A DNA stretch of 64,000 nt, taken from assembly GCA_963422465.1 (NCBI GenBank), contig OY730171.1, positions 186,001-250,000 of the forward strand. The letters run 5' to 3'. How positions within the stretch are numbered: the stretch's first letter is position 1; the number at the start of each line of letters is the position of its first letter. Source of the DNA: Lichina pygmaea. Its lineage: Eukaryota > Ascomycota > Lichinomycetes > Lichinales > Lichinaceae. The notes beneath the pieces are model-generated. The model did not search any database and had not been told where the DNA came from. It saw nothing but the letters and a program-made list of their open reading frames with translations. The position numbers and the translations under genes are program-made. Shown in pieces: positions 1 to 64,000 of the stretch.

Positions 1-201
1 ACCCCAAGACTGAGTGTTCCTAGGTAATTGAGACCTGTCCCCAGTTCTCCAGCAAGCTACTGGCTTTTCTCTCTCTTGTTGTTGGTAGTCTGTTACTTGT
101 TGAAGTTAAGGATCATGGAGTCTGGGACCACAACTTTTGACAGACAGGTTGAGTTTTCCAAAGTGATAGGGTTTGACCTTAAGGTTTTGGTGATTTGAGG
201 G
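1..201. other. Left flank of chromovirus A, continuous with 6752 onward before insertion
   Basis: No convincing coding sequence of its own. The matching TSD shows that it was joined to the MULE-like sequence now starting at 6752. Read on the minus strand it would lie downstream of the MULE-like reading frames. An open stretch of about 35 codons is present on that strand but I do not recognise it. Confidence 0.5.
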
Positions 202-206
202 TGGAA
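202..206. repeat. Target-site duplication TGGAA (left) of chromovirus A
   Basis: TGGAA directly precedes the LTR start TGTT and is repeated exactly at 6747-6751 after the other LTR end AACA. A 5-bp duplication is typical of Ty3/gypsy integrase. Confidence 0.96.
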
Positions 207-458
207 TGTTGCGGTCTGTACCGTACCGTCCTATCCGAGTATAGGATTAGGGCGAGAGGTGGAAGGCGGGTTGGTTCTCGCAGGAGAGGAGTGTCAAGGA
301 GTGCGAAGGGGTTTGGTGGAACGTGGTGGTGGTGACACCTGATCAATAGCTTTGTACAAAGGATTGTATTGAAGTAGATCTAGTTGTCTGGATCACAACA
401 TGAGTTGAAGATGATTGTTCCATAAGGGAACTATCGCCAGACTATATAGTGCTGGCCT

Positions 459-696
459 GTCAAGATGATCAAGATTGTCTTGACAGTCTTGATGTCAAGA
501 CAGGTGAGATTGTCTTGACAGTCCCACTATGTTATGTACCCTGCGTCAAGACTGGTGAGATTGTCTCGATGCTTCATGCATCATGTGTCAAGACTGGTAA
601 GATTGTCTTGATGTTTCATGCATCATGCGTCGAGACTGGTGAGATTGTCTTGATGCTTCATGCATCATGCGTCGAGACTCCTGTGTGTGTCTCGAC
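459..696 (+). promoter_or_regulatory. Array of six N10 dyads in LTR type 1
   Basis: Six units of the form GTC(A/G)AGA(C/T)-N10-GTCT(T/C)GA(C/T) start at 459, 494, 545, 587, 629 and 671. The dyads at 494-519 and 671-696 are perfect 8-bp inverted repeats; the last four are spaced 42 bp apart. The spacer is 10 bp in every unit. Constant half-site spacing suggests a dimeric DNA-binding protein, though RNA hairpins are an alternative. They lie upstream of the antisense ORF's TATA box. Confidence 0.7.
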
Positions 697-697
697 A

Positions 698-707
698 GTC
701 ACGTGAC
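698..707. promoter_or_regulatory. GTCACGTGAC palindrome (E-box core)
   Basis: A 10-bp perfect palindrome with a CACGTG core, also present in the other family-1 LTRs, 64 bp from the downstream TATA box in type 1 and 63 bp in type 2. CACGTG is the core bound by fungal bHLH factors; binding here is inferred. Confidence 0.5.
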
Positions 708-770
708 CTCTTGTTGGTTGGTCACTTGACTTCCATGGTGTCCTCTTGCCTGGCCTGCGGCCTGATTACC

Positions 771-778
771 TATAAATA
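771..778 (+). promoter_or_regulatory. TATA box TATAAATA directed at the antisense ORF
   Basis: TATAAATA lies 27 bp inside the LTR edge (805) on the strand opposite gag-pol, so transcription would begin near the edge and reach the antisense ATG at 850. The same box occurs in E (38277-38284) and, as TATATAAA, in C (17422-17429) and F (56499-56506, minus). Confidence 0.65.
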
Positions 779-805
779 AGTGGCTCCTATCCCTGGGTCA
801 TAACA

Positions 806-822
806 CTACCCTCCTTTCCTTC
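806..822 (-). other. Polypurine tract of chromovirus A
   Basis: On the minus strand a purine run (AAGGAAAGGAGGG then TAG) immediately precedes the 3' LTR start TGTT, as expected for plus-strand DNA priming. It fixes the sense direction of the element as minus. Confidence 0.75.
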
Positions 823-849
823 ATTTATTGTCCTGATGAATTCTTGAGT

Positions 850-1350
850 ATGTCTGCAAAATCATGTACCTCTGCTTACCAAAACCAACTGGCAGCCCAG
901 ATCTGTGATCATAACTTTGTGTCACTTGCTCCGTGTGACTTCTGTGTTTTGAACCACAAGCCCTGCTTCCGAATGTCTGACAACAACGATAAGTTGAAGT
1001 GCGCTGAGTGCACTCATCAGGGAAAGTCCTGTGTGTCACTTTCTTGGGAGTCACTGAACATGACTCAGGATAACCTTCGCAAGGATTTGGCTGTTGATGA
1101 GGCCAAGCGGGATGCTCTTGTTGAGCAGCTTGCCGAGCTGCAGGCTTGTGTATCCCGAAAGTGAAAGGTTCTTGAGGGTGCTGAGGGTCAAGCAAAGAAG
1201 AAGCTCCAGTGCCTTGTTGCTGAAATAGAGGTGGATAGTGAAGACTTGTCAGCGACAGTCATTGACGTGTCTGTGCTGCAGGCCAAGCTGTTCAGTCCTG
1301 CTTCTGCCAGAACTGCTGCAGGAGGAGCTAGCAGTTTGCAAGGTTCCTGA
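850..1350 (+). CDS. Antisense Zn2Cys6 / coiled-coil ORF of chromovirus A (type 1)
   Basis: The ORF runs opposite to gag-pol, between the pol 3' end and the 3' LTR. From the ATG at 850 it encodes 104 aa to TGA 1162-1164; the frame then stays open to TGA 1348-1350, 501 nt in all, the same length as in C, E, F and I. Six cysteines are spaced C-X2-C-X6-C-X11-C-X2-C-X6-C (CDFCVLNHKPC ... CAECTHQGKSC), the spacing of fungal Zn(II)2Cys6 clusters. A charged, Leu/Ala-rich segment follows (NLRKDLAVDEAKRDALVEQL), compatible with a coiled-coil dimerisation region. A DNA-binding regulator is inferred; an RNA-binding or packaging role is not excluded. The internal stop may be the true end or a fixed nonsense codon. 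Confidence 0.7.
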
Positions 1351-4300
1351 GTGGCTCCCAGGTATTTTCCGAGTCTGGGTAGTTTTTCCACTTGACAAGG
1401 TATCGCTGACCTTTTCTCTTCAGGATCTGTTCAGCCTTGAACTCCTGTTCTTCCTCTGGTTGGTAATGAAATATTTCCTGCAAGGGTGTGTTCTGGTCAG
1501 CTAATTTGATCATTGAGATGTGAAAGTTTGGGTGTACCTGAGCATCTCTCGGTAGTCGCAGTCTGACGTTGACTGGTCTGGTTTTTTCTTTGACTGAAAA
1601 TAGTCTGACCTTAACATGGTCCAGTTTCTTTGTTCTTGGTTTCTTTGTTCTCCAATTTCTTGTGAGGAGGTAGACTTTATCCCCCTTCTTTAGCTGAGGT
1701 ACCATTTTCAATTTCTTGTCTATTTGACGTTGCATTCTTTCTGAGGTCTCTTGAAGTTAGTGCCTCATCATTGTGTGTGTTTGTCGTAGGAGCTTGTCAT
1801 GTTGGAGTGCTTTCTCCGTGTTTGGTGAAGCTCTGCTTGGCATCCCGATGTTCACATGTTGTCCAAAATTGGCAAAAAATAGTGATTCCTTTGTTGAGTC
1901 TGATCTGTGCTGGTTGATTGCCAGCTGTGCCACTGGTAATAACTGTACCCAATTGCTGTGGGTCTTGTTGATGTAATGCCGTAAGTAAGTCTCCAGGACT
2001 TGGTTCGCTCGCTCTGTCTGGCCGTCAGTTCGTGGGTGATAGGCTGTAGACATTTTGGGTTTTGTTCCCATGGCTGCACTGATTGTCTTCCAGTAGTTGG
2101 ATGTGAAGAGTTTATCTCTGTCTGTAATGACTGTGATCAGAACTCCGTGGTCTCTGACCAATCTGTCCAGTAGGAGGTGTCCCAACTGTTCTGCTGTGTG
2201 GGTCTTCTTGAACAGTACCACTATTAGATATTTTGTGAATCTGTCCACTATCACCATAATCAAGTCGTAGGTGATTCCTGTGACTGGGTCTTTGGACTTG
2301 GGTAGCTTTGTGATGAAGTCTATTGACACGTCTTCCCACAAGCCTTTCAGTATCGTGTTCGGGTGTCCTTCTCTGTATGGCTTATGTCTTCCATGTTTGT
2401 TTTTCTGGCATAGTAGACACTTGCTGATGTAGTTTGTGACATGTTGTCGGAGGTTAATGACATTGTTCCCTGCCTGTTGGATAAGGTCTGTGGTCTTGGA
2501 GATTCCTGGGTGACTGTGTGCTGGGTTATCATGGTAGTTCCTTATTAGTTCTTCAGTGTCTTCTGCCGTGAGCTTGTTGATCTGTGGTTAAGGCACCAGG
2601 TTTCCTTGCTGGTCCTGCTGTAAGATCATTCCTTGGTGTTCATCATCCTCTATGTGGTCTTTTTGTCGGCTTAGTGCGTCTGCTCTCCTATTATCTTGTC
2701 CAGGGGTGTACAAGATCTTGAACTTGTGTTGCCCTAGGAGTTCAGCCCATCTGACTTGCCATCTGTTCAGCTTCTTGGTTGTCGTGAACGTTGTCAGATT
2801 CTTGTGGTCTGTGAGAATGGTGAGTTCAGAACTGCTTTCTGTGTACACTCTCCAGTGTTCGAGTACGTTGACGACTGCCAGTAGCTCTTTATCGTGGATA
2901 TCATAGTTTTGTTCTGCTTGTGTCATTTTTCGTGAGTAGTAGGCAACTGGGTGCCACTTGCTGTCTGCCTGTTGGCATAGACATGCTCCCACTGCCTGAT
3001 CTGAAGCGTCTGTCTTGATTTGCGTCAGTTGGCCTGTCTTGAAGTTGAGGAGAACTGGTTCCTTGGCGCAAGCGTCCTTGAGCTGTTGGAATGCTTTTTG
3101 TTGTCTCTCCGTCCACCGGTACTCCACGTCCTTCTTTGTGAGTTCTGTCAGTGGTGTTGCCATCTGTGAGTAGTTCTTGATGAACTGTCAGTTGAAGTTG
3201 GCAAATCCTAGGAAGGCTTGTACTTCCTTAACTGATGTCGGTGTTAGCTATTGCTGAATCACTTTGATTTTCTCAGAGTCAATCTTGATCCCTTCAATCC
3301 CTATGATGTATCTGAGGAATTCAACTTCTGGTTTGTTGAACTCGCATTTCTTCGGGTTGAGCTTAAGCCCTACCTCTTGTAGGCATCGTAGAACATCCTT
3401 CACATGTTTGGTATGTTCCTGTTGCGTGTTTGAGTAGACAAGAATGTCGTCCAGGTAGGTGATAGCTGTTTGGTCCAGGTGTGCTCTGATGACATTGTTG
3501 ATCAATGCTTGACATGTTGCTGGTGTGTTTGTGAGTCTGAATGGCATAACCAGATACTCGTAGTGTCTGTATCAGGTTCTGAATGCTGTCTTCCATTCTT
3601 CTCCTTCTTTCATGCGTATCAGGTTGTATGCTCTTTTCAAGTCCAGCTTGGTAAAGATTGTAGCTTGGCTGATCCTGTCTCGCAATTTGTTCGCATTTGG
3701 CAACGGATATCAGTTCTTGATGGTAATGTTGTTGAGTTTCCTGTAATCCACACAAAGTCGAAGACTTCCATCTTTCTTTGGTGCGAATAGTATTGGGTAT
3801 CCTGCTGGCGATTGAGATTCTTGAATAAAACTCTTTTTCAGGTTTTCCTCCAGGTACTCGCGAAGTACTTGGAGCTCTTTCTCTGATAACTGGTAAATTA
3901 GTCCAAATCCTGGCTCCATCTCTGGTTGCAACTTGATCTCATGATCCCAAGGTTGGTGCTTAGGTAACGCTGCTGTTGTTGTTTCTTCCTGAAAGAGGTT
4001 ATCATACCCAGGTCAGTACTCTTCAGGGATCTCCAGAAGGTTAACAACTTCCTCTCTCTTCATCTCTGACTGTTTGGCCACCTGGTTCTGGGGTGTGCCT
4101 GTCAAGGCAGACCTCTTCTCTTGAGAGTTGTCCTTTCTGTTGGTGAGGTTCCACTGAGGACTCCTTCCCTCATCTGTCCACGCCTTCTGCGGCTGGTAAC
4201 AGGTCTGAGCTGTGTTGTTAGTGCAGTTCCTAAACGTGAGTACTCCTGTCTTCCAGTTAACAACTGGGTTGTGCTTCTTTAGCCAAGGCATCCCCAAATA

Positions 4301-4620
4301 GATATCCTGAGTGGCCAACTTGACAATATCAAGGTGGATCCTTTCAGCATGGTGTCCGGTAACCATTTCCATTGGCTGCGTCTCATGGCAGACTAGCTCT
4401 GTCTGACTATTTGCCATCGTGAGCTGATAGGGCTGCTGCTTACGTCTCCTTCCAGTGCCGAGGGTGTCGTAAAGTTGTCTTGAAATGTAGTTTCCACTGG
4501 CTCCAGAGTCAACAAGTGCGTATGTCTGTACTGGCGTGTTGGCGTGTAGTGACACAGGTAATCACAGGTGCTTTGCGTTGCTAGGGGTCATGTTGTTGAG
4601 CTCCCGATGTCGCCCCTTGA
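1265..4620 (-). pseudogene. pol: pol of chromovirus A (PR-RT-RNaseH-IN-chromodomain)
   Basis: Open pieces in order on the minus strand: protease (4013-4555, DSGAS active site), RT (3248-3931, YLDD), RNase H (2588-3163), integrase (1757-2560, with C-X2-C zinc residues and D, D, E in IDF, TDRD, QTERAN), and a C-terminal part (1328-1735) ending in a chromodomain. Stops and shifts break it, e.g. a stop after IKN in RT, TAA after MMRH at about 1757, and TAG at 1328 where sister C has CAG. It is in the -1 frame relative to the last gag ORF. The normal pol end, judged from C and F, would be near 1265. Confidence 0.9.
1331..1459 (-). other. Chromodomain at the pol C-terminus of A
   Basis: Residues EQILKRKGQRYLVKWKNYPD then NTWEP fit the chromodomain pattern (YLVKW, W-E-P). 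Chromodomains on integrase direct chromoviruses to methylated-histone chromatin, which fits the nested clustering seen here. The reading frame stops at 1328, within or just after the domain. Confidence 0.85.
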
Positions 4621-4629
4621 CAAGGGAGT

Positions 4630-6129
4630 TCAGTCTTTTCCTGATTGAAGTGTCTTTCCACTGACTGGGCAATAGGTCCAGCCATTCCCATCAGTCCTGA
4701 GGAATCCGTTCATGAATTTGTCTTGCTGATGCTTGTCACATCCAGGCTTGAGGCAGTACTGCCAATTGTTGACGTAGCAGTTGTGGTTGTTACCTTGCTG
4801 TAGGAACATGAGGTGTTTGTGCCAATCATGTGTGTGCCCGGGGAATGCAGTGTGTTGGTGTTTGTCCCAAAGGTGGATCTTGCATGCATCCTTCTCGCAA
4901 TTGACCCAATGCTTGTGGCAGGTGGCGTGGTAGGGTGAATGTCCTCTATACCTTCGTGGTTGTTTGTGGTAGGTGCAGTAGTGCTTTGTGCAAAACCTCC
5001 ACTGTAGTTCGCTGTGCTGTAGATTTCGTGGGTCCATGCTGTAAGCATAGCTTCCTTGTGGTATTTCTTCTTTGATAGACGTGGGTTTGTCTTGGTCCCC
5101 ATCAGAGGTGGTTAAGGGCTCCTGTCCCTTGTCCTGACCTGTCTGTTCTGGTAGGTCCTTGCCTCCTGATGTTGCCAGTTGGTGGGCTGCTTCCAATGTC
5201 TGATCGTAGTTGTCCTATTGTTCAAGGGATAGCTGAGCCTCTCCTGGTGGGTCCTCTGGCTCAATGACATTCCAGTCTCTGTCAAGCGTATTAAGTTGCT
5301 GTCGGTGCACCTTGTTCTTTGAACGATAGTCTTTCGCTATGTGGCCTAGCTTGCCACAGGCATAGCACTTCAGTGCTTTCCCCTTTTTGTTGTTCCTTCC
5401 CTTCGTGAACCTTCCCTTGTGGTGGACTGCATCCAGTTCCATGGGTGCATAGCCATATAGATCATGTGGCGGTGCCTTGTTAGGCAGCTTGTAGTGGTTG
5501 CTCACATGCCATGCGGGGTGGCTGTATCCTCCGTCGTGGCGTTTCTCCATCGCTCGCTCGAATAGTTTGTCATCGATGTTGATTGCTTGTGCGATGAGTT
5601 TGTCCAGTGTGTCGACCGCTCGTCTGTCAAAGGTGATTTCATCCTTCATGTTTTCCTTGAGTCCATGTCGGTACATGACTATCAGAGCGTCGTCATCCCA
5701 GTCAGTCAGTACTGAGTATTGTTTGAACTGCGTGGTGTACTCTGCGGCTGAACATCGTTGTTTGATGTGCTGGATCATTCGTATAGCCACTTTATCTTTG
5801 TTAGATAGTCCAAGGATCCTTTTGATCTTATCCTTGAATCGCGTCCATTTTGTCATCTATTCTGTTATGCTGTCGTGGTCTCCGTTCCCTGAGAGGTGTT
5901 TGTTGACGTAGGGTTTGATCCATCAATAAGCATTGCCTCTCATGTAAGTGGTTGCAAAGAGGGGCCACTTTTCCTTAGGCAGCTTCGTCTCTGGTTGGAA
6001 TTGAAAGTAGACTTGGAGTTGCATGAGCCAGTCATCAACCTTGTTTCTTTCACCGTAGAACAGGTCTGGCTTGGTGACGCTAATCTTTCCATCTGGGAAG
6101 TTGGGGTTGGTTGCTCCTGAGGTACTCAT
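4630..6129 (-). pseudogene. gag: gag of chromovirus A with a CCHC knuckle and a triple Cys/His module
   Basis: Starts at ATG 6127-6129, only 18 bp from the 5' LTR. Three open blocks: 5923-6129, 5215-5856 and 4630-5196. They are separated by TGA 5923-5925, TAG 5857-5859 and TAG 5215-5217, all three also present in copies C, E and F. The middle block carries the retroviral-type zinc knuckle, here broken because the last Cys is Tyr (KDYRSK). The last block has three W-X2-C-X4-C-X2-H units. Its TGA stop overlaps the -1 pol frame, so frameshifted pol expression is plausible. Confidence 0.85.
4729..5001 (-). other. Three-fold W-X2-C-X4-C-X2-H module in Gag
   Basis: In the 4630-5196 ORF the units are WRFCTKHYCTYH (residues 66-77), WVNCEKDACKIH (97-108) and WQYCLKPGCDKH (145-156), followed by a partial WTYC (173-176). 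The spacing is identical in each. The module lies between the CCHC knuckle and the protease and recurs in F and, with substitutions, in C and E. I do not recognise a named domain; zinc-binding is inferred from the repeated Cys/His pattern. Confidence 0.7.
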
Positions 6130-6147
6130 CCTTGAGGGTCTTCAAAG

Positions 6148-6746
6148 TGTTGCAGTCTGTACTGTACTGTCCTATCCGAGTATAGGATTAGGGCGAGAGG
6201 TGGAAGGTGGGTTGGTTCTCGCAGGAGAGGAGTGTCAAGGAGCGCGAAGGGGTTTGGTGGAACGTGGTGGTGGTGACACCTGATCAATGGCTTCGTACAA
6301 AGGATTGTATTGAAGTAGATCTAGTTGTCTGGATCACAACATGAGTTGAAGACGATCGTTCCATAAGGGAACTATCACCAGACTATATAGTGCTGGCCTG
6401 TCGAGACAATCGAGATTGTCTTGACAGTCTCGACGTCGAGACAGGTGAGATTGTCTTGACAGTCCCACCATGTTATGCACCCTGCGTCAAGACTGGTGAG
6501 ATTGTCTCGATGCTTCATGCATCATGCGTCGAGACTGGTGAGATTGTCTCGATGCTTCATGCATCATGCGTCGAGACTGGTGAGATTGTCTCGATGCTTC
6601 ATGCATCATGCGTCGAGACTCCTGTGTGTGTCTCGACAGTCACGTGACCCCTTGTCGGTTGGTCACTTGACTTCCATGGTGTCCTCTTGCCTGGCCCGCG
6701 GCCTGATTGCCTATAAATGAGTGGCTCCCATCCCTGGGTCGTAACA
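6148..6746 (-). repeat. 5' LTR of chromovirus A (type 1)
   Basis: Same length as the 3' LTR (599 bp). The dyad array lies at 6400-6637. The plus-directed TATA box (TATAAATG, 6712-6719) here points out of the element into the flank. The sequence after the LTR on the sense strand begins CTTTGAAG, not TGG, so no ordinary tRNA primer site is visible. Confidence 0.95.
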
Positions 6747-6751
6747 TGGAA
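6747..6751. repeat. Target-site duplication TGGAA (right) of chromovirus A
   Basis: Exact copy of 202-206. Confidence 0.96.
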
Positions 6752-6792
6752 CTCAGCTGGTTTCCAGGACTTATGACAAAATTCATTGATTG

Positions 6793-7101
6793 TCAGAGGT
6801 GATGGTCCTTGCACATAGTTGTACTGGGAAGAGATTGATAGACCTGTACAAGAGAGAATAGGCACTCAGTCATCTGTGAAGATCCTTCTCTAGAACGTCC
6901 TAATGCCTGGATTGGCCTTGTCTTTGTACTTCCCTCCCCAGTCACAGTGAAGGTAAACCTTATGAACATTACCTTCCTTACTCTTTGTACACTGCTTGAC
7001 AACAGCATATCTGTGATGTCTGGCATGCAGATTTGCCACCTCAAGAAGAGTTCTAATGTCTGGGTAGACCCCTGGTGAAGAGGGCTCAAGCATTTTTGCA
7101 C
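6793..7101 (-). pseudogene. MULE-like transposase N-terminal (FAR1-like) remnant
   Basis: The frame at 6890-7093 contains HARHHRYAVVKQ, then KVYLHCDWGGKYKDK; after a frameshift the frame at 6793-7101 continues SSQMTECLFSL. Order and spacing resemble the FAR1-like zinc-binding N-terminus of fungal Mutator-like transposases (AVV, then CDRGGKY, then a Cys-Pro-Phe-like site). No catalytic DDE region is present. Chromovirus A cuts the sequence on its 3' side. Identification rests on motif memory only. Confidence 0.5.
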
Positions 7102-7409
7102 CAGTGGAGATGAAAGATGGCTGGTGGCCAGTGCCTGGTGAGTGGCTGAGTGGGATAGCTGTTACATTCTGTCAAAATGAAGAGCTGCAATGCAACTAAT
7201 CAATTATAAGTAATCTACTTTTCGAACTCTAAGCCCTGAAAGAGCTATGTATATCTGGGCACTGAACCCACATTGCCATCCATACTAAAAGAGTGTACCT
7301 CCAGCAAGGCTAAGCTGGGTGTACCTCCAGTATTGGAAAGGGTGTACACCCAGTATATTTCGGTGTACCTGCAACACGTCCCTAAAGAAAAACCTCTAGT
7401 ATTTAAAAA
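7102..7409. repeat. Non-coding stretch with three GTGTACCTCCAG-type repeats
   Basis: Copies of GTGTACCTCCAG occur around 7294 and 7318, with a variant GTGTACACCCAG near 7341 and another GTGTACCTGCAA near 7362. No gene is visible. It could be the terminal region of the MULE-like element, but no inverted repeat was identified. Confidence 0.35.
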
Positions 7410-7850
7410 GTGCATTTAGAGGATGGGAAGAGTCTACGTGAAAAGCACATTCAGCAGTCCTCTCTTGTCAATTCATTTATGTCAATCTCTTCTCATCTGA
7501 GTAGACTAGATACGTACGGCAAGAAGATATCAACTCTTGCCCTTGTGAGTTTTGGAGTGGGATTTCAATACATCAATGATCTATTCATGTACAGCATGGA
7601 CAAAGCGAAGTGCAAGGACATCGAGGACAAGGACATGTGGCTGAACGCAAAGAAGCGGATCTACGGGGACAAGCTCAAGGACGACACATCGCTGCTCAAG
7701 ACCCTGAAGCGGCAGGAGAAGGCCAAGAGCAAGAGCGAGGCCGAATAGACTGACGGCGCCGCTGTCGAGCGCGGCATGGAGATGCGGGAGATGCAGCGCG
7801 AAGATAATCTGCGCCAGCGGCAGGATGAGAAAGGCTCCCCACTCCGACTG
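7410..7850 (+). pseudogene. RRP14/SURF6-like C-terminal fragment
   Basis: The open frame ends KDDTSLLKTLKRQEKAKSKS then EAE-TAG at 7746-7748. The same frame continues past the TAG as TDGAAVERGMEMREMQREDN then LRQRQDEKG, to TGA 7849-7851. This Lys/Arg-rich order matches the conserved C-terminal region of Rrp14/SURF6 nucleolar proteins, where a Trp is expected at the TAG (TGG to TAG). The first ~60 residues are unlike the family, and the rest of the gene is absent. GC content is much higher than in the elements around it. Confidence 0.55.
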
Positions 7851-7936
7851 TGAGTCGTCGTCAAGTTAGCATTAGAACTTTGTGCGATAGGCCAGGACTA
7901 TACTTGGACAAAAGGCCAGGTCTTGCCTGTGCTTAC

Positions 7937-8420
7937 CTAGTTCCAGAGCGTTCCTCTCCCCCAGCCCCGACCGCCTCCGACCGCCCCACCACCCCTTCCG
8001 GGAGACGCGTCGTCACCTCCCCAGCTGTGCTTGACCTGGAAAACACCGACCAGAGGGGTGGTGGAGGTGGTCGTCGGCGGCGCCTGCGGCGGCGACGTCT
8101 GGGGGGGTGTGACGGGGGTTGCGGGTCCGTGCGGCATCCCGTTGGCAGCGCCATGCCCGGCCGGTGTCTGAGGGGGGACGAGAACCCCATTGGTGACCAC
8201 TATCGAGCTTGGACCGATCGAACCCACCGGAGCCTGGGCGAGTGATGTCGGCAGCGTGACGGCAGCGTTGCCGGCGCCGGCTGTGGCAGGGCCGGCGCCA
8301 GCAGCCGTGGTGAGGCCGGACCCGGCGGGCATGCCACCCGCGGGGCCCAAGAGAGGAGGTTCTTCCCGACCGAACTTCAGTACAAGTCTCCCTCGCTCCC
8401 GACCGGACTTGATTAGTCTA
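7937..8420 (-). pseudogene. GC-rich Pro/Thr/Ala-rich open frame, function unknown
   Basis: A low-complexity frame (PPQTPAGHGAANGMPHG, PPQTSPPQAPPTTT) with an ATG at 8350 that stays open upstream to about 8420, where the minus strand has a pyrimidine run and a CTAG that could be a splice acceptor. The composition suits a host regulatory protein rather than a transposon. No domain is visible and it may be a fragment. Confidence 0.25.
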
Positions 8421-9316
8421 GGAGAACAATATCAATTAGTACACAGCTCTCCAGGAAATGAAGGCATAAGAAAAAGGGCAAGGTAGACATAAACACGAAC
8501 AGTAACTTCCAGACTCGTTCAGGAATGCCGAGGCAGATTTGGATAGCAATCATCACAATCATCACGATCAACAGAGTCAACGTCAACTCCATCTTGAGAT
8601 GGTTGGTTTTTGGGACGGAGAACCGGGGGGGAGACGAAGGCTTTATATGTAGGGGAGGGAACTTGCTTACCTGGTCTTCTGATATGGGGGGGTGCCAGGG
8701 TCAACCCAATCCGAAGCGCGGTCGAGCATCCTAGTGGCCAATCGTCGCAGCTGCCATTGGTCAGCTACCTGGCCAGACCCTTACTTCCCAGCCGGTACGT
8801 ACTACTATGGTCTTTCGCTCCTTCCTCCTCTGCCCTTGGCCATCCGATGCTGTTGTCATGATCGCCGGCATTAAGTGATGGGCTGGGGGGTGGTCATTGC
8901 TGATGACACAATTCACACCACCTACATCACCAAGGTGTTGTTGACAACCATCACTTTGACAGGAGAAATCTCGACCCGTGATTTGACAGCTACAGGTGGC
9001 ACCACTCTTGGTACTACCTTGGGACATCCTGAAACAGAAAGAACAATGCTACAGCCACGACGATTGCTGAGGTCCTCTCGGGTGATCGGGTGGGAGGGGA
9101 GAACATGGGCGTGGTATGGCGGAGGAGAGGTGGAGAGGTGGAGTAGCGGGGTGGTGGAGTGGTGGTGGAGTGGTGGTGGGGCGAGAAGCGAGGAAAAGTC
9201 AATTGTTGTCGAGCTGCAGGTACCCGTGAATATGCTGTGCAGTGTGGTACGCTAGACGTGACGTGCATGAAGGTGTGGCTTGGGACAGCTGATTAACTAA
9301 GCAGCTTCAAGATGAT
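8421..9316. other. Unassigned stretch with a GTGGA-rich simple repeat
   Basis: No recognisable gene on either strand. A degenerate GTGGAGTGGTGG repeat runs from about 9116 to 9182. The short frames here look incidental. Confidence 0.4.
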
Positions 9317-9832
9317 TGTTCACTGTGTAAGTACAGTCTGGCAATAAGTGCTACTTATACTCTGTACAGAGCTAGAAGTTGGCCCCTAGCTTTGAAGGCC
9401 ACTTCTAGATCCCTAACCCCTAAGAGGCCAACCCCTATCATGCACCAGCCAGAAGTGTCACGTAATTACAGAGTACGTAAGTTTACTAGTACACACCCCT
9501 CCAGGACAAAAGTAGGGGGCATGGGAAGAAAGAGAGCTACAAAGTACGTACTCTGTACTTCTGTACTGTAACTCAACTTTAGACAGGTACTTCTTTTACT
9601 CTGAAAACTATATGGTAGATTAGTGTGAACCGGCTACCAGCTGGGGAATGAGTGTCTTGATTGATCTTGCTAACTAAAATCTAGGAGCGACGACAAAGGA
9701 GAAGGAGGAGAAAAAACTCTGCACACTGTCATGTGCAGGCAAGACAACAATTTAGCCGTCGCTCAGGGGGAGGCTGATCTCGACACCCCTGTAAATCCCC
9801 AGGCAACTCTTCCAGAGAGTCCCCAGTCAACA
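9317..9832 (-). repeat. Putative 3' LTR of the copia remnant
   Basis: On the minus strand the copia frame ends TGA, then GGGGGTG, then TGTTGACTGGGG: a polypurine tract followed directly by an LTR start. The far edge is placed at TGTTCAC (9317) because that gives TGTT...AACA ends, but no second LTR or TSD is available to confirm it. Confidence 0.45.
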
Positions 9833-9839
9833 CACCCCC

Positions 9840-10212
9840 TCAGCGTTCCACTGAGCTCTTGACAAGCTTTCTGATGTCCATCAATCCTAGCTGCCGGACA
9901 AAGGCCTCGTGCTTCTGCTGTGGAAGTGCCTTCGTCACTCTGTCAGCTGGCATCTCGTCTGTGGGAATCCAATTAACATGCAGACATCCCTCTTGCACTT
10001 CCTGACCAAGCCACATATCATGGATGTTGATGTGGCGAAGTCGAGTCTTCAGCTGCAGGGTGTTCTTGGTTAGTAGATGAACGGTCTGCTGATTGTCGCA
10101 ATCAATCATGGCCAGTATCAAAGGTGATCACCTTGAAGAGTCATATCCATCTGTACAATTCCTTCGTGGCATTTGTGAGAGCCAGGAGCTCTGCCTCCAT
10201 GCTTGATGTTGT
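9840..10212 (-). pseudogene. Ty1/copia RNase H C-terminal remnant
   Basis: The 9840-10121 frame reads TRLRHINIHDMWLGQEVQ, then WIPTDEMPADRVTKALPQ and QLGLMDI, the typical copia RNase H end with its conserved ADxLTK-like motif. Upstream in another frame is EAELLALTNATKELYRWI followed by TGA, so a frameshift and a nonsense codon are present. Everything 5' of 10212 is lost where the B1 LTR begins. Confidence 0.85.
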
Positions 10213-10483
10213 TGTGACGAGGCAATAGCAGAGCAGAACTCAAGCCTAACTGATTTGGTAACCTTGACCTGACTTGGCTTGAGACTTGAGACTTGGATTG
10301 ATGTACAAGGCGAAAGACGAGGAAGGAAAAGAGAAAAGAAGAGAAGAAGCTGGGGGAGCAGGAGAAGTTCTTATAGGCAGGGGATCAGGCAACAGCGGAG
10401 CAAACAGGCAAACAGTGCAGATAGGACTTCCCGGCAAGGTGCGTGGCTTGTGCCAGATATGCAACTGGGCCAGAACTGTGACA
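10213..10483 (-). repeat. 3' LTR of B1 (271 bp)
   Basis: Nearly identical to 15260-15530. No tandem array and no dyads like those of families 1 and D are seen. The polypurine tract on the minus strand lies at 10484-10500 (GAAGGAGGGGGG). Confidence 0.93.
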
Positions 10484-10499
10484 TTACCCCCCTCCTTCA

Positions 10500-11185
10500 C
10501 ATGGTGAACTCCTGTGAGCCTCAGGCCGCTCGTGGGTGTAGTTCCGTGGCTGTGGTTTCCTTGGGTATTTCTCATGGAAGTTGTAGATGGCGTCTTTGGC
10601 GTTGTCAAGATGCTCAATAGGCTCTTCAGTGGTATCTTTGATTGGCCATCCAGACTATTTGACCAGGTACTTGAACTTCTGTCAAGATGTTGCTGGCTTG
10701 GAGTCAAGGATTTCTTCAACCTGGAACTCTTCATCTGTGTCTTGACCAATGACAGGGCCAGAGTGTTCATTTGATTGGCCAGGGATAGGATTAGCAGGTG
10801 TCAGACGTAGAAGGGAAACATGAAAGACAGAGTGGATCTTGAGAGTGTGTGGAAGCTCCAGATGGCAGGCATGACTTCCGACTGTCTTCAACACCTTGAA
10901 TAGTCCAATCCACTTGTTGTCAAGCTTTTTGCATGGGCGGCGTGTCCTGATGTTCTTGGTATTCAGCCAAACAAGATCTCCAGTTTGATAGGATGGTGAC
11001 GGGACTTGATGCAAATTGGTGGCGTGAGCTTGAGCTTCCTGGGATAGTCGGAGTTCAGCTTGCAACTGTTCCAGAATCTGCGTCATTTCTCCAGAGATTT
11101 CCATAGCATCTTGGTTGCAGGCTTCACCCATGGGTGTGATGCTGAGCTGTGGATGGAACCCTTTGTTGGCAAAGAACAGTGACAT
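10500..11185 (-). pseudogene. pol: pol C-terminal region and chromodomain of B1
   Basis: The 10682-11185 frame ends VEEILDSKPATS followed by TGA. The frame continues QKFKYLVK, TAG, SGWPIKD, then EEPIEHLDNAKDAIYNF to the polypurine tract. It is a chromodomain with two nonsense codons; the TAG sits where the conserved Trp of YLVKW belongs. Upstream is the integrase C-terminal DNA-binding part (YQTGDLVWLNTKN). Confidence 0.85.
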
Positions 11186-11236
11186 GCCAGAGGAATCAGA
11201 CTGGGAGTTGTTCTGCGTGAACTCTGCCAGAGGAAG

Positions 11237-11806
11237 CTATTGGACCCAGTCATCTTGGAGATAGTTGACATAGGATCTCAGGTAGTGTTCAAGCTCCTGA
11301 TTCTCTTGTTCTGTCTGACCATCTGTCTCTGGGTGGTGTCCTGAGGATAGTCGTAGCATGACGTCAAGATGGGCACAGAGTACTTTCCAGAATGAGCTGA
11401 CAAACTGACCTCCTCTGTCTGAGACAATGCTCCTGGGCAAGCCATGGGTACAGACAACAAACTGGATGAACATCCGGACAAGATGTGAGGTTGTCATCTC
11501 AGCACATGGCACAAAGTGGTGTTCTTTGGTGAGACAGTCAGTGATGACCCAGATGTGCTTGGCACCAGGGAAGCAGGTATCTCTTGACTTGGGCAAGTCA
11601 GTAATGAAATCTATAGCCAGATCCTGCCAACATTGCTGAGGCACGGGAAGAGACAGCAGCTCTCCTTGGCGATCACAGGCAGGCTTTGCTCGAGAGCAGA
11701 CATGACAATTCCTGATGTACTGCCGTATGATGTTCACTATCTTTGGCCAATAGTACCAACAAGACAGAAGATTGTGGGTCTTGGCAATCCTAGTGTGGCC
11801 AGCCAT
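11237..11806 (-). pseudogene. Integrase core of B1
   Basis: Contains the zinc-binding end (NCHVCSRAKPACDRQGE) and the catalytic D, D, E in AIDFITDLP, VSDRGGQF and TDGQTEQENQ. The 189-aa open frame ends at a TAG after DDWVQ. The usual upstream HH residues fall in the preceding broken part. Confidence 0.85.
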
Positions 11807-11869
11807 TGCTTGGTCATGGGCTTCTTGGAACAGGCGTAGGCGTAGCTCATCGTTCTCAGAGATCCAGAG

Positions 11870-12817
11870 TCAGTTCTTGTAGAAGAGACAGTCATTTTCC
11901 AAGCTGCAGTCTGAGAGAGACACTTCTCGACTGTGCCTGACACCATCCCTTAGCATCTGTGACACTGTTACCACTGGATCACCTTCAGCAAGGTTGTTAT
12001 AGGCAGCTTGGATAACATCTGAAAGAGGTGTAGCATCAGGTTCAGTGTCAACTGGTGCAGCTTCTGAACATCTCAGGATCTGGATGGGCTTGACTTGAAC
12101 CTCTGAATGTGCAAGATTCTTGGGCTTGAGGATGACTTGCTCCATGAAGTCTTGACAGGGATCACTGTCTGACAGGAGGTCTTGGGAATGTCGAGTGAGG
12201 GTGTCGGCCTTACACTGACTGCCTGGACAATAGCTGATCTTGAAATTGAAGCGTGACAAGAACTCGCTCCAACGGGCTTGACAGCGGGAAAGGCACTTTG
12301 ACGACATGAAGTACTCCAAGTTCTTGTGATCAGAGATCACTTTGACAGGTTCTGGAGATCCTTCAAGCTCTGCTCGCCATTCTTCAAAGGCACAGACAAT
12401 TGCCAGCAACTCTTTGTCGTAGATTTCGTAGTTGCATTCTGCCGGCAGGTGGCGGTGTGACAAGAAGGCAACAGGGCGTAGAACTCCTTCATGGTCTGGC
12501 TGTGACAGGACAGCACCAGAGACGTAGTCAGAAGTGTCAGTCTCAACAACACACTCCTTCTCCGGATCAAAGTGCTGCAGGATGGGTGCAGTGCTGAACG
12601 CCTTCTTGATGCTTTCAAACAAGCGCTGCTCTGGGGTTTCCCACTTGAAGGCAACATTCTTCTTGGTCAGAGCTGTGAGTGGGGATGCAAGCTTGGCAAA
12701 GTCTTTGATGAACCAGCGGTAGAAGTTTGCAAAGGCAATAAAGCTCTGCACTTCCTTGAGACTGGCAGGAGGCTTCCACTCCTTGATGGTGTCAGTCTTG
12801 GCTGGGTCCATACTCAC
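11870..12817 (-). CDS. RNase H region of B1 pol
   Basis: A 315-aa open frame beginning with the RT connection (SFIAFANFYRWFIKDFAKLA), then the RNase H signature [16 protein letters not shown], the [16 protein letters not shown] segment and [13 protein letters not shown]. It is part of the pol polyprotein, separated from RT (12827-13771) by a stop at its 5' side. Confidence 0.85.
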   Translation of the reverse strand: MSMDPAKTDTIKEWKPPASLKEVQSFIAFANFYRWFIKDFAKLASPLTALTKKNVAFKWETPEQRLFESIKKAFSTAPILQHFDPEKECVVETDTSDYVSGAVLSQPDHEGVLRPVAFLSHRHLPAECNYEIYDKELLAIVCAFEEWRAELEGSPEPVKVISDHKNLEYFMSSKCLSRCQARWSEFLSRFNFKISYCPGSQCKADTLTRHSQDLLSDSDPCQDFMEQVILKPKNLAHSEVQVKPIQILRCSEAAPVDTEPDATPLSDVIQAAYNNLAEGDPVVTVSQMLRDGVRHSREVSLSDCSLENDCLFYKN

Positions 12818-12826
12818 AGATCCAGG

Positions 12827-13771
12827 TCAGCCGTCTTCAGTGGCAGACTGAATGATGAGGCCAAGGTACTTGACTTGATGGACTTCAAAGTCACACTTGG
12901 AGATGTCAACTTGCAGGCTTGCATCTCGTAGTCGACTGAGAACAAGCTTGACATGCTTCTGGTGTTCCTTGAGTGTCTGACTGTAGATAAGGATGTCATC
13001 CACATAGGCAGTGCCAAAGACATCAAGGATGTCAGGTCCCAAAACATCATTGATGTAGTTCTGGAATGTGCTTGGAGTATTGGCAAGACCAAAGGGCATG
13101 ACAAGGTATTCGTAGAGGCCTGAGTGTGTGCGGAACGCAGTCTTCCATTCTTCACCTTCCTTCATCCGGATACGGTTGAAGGCACCAACAATGTCAAGCT
13201 TGGTGTACCACACAGCTTTGCAAAGCTGGTCCAACATCTCCCGGATCAGTGGTAGGGGGTAACAGTTCTTGATGGTAATAGTGTTGAGTGCTCTGTAGTC
13301 TACACAGAAACACAATCCACCTCCTGGCTTCTTGACAAAGAGGACTGGTGCAGCAGCAGATGATGAAGATGCTTGAATGAAGCCCTTGTTCAGGTTCTCT
13401 GTCAGGTATTTCTTGAGAACTTCAAGTTCTTCTCTGCTCATGCTGTACAGAGGTCCAGAGGGTGCCTGGGTTCCTGGTTCCATCTTGATCTTGTGGTCAA
13501 CTCCTGGGTGTAGAGGAGGAAGCTTGTCAGCGTCATCCTTGCTGAAGACGTCCAGGAACTTGTGGTACTGAGCAGGGAGAAGTGTGGCAGGGTCCACACA
13601 CTTCTTTGGCTTCAACACCTGCTCAATGTCTCTCAGAGAAACACTGAACACCTGGTGATCTGGCTTGGCAGCAAGGAGAGAAAATGCGGCAGCATTGATG
13701 GGGATTGGCGTGGCAGAAAGAGGCTTGGGATCCTGAGGCTTTCCAGCAGACGTCTTGGCTTCAAGATCCAA
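12827..13771 (-). CDS. Reverse transcriptase region of B1 pol
   Basis: A 314-aa frame with the finger/palm motifs [55 protein letters not shown] and the catalytic YVDD in AYVDDILIYS. The N-terminal start shown is not a true initiator; the frame is part of a gag-pol product broken upstream by stops around 13800-13860. Confidence 0.88.
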   Translation of the reverse strand: MDLEAKTSAGKPQDPKPLSATPIPINAAAFSLLAAKPDHQVFSVSLRDIEQVLKPKKCVDPATLLPAQYHKFLDVFSKDDADKLPPLHPGVDHKIKMEPGTQAPSGPLYSMSREELEVLKKYLTENLNKGFIQASSSSAAAPVLFVKKPGGGLCFCVDYRALNTITIKNCYPLPLIREMLDQLCKAVWYTKLDIVGAFNRIRMKEGEEWKTAFRTHSGLYEYLVMPFGLANTPSTFQNYINDVLGPDILDVFGTAYVDDILIYSQTLKEHQKHVKLVLSRLRDASLQVDISKCDFEVHQVKYLGLIIQSATEDG

Positions 13772-13799
13772 AGAGATTGGATAGCTATTGTTTGACTTG

Positions 13800-14320
13800 A
13801 GGCATGCAGATCAGCAGTGATCTGACTTGAACATGATTGAGGTGTTTGCCCAATCAATGTGTAGCCTGTGCTTCTGGAGCTATGGCATCCCCAGAATCAC
13901 ATCATAGTGAAGACCAGGAGACACAAAGAGAGAGACTTCTTCCTGGTGCACACCATGTGCTGTGGTCATGATTGTCTTGGTGAGATGCGTGGTTTGTGAT
14001 GTCTTGCCATCAAACGATCACAATGTGCGTGGGTAGGGGAGAGGTTCTTGGTGAAGAGATTGCGCAAAGGAAGCACCAATGCAGCCAAATGCTGAACAGC
14101 CAGAGTCAATAAGAGTATTGCACTTGAATTTCCCATCTAGGATACAAGGAAGAAACAAGCACTTGCTGTCTAATTGCTGGTCTGGAGACAGATAGCCAAC
14201 ATGGAGATCCTTTTCATGTTCTTGGGTGCGACGATAACCAAGGACTACTTGTTTTCCGACTCTGGAGTAGTCTCAACAGTGGCAGACTTGGTGGTGGTTG
14301 TGGTGGTGGCAACAACAGGC
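13800..14320 (-). pseudogene. Protease region of B1
   Basis: The minus strand near 14090-14115 reads LIDSGCSAFGCIGA, the aspartic protease D-S-G site, and further on GMP-TAG-LQKHRLHIDWAN. Several stops interrupt the frame between gag and RT. Confidence 0.65.
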
Positions 14321-15201
14321 ATGCTTTTCACTGGACAGAAGGTTGAGATGTGACCTTGGTTCCCACAGTAGAAGCAGAGGCCTTTGCTTCAGCGACATTC
14401 TTGCTTTTCTGGCATCAGCTTAGAGTGGCTGAGATCCATAGTAGGACTTGGTGGCTGTGGCGTGAAGGCTGGCTTGATGAACCCTGGACACAGAACTGAA
14501 GCTCCTGACTGTGGAACTGAGGCTTGGGTGGGAGGTGCTTGATGTGGACGGTGAGAGTTGGCAGAAGTGGCACGCAACTGGTTGTCCTGCAGCTGGCATT
14601 CCTCAACAAGCTTCTGATAGCTGATGTCCTTGAGGTTGATGCTGACAAGCTGCTTGGCAAGCTCTTCAGAGACAGCGCATCGAAGATAGCACTTCAAGGC
14701 CTTGTTGTTGAAGCCTGTGCGTGGAGTATACTGATTGAACTCTGTGAAGAACTCGGCAAAGGAACAGTTGGCCTGACGTAAGGTGATGAGCTTTCTCTGA
14801 GCTAGGAACTCTGGGTCTGGGTCAGAGAAAGTGTTCCGGAGATCTTGGACAATGTTGTGCCAGTCAATGTACTGGCCAGCTGTGATCTTAGCTGAGATGT
14901 AGGACTGCGCAGTGCCAGTTGTGCGTGAAAAGACATACGTAATCCACGATGTTTCCGTGGGGTACCGGTCAGTGTTGAGCGTCATCTTGAGTGACAGTGA
15001 TGTGATGAAGCTCTCAAGCTTCTCATGCGTGATTTCCGTGTTTCCGCCATCACCACTGAAGATCTCTGGGTCAGCAGTGTGTTCGGACTTGGACTTGGGA
15101 GTAGTGTTAGTAGCTTGAATTCGCATGAACTCTGCAAACATGTTGCGAAGGAACTTGTCATTTCCAGCAACTGGCATGGCTTGGTCTGGTTGTTGAGACA
15201 T
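14320..15201 (-). pseudogene. gag: gag of B1 with CCHC knuckle
   Basis: The ATG at 15199-15201 is 58 bp from the 5' LTR. The 270-aa frame has the gag fold region (FAEFFTEFNQYTPRTGFNNK) and stops at a TGA just before the zinc knuckle CFYCGNQGHISTFC, which lies in the same frame downstream. Copy B2 has CAA at that codon, so the ancestor was probably CGA (Arg) and CpG decay created the stop. Confidence 0.85.
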
Positions 15202-15259
15202 GACAAGGACGTGAACGTGGCTTGGTGAAGTGTGTTATGGTTGGGTAGGTCTTTCGCAG

Positions 15260-15530
15260 TGTGACAAGGCAATAGCAGAGCAGAACTCAAGCCTAACTGA
15301 TTTGGTAACCTTGACCTGACTTGGCTTGAGACTTGAGACTTGGATTGATGTACAAGGCGAAAGATGAGGAAGGAAAAGAGAAAAGAAGAGAAGAAGCTGG
15401 GGGAGCAGGAGAAGTTCTTATAGGCAGGGGATCAGGCAACAGCGGAGCAAACAGGCAAACAGTGCAGATGGGACTTCCCGGCAAGGTGCGTGGCTTGTGC
15501 CAGATATGCAACTGGGCCAGAACTGTGACA
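15260..15530 (-). repeat. 5' LTR of B1 (271 bp)
   Basis: Pairs with 10213-10483. It is followed on the plus strand by CCAAG, which is LINE 5' sequence continuous with 48409 onward in LINE H. Confidence 0.93.
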
Positions 15531-16206
15531 CCAAGTAGGGAGGAGTTCTCCTTGGTCCGCTGTCGCCTGTGGGGCCCCGGTTGCACCTGTTGGCCCACTG
15601 GATAACCCAGTCCCCCAGCCCCAGATTGTGGATTGTACGAAGAGACTTCGTGGCAAGGCCTTAGGCAAAACCATCAAGCCAGCACTTTGGCTATCACACA
15701 GCCCTTAGGCACTGGAGCAGTGACGTCTCCTCGTACGACCACTCTCCTTCTTTAACAGGTGGTCTGCGTTCGATTAACAACGCCGCAGTGCCAAGACCAC
15801 TCCCCCCCTAGCAGATCCTCACACGTTAGCTGGAGACTCTGCTAGGAGGGTGACGTGATGAGAACTCCTCTCGACTACTCCAGAGGTGCCCTATCAGACG
15901 CCTAGACTTCACATCCACCAGCTGTGGGGCTGGCTTCAGACTGTAGTGTACACAGTAGTCGTCTGTCAGGTGGTTTTCATCTCCCAAGCTTGGTCACAGT
16001 CCTCTGTTCTGCTGTAGCTGTTTCACAGGGGTGTCCAGGGTGCCTGCGTGACACCTCCGGTGGCCCATCACTCCGCAACACCAGCAGCTCGACCAGCGAC
16101 TTGATTAGCTCTCGGTGCAGCGACTACGAGCAGCCTGGGAAGCTGCCCGCCATCGACTGCCCCGAGGTTCCCAGCCTGCACCACGTGGAGGTTCGAGTTG
16201 TTGCAG
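15531..16206 (-). mobile_element. LINE 5' region fragment (K1)
   Basis: Aligns to the outer 5' part of LINE H (about 48410-49085) and ends at the same base (CTGCAACAACTC on the minus strand). It is cut on its inner side by the B1 LTR. It carries a 9-bp inverted repeat CCTAGCAGA (15807-15815) / TCTGCTAGG (15838-15846), also kept in LINE H. Confidence 0.75.
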
Positions 16207-16487
16207 GCCTATGCAGATCTTCTAGCTAAGAGTGAGTTTCTTCAGAAAACTTTTGAAGGAATAAAAAGTGAAGACTGAGAGTGACTAGGAGATGTAGCAA
16301 AAGGAAATCTTGTAGTGGCTGGTGGAGAGAAAACTTCTAGATAGTAGAGTGTGAGTAGTAGAGTTTGAAAGCCAGATTAAACTGGTTTAATCTTTTCAAA
16401 GACATGAACCAGTATAGGAACTTCTGTAGAAGCTCTGGGTTTGAAATAGTAGAAATGAAATCTTGAGAATTGAAGGGAGCTTGCTGT

Positions 16488-16669
16488 CTTTGTGTCATGA
16501 TCAGTCGGTCTTGTGTGTCACGTGATGCTAGGGCTAGGGCTAGGGCTTACCCCACACGTGATACGTTGCTCTATGTAGCTTTCTGGCTAGACTGTAGTGA
16601 GAGAACAATCTAATTACATCACACATAATCTGCTTCCACTGCCTGGTTGGCCTGCTTTGCTACACTTTG
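16488..16669. mobile_element. 172-bp solo LTR (16493-16664) with TSD CTTTG
   Basis: CTTTG flanks a TGT...ACA segment absent from the matching position of LINE H. Ends and 5-bp TSD fit a solo LTR of an unknown family. Inside are three copies of CTAGGG at about 16530-16547, flanked by CACGTGAT motifs. Confidence 0.75.
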
Positions 16670-16819
16670 ACTTAAATAGAGAGAGTATGAAGAGGTGATA
16701 TATTTCACTATCTCTTCTGCTTAACCACAAATATGTGAAGAGGTAGAGAAATCTGGAACTCCAGCTCTGAATAGAAAACTTGCCAGACTAATTCTCCCAG
16801 TTCTGGTTTGTAGTAGTAG

Positions 16820-16824
16820 ACTTA
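16820..16824. repeat. Target-site duplication ACTTA (left) of chromovirus C
   Basis: Matches 23428-23432. Confidence 0.95.
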
Positions 16825-17455
16825 TGTTGCGGTCTGTACTGTACCGTCCTATCCGAGTATAGGATTAGGGCGAGAGGTGGAAGGCGGGTTGGTTCTCGCA
16901 GGAGAGGAGTGTCAAGGAGTGCGAAGGGGTTTGGTGGAACGTGGTGGTGGTGACACCTGATCAATAGCTTTGTACAAAAGGATTGTATTGAAGTAGATCT
17001 AGTTGTCTGGATCACAACATGAGTTGAAGATGATTGTTCCATAGGGGAACTATCACCAGACTATATAGTGCTCAGTTCGTGAGCACAGTGAGCTCTGCTC
17101 ACTTTGCTCACTCGGTGAGATCAGTGAGCTCTGCTCACTTTGCTCATGGTTCATGCACACTGTGGTGAGCTGGGTGAGCTCTGCTCACTTTGCTCACTTG
17201 TTCATGCACACTGCGGCGAGCTGGGTGAGCTCTGCTCACTTTGCTCACTTTTCATGCATGCTGTGGCAAGCTGGGTGAGCTCTGCTCACTTTGCTCACTT
17301 GTTCGTGCATATGCATGCTGCGGCAAGCACCCCCTGGTTTGTCTCGCCAGTCACGTGACTGGTTCCCGTGTCACACTGCCTGGTACTTCTGTCCAGTATC
17401 CTGTCTGCTGCTTTCTGTGAGTATATAAAGACTGTATTCCTCCTGGGTCGTAACA
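16825..17455 (-). repeat. 3' LTR of chromovirus C (type 2)
   Basis: TGTT...AACA. It shares the first part with type 1, then diverges. The array at 17079-17289 has five dyads G(T/C)(G/A)AG(C/A)-N12-GCTCAC starting at 17079, 17115, 17165, 17216 and 17266, all with a 12-bp spacer. GTCACGTGAC is at 17350-17359 and TATATAAA at 17422-17429, both leading into the antisense ORF. Confidence 0.95.
17079..17289 (+). promoter_or_regulatory. Array of five N12 dyads in LTR type 2
   Basis: GTGAGC-N12-GCTCAC at 17079-17102 and 17165-17188 are perfect; the others differ by one or two bases in the left half. The array holds the same position as the N10 dyads of type 1 but has a different sequence and spacing. 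Confidence 0.65.
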
Positions 17456-17498
17456 CTATCCTTCTCTCTATCTTTCATCATCTTGATGAAATCTGGTC

Positions 17499-17999
17499 AT
17501 ACCTCCAAAGTCATGTGCGACTGTTAGCCGAACTCAGCTTGCTGCTCAAATCTGCGATTGGGGTTTTGTTTTGCGTACGCCCTGCAACTTTTGTGTTCTC
17601 CGTGGTCGTCTGTACTTCCAGATGCTGGGAGAAGACGATAAGTTGAAATATGCTGTGTGCACTTGGCGTGGAAGGTCTTGTGTCTCTGTGTCCTGGGAAT
17701 CTCTGAACATGTCCCGGGACAACCTCTGTGAGGATGTGGCCACTGACAAGGCAACACGCAACACACTCTTCAAACAACTTGCCACAGTGCAGGCTTGTCT
17801 GTCTTGGAAGTGAAAGGTGTTGGAGGGTGCTGAGGTCTGTGCAAGGCAGAAGCTTCAGTGCTTGGTGAAAGAGATAGAGTTGGATGGCAAGGATTTGACT
17901 TGATCAGTTATTGACATGTCCCTCCTGCAGGCTGAGCTGTTTGGTCCTGCTCCTGCCAGAACTGTTGCAGAAGAAGCTGGCAGTTCGCGAGGTTCTTGA
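17499..17999 (+). pseudogene. Antisense Zn2Cys6 ORF of chromovirus C (type 2)
   Basis: The 501-nt frame matches F. The start codon is ATA (17499-17501) where F has ATG. Two of the six cluster cysteines are Tyr (GRLYF, KLKYAVC). The stop at codon 105 is TGA (17811-17813), and there is a further TGA in LT-TGA-SVI. Variant residues (GEDDKLK, SVSWESLNMSR, ATDKATR) match F rather than A, E and I. Confidence 0.7.
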
Positions 18000-20900
18000 G
18001 TAGTTCCCAGGTATTTTCTGAGTCTGGGTATCCTTTCCACTTGACAAGGTATTGCTGACTTTTTCTAGCCAGGATCTGTTCAACTTCAAACTCTTGTTCT
18101 TCTTCAGGTTGATAATGGAATGTTTCCTGCAAGGGTGTGCTCTGGTCGGCTGGTTCAATCATCAATATATGAAAGTTTGGATGGACTCTGGCATCCCTTG
18201 GTAGTTGTATCTTGACATTGACTGGTCCTGTTTTTTCTTCGACTGAAAATAGTCTGACCTTGATGTTGTCAAGTTTCTTTGTTTTTGGTTTCTTTGTTTT
18301 CCAATTTCTTGTGAGGAGGTAGACTTTATCCCCCTTCTTTAGCTGAGGTGCTATTTTTGATTTCTTGTCTATTTGATGTTGCATTCTTTCTGAGGTCTCT
18401 TGAAGGTAGTGCCTCATCATCGTGTGTGTTTGTCGTAGGAGCTTGTCATGTTGGAGTGCTTTCTCCATGTTTGGTGAAGCTCTGCTTGGCATCCTGATGT
18501 TTGTATGTTGTCCAAAATTGGCAAAAAATAGTGATTCCTTTGTTGAGTCTGATCTGTGCTGGTTGATTGCCAGCTGTGCCACCGGTAATAACTATACCCA
18601 ATTGCTGTGAGTCTTGTTGATGTAATACTGTAAGTAAGTCTCCAGGACTTGGTTTGCTTGCTCTGTCTGGCTGTCAGTTTGTGGGTGATAGGCTGTAGAC
18701 ATTTTGGGTTTTGTTCCCATGGCTGCACTGATTGTTTTCCAGTAGTTGGATGTGAAGAGTTTGTCTCTGTCTGTAATGATCGTGATTGGAACTCTGTGGT
18801 CTCTGACCAATCTGTCCAGTAAAAGGTGTCCCAACTGTTCTGCTGTGTGGGTCTCCTTGAATAGTACTGCTATTAGATATTTTGTGAATCTGTCCACTAT
18901 CACCATAATCAAGTTGTAGGTGATTCCTGTGACTGGGTCTTTGGACTTGGGTAGCTTTGTGATAAAGTCCATTGACATGTCTTCCCACAGGCCTCTTGGT
19001 ATCATGTTCGGGTGTCCTTCTCCGTATGGCTTATGTCTTCCCTGTTTGTTTTTCTGGCATAGTAGACACTTGCTGATGTAGTTTGTGACATGTTGTCAGA
19101 GGTTAATGATATTGTTCCCTGCCTGTTGGATAAAGTCTGTGGTCTTGGAGATTCCTGGGTGACCATGTGCTGGATTATCGTGGTAGTTCCTTATTAGTTC
19201 TTCAGTGTCTTCTGCTGTGAGCTTGTTGATCTGTGGTTGAGGTACCAGGTTTCCTTGCTGGTCCTGCTGTAAGATTGTTCCTTGGTGTTCATCATCTTCC
19301 ATGTGGTTTTTTTGTCAGCTTAGTGTGTCTGCTCTCCTATTGTCTTGTCCAGGGGTGTACAAGATCTTGAACTTGTGTTACCCTAGGAGTTCAGCCTATC
19401 TGACTTACTGTCTGTTCAGCTTCTTGGTTGTTGTGAATGTTGTCAGATTCTTGTGGTCTGTGAGAACAGTGAGTTCAGAACTGCTTTCCACGTACACTCT
19501 CCAGTGTTCGAGTGCGTTGACGACTGCCAGTAGCTCTTTGTCGTGGATATTATAGTTTTGTTCCACTTGTGTCATTTTTCGTGAGTAGTAGGCACCTGGG
19601 TGCTACTTGCTGTCTGCCTGTTGGCATAGACATGCTCCCACTGCCTGATCTGAAGCGTCTGTCTTGATTTGTGTCGGTTGGCCTGTCTTGAAGTTGAGAA
19701 GAACTGGTTTCTTGGCGCAAGCATCCTTGAGCTGTTGGAATACTTTTTGTTATCTCTCCATCCACCAGTACTCCACGTCCTTCTTCGTGAGTTCTGTCAG
19801 TGGTGTTGCCATCTGTGAGTAGTTCTTTATGAACTGTCAGTTGAAGTTGGCAAATCCTAGGAAGGCTTGTACTTCCTTAACTGATGTCGGTGTTGGCTAT
19901 TGCTGAATCACTTTGATTTTCTCAGGGTCAATCTTGATCTCTTCAATTCCTATGATGTATCTGAGGAATTCAACTTCCAGTTTGTTCAACTTGTATTTCT
20001 TTGGGTTGAGCTTGAGCCCTGCCTGTTGTAGGCATCGTAGAACATCCTTCACGTGTTTGGTATGTTCCTGTTACGTGTTCGAGTAGACAAGAATGTCATC
20101 CAGGTAGGTGATAGCTGTTTAGTCCAGGTGTACTCTGATGATGTTATTGATCAATGCTTGACATGTTGCTGGTGTGTTCATAAGTCTGAATGGCATCACC
20201 AGATACTTGTAGTGTCTGTATCAGGTTCTGAAGGCTGTCTTCTATTCTTCTCCTTCTTTCATGCATATCAGGTTGTATACTCCTTTCAAGTCCAGCTTGG
20301 TAAAGATTGTAGCTTGGCTGATCCTGTCTCGTAATTTGTTTGCATTTGGCAACAGATATCAGTTCTTGATGGTAATGTCGTTGAGTTTCCTGTAATCCAT
20401 ACAAAGTTGAAGACTTCCGTCTTTCTTTGGTGCAAATAGTATTGGATATCCTGCTGGCGATTGAGATTCTTGAATGAAACTCTTTTTCAGGTTTTCCTCC
20501 AGGTACTCGCGAAGTACTTAGAGCTCTTTCTCTGATAACTGGTAAATTGGTCCAAATCCTGGCTCTGTCCCTGGTTGCAACTTGATCTCATGATCCCAAG
20601 GTTGGTGCTTAGGCAACACTGCTATCGTTATCTCTTCCTGAAAAAGGTTATCATACCCAGGCCAGTACTCTTCAGGGATCTCCAGAGGGTTAACCACTTC
20701 CTCTCTCTTCATCTCTGACTGTTTGGCCACCTGGTTCCGGGGTGTGCCTGTCAAGGCAGACCTCTTCTCTTGAGAGTTGTCCTTTCTGTCAGTGAGGTTC
20801 CACTGAGGACTCCTTCCCTCATCTGTCCATGCCTTCTGCAGCTGGTAACAGGTCTGAGCTGTGTTGTTAGTGCAGTTCCTAAATGTGAGTACTCCTGTCT

Positions 20901-21321
20901 TCCAGTTAATAACTGGGTTGTGCTTCTTTAGCCAAGGCATCCTCAAATAGATATCCTGAGTGGCCAACTCAACAATATCAAGGTGGATCCTTTCAGCATG
21001 GTGTCTGGTAACTATTTCCATTGGCTGCGTCTCATGGCAGACTAGCTCTGTCTGTCCATTTGCTATCGTGAGCTGATAGGGCTGCTGCTTGCGTCTCCTT
21101 CCAGTGCTGAGAGTGTTGTAAAGTTGTCTCAAGATGTAGTTTCCGCTGGCTCCAGAGTCAACAAGTGCGTATGTCTGTACTGGCGTGTTGGTGTGTAGTG
21201 ACACAGGCAATCGCAGGTGCTTTGTGTTGCTAGAGGTCATGTTGTTGAGCTCCCGATGTTGCCCCTTGACAAGGGAGTTCAGTCTTTTCCTGATTGAAGT
21301 GTCTTTCCACTGACTGGGCAA
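17905..21321 (-). pseudogene. pol: pol of chromovirus C
   Basis: Pieces: protease to RT start (20518-21321, DSGASGNYI), RT with YLDD around 20085-20100, RNase H about 19290-19800, integrase 18592-19300 (MDFITKLPKS, TDRDKLFTS, TDSQTEQANQ) and the C-terminal part with chromodomain (17908-18582, RKSQQYLVKWKGYPDSENTW). The 20518-21321 frame extends upstream of the protease (MPSQWKDTSIRKRLNSLVKG), overlapping gag in the -1 frame. The pol end (CQ then TAA, about 17905) is shared in position with F. Confidence 0.88.
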
Positions 21322-21329
21322 TAGGTCCA

Positions 21330-22778
21330 GCCATTCACATCAGTCCTGAGGAATCTGTTCATGAATTTGTCTTGCTGATGCTTGTCACATCCAGGCTTGA
21401 GGCAGTACTGCCAATTGTTGACATAGCAGTTGTGGTTGTTGTCTTGCTGTAGGAACATGAGGTGTTTGTGCTAATCATGTGTGTGCCCGGGGAATGCGGT
21501 GTGTTGGTGTTTGTCCCAAAGATAGATCTCACACTCATCCTTCTCGCAATTGACCCAATGCTTGTGGCAGGTGGTGTGGTAGGGTGAATGTCCTCTGTAC
21601 CTTTGTAGTTGTTCGTGGTAGGTGCAGTAGTGCTTTGTGCAAAACCTCCACTGTAGTTCGCCATGCCGTAGATTTCGTGGGTCCATGCTGTAAGCATAGC
21701 TTCCTTGTGGTATTTCTTCTTTGATAGACACGGGTTTGTCTTGGTCCCCATCAGAGGTGGTTAAGGGCTCCTGTCCCTTGTCCTGACCTGTCTGTTCTGG
21801 TAGGTCCTTGCCTCCTGATGTTGCCAGTTGGTGGGCTGCTTCCAATGTCTGATTGTAGTTGTCCTATTGTTCAAGGGATAGCTGAGCCTCTCCTGGTGGG
21901 TCCTCTGGCTTGATGACATTCCAGTCTCCATCAAGTGTATTAAGTTGCTGTCAGTGCACCTTGTTCTTTGAACGACAGTCTTTCACCATGTGGCCTAGCT
22001 TGCCACAGGCATAGCCCTTCAGTGCTTTCCTTTTTTTGTTGTTTCTTCCTTTCGTGAACCTTCCCTTGTGGTGGACTGCATCCAGTTCCATGGGTGCATA
22101 GCCATATGGGTTATGTGGCAGTGCCTTGTTAGGCAGCTTGCAGTGGTTGCTCACATGCCATGCAGGGTGGCTGTATCCTCTGTTGTGGTGTTTCTCCATC
22201 GCTCGCTCGAATAGTTTGTCATCAATGTTGATTGCTTGTGCGATGAGTTCATCCAGTGTGTTGACCACTTGTCCATCGAAGGTGATTTTATCCTTCATGT
22301 TTTTCTTGAGTCCACGTCAGTACATGACCATCAGGGTATCATTGTCCCAGTCAGTCAGTACTGAGTATTGTTTGAACTGCGTGGTGTACTCTGCGGCTGA
22401 GTGTTGTTGCTTGATGTGCTGGATCATTTGTATAGCCACTTTGTCTTTGTTAGATAGTCCAAGGATCCTTTTGATCTTGTCCTTGAATTGTGTCCATTTC
22501 GTCATCTATTCTGTTGTGCTGTCATGGTCTCTGTTTCCTGAGAGATGTTTGTTGATGTAGGGCTTGATCCATCAATAAGCATTGCCTCTCATATAAGTGG
22601 TTGCGAAGAGGGGCCACTTGTTCTTAGGCAGCTTTGTCTCTGGTTGGAATTGAAAGTAGACTTGGAGTTGCATGAGCCAGTCATCAACCTTGTTCCTTTT
22701 GCTGTAGAACAGGTCTGGCTTGGTGACACTAATCTTTCCATCTGGGAAGTTGGGGTTGATTGCTCCTGAGGTACTCAT
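21330..22778 (-). pseudogene. gag: gag of chromovirus C
   Basis: ATG at 22776-22778; open blocks 22572-22778, 22317-22505, 21951-22298 and 21471-21845. It shares the NAY-TGA, TAG before MTKW and LEQ-TAG stops with A, E and F, and has extra ones (MY-TGA-RGLK where A has CGA). The first knuckle Cys is Gly (KGYACGK). The Cys/His module starts around 21650 and is interrupted by HD-TAG. Confidence 0.85.
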
Positions 22779-22796
22779 CCTTGAGGGTCTTCAAAG

Positions 22797-23427
22797 TGTT
22801 GCAGTCTGTACCGTACTGTCCTATCTGAGTATAGGATTAGGGCGAGAGGTGGAAGACAGGTTGGTTCTCACAGGAGAGGAGTGTCAAGGAGTGTGAAGAG
22901 GTTTGGTGGAACATGGTGGTGGTGACACCTGATCAATGGCTTCGTACAAAAGGATTGTATTGAAGTAGATCTAGTTGTCTGGATCACAACATAAGTTGAA
23001 GATGATTGTTCTATAGGGGAACTATCACCAGACTATATAGTGCTCAGTTTGTGAGCACAGTGAGCTCTGCTCACTTTGCTCACTCGGTGAGATCGGTGAG
23101 CTCTGCTCACTTTGCTCACAGTTCATGCACGCTGTGGTGAGCTGGGTGAGCTCTGCTCACTTTGCTCACTTGTTCATGCACGCTGCGGTGAGCTGGGTGA
23201 GCTCTGCTCACTTTGCTCACTTTTCATGCACGCTGTGGTGAGCTGGGTGAGCTCTGCTGACTTTGCTCACTTGTTTGTGTATATGCATACTGCGGCAAGC
23301 ACCCCCTGGTTTGTCTCACCGGTCACGTGACTGGTTCCTGTGTCATGCTGCCTGGTACTTCTGTCCAGTATCCTGTCTGCTGCTTTCTGTGAGTATATAA
23401 AGACTGTGTTCCTCCTGGGTCGTAACA
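22797..23427 (-). repeat. 5' LTR of chromovirus C (type 2)
   Basis: Same length and organisation as 16825-17455. Confidence 0.95.
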
Positions 23428-23438
23428 ACTTACCTCAG
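23428..23438 (-). repeat. TSD ACTTA (23428-23432) and 6 bp of LINE K, including TSD CTCAG (23434-23438)
   Basis: ACTTA closes chromovirus C. CTCAG at 23434-23438 is the left duplication of the next insertion, repeated at 30079-30083. LINE H has CTTGCCTCAGCTTT uninterrupted at this place. Confidence 0.9.
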
Positions 23439-23500
23439 TGTAAGGCCTGTTTTGACACAGGCTGACACAGGGGCTCACAAAGCAATCACCTGACCAGGCA

Positions 23501-23505
23501 TGGCA
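23501..23505. repeat. Target-site duplication TGGCA (left) of chromovirus D
   Basis: Matches 29801-29805. Confidence 0.95.
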
Positions 23506-23937
23506 TGTTAAAGGCCAGGCCGGATTCACACAGAAACCAGTACGGTCTGTTGCTTCGTGGGCGGATTCTTAGACAGGGACTCGGTAGAGGAATAGACAGG
23601 TGGGGTAACTCTCCTGTGCTATTGTCTCTGTACGATGGGTTTGTATTGCTTGTATGTGTTCAGCCTGGAGAGCTAATCCCTCCGGGCTCTTTGGGGGTCT
23701 TTATACAGATGCCCCAAGGGGGGGGGTCTCCTCGAGGGGTATCATCCTTTTGCGTGGACAAGCTCCTTGCTTAGCTCCTGCTTGTCCACCGGACGAGCTC
23801 CTCGCTTAGCTCCTGCTTGTCCACCGGACAAGCTCCTCGCTTAGCTCTTGCTTGTCCACCGGATCGGTCGGATGTTGTTCCGCATGACTAACACCTCTCC
23901 CTCGCTTACCTGGGCTGTTCCGGCCTAGGCCTTAACA
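23506..23937 (-). repeat. 3' LTR of chromovirus D
   Basis: Contains three 35-bp tandem units (23754-23857), each a dyad GGAC(A/G)AGC-N16-GCTTGTCC; the first extends to a perfect 10-bp dyad at 23754-23789. CGG-N8-CCG follows at 23869-23882, a spacing class used by Zn2Cys6 proteins. The sister LTR has one unit more. Confidence 0.95.
23754..23882 (+). promoter_or_regulatory. N16 dyad array and CGG-N8-CCG in the D LTR
   Basis: Dyads start at 23754, 23791 and 23826 with 16-bp spacers; CGG(23869-23871)-N8-CCG(23880-23882). All lie upstream of the antisense ORF on its strand. No clear TATA box is seen between here and the LTR edge. Strong hairpin potential in RNA is an alternative reason for the dyads. 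Confidence 0.55.
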
Positions 23938-24061
23938 CTATCCCCTCCCTCCAAGGGTTCTGTCCCCAGATCCTTTTTGTTCCTGCTCCTCTTTTGCCAT
24001 GAACCAAAGCCAGACAACTTGAACTCGTCGTCGCGGTTTTCTCTCTTGTCGTGTTGGCAAA

Positions 24062-24571
24062 ATGGGCAAGGAATCAAAAATCACATGCGGTGCTTGTTGT
24101 CGCGACCACGCCAAGTGTGTTGTGAGTTCTGCATTGTCTTTTTGTTGTCGGTGCATCAAGAAGGGTTGTCACTGCGACCTTCATCTCTCGGAATCAGAAT
24201 AGAAGAAGATGGAACTTGAGCGCGAGCAGCTCAAGGCTCAGCTGCGGGAGACTGATGACCAACTGTCAAAACTGCTTCCCCGGCAGATCCGTCTCCGCCG
24301 GCAGCTGGGTCATCTCTCACAGAAGGAGGCTGATGCCATCCGTCGTGAGCTGTCGGCTATCAAGGATCAAGAGTCCCTTGATGCTCAGGAACAAGAGGCC
24401 CTCCGTGTTATCCGCGAACGGAAGGCCTGTCAAGCTGCTGCTCCGCTGTCCTTTGAGGACATCTTCTCTTCGGAGGCTTTGGCTTCTCTCGAGCTGTTGT
24501 CTCTGTCGGACCTGGTCACTGCGGATTTGCTTGGTGGTAATCCACCAGTTTCTGGTTCATCACAGAGCTGA
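24062..24571 (+). pseudogene. Antisense Zn2Cys6 / coiled-coil ORF of chromovirus D
   Basis: ATG 24062. Cysteines are spaced C-X2-C-X6-C-X8-C-X2-C-X6-C (CGACCRDHAKC, then CCRCIKKGCHC), again the Zn(II)2Cys6 pattern. TAG at 24200-24202 interrupts the frame; from 24209 a 120-aa open part has a strongly charged Leu-heptad stretch (MELEREQLKAQLRETDDQLS onward), a convincing coiled coil, and then an acidic/Leu-rich tail (LSFEDIFSSEALASLELLSL) that resembles an activation domain. Total frame 510 nt, close to the 501 nt of family 1. The 3' end overlaps pol by 56 bp, convergent. It shares architecture but no clear sequence with the family-1 ORF. Confidence 0.65.
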
Positions 24572-27500
24572 AGTTCTCGGTTGGTTCCCACAAATTCTCC
24601 TCTTCATCAAATCCTAACCACTTCACCAGGTACTCAGTTTTCCGTCTGTTTCTCCGACTATCCAGGATCCTTTCAACATCGTACTCTTCTTCATCGTCCT
24701 CAAAGTTCCATTCTGTTTCGACCTCTGCGTCACTGGGTACTGGTTTGAGCAGCGAGACGTGGAATACTCAGTGTATCCTTGCTTTTCGTGGCAGTCTCAG
24801 TCGATAGTTGACTTTCCCAGTGTGCTTCTTGATTTCGAATGGTCTGATTCGTACATGGTCCAGCTTTTTGCTTGGTCGCTTCAAGCGCAGGTTTTTTGTT
24901 GATAGGTAGACCTTATCCCCTCTTTCCAGGGTTGGTCCCTTCAACCTTTTGTTGTGTAATCAGCGGGCAGTAGCGTTCTGGGCACAGTCGATTGTTGTTT
25001 TCATCATCTCGTGCATAGCAGCGAGTTTGCTAACATCGACAACGTTGCCTTCTGCTGTTGCCTGCCATCAGGGGTTTCTTCCGTAGTTCGCAAAGAACAG
25101 TGTCGTCCCTGTCACACTATGTTGCTGGTCGTTGTACACAAACTGGGCTATTGGTAGCAGTTCCACCCAGTTGTCCTGCTGGTGGTTGACGTAGTGTTGT
25201 AGATACTGCTCCATTGTCTGGTTTGTCCACTCAGTTTATCTGTCAGTTTGTGGGTGGTAGGCTGTTGACATCCTTGTATCAATGCCAAGTTGCCTTGTCC
25301 ACATGTTCCAGAATTTCAAGGTGAAGAGTTTGTCTTGATCTGAGATAATTGTCTTTGGTAGCCCTCGGTGGCTTACCAGCTCTCTGAGTAGGACGCTCGC
25401 GAGTTCGTTCGCGGTTCCTGACTCTTTCCACAGGACCAGGTGGGTGTATTTGGTGAGTTTGTCAACAACCACCAGAATACTATCGTATACCACCTTTGTT
25501 GCTGGGTCTGTTGACTTTGGCAACTTGACCACGAAATCCATCATGATAGTTTCCCATGGTGCCTCGGGTAGGTCTATCTGCTGTGCCTGCCTGTAGGGCT
25601 TATGCCTTGATGGTTTGTTCTTCGCGCACTGTTCACAGTTGCAGATGAACTCTGTCACCTTGCACTTCATTCTGTCAAAGCGGTAGTTCCTTTGGATTTT
25701 CTCCAAGGTTTTGTCTCACCCGGGGTGTCCATGCAAAGGCCTGTCATGGTGCCTCCGGATCACCTTCTCTTGTGCTCTTTCTGGCACAATTTCCTTTTTG
25801 TTTGCTGTCTTGTGGCTGAGGGTAAGGAGTGGACTCTTTGTTTCTGTTGTTGCCAGTTGGGGTTGGGCATAGACCAAGGTTTGTCCTTTTGTCGCTAGGA
25901 TTGGGTGTTCCTCTGTTGTTTTCTCATCCATCAGGTCTGGTCGCCTGCTGAGGGCGTCCGCTCGAGCATTTTCAGTGCCCTTCCAGTAGAGGATTTGGAA
26001 GTTGTATGATGCTAACAACTCTGCCCATCAAACTTGTCATCAGTTTAGCTTCTTTGTTGTTGTGAAGTAAGCTAAGTTTTTGTGGTCTGAGTACACGTCT
26101 ATCGTGTATTTTACCCTCTCCAAGTAAGGCCTCCATTCTTGGAATGCGTCGACGATTGCTAACAACTCTTTGTCATGAACATCGTACCTTAGTTCTGGGC
26201 CAGAGAACTTTCTCGATCAGTATGCGACAGGGTGTAAGCAGTTGTCGGCGTCTGGTTGACACAAGCAGGATCCCAATGCTTGGTCTGAGGCATCAGTCTC
26301 CAGAATGATCCTCTTCTCGGGATCAAATGATGCCAAAATAGGTGCGGAGATGAATTTATCCTTCAACTCCTGGAAGGCCACTTGTTGGCTCTCCCCCCAC
26401 CTGAAAGATTCGTTCTTTCTGGTTAACTCTGTCAAGGCTGCTGCTGTTCTTGAGTAGTCCTTGATGAATCATCAGTAGAAGTTTGCAAACCCTAGGAAGG
26501 ATTGTACTTCTTTGAGGTTTTTTTGGGTGTTGGCCAGTCTCGTACTGCTGCTGTCTTTGTGTCGTCCATTCGGATTCCTTCTGTTGTCAGGATTGACCCC
26601 AAATATTCCACTTCCTTTGTGTGGAAAACACTTTTATCCAGGCGTAACCTCATCCCTGCTCTCTGGAGCGCATGTAGGATCTTCTTGACATGCTGTTTGT
26701 GCTCCTCCAAGGTTCCATTGGTGTATACCAAGACGTTGTCAATATAAGCAGTGACAAATATGTCCAGGTATTGTCGGAGGACAGCGTTAATAAGTGATTG
26801 GAATGTCGCCGGTGCATTTGTAAGGCTGAATGGCATCACAGTATACTTGTAGTGCCCATACCTTGTATGAAAGACTGTCTTCCATTCTTCGCCGTCTTTC
26901 ATCCTAACCAGGTTGAAAGTGCCTTGAATGTCGAACTTGGTAAACTATTTGGCTCCTTGGATCCGGTCTTGGATTTCCGATATTAACGGTAGTGGGTAGT
27001 GATTCTTAATTGTGATCGCATTAAGCTGCCGGTAGTTGACGCACAGTCGTAATTTGCTGTTCTTCTTTGGCACAAACAATATCGGGTATCCAGCCAGTGA
27101 TGTTGAAGGTCTTATGAACCCTTTCGCTAGGTTCTTGTCCAGGTAGTCTCTCAGGGCCTCAAGCTCTTTTGCTGACAGAGCGTAGATAGGGCTGTGTGTG
27201 GGTTTTTTTCTGTCTTCCAGCGGAATCTTGTGGTCCCACTCCTGATGTTCCAGTAGCGTTGCGATCGCTGTTTCTTCAAACATCTCCTGGTATTCTTTAT
27301 ACTCACTTGGCAACTGCGGTGCCTGAGTCTCGCCCACGGCGTCTTGCGTGGTGCAAAGTTGTTGTGTTCGGGGTTTCATCCAGGCCACACAGGCCTCCCC
27401 GCACTAGTGGTATTTCTTCCACCATGTCAGTGAGATTTCTTTAATCGTCACCCCTGGTTCTGACATGACCAGTGTCTCATCTGGAAAGACTAGTTACCTT

Positions 27501-28021
27501 CTTTTCCAGTCAATCCTTGGGTTTTGTTTTTCCAACCACGGAAGTCCCAATATAACTTTGTGTGGTATCCGGACCAAGTCGAATTCTTCTGTTCTGATCA
27601 TCGTGCCATGGACACTCAGTCTCAGGCTCTTGGTCTCCTTTGTCACTTGTCCCTTGTCTTTGGAGAGTGGTGTTCTGTCCACTACCGTCAACTGGTAGAG
27701 GTCTCTCTTACCTTGGACTGGAACCTTGTTTCTTCTGGCAAAGCTTTCTGACATGAAGTTGCCAGTTGCACCAGAGTCAATCATGGCCTTAGCCAACCGC
27801 CCATTGACTCTGATCTTGATGTGAAAGTGCGGGCTGCAGGCTGTTGCGTCAAGACTCGGCTTGACTCCTTCCTCCCGGGGTGTTGTCTTGCCTGCTCTTC
27901 CAACCCCGGTTTTGAAGAGCACTGCTAGTTTTTTGAGCTGCCTAGGCCCTGGGCCTGACGCTCTACCACGTGTTGTTTGCATCATGTGGTGGTGCATTGT
28001 TCCCTCAGGTCTTGGTTGCAA
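24516..28021 (-). pseudogene. pol: pol of chromovirus D
   Basis: Protease (27494-28021, AMIDSGATGNFMS), RT (26492-27388, LRLCVNYRQLNAITIKNHYP; catalytic box is YIDN, not YIDD), RNase H (26217-26435 and on, LETDASDQALGSCLCQ), integrase (25236-25706, CNCEQC, MMDFVVKLPKS, ISDQDKLFTL) and a chromodomain (24570-24692, TEYLVKWLGFDEEENLWEP). Stops, mostly at Trp or Gln codons, break it between domains. Pol ends at TGA 24516-24518. Confidence 0.88.
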
Positions 28022-29295
28022 TCATCGGCAATATCTCTGACCTGTGTGATGCTGAGGGTATCGTCGACCCATCGTGACACTTGCGTCTCCCCTATTTCCG
28101 ATAGGGTTGCGTCCTGTTGTCGAAGGACAGGTTTGTCGGGGACTGGTGGTGGCTGGGTTTCCTTGTCGTCAACCTGTTCCTCCATGTAGCCGGTTGTGTC
28201 AAACTCGGAGATCAAGTCTTCCTCCCAGTAGATCTCGTTGACCCTCCTTCAGACCTTGTCAAGGTGGTCCAAGGTTTCTTGGAGCATGTTCTCGAGTTTT
28301 TCGGTGTGTTGTCAGAGGTCGTCCTCCTCTCTGAGGAGTGCCGCCTCAGGGTGATTGTGGGGCAGTATGCCTTGGGGGGCTCTCTGGGGCTCCTCCATCT
28401 CCCTGCCTTTCCAGGCACTTGTGGTGTTCAACTGCTTCCCTTTGCCCTTCTTGTTCTTCTTCTTGCTTCTGCAGTTTACCGTGAGGTGGCCCACTTTCTG
28501 ACAGTTGTAACACTTTTGTGTCTCCTTCTTTTGTGGTTCCGCCGCATCAATTTCCATGGGTACCAAGCTGTAGTTATCTTTGGCAGGTGTTGGCTTTTTC
28601 TTCACCCATAGTTTTGTCTGCTTGCCTCGCTTCTCAAGCTCTCTCTCAAACTGTCAGTCGTCAATGTGAGCCGCAGTCTCAATCATTTTGTAGAGCTCGG
28701 TTGGTCAGTCTCCTTGTGCGATGTCATCCTTGACTTGTTCCTTGAGGCCTTGGTAGAATAGTGCTGTTAGTGCACTGTCCCCCCACTGGGTCCTCACTGC
28801 TAGTTGTTGGAACTTCGCCGCGAATTCCGATGCCGATCCAGTTTGCCGCAGTGCTTGGAGCTTTCGTTCCGCATCCCTTTCCTCATCAAGGATCCCAAAC
28901 GTCTTTCTTATGGCTGTCTTAAAGGTTTTCAAGCTTCCCATGACCTGTCGGGTATTGTCTTCTTGCTCCGTGGAGTCTGCCTGATTGTCTAGGTAATCCC
29001 TTAAGTAGATGTTGAACCAAGCGAAGGCTGGTCCTTCCAGGTAGGAGGCTGCAAATAGCACCTTCTCCTGGTCTGTTGGGAACTGGGCTGTGTTGAACCC
29101 ATAGTAGAGCTCCAGTTGTGAGAAGAATAACTCCAGTCCTCCCCTGGATCCATCGTACCTCTTCGGGGCACCTACTTTCAAGGGCTTCAGGGGTAGGTTA
29201 ACAATAGGTGCTGCCTGGACAGCCTGGGCCTGAGCTGACTGAACAGCCTGGGCTTGGGCTGCCTGAGAAGGGGTAGGGCTGCGTGGATCCACCAT
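28022..29295 (-). pseudogene. gag: gag of chromovirus D
   Basis: ATG 29293-29295, 38 bp from the 5' LTR. The N-terminal block (28705-29295) has QAAQAQAVQSAQAQAVQAAP repeats and the gag helical region (FAASYLEGPAFAWFNIYLRD). A second block holds the knuckle CYNCQKVGHLTVNC at about 28470-28515. In-frame stops after QGD, HID and EEDDL interrupt it. The first two fit TGG or CGA to TGA changes. Confidence 0.85.
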
Positions 29296-29333
29296 CGTAT
29301 CAAGTCAGTGTCCTGTACATTAGAGGCTGAAAC

Positions 29334-29800
29334 TGTTAAAGGCTGGGCTGGGTTCACACAGAAACCAGTACAGTCTGTTGCTTCGTGGGTGGATTCTTAG
29401 ACAGGGACTTGGTAGAGGAATAGACAGGTGGGGTAACTCTCCTGTGCTATTGTCTCTGTACGATGGGTTTGTATTGCTTGTATGTGTTCAGCCTGGAGAG
29501 CTAATCCCTCCGGGCTCTTTGGGGGTCTTTATACAGATGCCCCAAGGGGGGGGGTCTCCTTGAGGGGTATCATCCTTTTGCGTGGACAAGCTCCTCGCTT
29601 AGCTTCTGCTTGTCCACCGGACGAGCTCCTCGCTTAGCTCCTGCTCATCCACCGGACAAGCTCCTCGCTTAGCTCCTGCTCGTCCACCGGACAAGCTCCT
29701 CGCTTAGCTCTTGCTTGTCCACCGGATCGGTCGGATGTTGTTCCGCATGACTAACACCTCTCCCTCGCTTACCTGGGCCGTTCCGGCCTAGGCCTTAACA
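29334..29800 (-). repeat. 5' LTR of chromovirus D
   Basis: 467 bp, 35 bp longer than its partner because it has four rather than three dyad units. Confidence 0.95.
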
Positions 29801-29805
29801 TGGCA
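29801..29805. repeat. Target-site duplication TGGCA (right) of chromovirus D
   Basis: Matches 23501-23505. Confidence 0.95.
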
Positions 29806-30078
29806 CAAGAGCCACCTAAAGCTGTGCACAGGTCTTTAAAGACTGTCGCGTGCCGCAGATTGGCCAGATAAGAGCTGCACCATGATAGCTGACTGACATC
29901 AACTTGACTCCTGAACAGGAAGCCGAATCACAGAGAAGAGAGCTTATGGCTGTGGTCGGGGACATCAGCTAGAGCTATAAGAGAGAGGTAGCTGGCCTCT
30001 CTAGAAGGCCAGCGAACAATTCAATCATCTTTCAAACATTCATCTTGACACACTGCTGAAGCAAGACCCGCCCTTACA

Positions 30079-30141
30079 CTCAGCTTTCTGTAACTTTTTG
30101 CAGAGCTTCAGATTGTTGTAGTGAGGCTTTTGGCAAAACAG
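30079..30141 (-). mobile_element. LINE K, third piece, preceded by TSD CTCAG
   Basis: CTCAG 30079-30083 closes the 340-bp solo LTR. The following sequence (TTTCTGTAAC...GAGGCTTTTGGC) aligns with LINE H 37440-37497, continuing the ORF2 C-terminal coding sequence seen at 16824. Confidence 0.75.
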
Positions 30142-30149
30142 ACAAGTCA

Positions 30150-31474
30150 ACAAGATACCTCTCTGGCAACATCAGATGAACAAGCTGGAGAAAACACACT
30201 GCCAGTATCCCAGATTGTAGAAGTCTGGCTAAAGTAGTCTAAAGCTCCCCCAAAAGTACAGGCAGCATGGAAGAAAATCACCACCCAGCTAGCAAGCCAC
30301 ACAGTCACACTTTCCACCACTGGACAAGAGATGCAGAAAATTCTCCAGAGACTGGACAGAATTGAGAAGAATATACAAATACCAGCATCTAATCTCTTCT
30401 ATGCCCAAGCAGTCCAGAAAGCTACAGTTAAGGAAATCCCAGTTCCCCAGAGAATCTTCAGTGGGATCACCATCAGACCTGGAGTCCAAACTGTACAGAC
30501 AGGAAACAGAACACCTTTTCAGCTTGTGCAGGCTATCAAGAACAAAGTCTCTACATCTTGCCAGAAAGACATCAGAGCAGTCAGAAAGCTCTCTTCTGGT
30601 GATATTATTATCTCTCTGGAATCTCCCTCAGCCAAGACCCAACTAGAGCAGAACAAAGACTGGATCTCTGCAGTGTTCTCTGAAGAAGCCAAGATCTCTT
30701 CCAGAATCTTCCCAGTTATAGTTCATAGAGTTTAAACAAAGGACTTTAACCCAGACAACCTGGAAGAGACAACTAAGACTATCTTCAGACAAAACCTCTG
30801 GTATGGAAAACCAGGTCAAAATCCTGAGAATCTACTGGACCAGAAAGTCCAAACTTCTTAAGAAATCTGTGACATCTCTGCACATAGATCTTGCAACACC
30901 TGAGCAAGCTAATCTACTGATCAAGAGAGAAGTTGTACTTGGCCACATAATCTATGAAGTGGAGCCAGCACTTCTGGATACATCAGTGGTTCAATACTAC
31001 AAATACTTAAAGTTTGGACACCAAGCAAGAATCTGCCAAGCTCAAGCACAGTGTCTGGCATGTGGAGGAAAACATGCTAGGAAAGATTATCTAATTCCTC
31101 AAGAAAAGCTAGTCACCAAATATGCTAACTGTAGAGGGAAGCACTCTGCTTGGGAAAAAGTCTGCCCTAAAAAGCAGAAGACTACACAGAAAGCTAGACA
31201 ATCCTGGCTCACCAGACCTGGAAGATACACCACTCCAGAAAACATCTCTTCCACTTTTATCTTCTCTCCAAGCCAGACCACTAATACTGGAAGTGGCCCC
31301 AATCTATCTGACAGAGAGGATAGGAAGAAAAGAAAACAGAGAGAGCTGGTAAGAACCAGATCAAGTGTAAGACTTAGCTCTCAAGCAACCTCTCTGCAAA
31401 ACCTGAAGACTACCACTAATCTTCCAAAACAAGATTCTTTTAAGATACTTGTGGATTCTAACCCAGAGGTTTGA
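30150..31474 (+). pseudogene. LINE G ORF1
   Basis: The frame is open from about 30150 with TAG near 30235, then 30331-30735 (YAQAVQKA, IRAVRKLSSGDIII), a TAA at 30733-30735, a frameshift, and 30803-31474. The knuckle region reads QYYKYLKFGHQARICQ and CLACGGKHARKDY, where LINE H has CFKC and RRAC, so several zinc ligands are lost. The ORF1 stop TGA (31472-31474) overlaps the ORF2 ATG (TGATG), typical of reinitiation-coupled LINE ORFs. Confidence 0.8.
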
Positions 31475-34400
31475 TGAGTACACCAACTCTCAACCTTCTT
31501 CAGTATAATGTGCAGAAAAGCCAGACATGTCAAGATCTTCTACTAGCTAACCCCCGACTCCAAGAAGTGGATCTGATTGCACTTCAAGAACTTTGGAGAA
31601 ATCTATACCAGGAAACAAGTACCTCAACAGTCTTCTCAGCCTTCTACCCTCTTCAAGACCAAGTGCTAGGGAGAACTCTGGTTCTAATCAACAGAAGAAT
31701 ACAGAGGTTAGCTATGACCCCTGTGTTCTGGAGTGAGGATTTAACATCACTGGAGATAAGAGTGCAAGCAAAAGTGTTCTGGGTACATAACCTGTACTTC
31801 ACACCTACAAGCCAGGAAAACTACAGAGTATCAGCAGAAGCTCTACTGGATGTACTGGCCCAGGCACTAGAGAAAGAAGGAGAATATATTCTTCTGACTG
31901 ACTCAAACCTCCACCACCTATTCTGGTCAAAATCCTTCCAACTCTACTCTGAACTAGCTACTAAGTTCAAAGAACTCACAGATGATCAAGGACTAGAGCT
32001 GGCAATAGCACCTTTCACACCAACAAGAGCAAGAACACTGGTAGAGTCTCCCTCCTCTGCTATTGACTTATCTTTTATTTCTATATCACTTCTTAATTTC
32101 TTTATTTCTTCCCAGATTAACCTAGACTTCCATACAGGTTCAGAATATAGACTAGTTCAGACAATCCTAAGTCTAGAAACACTAAAGAAAGCCAGAACCC
32201 ACCAAAGAAACTGGAGAACACTAGATCTGGACTAAGTCAAGAAAGAAGCTAAGAATCTTTCCTCTATTCTACCACTACTTAATAGAGAGAAAGTGGACAA
32301 CTATCTGGAGAATCTGGACAAAGATCTTCAAGAACTGGCTGACAAGACAACAAGACTTCTGAGAGACTTAAAGTACACTGTTCCCTGGTGGAACCAAGAG
32401 ATTAAAGAGAAAATTAAAGAGGAAAGAAAACTAAGAAGAAAAGTTTTCCAAAACCAAGAACCAGTCTACAAACTTGAAAAGGTAATAAAGGAAAAGAAAC
32501 ACCTGATCAAGAATGCTAAAAGAAAGACATTCAGAGAACAACTCCAGAATCTGGCTGAAACACAAAAGCACTGGAAAATAGCCAAGTGGGGTAAAGAAAA
32601 AGCTGGCAAACCCCCAGAACTTCCAATTGTTCCAGAGCTCACAAAGCAAGATAGAGAAACTGCCAGAACTTTCACAGAAAAGGTAGAAGTATTCAAAACC
32701 CAGTTCTTCCCTCTACCTCTCCAGCCAGTACCAGAATCCCAGGACCAGCCAGCCAACCACCAACAACACCAGCTATCTCAGAAAATCTCCAAAGAAGATA
32801 TTCACAATATTCTGAAAAAGAAAAAACCTTTTACAGCTCCTGGGAAAGACACTCTACCCAATAGATTTCTAAAGGTATTAGGAGACTCTTTCAATGAAAA
32901 GATAGCCAAAGTTCTGGAAGCCTGCTGGAAGCTAGAATATTTCCCTGACAGATACAAAGCAGCCAGAACAATATGCTTGAGAAAGTCTAGCAAAGGATCC
33001 TATTGCTATGCCAAAGCTTGGAGGCCAATAGCACTTCTCAACACAATTGGGAAGCTGATGGAAGCTCTGGCAGCCACAAAGCTAAGTGAACTGGCTCAGA
33101 AAGAAAAACTGCTACCAGAAATCCAGATAGGCTTCAGAAAAGGAAGATCAACTGAGTCTGCACTATTTCTACTCACTTCCCAAGTTGAAAAAGTCTGGAA
33201 GGAAGGAATGGTAGCCAGTCTTCTTTCTCTGGATATCTCAGGAGCTTATGATAGAGTTCTGCCAGAAATTCTCAAGAAAATCCTGGAGAGAAAAGGAATC
33301 CCCAGCTGGTTTGTTAACTGGATCTTTTCTTTCACTACTTAAAGAAAAACCTCTCTTGTTTTTGATGATTCAGAGTCTTCTTTTTTTCCAGTACACTGTG
33401 GAGTCTCTCAAGGTTCACCTCTCTCTCCTATTTTATTTCTTTTCTATATTTCAGATCTTCATAATATTGGTTATACACTAGAGAAAAGTGTATCAGCTCT
33501 GGGCTTTGCAGATGATACAAACCTTCTGGCATTTTCCCCTTCTCTTAAAAGCAATCTTCTGAAGCTAAAGTCTACTCACTCCAAGTGTTTAGACTGGGCA
33601 AGAAAACATGGAATAAAGTTTGCACCTGAAAAGTATGAACTTCTCTATTTTTCTAGAAGAAGAACATATAATCTTCAGCTCAGTCTAAGACTTGGAGAAG
33701 TGCTACTACAGTCTAAGGAAGAAGTGCGTATTCTGGGACTACACTATGATTCCAAGCTTCTCTGGAAAAAACACCAGAAAATCATGTTACAGAAAGCTTC
33801 CAAGTTTTTCTCAGCACTTTCCAGAACTACTTTTTCTACATAGGGTCTACCTGTTCTCTCTGCTAGAATTGTCTACACTGCAATACTGAGATCACTTCTC
33901 AGCTATGCAGTAGGAGTCTGGTTCAATCCCCACAAAAAACCTTCTAATATTTCTTCTCTAAATCTTTTCCAGACTAAGTGTCTAAAAACTATAGGAGGTG
34001 TCTTCAAAGCTACTCCTACATTTCTTATTGAAGGAGAACTATTCCTACCACCTCTTGATCTTTATTTCAAATTTAGAACAGCAACTTTCCTACAATCTTT
34101 CTATTTTTCTAATACTTCTTCTAATCCTCTCTCCTCACTTCTCTATAAGCTCTTTTCCCAGATCACTGTTTTTGTTTCTACTCTGAGAACACCTCCAAAG
34201 TCTCCGTCTACTATCACACCTAACTGGAAAGCAAGATGGCTAGAAGAACTAACCACTAACCAAGATTACTGTAACAAACAATTTCAAGAAGTGTTTCAGA
34301 AAGAGTGGGAAGCCAGATGGCAGGCAAACAGACAGAAGTGTTCTCCAGTCTGGAAGCTATTTTGCAGACTACCCCAAAGGAAAAATCTCAAAGTTTTCAA

Positions 34401-34734
34401 AGACTTGAAAAAAGCTGAAGCTAGTCTTTACTTGCAGATTCTATCAGCAAGGATAGGACTAGCCAGCTTTCTTTTCAGAGCAAATGTTCCTGACTTTCAA
34501 TCCCCTCTATGTTCCTGTGGTTTTGGAGAAGAGACTGCTCAACATATTACTTTCTCTTGTAACAAGTTTCTTACTCAAAGACAGCAAGCCACTTTTCTTT
34601 CCTACAATTTCTCTACTTTACTTCAAAAGTCTAAAGAGCTTAAAGAATTTCTTCTCTGGTTTATGTCTTTGAAAAGACTAGACCAGTTTAACTTAGCACA
34701 CCAACTCTTACCAGAAAACCTATCATCTCTGTGA
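31474..34734 (+). pseudogene. LINE G ORF2 (endonuclease-RT)
   Basis: One frame throughout with only three nonsense codons: TAA 32233-32235, TAA 33340-33342 and TAG 33841-33843. Endonuclease motifs: LLQYNVQKS, ALQELWR, LLTDSNLHH. RT: FRKGRSTESALFLLTSQ, SLDISGAYDRV, GVSQGSPLSPILFLFYISDL and catalytic FADD. The C-terminal CSCGFGEETAQHITFSC is the usual Cys/His end. No RNase H was recognised. Confidence 0.87.
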
Positions 34735-34918
34735 TTTTATTTTCTCCAGACACTGCATATTCTTCCAGATAATTCCCTAGTCTTACCCAAGTCTCAGTTT
34801 TTATTCCTTCAAAGGTTTTCTGGGAAAAAAAGCATGTATCTAGAAGTTCTGCATGGCTCACCAGCCAAATCAGAGTAAGAATAAAATAATAAAAATAAAA
34901 ATAAAAAAAATAAAATAT
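34735..34918 (+). other. LINE G 3' UTR and A-rich tail
   Basis: Non-coding 3' UTR followed from about 34880 by AAATAAAAATAAA-type repeats that mark the reverse-transcription start. Confidence 0.8.
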
Positions 34919-35901
34919 AGTCTGAGAGGATAGAAGCACATGCCAGTCTGTACAGAGTGCAGGCTCAGACTGCAAATAACAGACTCAAGAAGCAAACTGC
35001 AGTTGGAGTGTGGGCTCTAGGCTGGCAACCCAGTGCTCCGAAGCAGGACCTAGGGGTGAGTGTACATAGTGGAGTGCAAAAGACTTCAGGACTGCAGAGA
35101 AGTGTGGCAGAGACCCTGCAAGAGATAGTGACTCTGCACTATACCTCGGCATAGTTCAACTGTGGCCTATAGCTCTGCTGAACACAACAGGTAAACTGAT
35201 GGAAGCTATTGCTGCAGCCAGACTAAGCAAAGTAGCAGAAGAAGCTAGTCTATTACCAGAAATCCAGATAGGCTTCAGGAAAGAAAAATCAACAGAGTCA
35301 GCACTTTTCCTCCTGACCTCCCAAGTGGAGAAAGTCTGGAAGGAAGCCATGGTTGCATCTCTTCTCTCTCTGGATATCTCAGGAGCCTATGACAGAGTTC
35401 TACCTGAGATTCTACAGCAAATTCTAGAAAGAAAAAGTATCTCTTCCGGGCTAACTTCTTGGATCTACAGTTTCTGCACCAAGCACTCTACCACTCTTGT
35501 TTTTGATGACTCTGAGTCTTTCCCTATTTCTATTCACTGTGGAGTTCCCCAAGATTCTTCTCTATCCTCTATTCTTTTTCTATTTTATATTTCTGAACTG
35601 CATGAAACAGTGTATACTCTGTCTTCTGGTGTTTCTGCTCTGGGATTTGCAGATGATACAAATCTGCTTGCTTTTAGCCACTCTCTGAAAAGCAACCTTC
35701 TGAAGTTGAAGAACACACATCTCAAATGTCTGTCCTGGGCTGCAAGACATAGGATAGTCTTCTCTCCTGAGAAATATAAAATACTTTATTTTTCCAGAAG
35801 AAGATCGGACAATCTTCAGCTTCAGCTAAGACTAGGGAATGTGGTGCTAAGACCAAAAGAAGAAGTGTGAGTACTAGGAGTGTATCTGGATACAAAGCTC
35901 C
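34919..35901 (+). mobile_element. LINE G2: internally deleted LINE copy (5' UTR joined to RT)
   Basis: 34919-35165 aligns with the LINE H 5' region and ORF1 start (about 48220-47975), then jumps at a shared TGGC to the RT (about 45285), skipping some 2.7 kb. The RT part (35199-35870) reads FRKEKSTESALFLLTSQ, LDISGAYDRV and FADD, and ends where the B2 LTR begins. RT is out of frame with the ORF1 start. Confidence 0.8.
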
Positions 35902-36178
35902 TGTGACAAGGCAATGGCAGAGCAGAACTTGAGCCTAACTGATTCAGTGACCTTGACCTGACTTGGCTTGAGACTCAAGACTTGGATTGATGTACAAGAC
36001 AAAAGACAAGGAAGGAAGAAAAAGAGAAAAGAAGAAGGGAAGAAGCTGGGGAAGCAGGAGAAGTTCTTATAGGCAGGGGATCAGGCAACAGCGGAGCAAG
36101 CAGGCAACAGTGCAGATAGGACTTCCCGGCAAGGTGTGTGACTTGTGCCAGATATACAGCTGGGCCAGAACTGTGACA
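35902..36178 (-). repeat. 3' LTR of B2 (277 bp)
   Basis: Aligns with the B1 LTRs; ends TGTGAC...TGTGACA. The polypurine tract follows on the minus strand (GAAGAAGAGGGG). Confidence 0.92.
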
Positions 36179-36945
36179 TTACCCCTCTTCTTCACATAGC
36201 GAACTCCTGTGAGCCTCAGGCCACTCGTGGGTGTAGTTCTGTGGCTGTGGTTTCCTTGGGTATTTCTCATGGAAGTTGTAGATAGTGTCTTTGGTGTTGT
36301 CAAGATGCTCAATAGGCTCTTCAGTGGCATCTTCAATTTGCCATCCAGACTATTTGACCAGGTACTTGAACTTCTGTCAAGATGTTACTGGCTTGGAGTC
36401 AAGGATTTCTTCAACCTGGAACTCTTCATCTGTGTCTTGACCAATGACAGAGCCAGGGTGTTCATTTGATTGGCCAGGGATAGGATTAGCAGGTGTCAGA
36501 CGTAGAAGAGAAACATGAAAGACAGGGTGGATCTTGAGAGTGTGTGGAAGCTCCAGATAGCAGGCACAGCTTCCGATTGTCTTCAACATCTTGAATAGTC
36601 CAATCCACTTGTCGTCAAGCTTTTTGCATGGGCGGTGTGTTCTGATATTCTTGGTATTCAGCCAAACAAGATCTCCAGTTTGATAGGATAGTGACAGGAC
36701 TTGATGCAAATTGGCAGTGTGAGCTTGAGCTTCCTGGGATAGTCAGAGTTCAGCTTGCAACTGTTCCAGAATCTACGTTATTTCTCCAGAGATTTCCATA
36801 GCATCTTGGTTGCAGGCTTCACTCATGGGTGTGATGCTGAGCTGTGGATAGAACTCTTTGTTGGCAAAGAAAAGTGACATGCCAGAGGAATCAGACTGGG
36901 AGTTGTTCTGCGTGAACTCTACCAGAGGAAGCCATTGGACCCAGT
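36179..36945 (-). pseudogene. B2 pol C-terminal piece and chromodomain
   Basis: The 36377-36709 frame (YQTGDLVWLNTKNIRTH, VEEILDSKPVTS) stops at a TGA; the B1 chromodomain equivalent lies downstream at about 36200-36380 with stops. The piece ends at CCATTGGACCCAG, the LINE H insertion site. Confidence 0.8.
36931..36945. repeat. LINE H target-site duplication, left copy
   Basis: GCCATTGGACCCAGT; the right copy at 49086-49100 is GCTATTGGACCCAGT, one mismatch in 15. B1 has GCTATTGGACCCAGT once at this position (about 11236). Confidence 0.85.
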
Positions 36946-37124
36946 TTTTTTATTTATTTTATTTTATTTAATTCTTACACTGGTAGTAGCTTTACAGCTA
37001 TGCAGATCTTCTAGCTAATAGTGAACTCCTTCAGAAAACCTTTGAAGAGATAAAAACTGAAGGCAGGGTGTGACTAGGGAATGTAACAAGAGAAATCTTG
37101 AAGTTTCTGGTAAGAGAAGAGAAT

Positions 37125-37711
37125 CTAGGTATTGGATTGGGAATAGTGGAGGTTGAAAGCTAGATTAAACTGGTTTAGTCTTTTCAAAGACATAAACCAG
37201 TACAAGAACTTCTGTAGTAGCTCTGGGTTTGAAATAATAGTGGTGAAGTCTTGGGGATTAAAAGAGACTTGTTGTCTTTGTCTTGAATAAAGAGAGCATG
37301 AAGAGGTGATATGTTTTGCAGTTTCTTCTGCTTGGCCACACACACATAGTGGGGTAGGGAAGTCAGGAACTCCAGCTCTGAAAAGAAAACTTGCCAGACC
37401 AATTCTTCCAGTCCTGATTTGCAGTAGCAGACTTGCCTCAGCTTTCCGTAACTCTTTGTAGAGCTTCAGATTGTTTTTGTGTGGCTTTTGACAGAAAGTC
37501 TGCCAGCCTGGATAGCTTCTTCTTTTCTTCTCTTCCCATTGGTCTTCCCACTCTTTAGTAAAGAGCTTTTGTAGTTCTTTCTTTGAACTAGCCTGGTTAG
37601 TAGTTATTTGACTTAACCAAGTGAATTTCCACTTAGGAGAGATAGTTGGGGATTCCTTTAAAGGTTTCTTCAAGAGAGAGGCATAGCTGGAAATAGTGGA
37701 AAAGATACTGT
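37125..37711 (-). pseudogene. LINE H ORF2, C-terminal part
   Basis: Continues in frame from 44170 when E and one copy of its TSD are removed. It ends GLASFLFRAGVPDFPTPLCV, CGQAEETAKHITSSC, and then the Leu-rich end. The Cys/His pattern is the usual C-terminus of Tad1-type ORF2. Confidence 0.85.
37707..37711. repeat. Target-site duplication ACTGT (left) of chromovirus E
   Basis: Matches 44170-44174. Confidence 0.95.
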
Positions 37712-38312
37712 TGTTGCAGTCTGTACTGTACTGTCCTATCCAAGTATAGAATTAGGGTGAGAGGTGGAAGGTGGGTTGGTTCTCGCAGGAGAGGAGTGTC
37801 AAGGAGTGCGAAGGGGTTTGGTGGAATGTGGTGGTGGTGACACCTGATCAATGGCTTCGTACAAAAGGATTGTATTGAAGTAGATCTAGTTGTCTGGATC
37901 ACAACATGAGTTGAAGACAATTGTTCCATAAGGGAACTATCACCAGACTATATAGTGCTGGCCTGTCAAGACAATCAAGATTGTCTCAACAGTCTTGACG
38001 TCAAGACAGGTGAGATTGTCTTGATGGTCCCACCATGTTATACACCCTGTGTCAAGACTGGTGAGATTTTCTTGATGCTTCATGCATCCTGCGTCAAGAC
38101 TGGTGAGATTGTCTCAATACTTCATGCATCCTGCGTCAAGACTGGTGAGATTGTCTCAATGCTTCATGCATCCTGTGTCGAGACTCCCGTGTGTGTCTTG
38201 ACAGTCACGTGACCCCTTGTTGGTTGGTCACTTGACTTCCATGGTGTCCTCTTGCCTGGCTCGTGGCCTGATTGCCTATAAATAAGTGGCTCCCATTCCC
38301 TGGGTTGTAACA
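37712..38312 (-). repeat. 3' LTR of chromovirus E (type 1)
   Basis: 601 bp with the N10 dyad array and TATAAATA at 38277-38284 facing the antisense ORF. Confidence 0.94.
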
Positions 38313-38356
38313 CTACCCTCCTCTCCTTTATTCATTGTCCTGATGAATTCTTGAGT

Positions 38357-38857
38357 ATGTCTGCAAAATCATGTGCCTCTGCTTACCGAAAACAACTGGC
38401 AGCCCAGATCTGTGATCATAACTTTGTGTCACTTGCTCTGTGTGACTTCTGTGTTTTGAACCACAAGCCCTGCTTCTGAATGTCTGACAACAACAATAAG
38501 TTGAAGTGCACTGAATGCACTCATCGTGGGAAGTCCTGTGTGTCACTTTCTTGGGAGTCACTGAACATGACTCAGGATAACCTTTGTGAGGATTTGGCTG
38601 TTGATGAGGCCAAGCGGGATGCTCTTGTTGAGCAGCTTGCCAAGCTGCAGGCTTGTGTGTTCTGAAAGTGAAAGGTTCTTGAAGGTGCTGAAGGTCAAGC
38701 AAAGAAGAAGCTCCAGTGCCTTGTTGCTGAAATGGAGGTGGATGGTGAAGACTTGTCGGTGACAGTCATTGACATGTCCGCGCTGCAGGCTGAGCTGTTC
38801 AGTCCTGCCTCTGCCAGAACTACTGCAGGAGGAGCTGGCAGTTCACGAGGTTCCTGA
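38357..38857 (+). pseudogene. Antisense Zn2Cys6 ORF of chromovirus E (type 1)
   Basis: The ATG at 38357-38359 and the terminal TGA at 38855-38857 give the same 501-nt frame. All six cluster cysteines are kept (CDFCVLNHKPC, CTECTHRGKSC). TGA at 38477-38479 replaces a CGA (Arg) still present in A at 970-972; another TGA lies at 38660-38662. The codon-105 stop is shared. Confidence 0.68.
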
Positions 38858-41800
38858 GTGGTTCCCAGGTATTTTCTGAGTCTGGGTAGTTTTTCCACTT
38901 GACAAGGTATCACTGACTTTTTCTCTTCAAGATCTGTTTGACCTTGAATTCCTGTTCTTCCTCTGGTTGGTAATGAAATATTTCCTGCAAGGGTGTGCTC
39001 TGGTCAGCTAATTTGATCATTGAGATGTGAAAGTTTGGGTGTTCCTGAGCGTCTCTTGGTAGTCGCAGTCTGACATTGACTGGTCTAGTTTTTTCTTTGA
39101 CTGAAAATAGTCTGACCTTGATGTTGTCAAGTTTCTTTGTCTTTGGTTTCTTTGTTTTCCAATTTCTTGTGAGGAGGTAGACTTTATCCCCCTTCTTTAG
39201 CTGAGGTGCCATTTTTGATTTCTTGTCCATTTGACGTTGTATTCTTTTTGAGGTCTCTTGAAGGTAGTGCTTCATCATCGTGTGTGTTTGTCATAGGAGC
39301 TTGTCATGTTGGAGTGCTTTCTCCGTGTTTGGTGAAGCTCTGCTTAGTATCCTGATGTTCGCATGTTGTCCAAAGTTAGCAAAAAATAGTGATTCCTTTG
39401 TTGAGTCTGATCTGTGCTGGTTGATTGCCAGCTGTGCCACCGGTAATAACTGTACCCAATTGCTGTGGGTCTGGTTGATGTAATACTGTAAGTAAGTCTC
39501 CAGGACTTGGTTTGCTCACTCTGTCTGGCTGTCAGTTTGTGGGTGATAGGCTGTAGACATTTTGGATTTTGTTCCCATGGCTGCACTGATTGTCTTCCAG
39601 TAGTTGGATGTGAAGAGTTTGTCTCTGTCTGTAATGATCATGATTGGAACTCCGTGGTCTCTGACCAATCTGTCCAGTAATAGGTGTCCCAACTGTTCTG
39701 CTGTGTGGGTCTCCTTGAATAGTACCACTATTAGATATTTTGTGAATCTGTCCACTATCACCATAATTGAATTGTAGGTGATTCCTGTGACTGGGTCTTT
39801 GGACTTGGGTAGCTTTGTGAGGAAGTCCATTGACACGTCTTCCCACAGGCCTCTCGGTATCGTGTTCAGGTGTTCTTCTCCGTATAGCTTATGTCTTCCA
39901 TGTTTGTTTTTCTGGCATAGTAGACACTTGCTGATGTAGTTTGTGACATGTTGTCAGAGGTTAATGACATTGTTCCCTACCTGTTGGATAAGATCTGTAG
40001 TCTTAGAGATTCCTGGGTGACTATGTGCTGGATTATCATGGTAGTTCCTTATTAGTTCTTCAGTGTCTTCTGCTGTGAGCTTGTTGATCTGTGGTTGAGG
40101 CACCAGGTTTCCTTGCTGGTTCTGCTATAAGATCATTCCTTGGTGTTCATCATCTTCCATGTGGTCTTTTTATCAGCTTAGTACGTCTGCTCTCCTATTG
40201 TCTTGTCCAGGGGTGTACAAGATCTTGAACTTGTGTTGCCCTAGGAGTTCAGCCCATCTGACTTGCTGTCTGTTCAGCTTCTTGGTTGTTGTGAACATTG
40301 TCAGATTCTTGTGGTCTGTGAGAATAGTGAGTTCAGAACTGCTTTCCGTGTACACTCTCCAGTGTTCAAGTGCGTTGGCGACTGCCAGTAGCTCTTTGTT
40401 GTGGATATCATAGTTCTGTTCCACTTGTGTTATTTTTCGTGAGTAGTAGGCAACTGGGTGCCACTTGCCGTCTGCCTGTTGGCATAGACATGCTCCCACT
40501 GCCTGATCTGAAGTGTCTGTCTTGATTTGCGTCGGTTGGCCTGTCTTGAAGTTGAGGAGAACTGGTTCCTTGGCGCAAGTGTCCTTGAGCTGTTAGAATA
40601 CTTTTTGTTGTCTCTCCATCCACCAGTACTCCACATCCTTCTTTGTGAGTTCTGTCAGTGGTGTTGCCATCTGTGAGTAGTTCTTAATGAACTGTCAGTT
40701 GAAGTTGGCAAATCCTAGGAAGGCTTGTACTTCCTTAACTGATGTTGGTGTTGGCTATTGCTGAATCACTTTGATTTTCTCAGGGTCAATCTTGATCCCT
40801 TCAATCTCTATGATGTATCCGAGGAATTCAACTTCCAGTTTGTTGAACTCACATTTCTTTGGGTTGAGCTTGAGCCCTGCCTGTTGTAGGCATCGTAGAA
40901 CATCCTTCACATGTTTGGTATGTTCCTGTTGCGTGTTCGAGTAGACAAGAATGTTGTCCAGGTAGGTGATAGCTGTTTGGTCCAGGTGTGCTCTGATGAT
41001 GTTGTTGATCAATGCTTGACATGTTGCTGGTGTGTTCGTGAGTCTGAATAGCATAACCAGATACTTGTAGTGTCTGTATTGGGTTCTGAAGGCTGTCTTC
41101 CATTCTTCTCCTTCTTTCATGTGTATCAGGTTGTATACTCCTTTCAAGTCCAGCTTGGTAAACATTGTAGCTTGGCTGATTCTGTCTCGCAATTCATTCG
41201 CATTTGGCAACAGATATCAGTTCTTGATGGTAATGTTGTCAAGTTTCCTGTAATCCACACAAAGTTGAAGACTTCTGTCTTTCTTTAGTGCAAATAGTAT
41301 CGGGTATCCTGCTGGTGATTGAGATTCTTGAATAAAACCTTTTTTCAGGTTTTCCTCCAGGTACTCGCAAAGTACTTGGAGCTTTTTTTCTGATAACTGG
41401 TAAATTGGTCCAAATCCTGGCTCTGTCCCTGGTTACAACTTGATCTTATAATCCCAAGGTTGGTGCTTAGGCAACACTGCTGTTGTTGTCTCTTCCTGAA
41501 AGAGGTTATTATACCCAGGTCAGTACTCTTCAGGAATCTCCAGAGGGTTAACAACTTTCTCTCTCTTCATCTCTGACTGTTTGGCCACCTGGTTCTGGGG
41601 TGTGCCTGTCAAGGCAGACCTCTTCTCTTGAGAGTTGTCCTTTCTGTTGGTGAGGTTCCACTGAGGACTCCTTCCCTTATCTGTCCACACTTTCTGCGGC
41701 TGGTAACAGGTCTGAGCTGTGTTGTTAGTGCAGTTCCTAAACGTGAGTACTCCTGTCCTCCAGTTAACAACTGGGTTATGCTTCTTTAGCCAAGGTATCC

Positions 41801-42080
41801 CTAAATAGATATCCTGAGTGGCCAACTTGACAATATCAAGGTGGATCCTTTCAGCATAGTGTCCGGTAACTATTTCCATTGGCTACGTCTTATGGCAGAC
41901 TAGCTCTGTCTGTCTATTTGCCATCGTGAGCTGATAGGGCTGCTGCTTGCATCTCCTTCCAGTGCTGAGGGTATTGTAAAGTTGTCTTAAAATATAGTTT
42001 GCACTGGCTCCAGAGTCAACAAGTGCGTATATCTGTACTGGCGTGTTGGCATGTAGTGACACAGGTAATCACAGGTGCTT
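38760..42080 (-). pseudogene. pol: pol of chromovirus E
   Basis: Protease (41520-42030), RT (40755-41400, YLDN in TYLDNILVYS), RNase H (40173-40620, DIHNKELLAVANALEHWRVY), integrase (39516-40130, SMDFLTKLPKS, TDRDKLFTS, TDSQTE) and C-terminal part (38880-39278). Many stops lie between pieces. Confidence 0.86.
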
Positions 42081-42199
42081 TGCAATGCTAGGGGTCATGT
42101 TGTTGAGCTCCTGATGTCACCCCTTGACAAGGGAGTTCAGTCTTTTCCTGATTGAAGTGTCTTTCCACTGACTGGGCAATGGGTCCAGCTATTCCCATC

Positions 42200-43636
42200 A
42201 GTCCTGAGGAATCTGTTCATGAATTTGTCTTGCTGATGCTTGTCACATCCAGGCTTGAGGCAGTACTGCCAATTGTTGATGTAGTAGTTGTGGTTGTTGC
42301 CTTGCTGTAGGAACATGAGGTGTTCATGCTAATCATGTGTGTGCCCGGGGAATGCAGTGTGTTGGTGTTTGTCCCAAAGATAGATCTCACACACATCCTT
42401 CTTGCAATTGATCCAATGCTTGTGGCAGGTGGCGTGGTAGGGTGAATGTCCTCTGTACCTTTGTAGTTGTTCGTGGTAGGTGTAGTAGTACTTCATGCAA
42501 AACCTCCACTGTAGTTCGCTGTGCTGTAGATTTCATGGGTCCATGCTGTAAGCATAGCTTCCTTGTGGTATTTCTTCTTTGATAGACACGGGTTTGTCTT
42601 GGTCTCTATCAGAGGTGGTTAAGGGCTCCTGTCCCTTGTCCTGACCTGTCTGTTCTGGTAGGTCCTTGCCTCCTGATGTTGCCAGTTGGTGGGCTGCTTC
42701 CAATGTCTGATTGTAGTTGTCCTATTGTTCAAGGGATAGCTGAACCTCTCCTGGTGAGTCCTCTGGCTTGATGACATTCCAGTCTCCGTTGAGTGTATTA
42801 AGTTACTGTCAGTGCACCTTGTTCTTTGAACAACAGTCTTTCACCATGTGGCCTAGCTTGCCACAGGCATAGTACTTCAGTGCTTTCCCCTTTTTGTTGT
42901 TCCTTCCTTTCGTGAACCTTCCTTTGTGGTGGACTGCATCCAGTTCCATAGGTGCATAGCCATATGGGTCATGTGGTGGTGCCTTGTTAGGCAGCTTGTA
43001 GTGGTTGCTCACATGCCATGCAGGGTGGCTGTATCCTCTGTTGTGGTGTTTCTCCATCACTCGCTCAAATAGTTTGTCATTGATGTCGATTGCTTGTGCG
43101 ATGAGTTTGTCCAGTGTGTCAACTGCTTGTCTGTCAAAGGTGATTTCATCCTTCATGTTTTCCTTGAGTCCACGTCAGTACATGACCATCAGGGTGTTGT
43201 TGTCCCAGTCAGTCAGTACTGAGCATTGTTTGAACTGCGTGGTGTACTCTGCAGCTGAGTGTTGTTGTTTGATGTGCTGGATCATTTGTATAGCCACTTT
43301 GTCTTTGTTAGATAGTCCAAGGATCCTTTTGATCTTGTCCTTGAATTGTGTCCATTTTGTTATCTATTCTGTTGTACTGTCGTGGTCTCTGTTTCCTGAG
43401 AGATGTTTATTGACGTAGGGCTTGATCCATCAATAAGCATTACCTCTCATGTAAGTGGTTGCAAAGAGGGGCCACTTTTCCTTAGGCAGCTTTGTCTCTG
43501 GTTGGAATTGAAAGTAGACTTGGAGTTGCATGAGCCAGTCATCGACCTTGTTTCTTTCGCCGTAGAACAGGTCTGGCTTGGTGACGCTAATCTTTCCATC
43601 TGGGAAGTTGGGGTTGGTTGCTCCTGAGGTACTTAT
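42200..43636 (-). pseudogene. gag: gag of chromovirus E
   Basis: Has the shared NAY-TGA, TAG-MTKW and LEQ-TAG stops, plus the loss of the start codon. The 42809-43156 block carries the damaged knuckle. In the Cys/His module region (about 42280-42520) some of the Cys and His positions are replaced. Confidence 0.83.
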
Positions 43637-43654
43637 CCTTGAGGGTCTTCAAAG

Positions 43655-44169
43655 TGTTGCAGTCCATACTGTACTGTCCTATCTGAGTATAGGATTAGGG
43701 CAAGAGGTGGAAGGCGGGTTGGTTCTCGCAGGAGAGGAGTGTCAAGGAGTGCGAAGGGGTTTGGTGGAATGTGGTGGTGGTGAAACCTGATCAATAGCTT
43801 CGTACAAAAGGATTGTATTGAAGTAGATCTAGTTGTCTGGATCACAACATGAGTTGAAGACAATTGTTCCATAAGAGAACTATCACCAGACTATATAGTG
43901 CTGGCCTGTCAAGATGATCAAGATTGTCTTGACAGTCTTGACGTCAAGACAGGTGAGATTGTCTTGACAGTCCCACCATGTTATACACCCTGTGTCAAGA
44001 CTGGTGAGATTGTCTTGATGCTTCATGCATCCTGTGTCAAGACTCCTGTGTGTCTCGACAGTCACGTGACCCCTTGTTGGTTGGTCACTTGACTTCCATA
44101 GTCTCCTCTTGCCTGGCCCACGGCCTGATTGCCTATAAATAAGTGGCTCCCATTCCCTGGGTCATAACA
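43655..44169 (-). repeat. 5' LTR of chromovirus E (type 1, two repeat units shorter)
   Basis: 515 bp, 86 bp shorter than its partner, which fits loss of two ~42-bp dyad units plus 2 bp. Confidence 0.93.
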
Positions 44170-46356
44170 ACTGTCAAGAAAGTATTTGAGAGGGGAGTTT
44201 TGAATAGAAGAAAGAAAACAGGCAGTGCGAAATTTTAAGTAGAGGTCTAGAGGTAGAAGAAAAAGCTCACTCTCTAATAGAAAAGAAGGAGTGGCTTTGA
44301 AAGCACCCCCAATAAGTCTTAGGCATCTGTTTTGAAATGAAACAAGAGAAGAGATATTGGAGGATTTTCTTAGAAGGTTAAACCAGATCTCCACTGCATA
44401 GCTCAGTAGAGATCTCAGTATAGCAGTGTACACCAGACGTGATGTGTGAACTGGAAAGCCCCAAGTAGAATAGGAAGTTCTAGAAAGAGAAGAGAGTGCT
44501 TTCTGTGCTTTTTGAAGAATAATCCTCTGGTGTTTGTGCCAGTGGAGCTTTGCATCTAGGTACACTCCAAGTACTCGCACTTCTTCTTTTGGTTTGAGAA
44601 TCACATTCCCCAGTCTGAGCTTGAGCTGAAGATTGTCTGATCTTCTTCTGGAAAAATGAAGTATTTTATATTTCTCAGGTGAGAAGACTATTCCATGTCT
44701 TGCAGCCCAGGATAGACATTTGTGGTGTGTGTTCTTTAACTTCAGAAGGTTACTTTTCAAGGAGTGACCAAAAGCAAGCAGATTTGTATCATCTGCAAAC
44801 CCCATGGCAGATACACCAGAAGAGGGAGTATGCACAGTCTCATGCAATTCAGAAATGTAGAATAGAAAAAGAATAGGGGATAATGGAGAACCTTGAGAAA
44901 CTCCACAATGAATAGGTATAGAATAAGACTCAGAATCATCAAAGACAAGAGTGGTAGAGTGCTTATCACAGAAGGAGTAGATCCAGGAAGCCAGCCAGGC
45001 AGGTATTCTTTTTCTTTTCAGAATTTGCTGTAGTATCTTGGGGAGAACTCTGTCATAGGCTCCTGAGATATCCAGTGAGAGTAGGGATGCAACCATGCCT
45101 TCCTTCCAGACTTTTTCCACTTGGGAGGTTAGAAGGAAAAGTGCTGCTTCTGTGGATCTTCCTTTCCTAAAGCTCATCTGGATATCTGGCAATAGTCCAG
45201 CTTCTTCTGCTATCTTGCTTAGTCTGGCTGCAGCAATAGCTTCCATCAGCTTGCCTGTTGTGTTTAGTAGAGCTATAGGGCGCCAGACTTTAGCTTGATT
45301 GTAGGTTCTCTTGCCAGGTTTCCTCAAGTAGACTGTTTTTGCACTCTTAAATCTTTCAGGGAAGTACTCCAGTTTCCAGCATGTTGAAGTCAGAATAGCT
45401 AGAGCTTGGCAGAACCTAGGCCCCAGAGCTCTCAGAAATCCATTTGGCAGCTTATCTCTCCCTCCTGCTGTGAAAGGTTTCTTCTTGGCCAGAATTTGCT
45501 CCACTTCTTCACATGTTACCTCCTGGGAGAGCTGTATCTCAGAGATAGTCTGGGAGCTTTCTGAGCCTGGTTCTGGAACTAGAGCTTTTGGAAAGAACTG
45601 TTGTGAGAAGGCTTTAGTCTTTTCCTCAAAGGTTTTGGCTATTCCTTCTTGTGTTTCCAGATCAGGAACCAGAGGAAGATCAGGAGTCTTGTTGGCTTTG
45701 GACTTTCCCCACTTTGCAAGCTTCCAGAACTTTGAAGAGCTGGCCAGCTGATGGATTTGGTGTCTGAAAGTGTTCTGTTTTCCATCTCTGACTGCCTTTT
45801 TCTTGAGCTTAGTTGCTTGCTCAAGTTCCTCTTGACTTGCTTGCCTTTTTTGCACTTTTCTTCTTACTCTTCTTTCCTCTTTAACCTTGTTTTGGATCTC
45901 TTGATTCCACCAGGGAACTGAGTGGCCAGATTGCTTCTGGAGCTGTGTGGATTTGCTTGCTATTTCTTGGAGAAAGTTGTCAAGATACTCCAAGTACTCA
46001 TCCACTTCATATTTGTCTTGGAAGTGGAAGGGCAGGTGTAGCTTCTCACACTCTACTCTTGCAAGGTTTGAGTCCAGTGTTCTCCAGTTTCTTTCTGGTT
46101 TCCAGATTTTCCTTGGAGGATCCAGGTCCAGGCAGGTTAGTACAGGTCTGTGGTCAGACCCATGAAAGAACTGAAGAGCCACTTTAGAGAAAATCAGAGA
46201 GTTAGAAAGAGAAGAAGAAATAAAAGACAGATCAATAGAAGAACATGGTTTTTCAGAAAAAGATCTTGCTCTGGTAGGGGTGAAAGGTGCAATAGCTAAA
46301 TCCAGATTTAAATCTTTCATTAGATCTTGAAACTTGTTTGCAGTCTCAGAGTACAT
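44170..46356 (-). CDS. LINE H ORF2, main part (endonuclease end, RT)
   Basis: Open without stops from 46356 into the E LTR (where the frame ends by chance at 44062). It contains the endonuclease end (AIAPFTPTRARSF, GSDHRPVLTCLDL), RT with FRKGRSTEAALFLLTSQ, SLDISGAYDRV, GVSQGSPLSPILFLFYISEL and FADD, and the thumb region. A single 1-bp deletion near 46370 separates it from the upstream frame; LINE G has one more base there. Catalytic residues look intact. Confidence 0.88.
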
Positions 46357-46829
46357 CTTCTTTTCTTTGACCAGTCTGGGTAGTGAAGATTTGAGTCTGT
46401 GAGAAGAATATGTTGTCCTTGTTCTTGTAAAGCATTTTGGAGTAAACAGAGAAGAGCTTCTAATGCCTCTGTGTAGTTTTCTTGACTTGATGGGGTGAAG
46501 TAGAGATTATGTACCCAAAGAGAAGTAGAAGAGTTTTCCAAGTGGATTTCAAGAGAAACAAAGTCTTTATTCCAGAAGGTAGGATGAAGAGAAGAGAGTT
46601 TCAGATTTTTATTAATAAGAAAAAGTGTTCTGCCAATCTCTGAACAGTAGAGAGGAAGAAAGGAAGAGAAAACAGTTGAAGTGCTTGTTTCTAGGTGAGA
46701 GTTTTTCCAGAGCTCTTGAAGTGCAATAATGTCCACCTCTTGGAGAGCTGAGGTTGCTAGCAGTAGCTCTTGGACTGATTGGCTTTTTTGCACATTATAC
46801 TGGAGAAGTGTCAGCTTTGTGTCTTTCAT
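46320..46829 (-). CDS. LINE H ORF2, N-terminal endonuclease part
   Basis: ATG 46827-46829 overlaps the ORF1 stop (ATGA). Motifs LLQYNVQKS, ALQELWKN and LLTDSNLHYPDWS belong to the AP-like endonuclease. It runs into the frameshift near 46370. Confidence 0.86.
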   Translation of the reverse strand: MKDTKLTLLQYNVQKSQSVQELLLATSALQEVDIIALQELWKNSHLETSTSTVFSSFLPLYCSEIGRTLFLINKNLKLSSLHPTFWNKDFVSLEIHLENSSTSLWVHNLYFTPSSQENYTEALEALLCLLQNALQEQGQHILLTDSNLHYPDWSKKRRCTLRLQTSFKI

Positions 46830-48043
46830 GCAGACATCTCAGCATCAAAGATCTTGAAGGAGTTAGCTGGTAGCTTTCCTCCAGAGTTGGCTGATCTTGA
46901 AGAAAGAATTTGCACTTCTGGGAGTGCACCTCTGAGTCTCTCTGAGCTTCTGCTTGGCTCAGCTGTTTTACGTTTTTTCCCCTCTGGTAGAGACTGAGAG
47001 AGAGGGAAAGACATAACTGGGGGGGGTTGTAGAGCTGGAACAGAGGTAGCTGTTAGGATCTCATATTTTCCTGGGCGTGTGTTCCATGCTTCTCTTGCTT
47101 TCTTGGCTGCTTCCTGGCGTACTGGACAGACACTGGCCCAGGCTGGGTGAGCTCCTCTGCAGTTGCAGCATTTTGGCTTGAGAAGCTGTTCAGAAACTTG
47201 GCAGGCTCTCCTTTCATGCTGGCCTCCACAGGCACCACACACAGCTTTGTTCTTGCAGAAGCGTGCTTGGTGCCCATAGCCAAAGCACTTGAAACATTGT
47301 GCAATGACTGTGTCTGCCAGGAAAGGTTCTGCTTCATGCATCCTGTGCCCCAGCACTAGCCCACTCTCAATCAAAAGATTAACTTGTTCAGGGGTAGCCA
47401 GATCCAGGTGGAGAGAGGTAACTGGCTTCTTTTGAGCTATAGCCTTCTTAGACCAGTAGGCTCTCAGGATGGTGATTTGCTTGCTCAGAGATGGGTTGCT
47501 GTTCTGGATTATCTGGCGGGTTTTCTCCAAGTCTTCAGGTTGGATATCTTCTGTTCTGACTCCATGGATCAGAACTGGAAATCTCTTGGGCTGGATGGTT
47601 GCTTCCTTTGTGAAGATAGCTGATACCCAGGCAGGGTTTTTCTCTAGGAAGACTTTAGTCTCTTGGCTTTCTGTGTTAATAAGGATATCCCCTGAAGGAA
47701 GTTTCCTTACTGCTCTGACCTGCTTGTTGTAGGGGCTGGGTAGTCTGTCTTGAAGAGCCTGGAAAAGCTGGATGTGAGTTCTATTAGCCATGTCAGGTGG
47801 CTGGATACCAGGATGTACAAGAACTTCTTTGAGAATTCTTGCAGGTAGAGGGATTTGTGCTGGAATAGATTTTTGGACAGCCTGGGCATATGATGGCTTG
47901 GCTTCTTGTTTGTCCAGCCGCTTGTTGATATTCTCCAGCTTCTGGAAGATTCTGTTGGTGAGGCCAGTAGCCACAGTCGTACTATGCCAGAACATAGTGT
48001 AGAGTTGGCACCCCCCCACAGGGTCTCTACCACACTTTCCCAC
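46826..48043 (-). CDS. LINE H ORF1, intact 405 aa
   Basis: Nucleic-acid-binding ORF1 protein with a YAQAVQKS segment, an RRM-like middle (VRAVRKLPSGDILI) and three Cys/His knuckles (CFKCFGYGHQARFC, CGACGGQHERRAC, CCNCRGAHPAWASVC). It forms the RNP needed for retrotransposition. No stop or frameshift. The first ~15 residues before the homology with LINE G may be extra; a later start is possible. Confidence 0.85.
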   Translation of the reverse strand: MGKCGRDPVGGCQLYTMFWHSTTVATGLTNRIFQKLENINKRLDKQEAKPSYAQAVQKSIPAQIPLPARILKEVLVHPGIQPPDMANRTHIQLFQALQDRLPSPYNKQVRAVRKLPSGDILINTESQETKVFLEKNPAWVSAIFTKEATIQPKRFPVLIHGVRTEDIQPEDLEKTRQIIQNSNPSLSKQITILRAYWSKKAIAQKKPVTSLHLDLATPEQVNLLIESGLVLGHRMHEAEPFLADTVIAQCFKCFGYGHQARFCKNKAVCGACGGQHERRACQVSEQLLKPKCCNCRGAHPAWASVCPVRQEAAKKAREAWNTRPGKYEILTATSVPALQPPPVMSFPLSQSLPEGKKRKTAEPSRSSERLRGALPEVQILSSRSANSGGKLPANSFKIFDAEMSA

Positions 48044-49085
48044 AGTCCCGAGGTCTCTTGCACTCCGCCGTACATGCTCACCCCTGGGATCCTGCTTCGG
48101 AGTGCTGGGTCACCAGCCCAGAGCCTACGCTCCAACTGTAGTTTGCTCCCTGAGCTTGTTGTTTGCAGCCTAAGCCTGCACTCTGTACGAACCGGCATGC
48201 GCATCCATCCTCTCGGGCTATATAGACAGTCTCGTAGTAGGCCCAGGCCCTACCTCCATCACTGCCATTATATACCACACCTCGCAGTTGTTAACTGTTT
48301 TGTGTTACCTTCACAGATCTCTCGTACAAAGGCCGACCATGCCTCGCAGGCCTTACAGACCCTGCAGGCTGTGCCAGCACCTGCAGGACTGCCTTTCCAG
48401 CCCACTAACCAAGTAGGGAGAAGTTTTCCTTGGTCCACTGTCGCCTGTGGGGCCTCGGTTGCACCTGTTGGCCTACTGGATAACCCAGTCCCCCGGCCCC
48501 AGATTGTGGATTGTACGAAGAGACTTTGTGGCAAGGCCTTAGGCAAAACCATCAAGCCAGCACTTTGGCTATCACACAGCCCTTAGGCACTGGAGTGGCG
48601 ACATCTCCTCGTACAACCACTCTCCTTCTTTAACAGGTGGTCCCTGTTTGATTAACAACACCGCGGTGCCAAGGCCACTCCCCCCCCTAGCAGATCCTCA
48701 CACGTTAGCTGGAGACTCTGCTAGGAGAGTGACTTGACAAGAACTCCTCTCGACTACTCCAGAGGTGCCCTATCAGACGCCTAGACTTCACATCCACCAG
48801 CTGTGGGGCTGGCTTCAGACTGTAGTGTACACGGTAGTTGTCTGTCAGGTGGTTTTCATCTCCCAAGCTTGGTCGCAGTCCTCTGTTCTGCTGTAGCTGT
48901 TTCACGGGGGTGTCCAGGGTGCCTGCGCGACACCTCCAGTGGCCTGTCGCTCTGCAACACCAGCAGCTTGACCAGTGACTTGATTAGCTCTTGATGCAGT
49001 GACTACGAGCAGCCTGGGAAGCCACCCGCCATCGACTGCCCCGAGATTCCCAGCCTGCACCACGTGGAGGTTTGAGTTGTTGCAG
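48044..49085 (-). other. LINE H 5' region (about 1 kb) with conserved hairpin
   Basis: Non-coding on the sense strand. Its outer 680 bp recur at 15531-16206 with the same end point. It contains a 9-bp inverted repeat CCTAGCAGA (48686-48694) / TCTGCTAGG (48717-48725). It likely includes an internal promoter as in other LINEs, but no motif proves this. Confidence 0.7.
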
Positions 49086-49100
49086 GCTATTGGACCCAGT

Positions 49101-50537
49101 TATCTTGGAGATAGTTGACATAGAATCTCAGGTAGTGTTCAAGCTCCTGATTCTCTTGTTCTGTCTGACTATCTATCTCTGGGTGGTGTCCTGAGGATAG
49201 TTGTAGCATGACGTCAAGATGGACACAGAGTGCTTTCCAGAATAAGCTGACAAACTGACCTTCTCTGTCTGAGACATTACTCCTGGGTAAGCCATGGGTA
49301 CAGACAACAAACTGGATGAACATCCAGACAAGATGTAAGGTTGTCATCTCAGCACATAGCACAAAGTGGTGTTCTTTGGTGAGACAGTCAGTGATAACCC
49401 AGATGTGCTTGGCACCAGGGAAGCAGGCATGTCTTGACTTGGGCAAGTCAGTAATAAAATCCATAGCCAGATCCTGCCAATGTTGCTGAGGCATGGGAAG
49501 AGACAGCAGCTCTCCTTGGCAATCACAGGCAGGCTTTGCTTGAGAGCAGACATGACAATTCCTGATGTACTACTGTATGATGTTCACCATCTTTGGCCAA
49601 TAGTACCAACAAGACAGAAGATTGTGGGTCTTGGTAATCCCAGTGTGGCCAGCCATTACTTGTTCATGGGCTTCTTGGAACAGGTGTAGGTGTAGCTTAT
49701 TGTTCTCAGGGATCCAGAGTCAGTTCTTGTAGAAGAGACAGTCATTTTCCAAGCTGCAGTCTGAGAGAGATACTTCTTGACTGTGCCTGACACTATCCCT
49801 TAGCATCTGTGACACTGTTGCCACTGGGTCACCTTCAGCAAGGTTGTTATAGGTAGCTTAGATAATGTCTGAAAGAGGTATAGTATCAGGTTCAGTGTCA
49901 ACTAGTACAGCTTCTGAATATCTCAGGATCTGGATAGGCTTGACTTGAACCTCTGAATGTGCAAGATTCTTGGGCTTGAGGACAACTTGCTCTATGAAGT
50001 CTTGACAGAGATCACTGTCTGACAGGAGGTCTTGGGAATATCAAGTGAGGGTGTTGGCCTTGCACTGACTGCCTGGACAGTAGCTGATCTTGAAATTGAA
50101 GTGTGACAAGAACTCACTCCAACAGGCTTGACAGCAGGAAAGGCACTTTGACGACATGAAGTACTCCAAGTTCTTGTGATCAGAGATCACCTTGACAGGT
50201 TCTGGAGATCCTTCAAGCTCTGCTCACCATTCTTCAAAGGCACAGATAATTGCCAGCAACTCTTTGTCATAGATCTTGTAGTTACATTCTGCCAGCAGAT
50301 AGTGGTGTGACAAGAAGGCAACAGGGTGTAGAACTCCTTCATAGTCTGGCTGTGACAGGACAGCACCAGAGACATAGTCAGAAGTGTCAGTCTCAACAAC
50401 ACACTCCTTCTCTGGATCAAAGTGTTGCAGGATAGGTGCAGTGCTGAACACCTTCTTGATGCTTTCAAACAAGCACTGCTCTGGGGTTTCCCACTTGAAG
50501 GCAACATTCTTCTTAGTCAGAGCTGTGAGTGGGGATG
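49101..50537 (-). pseudogene. B2 integrase and RNase H piece
   Basis: Integrase 49087-49494 (AMDFITDLPKSRHACFPGAK, NVSDREGQF) and RNase H 49700-50535 ([16 protein letters not shown] in the 50224-50625 frame). It stops where the F LTR starts at 50538. Confidence 0.82.
50533..50537. repeat. Target-site duplication GGATG (left) of chromovirus F
   Basis: Matches 57067-57071. Confidence 0.95.
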
Positions 50538-51131
50538 TGTTACGACCCAGGAGGAACACAGTTTTTATATACTCACAGAAAGCAGCAAACAGGATACTGG
50601 ACAGAAGTACCAGACAGCGTGACACAGGAACCGGTCACGTGACCGGCGAGACAAACCAGGGGGTGCTCGCCGCAGTATGCATATGCACGAACAAGTGAGC
50701 AAAGTGAGCAGAGCTCACCCAGCTCACCGCAGCATGCATGAAAAGTGAGCGAAGTGAGCAGAGCTCACCCAACTCACCGCAGTGTGCATGAAAAGTGAGC
50801 AAAGTGAGCAGAGCTCACCCAGCTCACCGCAGCGTGCATGAAAAGTGAGCAAAGTGAGCAGAGCTCACTCTGCTCACAAACTGGACACTATATAGCCAGG
50901 TGATAGTTCCTCTATGGAACAATCGTCTTCAACTCATGTTGTGATCCAGACAACTAGATCTACTTCAATACAATCCTTTTGTACAAAGCTGTTGATCAGG
51001 TATCACCACCACCATGTTCCACCAAACCCCTTCACACTCCTTGACACTCCTCTCCTGCGAGATCCAACCCACCTTCCACCTCTCGCCCTAATCCTATACT
51101 CGGATAGGACAGTACAGTACAGACCACAACA
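50538..51131 (+). repeat. 5' LTR of chromovirus F (type 2)
   Basis: Contains the N12 dyad array (about 50694-50878) and the CACTATATAG sequence at its boundary with the common part. The leader to the gag ATG at 51150 is 18 bp, beginning CTTTGAAG. Confidence 0.95.
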
Positions 51132-51149
51132 CTTTGAAGACCCTCAAGG

Positions 51150-52648
51150 ATGAGTACCTCAGGAGCAACCAACCCCAACTTCCCAGATGGAAAGATTAGC
51201 GTCACCAAGCCAGACCTGTTCTACAGCAAAAGGAACAAGGTTGACGACTGGCTTATGCAACTCCAAGTCTACTTTCAATTCCAACCAGAGACAAAGCTGC
51301 CTAAGGAGAAGTGGCCCCTCTTCGCAACCACTTACATGAGAGGTAATGCTTATTGATAGATCAAGCCCTATGTCAACAAACATCTCTCAGGAAACAGAGA
51401 CCACAACAGCACAACAGAATAGATGACGAAATGGACACAATTCAAGGACAAGATCAAAAGGATCCTTGGACTATCTAACAAAGACAAAGTGGCTATACAA
51501 ATGATCCAGCACATCAAACAACAACGCTCAGCCGCAGAGTACACCACGCAGTTCAAACAATACTCAGTACTGACTGACTGGGACAACGACGCCCTGATGG
51601 TCATGTACTGACGTGGACTCAAGGGAAACATGAAGGATGAAATCACCTTGGACGGACGAGTGGTCAACACACTGGATGAACTCATCGCACAAGCAATCAA
51701 CATCAATAACAAGCTATTTGAGCGAGCGATGGAGAAACACCACAACGGAGGATACAGCCACCCTGTATGGCATGTGAGCAACCACTACAAGCTGCCTAAC
51801 AAGGCACCACCACATGACCTATATGGCTATGCACCCATGGAACTGGATGCAGTCCACCACAAGGGAAGGTTCATGAAGGGAAGGAACAACAAAAAGGGGA
51901 AAGCACTGAAGTGCTATGCCTGTGGCAAGCTAGACCACATGGTGAAAGACTGTTGTTCAAAGAACAAGGTGCACTGACAGCAACTTAATACACTTGACGG
52001 AGACTGGAATGTCATCAAGCCAGAGGACTGACCAGGAGAGGCTCAGCTATCCCTTGAACAATAGGACAACTACGATCAGACATTGGAAGCAGCCCACCAA
52101 CTGGTAACATCAGGAGGCAAGGATCTACCAGAACAGACAGGTCAGGACAAGGGACAGGAGCCCTTAACCACCTCTGATGGGGACTGAGACAAACCCACGT
52201 CTATCAAAGAAGAAATACTACAAGGAAGCTATGCTTACAGCATAGACCCACAAAATCTACAGCACAGCGAACTACAGTGGAGGTTTTGCACAAAGCACTA
52301 CTGCACCTACCACAAACAACTACGAAGGTACAGAGGACATTCACCCTACTACACCACCTGCCACAAGCATTGGGTCAATTGCGAGAAGGATACGTGTGAG
52401 ATCCATCTTTGGGACAAACGCCAACACACCGCATTCCCCGGGCACACACATGATTGGCACGAACACCTCATGTTCCTACAGCAAGGTAACAACTACAACT
52501 GCTACATCAACAATTGGCAGTACTGCCTCAAGCCTGGATGTGACAAGTATCAGCAAGACAAATTCATGAACAGATTCCTCAGAACTGATGGGAATGGCTG
52601 GACCTATTGCCCAGTCAGTGATAAGACACTTCGATCAGGAAAAGACTG
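51150..52648 (+). pseudogene. gag: gag of chromovirus F
   Basis: Blocks 51150-51356, 51423-51611, 51630-51977 and on to TGA near 52648. Shared stops NAY-TGA, TAG before MTKW and LEQ-TAG are all present. The knuckle CYACGKLDHMVKDC is complete. The three W-X2-C-X4-C-X2-H units lie at about 52275-52560 with one His replaced (CDKYQQD). Confidence 0.85.
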
Positions 52649-52687
52649 AACTCCCTTGTCAAGGGGCGACATCGGGAGCTCAACAAC

Positions 52688-55600
52688 ATGACCCCTAGCA
52701 ACACAAAGCACCTGCGATTACCTGTGTCACTACACGCCAACACGCCAGTACAGATATACGCACTTGTGGACTCTGGAGCCAGTGGAAACTACATCTTGAG
52801 GCAACTTTATGATACCCTCGGCACTGGAAGGAGACACAAACAGCAGCCCTATCAGCTCACGATGGCAAATGGACAGACAGAGCTAGTCTGCCATAAGACG
52901 CAGCCAATGGAAATAGTTACCGGACACCATGCTGAAAGGATCCACCTTGATATTGTCAAGTTGGCCACTCAGGATATCTATTTGGGGATGCCTTGGCTAA
53001 AGAAGCACAACCCAGTTGTTAACTGGAAGACAGGAGTACTCACATTTAGGAACTGCACTAACAACACAGCTCAGACCTGTTACCAGCCGCAGAAGGTGTG
53101 GACAGATGAGGGAAGGAGTCCTCAGTGGAACCTCACTGACAGAAAAGACAACTCTCAAGAGAAGAGGTCTGCCTTGACAGGCACACCCCGGAACTAGGTG
53201 GCCAAACAGTCAGAGATGAAGAGAGAGGAAGTTGTTAACCCTCTGGAGATCTCTGAAGAGTACTGACCTGGGTATGATAATCTCTTTCAGGAAGAGACAA
53301 CAACAGCAGTGTTGCCTAAGCACCAACCTTGAGATCATGAGATCAAGTTGTAACCAGGGACAGAGCCAGGATTTGGACCAATTTACCAGTTATCAGAAAA
53401 AGAGCTTCAAGTACTTCGCGAGTACCTGGAGGAAAACCTGAAAAAGAGTTTCATTTGAGAATCTCAATCGCCAGCAGGATACCCGATACTATTTGCACCA
53501 AAGAAAGACAGAAGTCTTTGACTTTGTGTGGATTACAGGAAACTCAACAACATTACCATCAAGAACTGATATCTGTTGCCAAATGCGAACAAATTGCGAG
53601 ACAGGATCAGCCAAGCTATAATCTTTACCAAGCTGGACTTGAAAGGAGCATACAACCTGATACGCATGAAAGAAGGAGAAGAATGGAAGACAGTCTTCAG
53701 AACCTGATACAGACACTACAAGTATCTGGTTATGCTATTCGGACTCACAAACACACCAGCAACATGTCAAGTATTGATCAACAACATCATCAGAGCACAC
53801 CTGGACCAAACAGCTATCGCCTACCTGGACAACATTCTTGTCTACTCAAACACACAACAGGAACATACCAAACATGTGAAGGATGTTCTACGATACCTAC
53901 AACAGGTAGGGCTCAAGCTCAACCCAAAGAAATGTGAGTTCAACAAACTGGAAGTTGAATTCCTTGGATATGTCATAGGGATCAAAGGGATCAAGATTGA
54001 CTCTGAGAAAATCAAAGTGATTTAGCAATGGCCAACACTGATGTCAGTTAAGGAAGTACAAGCCTTCCTAGGATTTGCCAACTTCAACTGACAGTTCATA
54101 AAGAACTACTCACAGATGGCAACACCACTGACAGAACTCACGAAGAAGGACGTGGAGTACTGGTGGACAGAGAGATAACAAAAAGTATTCCAACAGCTCA
54201 AGGACACTTGCACCAAGGAACCAGTTCTCCTCAACTTCAAGACAGGCCAACCAACACAAATCAAGACAGACACTTCAGATCAGGCAGTACAAGCATGTCT
54301 ATGCCAACAGGCAGACGGCAAGTGGCACCCAGTTGCCTACTACTCACGAAAAATGACACAAGTGGAACAAAACTATGATATCCACGACAAAGAGCTATTG
54401 GCAGTCGTCAACACACTTGAACACTGGAGAGTGTACGTGGAAAGCAGTTCTGAACTCACTGTTCTCACAGACCACAAGAATCTGACAACGTTCATGACAA
54501 CCACAAAGCTGAACAGACAGCAAGTCAGATAGGCTGAACTCCTAGGGTAACACAAGTTCAAGATCTTGTACACCCCTGGACAAGACAACAGGAGAGCAGA
54601 CGCACTAAGCTGACAAAAAGACCACATGGAAGATGATGAACACCAAGGAACAATCTTACAGCAGGACCAGCAAGGAAACCTGGTACCTCAACCACAGATC
54701 AACAAGCTCACAGCAGAAAACACTGAAGAACTAATAAGGAACTACCATGATAATCCAGCACATGGTCACCCAGGAATCTCCAAGACCACAGACCTTATCC
54801 AACAGGCAGAGAACAATGTTATTAACCTCTGACAACATGTCACAAACTACATCAGCAAGTGTCTACTATGCCAGACAAACAAACATGGAAGACACAAGCT
54901 ATACAGAGAAGGACACCCGAACATGATACTGAGAGGCCTGTGGGAAGACGTGTCAATGGACTTCATCATAAAGCTACCCAAGTCCAAAGACCCAGTCACA
55001 GGAATCACCTACGACTTGATCATGGTGATAGTGGACAGATTCACAAAATATCTAATAGTGGTACTATTCAAGGAGACCCACACAGCAGAACAGTTAGGAC
55101 ACCTTTTACTGGACAGATTAGTCAGAGACCACGGAGTTCTGATCACGATCATTACAGACAGAGACAAACTCTTCACATTCAACTACTGGAAGACAATCAG
55201 TGCAGCCATGGGAACAAAACCCAAAATGTCTACGGCCTATCACCCACGAACTGACAGCCAGACAGAGCAAGCAAACCAAGTCCTGGAGACTTACTTACAG
55301 CATTACATCAACCAGACTCACAGTAATTAGGTACAGTTATTACTGGTGGCACAGCTGGCAATCAACCAGCACAGATCAGACTCAACAAAGGAATCACTAT
55401 TTTTTGCCAATTTTGGACAACATGCGAACATCAGGATGCCAAGCAGAGCTTCACCAAACATGGAGAAAGCACTCCAACATGACAAGCTCCTACGACAAAC
55501 ACACACAATAATGAGGCACTACCTTCAAGAGACCTCAGAAAGAATGCAATGTCAAATGGACAAGAATTTGAAAATAGCACCTCAGCTAAAGAAGGGGGAT

Positions 55601-55987
55601 AAAGTCTACCTTCTTACAAGAAATTGGAAAACAAAGAAACCAAAGACAAAGAAACTTGACAACATCAAGGTCAGACCATTTTCAGTCGAAGAAAAAACAG
55701 GACCAGTCAACATCAAGATACAACTACCAAGGGATGCCAGAGTCCATCCAAACTTTCATATATCAATGATTGAACCAGCCGACCAGAGCACACCCTTGCA
55801 GGAAACATTCCATTACCAATCTGAAGAAGAACAAGAGTTCAAGGTTGAACAGATCCTGGCTAGAAAAGGTCAGCAATACCTTGTCAAGTGGAAAGGATAC
55901 CCAGACTCGGAAAATACCTGGGAACCACTCAAGAACCTCGTGAACTGCCGGCTTCTTCTGCGACAGTTTCAGCAGGAGCAGGACTGA
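52688..55987 (+). pseudogene. pol: pol of chromovirus F
   Basis: Protease 52688-53197 (DSGASGNYI), RT about 53370-54025 (YLDN in AYLDNILVYS), RNase H about 54100-54615, integrase 54626-55330 (SMDFIIKLPKS, TDRDKLFTF, TDSQTEQANQ) and C-terminal part 55346-55987 with chromodomain (GQQYLVKWKGYPDSENTWEP). The TGA at 55985-55987 replaces a codon that is CAA in C, pointing to an ancestral CGA. Confidence 0.87.
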
Positions 55988-56429
55988 ACAGCTTGGCCTG
56001 CAGGAGGGATGTGTCAATGACTGATCAAGTCAAATCCTCGCCATCTGACTCCATCTCTTTCACTAAGCACTGAAGCTTCTGCCTTGCACAGACCTCAGCA
56101 CCCTCCAACACCTTTTACTTCTGAGACAGACAAGCCTGCACTGTGGCAAGTTGTTCAAAGAGTGCATCACGTGTTGCCTTGTCAGTGGCAACATCCTCAC
56201 AGAGGTTGTCCCGGGACATGTTCAAAGATTCCCAGGACACAGAGACACAAGACCTTCCGCGCTGAGTGCACGCAGCACATTTCAACTTATCGTCTTCTCC
56301 TGGCATCTGGAAGCATGGACGACCAGGGAGAACACAAAAGTCGCAGGGCGTACGTGAAACAAAACCCTGATCGCAGATTTGAGCAGCCAGCTGAGTTCGG
56401 CTAACAGTCGCACATGACTTTGGAGGCAT
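55929..56429 (-). pseudogene. Antisense Zn2Cys6 / coiled-coil ORF of chromovirus F (type 2, best-preserved type 2 copy)
   Basis: ATG 56427-56429. 104 aa to a TAA at 56115-56117 with all six ligands: CDFCVLPGRPC, 11 residues, CAACTQRGRSC. Then NMSRDNLCEDVATDKATRDA and LFEQLATVQACL, a helical, heptad-like stretch. The frame runs on to TGA 55929-55931 (501 nt), overlapping the 3' end of pol by 59 bp in convergent orientation. The antisense TATATAAA is at 56499-56506 in the 3' LTR. Confidence 0.72.
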
Positions 56430-56472
56430 GACCAGATTTCATCAAGATGATGAAAGATGGAGAGGAGGATAG

Positions 56473-57066
56473 TGTTACGACCCAGGAGGAACACAGTCTT
56501 TATATACTCACAGAAAGCAGCAAACAGGATACTGGACAGAAGTACCAGACAGTGTGACACGGGAACTGGTCACGTGGCCGGCAAGACAAACCAGGGGGTG
56601 CTCGCCGCAGCATGCATATGCACAAACAAGTGAGCAAAGTGAGCAGAGCTCACCCAGCTCGCCGCAGCGTGCATGAAAAGTGAGCAAAGTGAGCAGAGCT
56701 CACCCAGCTCACCACAGCGTGCATGAAAAGTGAGCAAAGTGAGCAGAGCTCACCCAGCTCACCGCAGTGTGCATGAAAAGTGAGCAAAGTGAGCAGAGCT
56801 CACTCTGCTCACAAACTGGGCACTATATAGCCAGGCGATAGTTCCCCTATGGAACAATCGTCTTCAACTCATGTTGTGATCCAGACAACTAGATCTACTT
56901 CAATACAATCCTTTTGTACAAAGCTGTTGATCAGGTGTCACCACCACCATGTTCCACCAAACCCCTTCGCACTCCTTGACACTCCTCTCCTGCGAGAACC
57001 AACCTGCCTTCCACCTCTCGCCCTAATCCTATACTCGGATAGGACAGTACAGTACAGACTGCAACA
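56473..57066 (+). repeat. 3' LTR of chromovirus F (type 2)
   Basis: 594 bp. The N12 dyad array spans 56639-56812. A polypurine tract (AAAGATGGAGAGGAGG) precedes it from about 56454. Confidence 0.95.
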
Positions 57067-57071
57067 GGATG
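57067..57071. repeat. Target-site duplication GGATG (right) of chromovirus F
   Basis: Matches 50533-50537. Confidence 0.95.
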
Positions 57072-59585
57072 CAAGCTTGGCAAAGTCTTTGATGAACTGG
57101 TGGTAGAAGTTTGCAAAGGCAATAAAGCTCTACACTTCCCTGAGACTGGCAGGAGGCTTCCACTCCTTGATGGCGTCAGTCTTGGCTGGGTCCATGCTCA
57201 CAGATCTGGGTCAGCTGTCTTCAGTGGCAGACTGAATGATGAGGCCAAGGTACTTGACTTGATACACTTCAAAGTCGCACTTGGAGATATCAACTTGCAG
57301 GCTTGCATCTTGTAGTCAACTGAGAACAAGCTTGACGTGCTTCTGGTGTTCCTTGAATGTCTGACTGTAGATAAGAATATCATCCACATAGGCAGTGCCA
57401 AAGACATCAAGGATATCAGGTCCCAAAACATTATTGATGTAGTTCTGGAATGTGCTTGGAGTATTGGCAAGACCAAAGGGTATGACAAGGTATTGGTAGA
57501 GGCCTGAGTGTGTGCGGAACGCAGTCTTCCATTCTTCACCTTCCTTCATCTGGATACGGTTGAAGGCACCAACAATGTCAAGCTTGGTGTACCACACAGC
57601 TTTGCAAAGCTGGTCCAACATCTCCCAGATCAGTGGCAGGGGGTAACAGTTCTTGATGGTGATGGTGTTGAGTGCTCTGTAGTCTACACAGAAACACAAT
57701 CCACCTTCTGGCTTCTTGACAAAGAGAACTGGTGCAGCAGCAGGTGATGAAGATGCTTGAATGAAGCCCTTGTTCAGGTTCTCTGTCAGGTACTTCTTGA
57801 GAACTTCAAGTTCTTCTCTGCTCATGCTGTACAGAGGTCCAGAGGGTGCCTGGGTTCCTGGTTCTATCTTGATCTTGTGGTCAACTCCTGGGTGTAGAGG
57901 AGGAAGCTTGTCAGCGTCATCCTTGCTGAAGATGTCCAGGAACTTGTGGTACTGAGCAGGGAGAAGTGTGGCAGGATCCACACACTTCTTTGGCCTCAAC
58001 GCCTGCTTAATGTGTCTCAGAGAAACACTGAACACCTGGTGATCTGGCTTGGCAGTAAGGAGAGAAAATACAGTAGCATTGATGGAGATTGGTGTGGCAG
58101 AAAGAGGCTTGGGATTCTGAGGCTTTCCAGTAGACATCTTGGCTTTAAGATCTAAAGAGATTGGATAGCTATTGTTTGACTTGAGACATGCGGATCAGCA
58201 GTGATCTGACTTGAACATGATTGAGGTGTTTGTCCAATCAATGTGTGGCCTGTGCTTCTGGAGCTATGGCATCCCCAGAATGACATCATAGTGAAGACCA
58301 GAAGACACAAAGAGAGAGACTTCTTCCTGGTGCATGCCATGTGCTGTGGTCATGATTGTCTTGGCAAGATGTGTGGTTTGTGACGTCTTGCCATCAAACA
58401 ATCACAATGTGCGTGGGTAGGGGAGAGGTTCTTGGTGAAGAGATTACACAAAGGAAGCACCAATGCAGCCAAATGCTGAACAGCCAGAGTCAATAAGAGT
58501 ATTGCACTTGAATTTCCCATCTAGAATACAAGGAAGAAACAAGCACTTACTGTCCAATTGCTGGTCTGGAGACAGATAGCCAATATGGAGATCCTTTTCA
58601 TGTCCTTGGGTATAACAATAACCCAGGACTACTTGTTTTCCGACTCTGGAGTAGTCTCAACAGTGGCAGACTTGGTGGTGGTTGTGGTGGTGGCAACAAC
58701 AGGCATACTTTTCACTGGACAGAAGGTTGAGATGTGACCTTGGTTCCCACAGTAGAAGCAGAGGTCTTTGCTTTGGTGATGTTCTCACTTTTCTGGTGTC
58801 AGCTTGAAGTGGCTGAGATCCATAGTAGGACTTGGTGGCTGTGGTGTGAAGGCTGGCTTGATGAACCCTGGACACAGAACTGAAGTTCCTGACTGTGGAA
58901 CTGAGGCTTGGGTGGGAGGTGCTTAATGTGGACAGCGAGAGTTGGCAGAAGTGGCACGCAACTGGTTGTCCTACAGCTGGCATTCCTCAACAAGCTTCTG
59001 ATAGCTGATGTCCTTGAGGTTGATGCTGACAAGCTGCTTGGCAAGCTTTTCAGAGACAGCACATCGAAGATGGCACTTCAAGGCCTTGTTGTTGAAGTCT
59101 GTGCGTGGAGTATACTGATTGAACTCTGTAAAGAACTTGGCAAAGGAACAGTTGGCCTGACACAAGGTGATGAGCTTTCTCTGAGCTAGGAACTCTGGGT
59201 CTGGGTCGGAGAAGGTGTTCCGGAGATCTTGGACAATGTTGTACCAGTCAATGTACTGGCCAGCCGTGATCTTAGCTGAGATGTAGGACTGCGCAGTGCC
59301 AGTTGTGCGTGAAAAGACGTACACAATCTGCGATATTTCTGTGGGGTACCAGTCAGTGTTGAGTGTCATCTTGAGTGACAGTGATGTGATGAAGCTCTCA
59401 AGCTTCTCATGCGTGATTTCTGTGTTTCCACCATCACCACTGAAGATCTCTGGGTCAGCAGTGTGTTCAGACTTGGACTTGGGAGTGGTGTTGGTAGCTT
59501 GAATTCACATAAACTCTGCAAACATGTTGTGGAGGAACTAGTCATTTCCAGCAACTGGCATAGCTTGGTCTGGTTGTTAAGATAT
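57072..59585 (-). pseudogene. B2 RT, protease and gag piece
   Basis: RT 57316-58137 (LCFCVDYRALNTITIKNCYP, YVDD kept), protease region 58150-58660 with stops, knuckle (CFYCGNQGHISTFC-like) near 58735-58775, gag 58971-59585. The gag start is ATA at 59583-59585, soon followed by TAA where B1 has CAA. Confidence 0.84.
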
Positions 59586-59643
59586 AACAAGGACGTGAAC
59601 GTGGCTTGGTGAAGTGTGTTATGGTTGGGTAGGTCTTTCGTGG

Positions 59644-59989
59644 TGTGACAAGGCAATAGTAGAGCAGAACTCAAGCCTAACTGATTCAGTAACTTTGACC
59701 TGACTTGGCTTGAGACTTGAGACTTGGATTGATGTACAAGATGAAAGACAAGGAAGAAAAAGAGAAAAGAAAAAGAGAAGAAGCTGGGGGAGTAGGAGAA
59801 GTTCTTATAGGCAGGGGATACAGCAGAGCAAACAGGCAACAGTGCAGATAGAACTTCCCGGCAAAGTGTGTGACTTGTGCCAGATATGCAACAAGGCAGT
59901 GGCAGAGTAAACAGGCAACAGTGCAGATGGAACTTCCCGGCAAGGTGTGTGACTTGTGCCAGATATGCAACTGGGCCAGAACTGTGACA
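59644..59989 (-). repeat. 5' LTR of B2 (346 bp, with an internal tandem duplication)
   Basis: Longer than its partner because a ~75-bp segment (AACTTCCCGGCAA...GCCAGATATGCAAC) is present twice at about 59840-59970. Confidence 0.9.
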
Positions 59990-60310
59990 ATAATGTCCAC
60001 CTCTTGGAGAGCTGAGGTTGCTAGCAGTAGCTCTTGGACTGATTGGCTTTTTTGCACATTATACTGGAGAAGTGTCAGCTTTGTGTCTTTCATACAGACA
60101 TCTCAGCATCAAAGATCTTGAAGGAGTTAGCTGGTAGCTTTCCTCCAGAGTTGGCTGATCTTGAAGAAAGAATTTACACTTCTGGGAGTGCACCTCTGAG
60201 TCTCTCTGAGCTTCTGCTTGGCTCAGCTGTTTTATGTTTTTTCCCTTCTGGTAGAGACTGAGAGAGAGGGAAAGATATAACTGGGGGGGGGTTGTAGAGC
60301 TGGAACAGAA
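59990..60310 (-). mobile_element. LINE fragment J (ORF1 end / ORF2 start)
   Basis: Aligns with LINE H 46727-47040 on the same strand, including the ORF1/ORF2 overlap (ATGA) and the start MKDTKLTLLQYNVQKSQSV. It is bounded by the B2 LTR on the left and chromovirus I on the right. Confidence 0.83.
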
Positions 60311-60869
60311 TGTTGCAGTCTGTACTGTACTGTCCTATCCAAGTATAGGATTAGGGTGAGAGATGGAAGGCAGGTTGGTTCTCGCAGGAGAGAAGTGTCA
60401 AGGAGTGTGAAGAGGTTTGGTGGAACGTGGTGGTGGTGACACCTGATCAATAGCTTTGTACAAAAGGATTGTATTGAAGTAGATCTAGTTGTCTGGATCA
60501 CAACATGAGTTGAAGATGATTGTTCCATAGAGGAACTATTGTCAGACTATATAGTGCTGGCCTGTTGAGACAATCAAGATTGTCTTGACAGTCTTGACGT
60601 TGAGATGGGTGAGATTGTCTTGACAGTCCCACTATGTTATGCACTCTGCGTCAAGACTGGTAAGATTGTCTTGATGCTTCATGCATCCTGTGTCAAGACT
60701 GGTGAGATTGTCTTGATACTTCATGCATCCTGCGTCAAGACTCCCATGTGTGTCTCGACAGTCACGTGACCCCTTGTTGGTTGGTCACTTGACTTCCATG
60801 GTGTCCTCTTGCCTGGCCCGCAGCCTGATTACCTATAAATAAGTGGCTCCCATCCCATGGGTTGTAACA
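60311..60869 (-). repeat. 3' LTR of chromovirus I (type 1)
   Basis: 559 bp with N10 dyads at about 60562-60761, GTCACGTGAC just after them, and TATAAATA at about 60834, directed at the antisense ORF. Confidence 0.93.
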
Positions 60870-60913
60870 CTACCCTCCTCTCCTTCATTCATCATCCTGA
60901 TGAATTCTTGAGT

Positions 60914-61414
60914 ATGTCTGCAAAATCACATGCCTCTGCTTACTGAAAACAACTGGCAGCCCAGATCTGTGATCATAACTTTGTGTCACTTGCTCTGTGT
61001 GACTTCTGTGTTTTGAACCACAAGCTCTGCTTCCAAATGTCTGACAACAACGATAAGTTGAAGTGCGCTGAATGCACTCATCGTAGGAAGTCCTGTGTGT
61101 CGCTTTCTTGGGAGTCGCTGAACATGACCTGAGATAACCTTCGCGAGGATTTGGCTGTTGATGAGGCCAAGCGGGATGCTCTTGTTGAGCAGCTTGCCAA
61201 GCTGCAGGCTTGTGTGTCCTGAAAGTGAAAGGTTCTTGAAGGTGCTGAGGGTCAAGCAAAGAAGAAGCTCCAGTGTCTTGTTGCTGAAATAGAGGTGGAT
61301 GGTGAAGACTTGTTGGTGATAGTCATTGACATGTCTGCGCTGCAGGCTGAGCTGTTCAGTCCTGCTTCTGCCAGAACTGCTGCAGGAGGAGCTGGCAGTT
61401 CACAAGGTTCCTGA
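60914..61414 (+). pseudogene. Antisense Zn2Cys6 ORF of chromovirus I (type 1)
   Basis: The same 501-nt frame (ATG 60914-60916, final TGA 61412-61414). TGA 60944-60946 stands where E has CGA and A has CAA; CAA 61034-61036 stands where A has CGA and E has TGA. The six cluster cysteines are present. A further TGA in NMT-TGA-DN breaks the coiled-coil part. Confidence 0.66.
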
Positions 61415-63992
61415 GTGGTTCCCAGGTATTTTCCAAGTCTGGGTAGTTTTTCCACTTGACAAGGTATTGCTGACTTTTTCTCTTCAAGATCTGTTTAACC
61501 TCAAATTCCTGTTCTTCCTCTGGTTGGTAATGAAATGTTTCCTGCAAGGGTGTGCTCTGGTCAGCTAATTTGATCATTGAGATATGAAAGTTTAGGTGTA
61601 CCCAAGTGTCTCTCGGTAGTCGCAGTCTGATGTTGACTGGTCCAGTTCTTTCTTTGACTGAAAATAGTCTGACCTTGACATAGTCCAGTTTCTTTGTTCT
61701 TGGTTTCTTGACTTTCCAATTTTGTGTGAGGAGGTAGACTTTATCCCCCTTCTTCAGCTGAGGTGCTATTTTTGATTTTTTGTCTATTTGGTGTTACATC
61801 TTTTCTGAGGTGTCTTGAAGGTAATGCCTCATCATCATGTGTGTTTGTCGTAGGAGCTTGTCATGTTGGAGTACTTTCTCTGTGTTTGGTGAAGCTCTGC
61901 TTGGCATTCTGATGTTTGTGTGTTGTCTAAAATTGGCAAAGAATGGTGATTCCTTTGTTGAGTCTGATCTGTGCTGGTTGATTACCAGCTGTGCCACTGG
62001 TAATAATTATACCTAATTGCTGTGGGTCTGGTTGATGTAATGCAACAAATAAGTCTCCAGAACTTGGTTTGCTCACTCTGTCTGGCTGTCAGTTCATGGG
62101 TGATAGGCCGTAGACATTTTGGGTTTTGTTTCCATGGCTGCACTGATTGTTTTCCAGTAGTTGGATGTGAAGAGTTTGTCTCTGTCTGTAATGATCATGA
62201 TTGGAACTCTGTGGTCCCTGACCAATCTGTCCAGTAGGAGGTGTCCCAACTGCTCTGCTGTGTGGCTTTCCTTGAATGGTACCACTATTAGATATTTTGT
62301 GAATCTGTCCACTATCACCATAATCAAGTTCTAGGTGATTCCTGTGACTGGGTCTTTGGACTTGGGTAGCTTTGTGATGAAGTCCATTGACACATCTTCC
62401 CACAGGCCTCTTGGTATCATGTTCAGGTGTCCTTCTCCATATAGCTTATGTCTTCTGTGTTTGTTTTTCTGGCACAGTAGACATTTGCTGATGTAGCTTG
62501 TGACATGTTGTCAGAGGTTGATGACATTGTTCCCTGCCTGTTGGATAAGGTCTGTGGTCTTGGAGATTCCTGGGTGACTATGTGCTGGATTGTCGTAGTA
62601 GTTCCTTATTAATTCCTCAGTGTCTTCTGCCGTGAGCTTGTTGATCTGTGGTCAAGGCACCAGGTTCCCTTGCTGGTCCTGCTGTAAGATCATTTCTTGG
62701 TGTTCATCATCTTCCATATGGTCTTTTTGTCAGCTTAGTGCGTCTGCTCTCCTGTTGTCTTGTCCAGGGGTGTACAAGATCTTAAACTTGTGTTGCTCTA
62801 GGAGTTCAGCCCATCTGACTTGCTGTCTGTTCAGCTTCTTGGTTGTGGTGAACGTTGTCAGATTCTTGTGGTCTGTGAGAACAGTGAGTTCAGAACTGCT
62901 TTCTGCGTACACTCTCCAGTGTTCGAGTGTGTTGACAACTGCCAGTAGCTCTTTGTTGTGGATATCATAGTTTTGTTCTGCTTGTGTCATTTTTCATGAG
63001 TAGTAGGCAACTGGGTGCCACTTGCCATCTGCCTGTTGGCATAAACATGCTCCCACTGCCTGATCTGAAGTGTCTGTCTTGATTCGTGTTGGTTGGCCTG
63101 TCTTGAAGTTGAGGAGAACTGGTTCCTTGGCGCAAGTGTCCTTGAGCTGTTAGAATACTTTTTGTTGTCTCTCTGTCTACCAGTACTCCATGTCCTTCTT
63201 TGTGAGTTCTGTCAGTGGTGTTGCCATCTGTGAGTAGTTCTTAATAAACTGTCAGTTGAAGTTGGCAAATCCCAGGAAGGCTTGTACTTCCTTAACTGAT
63301 GTCAGTGTTGGCCATTGTTGAATCACTTTGATTTTCTCAGGGTTGATCTTGATCCCTTCAATTCCTATGATGTATCTGAGGAATTCAACTTCCAGTTTGT
63401 TGAACTCACATTTCTTCAGGTTGAGCTTGAGCCCTGCTTTTTGTAGGCATCGTAGAACATCCTTCACATGTTTGGTATGTTTTTGTTGTGTGTTCGAGTA
63501 GACAAGAATGTTGTCCAAGTAGGTGATAGCTGTTTGGTCTAGGTATGCTCTGATGATGTTGTTGATCAATGCTTGACATGTTGCTGGTGTGTTTGTTAGT
63601 CCGAATAGCATAACCAGATACTTGTAGTGTCTGTATCAGGTTCTGAAGGCTGTCTTCCATTCTTCTCCTTCTTTCATGTGTATCAGGTATGCTTCTTTCA
63701 AGTCCAGCTTGGTGAAGATTGTAGCTTGGCTGATCCTGTCTCACAATTTGTTCGCATTTGGCAACAGATATCAGTTCTTGATGGTAATGTTGTTGAGTTT
63801 CCTGTAGTCCACACAAAGTCGAAGACTTCCATCTTTCTTTGGTGCAAATAGTATCAGGTATCCTGCTGGCGATTGAGATTCTTGAATGAAACTCTTTTTC
63901 AGGTTTTCCTCCAGGTACTCGCGAAGTACTTGGAGCTCTTTCTCTGATAACTGGTAAATTGGTCTAAATCCTGGCTCTGTCCCTGGTTGCAA
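61330..63992 (-). pseudogene. pol: pol of chromovirus I (partial)
   Basis: C-terminal part 61356-61577 with chromodomain (SQQYLVKWKNYPDLENTWEP), integrase 61794-62403, RNase H 62730-63230 (DIHNKELLAVVNTLEHWRVY), RT 63252-63992 ([21 protein letters not shown]). Frames are interrupted several times. Confidence 0.85.
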
Positions 63993-64000
63993 CTTGATCT

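What the first reader, a model, noticed from the sequence alone, without database searches (positions are those of the whole stretch)
850..1350. Antisense Zn(II)2Cys6 plus coiled-coil gene in fungal chromoviruses
Family 1 (A, C, E, F, I) carries a gene on the strand opposite gag-pol, between the pol end and the 3' LTR. Its six cysteines are spaced C-X2-C-X6-C-X11-C-X2-C-X6-C, the signature of Gal4-type zinc clusters, followed by a heptad-like charged segment. Such proteins are normally host transcription factors and are not a standard part of Ty3/gypsy elements. The pattern is seen in the sequence; DNA binding and regulation of the element's own LTR are inference.
Basis: partly seen in the sequence, partly recalled or inferred. 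Interest (0 to 1): 0.92.

Follow-up and report, generated by a model that had tools for sequence, protein, structure and literature searches.

The report
Retrotransposon antisense Gal4-like zinc-cluster gene
Some mobile elements in what is probably a fungal genome carry, on the strand opposite their own genes, a conserved gene for a small zinc-cluster protein with a dimer-forming helix that resembles yeast Gal4-type regulators and may control the element's own promoters.

Summary
A frame at 850-1350 (+), antisense to gag-pol beside the 3' LTR, encodes a 166-aa protein with cysteines C-X2-C-X6-C-X11-C-X2-C-X6-C and a heptad helix. The window copy stops after 104 codons (decay, not a second form); 22 of 81 copies compared are fully open. 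Purifying selection is clear: dN/dS 0.16 between subfamilies; other frames 1.15-1.50, one 0.27. Of 37 longer database relatives and loci, 32 keep the six-cysteine pattern. A template-free model has the Zn2Cys6 layout; all 13 listed neighbours of the domain are Zn2Cys6 entries (8 proteins), at low Z. Pfam Zn_clus stays below cut-off. New here: a second chromovirus in the window (23506-29800) carries a homologous antisense gene; in family 1 a TATA box lies 75-80 nt before the antisense ATG; LTR arrays of 42-, 50- or 35-bp units with inverted repeats accompany the ORF, in family 1 between two candidate divergent promoters. Antisense ORFs at this place are known (brtn of Boty; only its title was seen). 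Transcription, zinc and DNA binding were not tested; self-regulation through the LTR is inference.

The parts
207..805 (-). 3' LTR of element A (sense strand is minus)
   Evidence: 599-bp pair with 6148-6746, 95% identical; TSD TGGAA
442..449 (.). CTATATAG, candidate core promoter for gag-pol (palindromic, so strand and role are inference)
   Evidence: sequence; same motif in 36 of 38 family-1 loci
542..679 (.). tandem 42-bp units in U3, with inverted repeat TCGAGAC-N10-GTCTCGA in the less decayed units, between the two TATA motifs
   Evidence: TRF, inverted-repeat tests
771..778 (+). TATAAATA, candidate promoter of the antisense gene, 79 nt before its ATG
806..819 (-). polypurine tract (complement CTACCCTCCTTTCC on +)
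   Evidence: sequence
850..1350 (+). antisense ORF, 166 codons in intact relatives; this copy has an in-frame stop at 1162-1164
934..1032 (+). six-cysteine cluster (residues 29-61)
1045..1233 (+). region of the long helix with heptad pattern (residues 66-128, modelled on copy L003)
   Evidence: AlphaFold2 model, periodicity 3.55
1331..1735 (-). integrase C-terminus with SH3-like domain and chromodomain
   Evidence: Pfam Chromo 1.6e-12
6148..6746 (-). 5' LTR of element A
17499..17999 (+). copy C of the antisense ORF (subfamily 1b, decayed, no ATG, four of six Cys)
38357..38857 (+). copy E of the antisense ORF (subfamily 1a, with stops)
55929..56429 (-). copy F of the antisense ORF (subfamily 1b, 104 codons then stop)
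60914..61414 (+). copy I of the antisense ORF (subfamily 1a, with stops)
23506..23937 (-). 3' LTR of element D (a different chromovirus, family 3)
23756..23863 (.). tandem 35-bp units in the U3 of D; palindrome GCTCGTCC-ACC-GGACGAGC in less decayed copies such as L084
23999..24571 (+). homologous antisense ORF of D, C-X2-C-X6-C-X8-C-X2-C-X6-C plus coiled coil; stops at 24020 and 24200 in this copy
24561..24953 (-). integrase/chromodomain end of D pol
   Evidence: tblastn

Best explanation
The ORF is a genuine, conserved third gene of two chromovirus families: a small protein with an N-terminal Zn2Cys6-like cluster and a C-terminal coiled coil that should make it a dimer. It is probably transcribed antisense from a TATA promoter at the U3 edge of the 3' LTR. 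I think most likely that the dimer binds the tandem inverted-repeat units in the LTR U3, which in family 1 lie between the antisense TATA and a candidate gag-pol TATA, and so adjusts both its own and gag-pol transcription, in the manner of Gal4 at the GAL1-GAL10 divergent promoter (recalled). Shown: the gene, its conservation, its strand and place, the LTR motifs. Predicted: fold and coiled coil. Inferred: transcription, zinc, dimerisation, DNA binding, direction of regulation.
For: Selection on this frame: dN/dS 0.16 over 96 intact 1a-1b pairs and 0.17 over all 1568 pairs; other frames 1.15, 1.25, 1.35, 1.50 and 0.27; fixed 1a/1b differences 23/16/46 by codon position. All six Cys kept in 48 of 49 (1a) and 31 of 32 (1b) copies and 28 of 30 family-3 loci. 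Chromodomain on the opposite strand at a fixed distance in 38 of 38 family-1 and 29 of 30 family-3 loci. Families 1 and 3 look homologous: hhalign E 1.3e-6, probability 90.6; BLASTP 3e-6 for the single pair family-3 copy L104 and P0098, which I picked, cysteines in register. Zn2Cys6 layout: AlphaFold2 without templates, mean pLDDT 84; all 13 rows listed for the domain model are Zn2Cys6 entries of 8 proteins, e.g. Gal4 1.9 A over 36 residues; Zn_clus is the Pfam family that most members touch, 11 of 50, best E 0.0011; GAL4 is first of 21 PDB rows at E 0.16. Antisense TATAAA at -79/-80 in 10 of 11 1a rows (two rows are one copy) and at -75 in 32 of 32 1b copies, although the flanking U3 is otherwise unlike. 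Tandem arrays in 8 of 8, 29 of 30 and 28 of 30 loci of 1a, 1b and family 3; at least two palindromes, decay variants allowed, between the two TATA motifs in 35 of 38 family-1 loci. U3 and ORF differ strongly between 1a and 1b while RT and RNase H are about as alike between subfamilies (87-89%) as within 1a (88-91%).
Confidence: 0.5

Rival explanations
1. The protein is real but works elsewhere in the cycle: as a nuclear or particle-associated accessory factor (integration targeting, nuclear entry, chaperoning of Gag or RNA), the cluster and coiled coil serving protein or RNA contacts. The LTR units are binding sites of host factors.
For: The loop that contacts DNA in Gal4 is not basic in family 1; for antisense ORFs of plant elements the function is unknown, some products are nuclear, and accessory roles have been proposed (PMC7264820 passages).
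Against: Predicted Zn2Cys6 layout, all 13 listed domain neighbours being DNA-binding domains; inverted repeats in the U3 arrays of most loci of the ORF-bearing families; U3 and ORF differ together between subfamilies.
Confidence: 0.22
2. The protein is an anti-silencing factor: it binds the element's own repeated LTR motifs and opposes CpG methylation or heterochromatin, as VANC proteins of Arabidopsis VANDAL elements do (recalled).
For: About half of the variable sites among copies are CpG-type transitions (76 of 163 in 1a, 88 of 143 in 1b) and window CpG o/e is 0.32, so the element seems to face a CpG-directed process; binding sites in tandem arrays would fit.
Against: No catalytic or chromatin domain found by Pfam above cut-off; no methylation data; the motifs' role is unknown.
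Confidence: 0.13
3. The antisense RNA, not the protein, acts (double-stranded RNA or interference), and the frame is incidental.
For: Antisense RNA regulates yeast Ty1 (PMC12786077 passages).
Against: dN/dS 0.16 and codon-position bias; relatives at about 45% identity are still of full length.
Confidence: 0.04
4. A host Zn2Cys6 transcription-factor gene was captured recently by one element lineage.
For: Fold resemblance to Zn2Cys6 factors.
Against: The copies checked lie beside a chromodomain (38 of 38 and 29 of 30); two diverged families share it; relatives go down to about 25-45% identity. An ancient capture is not excluded.
Confidence: 0.06

Closest known systems
brtn, antisense gene of Boty-like elements of Botrytis cinerea (Zhao et al. 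2011, title only seen in reference lists; position from a passage of PMC7264820)
   Same: Antisense ORF between pol and 3' LTR of a Ty3/gypsy element of a fungus; a Boty-like element with brtn has a CHROMO domain (PMC4227169 passage).
   Different: Whether BRTN is a sequence relative or has a zinc cluster is not known to me: its sequence and paper were not at hand.
Antisense additional ORFs (aORF-3R) of plant elements: Grande gene23, RIRE2, Retand ORF4, PvRetro13 (PMC7264820 passages)
   Same: Place, orientation, presence in most copies; gene23 is transcribed antisense and its product is nuclear.
   Different: The review reports no clear similarity of their products to other proteins, apart from an SMC domain (PvRetro13) and a transposase 28 domain (Retand); the family here has a Zn2Cys6-like cluster plus coiled coil.
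Gal4-type Zn2Cys6 factors (Gal4, Ppr1, Put3, Leu3, Hap1, Lac9, Pho7, AlcR)
   Same: Cysteine spacing, predicted layout of two CxxC helices, following coiled coil.
   Different: Short protein with no further Pfam domain above cut-off, basic residues in the second rather than the first loop in family 1, Zn_clus cut-off not reached.
HTLV-1 HBZ (recalled; the antisense promoter in the HTLV 3' LTR is in a passage of PMC7264820)
   Same: Retroelement regulator with a dimerising helix encoded antisense from the 3' LTR.
   Different: bZIP, not zinc cluster; no sequence relation known; animal retrovirus.

Membership tests
Antisense additional ORF of LTR retrotransposons (aORF-3R) | Between pol and 3' LTR, opposite strand to gag-pol | tested here: met
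   chromodomain opposite at a fixed distance in 38 of 38 family-1 and 29 of 30 family-3 loci
Antisense additional ORF of LTR retrotransposons (aORF-3R) | Conserved across copies and related elements like the element's own proteins | tested here: met
   dN/dS 0.16 against 0.31 for the pol C-terminus
Antisense additional ORF of LTR retrotransposons (aORF-3R) | Transcribed antisense | not testable with these tools
   no RNA data; candidate TATA only
Zn2Cys6 binuclear cluster (Pfam Zn_clus PF00172) | C-X2-C-X6-C-X5to12-C-X2-C-X6to8-C (range recalled) | tested here: met
   34 of 50 A5 rows, 32 of 37 rows of 140 aa or more; one row has X8 between Cys2 and Cys3
Zn2Cys6 binuclear cluster (Pfam Zn_clus PF00172) | Pfam curated cut-off of 21 bits | tested here: not met
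   scores shown are 11.3-18.7 bits; 11 of 50 members at E<=0.1, best E 0.0011, bits not shown; the window protein itself has no match
Zn2Cys6 binuclear cluster (Pfam Zn_clus PF00172) | Fold: two pseudo-symmetric halves around a Zn2 cluster | tested here: inconclusive
Zn2Cys6 binuclear cluster (Pfam Zn_clus PF00172) | Basic Cys2-Cys3 loop that contacts DNA (recalled) | tested here: not met
   mean charge +0.32 over 34 rows of family 1 and relatives; family-3 copies often have RRDHAK
Zn2Cys6 binuclear cluster (Pfam Zn_clus PF00172) | Binds two zinc ions and DNA | not testable with these tools
   needs protein
Chromovirus (Ty3/gypsy) | Chromodomain at the C-terminus of integrase | tested here: met
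   PF00385 1.6e-12 (A) and 4.5e-16 (F)
BRTN of Boty | Sequence homology to BRTN | not tested
   sequence and paper not held

The most novel reading that the evidence does not exclude
Fungal chromoviruses carry a self-contained regulatory circuit: their own dimeric Gal4-like factor, transcribed from an antisense LTR promoter, reads iterated palindromes placed between two divergent promoters in the U3, and U3 sites and protein evolve together as an exchangeable cassette. The family may be an evolutionary bridge between retroelements and fungal Zn2Cys6 factors.
Probability: 0.38. Interest if true: 0.88.

Novelty: new variant of a known kind. Interest (0 to 1): 0.74.

Why it matters
What antisense ORFs of LTR retrotransposons do is an open question; a 2020 review says that their function is not known and that no clear similarity to other proteins has been described (PMC7264820 passages). 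Here such an ORF gets a recognisable biochemical identity, evidence of selection, relatives in other sequences, and named candidate DNA sites, so one binding assay can test it. If right, mobile elements bring their own transcription factor and target sites into fungal genomes, which bears on how elements escape or use host control and perhaps on where part of the large fungal Zn2Cys6 repertoire came from.

Tried and rejected
Pfam on the window protein gave nothing and on two full-length copies and copy F only sub-threshold matches, without Zn_clus; NCBIfam gave only weak matches far below cut-off. A viral-contig scan found 18 pattern matches and no confirmed relative. Foldseek on the full model gave no significant match; on the domain the first two of five rows are Pho7, E 0.29 and 0.41, the other three unrelated. 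A reading on the gag-pol strand of the same DNA was considered because frame 4 has dN/dS 0.27; it has at least two stops in each of 83 rows, and I take the low ratio as the shadow of the real frame. Non-coding antisense RNA alone is disfavoured by dN/dS. Printed precedents were sought: in the listings and passages seen, no held paper described a zinc cluster in such an ORF; most listed papers were not opened, and subscription papers, above all Zhao 2011, could not be read. BRTN homology could not be tested.

Full report
What is there. Element A is a Ty3/gypsy chromovirus on the minus strand: LTRs 207-805 and 6148-6746, 95% identical, a TGGAA target duplication, gag, RT, RNase H, integrase and a chromodomain. 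On the plus strand, 45 nt inward from the end of the 3' LTR, a frame starts at 850. In the window copy it stops at 1162-1164 after 104 codons, but the frame runs on to 1350, and other genome copies are open over 166 codons. First-look candidates in the genome number 499 with a 1a query and 511 with a 1b query (probably overlapping sets), of which 150 were scored each time, so counts are lower bounds. I compared 81 copies (49 of subfamily 1a, 32 of 1b, five of them from the window; one duplicate of the window copy and one copy with an indel were dropped), taken from the most similar end of the lists; 22 are fully open (16 and 6). That share is therefore not representative. Stops are mostly TGA, and about half of the variable sites among copies are CpG transitions, so the 104-aa form is decay.

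Is it a gene. Between 1a and 1b dN/dS is 0.16 (96 intact pairs; dN 0.207, dS 1.30) and 0.17 over all 1568 pairs. The other five frames give 1.15, 1.25, 1.35, 1.50 and 0.27 in a 20 by 20 comparison, and none of them is open in any of 83 rows against 23 for the real frame. Within subfamilies the ratio of intact copies is 0.50 (1a) and 0.28 (1b), as expected when decay after insertion adds non-synonymous change. The pol C-terminus gives 0.31 with dS 0.53 (8 by 30 loci): the ORF is more diverged than the pol end beside it.

Relatives. Searches gave 62 proteins (E<=10), 244 (profile, E<=0.1, 120 listed) and 48 (profile of distant members, E<=0.01). The one organism named is Watsoniomyces obsoletus, a lichinomycete by the taxonomy. 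In a set of 50 that I chose (two loci and 48 of the 158 proteins returned) 34 have the whole six-cysteine pattern, and 32 of the 37 rows of 140 aa or more; the five misses are P0134, P0138, P0141, P0156 and P0157. Two database proteins, P0055 and P0062, run on in another frame into a stretch that matches the antisense reading of pol in element A (72% over 50 residues for P0055), so the same arrangement exists in another sequence. By eye, the N-terminal extension of P0004 fits in length the A sequence from TATAAATA through the LTR end to the ATG.

A second element. Element D (LTRs 23506-23937 and 29334-29800), 41-53% identical to A in integrase-chromo, RT and RNase H pieces and 34% in gag, has an antisense frame at 23999-24571 with C-X2-C-X6-C-X8-C-X2-C-X6-C and a coiled coil. 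The window copy has two stops; of 30 loci (the window copy among them) 17 are open over 190 codons and 28 keep all six cysteines. It looks homologous to the family-1 protein: profile comparison E 1.3e-6, probability 90.6, and BLASTP E 3e-6 for one pair, with P0098, cysteines in register. A third family (LTR 10213-10483) has about 115 bp between LTR and pol match and so no room for such a gene.

Promoter and sites. TATAAA lies 79 or 80 nt before the ATG in 10 of 11 1a rows (window A and L001 are the same copy) and 75 nt before it in 32 of 32 1b copies, although the U3 around it is otherwise unlike. A start 25-30 nt downstream would fall near the LTR edge (inference). A palindromic CTATATAG further into the LTR is a candidate gag-pol promoter. 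Between them lie tandem units: 42 bp in 1a, 50 bp in 1b; the D family has 35-bp units. Arrays are found in 8 of 8 loci (42 bp), 29 of 30 (50 or 51 bp) and 28 of 30 (27 of them 35 bp). Inverted repeats in single units, against shuffled units: TCGAGAC-N10-GTCTCGA in the second unit of A, 44 of 2000 reach it, but the first, more decayed unit 1714 of 2000; GTGAGC-N3-GCTCAC in 1b, 226 of 2000; GCTCGTCC-N3-GGACGAGC in family 3, from locus L084, 7 of 2000. Whole-LTR counts of perfect inverted repeats exceed dinucleotide shuffles in A and C (0 of 200 reach them) and F (1 of 200), helped by the tandem copies themselves; D's own LTR and family 2 have none. Allowing CpG-decay variants, 8 of 8, 30 of 30 and 29 of 30 loci have at least one palindromic unit, and at least two lie between the two TATA motifs in 35 of 38 family-1 loci. 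The two family-2 LTRs at 10213 and 15260 show no array, but a diverged LTR-like copy at 59644-59914 (62%) overlaps a 79-bp repeat of 1.9 copies. D shows no antisense TATA.

Co-divergence. Between 1a and 1b the ORF region is about 72-73% alike at the DNA level and the U3 is unlike apart from TATA, LTR end and polypurine tract, while 154 bp at the other LTR end stay 94-96% alike. In pol the integrase-chromo piece of A is 79-80% identical to 1b copies against 82-89% to 1a copies, but RT and RNase H are 87-89% identical to 1b and 88-91% to 1a copies: further in, subfamilies are hardly more different than copies of one subfamily. U3, ORF and the pol end thus seem to have changed as a cassette, as expected of a protein and its sites, though exchange of a neutral segment would look similar.

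Mechanism. I hold it most likely that the dimer binds these units and regulates both promoters. Inferred, untested: transcription, zinc, dimer, binding, sign of regulation. Main doubt: the weakly basic first loop in family 1.

Known work. [quoted passage not shown] PMC8365987; PMC4227169; BRTN similarity in Monilinia, PMC5987419). The original brtn paper was not held. In the ten searches listed under Tried and rejected I saw no report that such an ORF encodes a zinc cluster. The kind is known; the protein identity, its presence in two chromovirus families and the LTR layout appear new within those searches.

Noticed in passing
   Followed up: yes
window 207-1735 against 16825-18384: Subfamilies 1a and 1b have unlike U3 and a diverged antisense ORF, while RT and RNase H are about as alike as within 1a, as if a U3-ORF-pol-end cassette had been exchanged.
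   Followed up: partly
window 207-805 / 6148-6746, 16825-17455 / 22797-23427, 37712-38101 / 43655-44044: LTR pairs differ almost only by transitions: A 21 CpG and 11 other, C 19 and 14 plus one transversion, part of E 2 and 15 plus two transversions; window CpG o/e 0.32.
   Followed up: partly
window 44062-47995 and 30803-35870: Two non-LTR retrotransposons (RT and endonuclease-RT domains), the first with a 389-aa upstream ORF without Pfam match.
   Followed up: no
window 10213-15530 and about 57235-58137: A third Ty3/gypsy family with short LTRs (271 bp) and no room for an antisense ORF at 10483-10598.
   Followed up: partly
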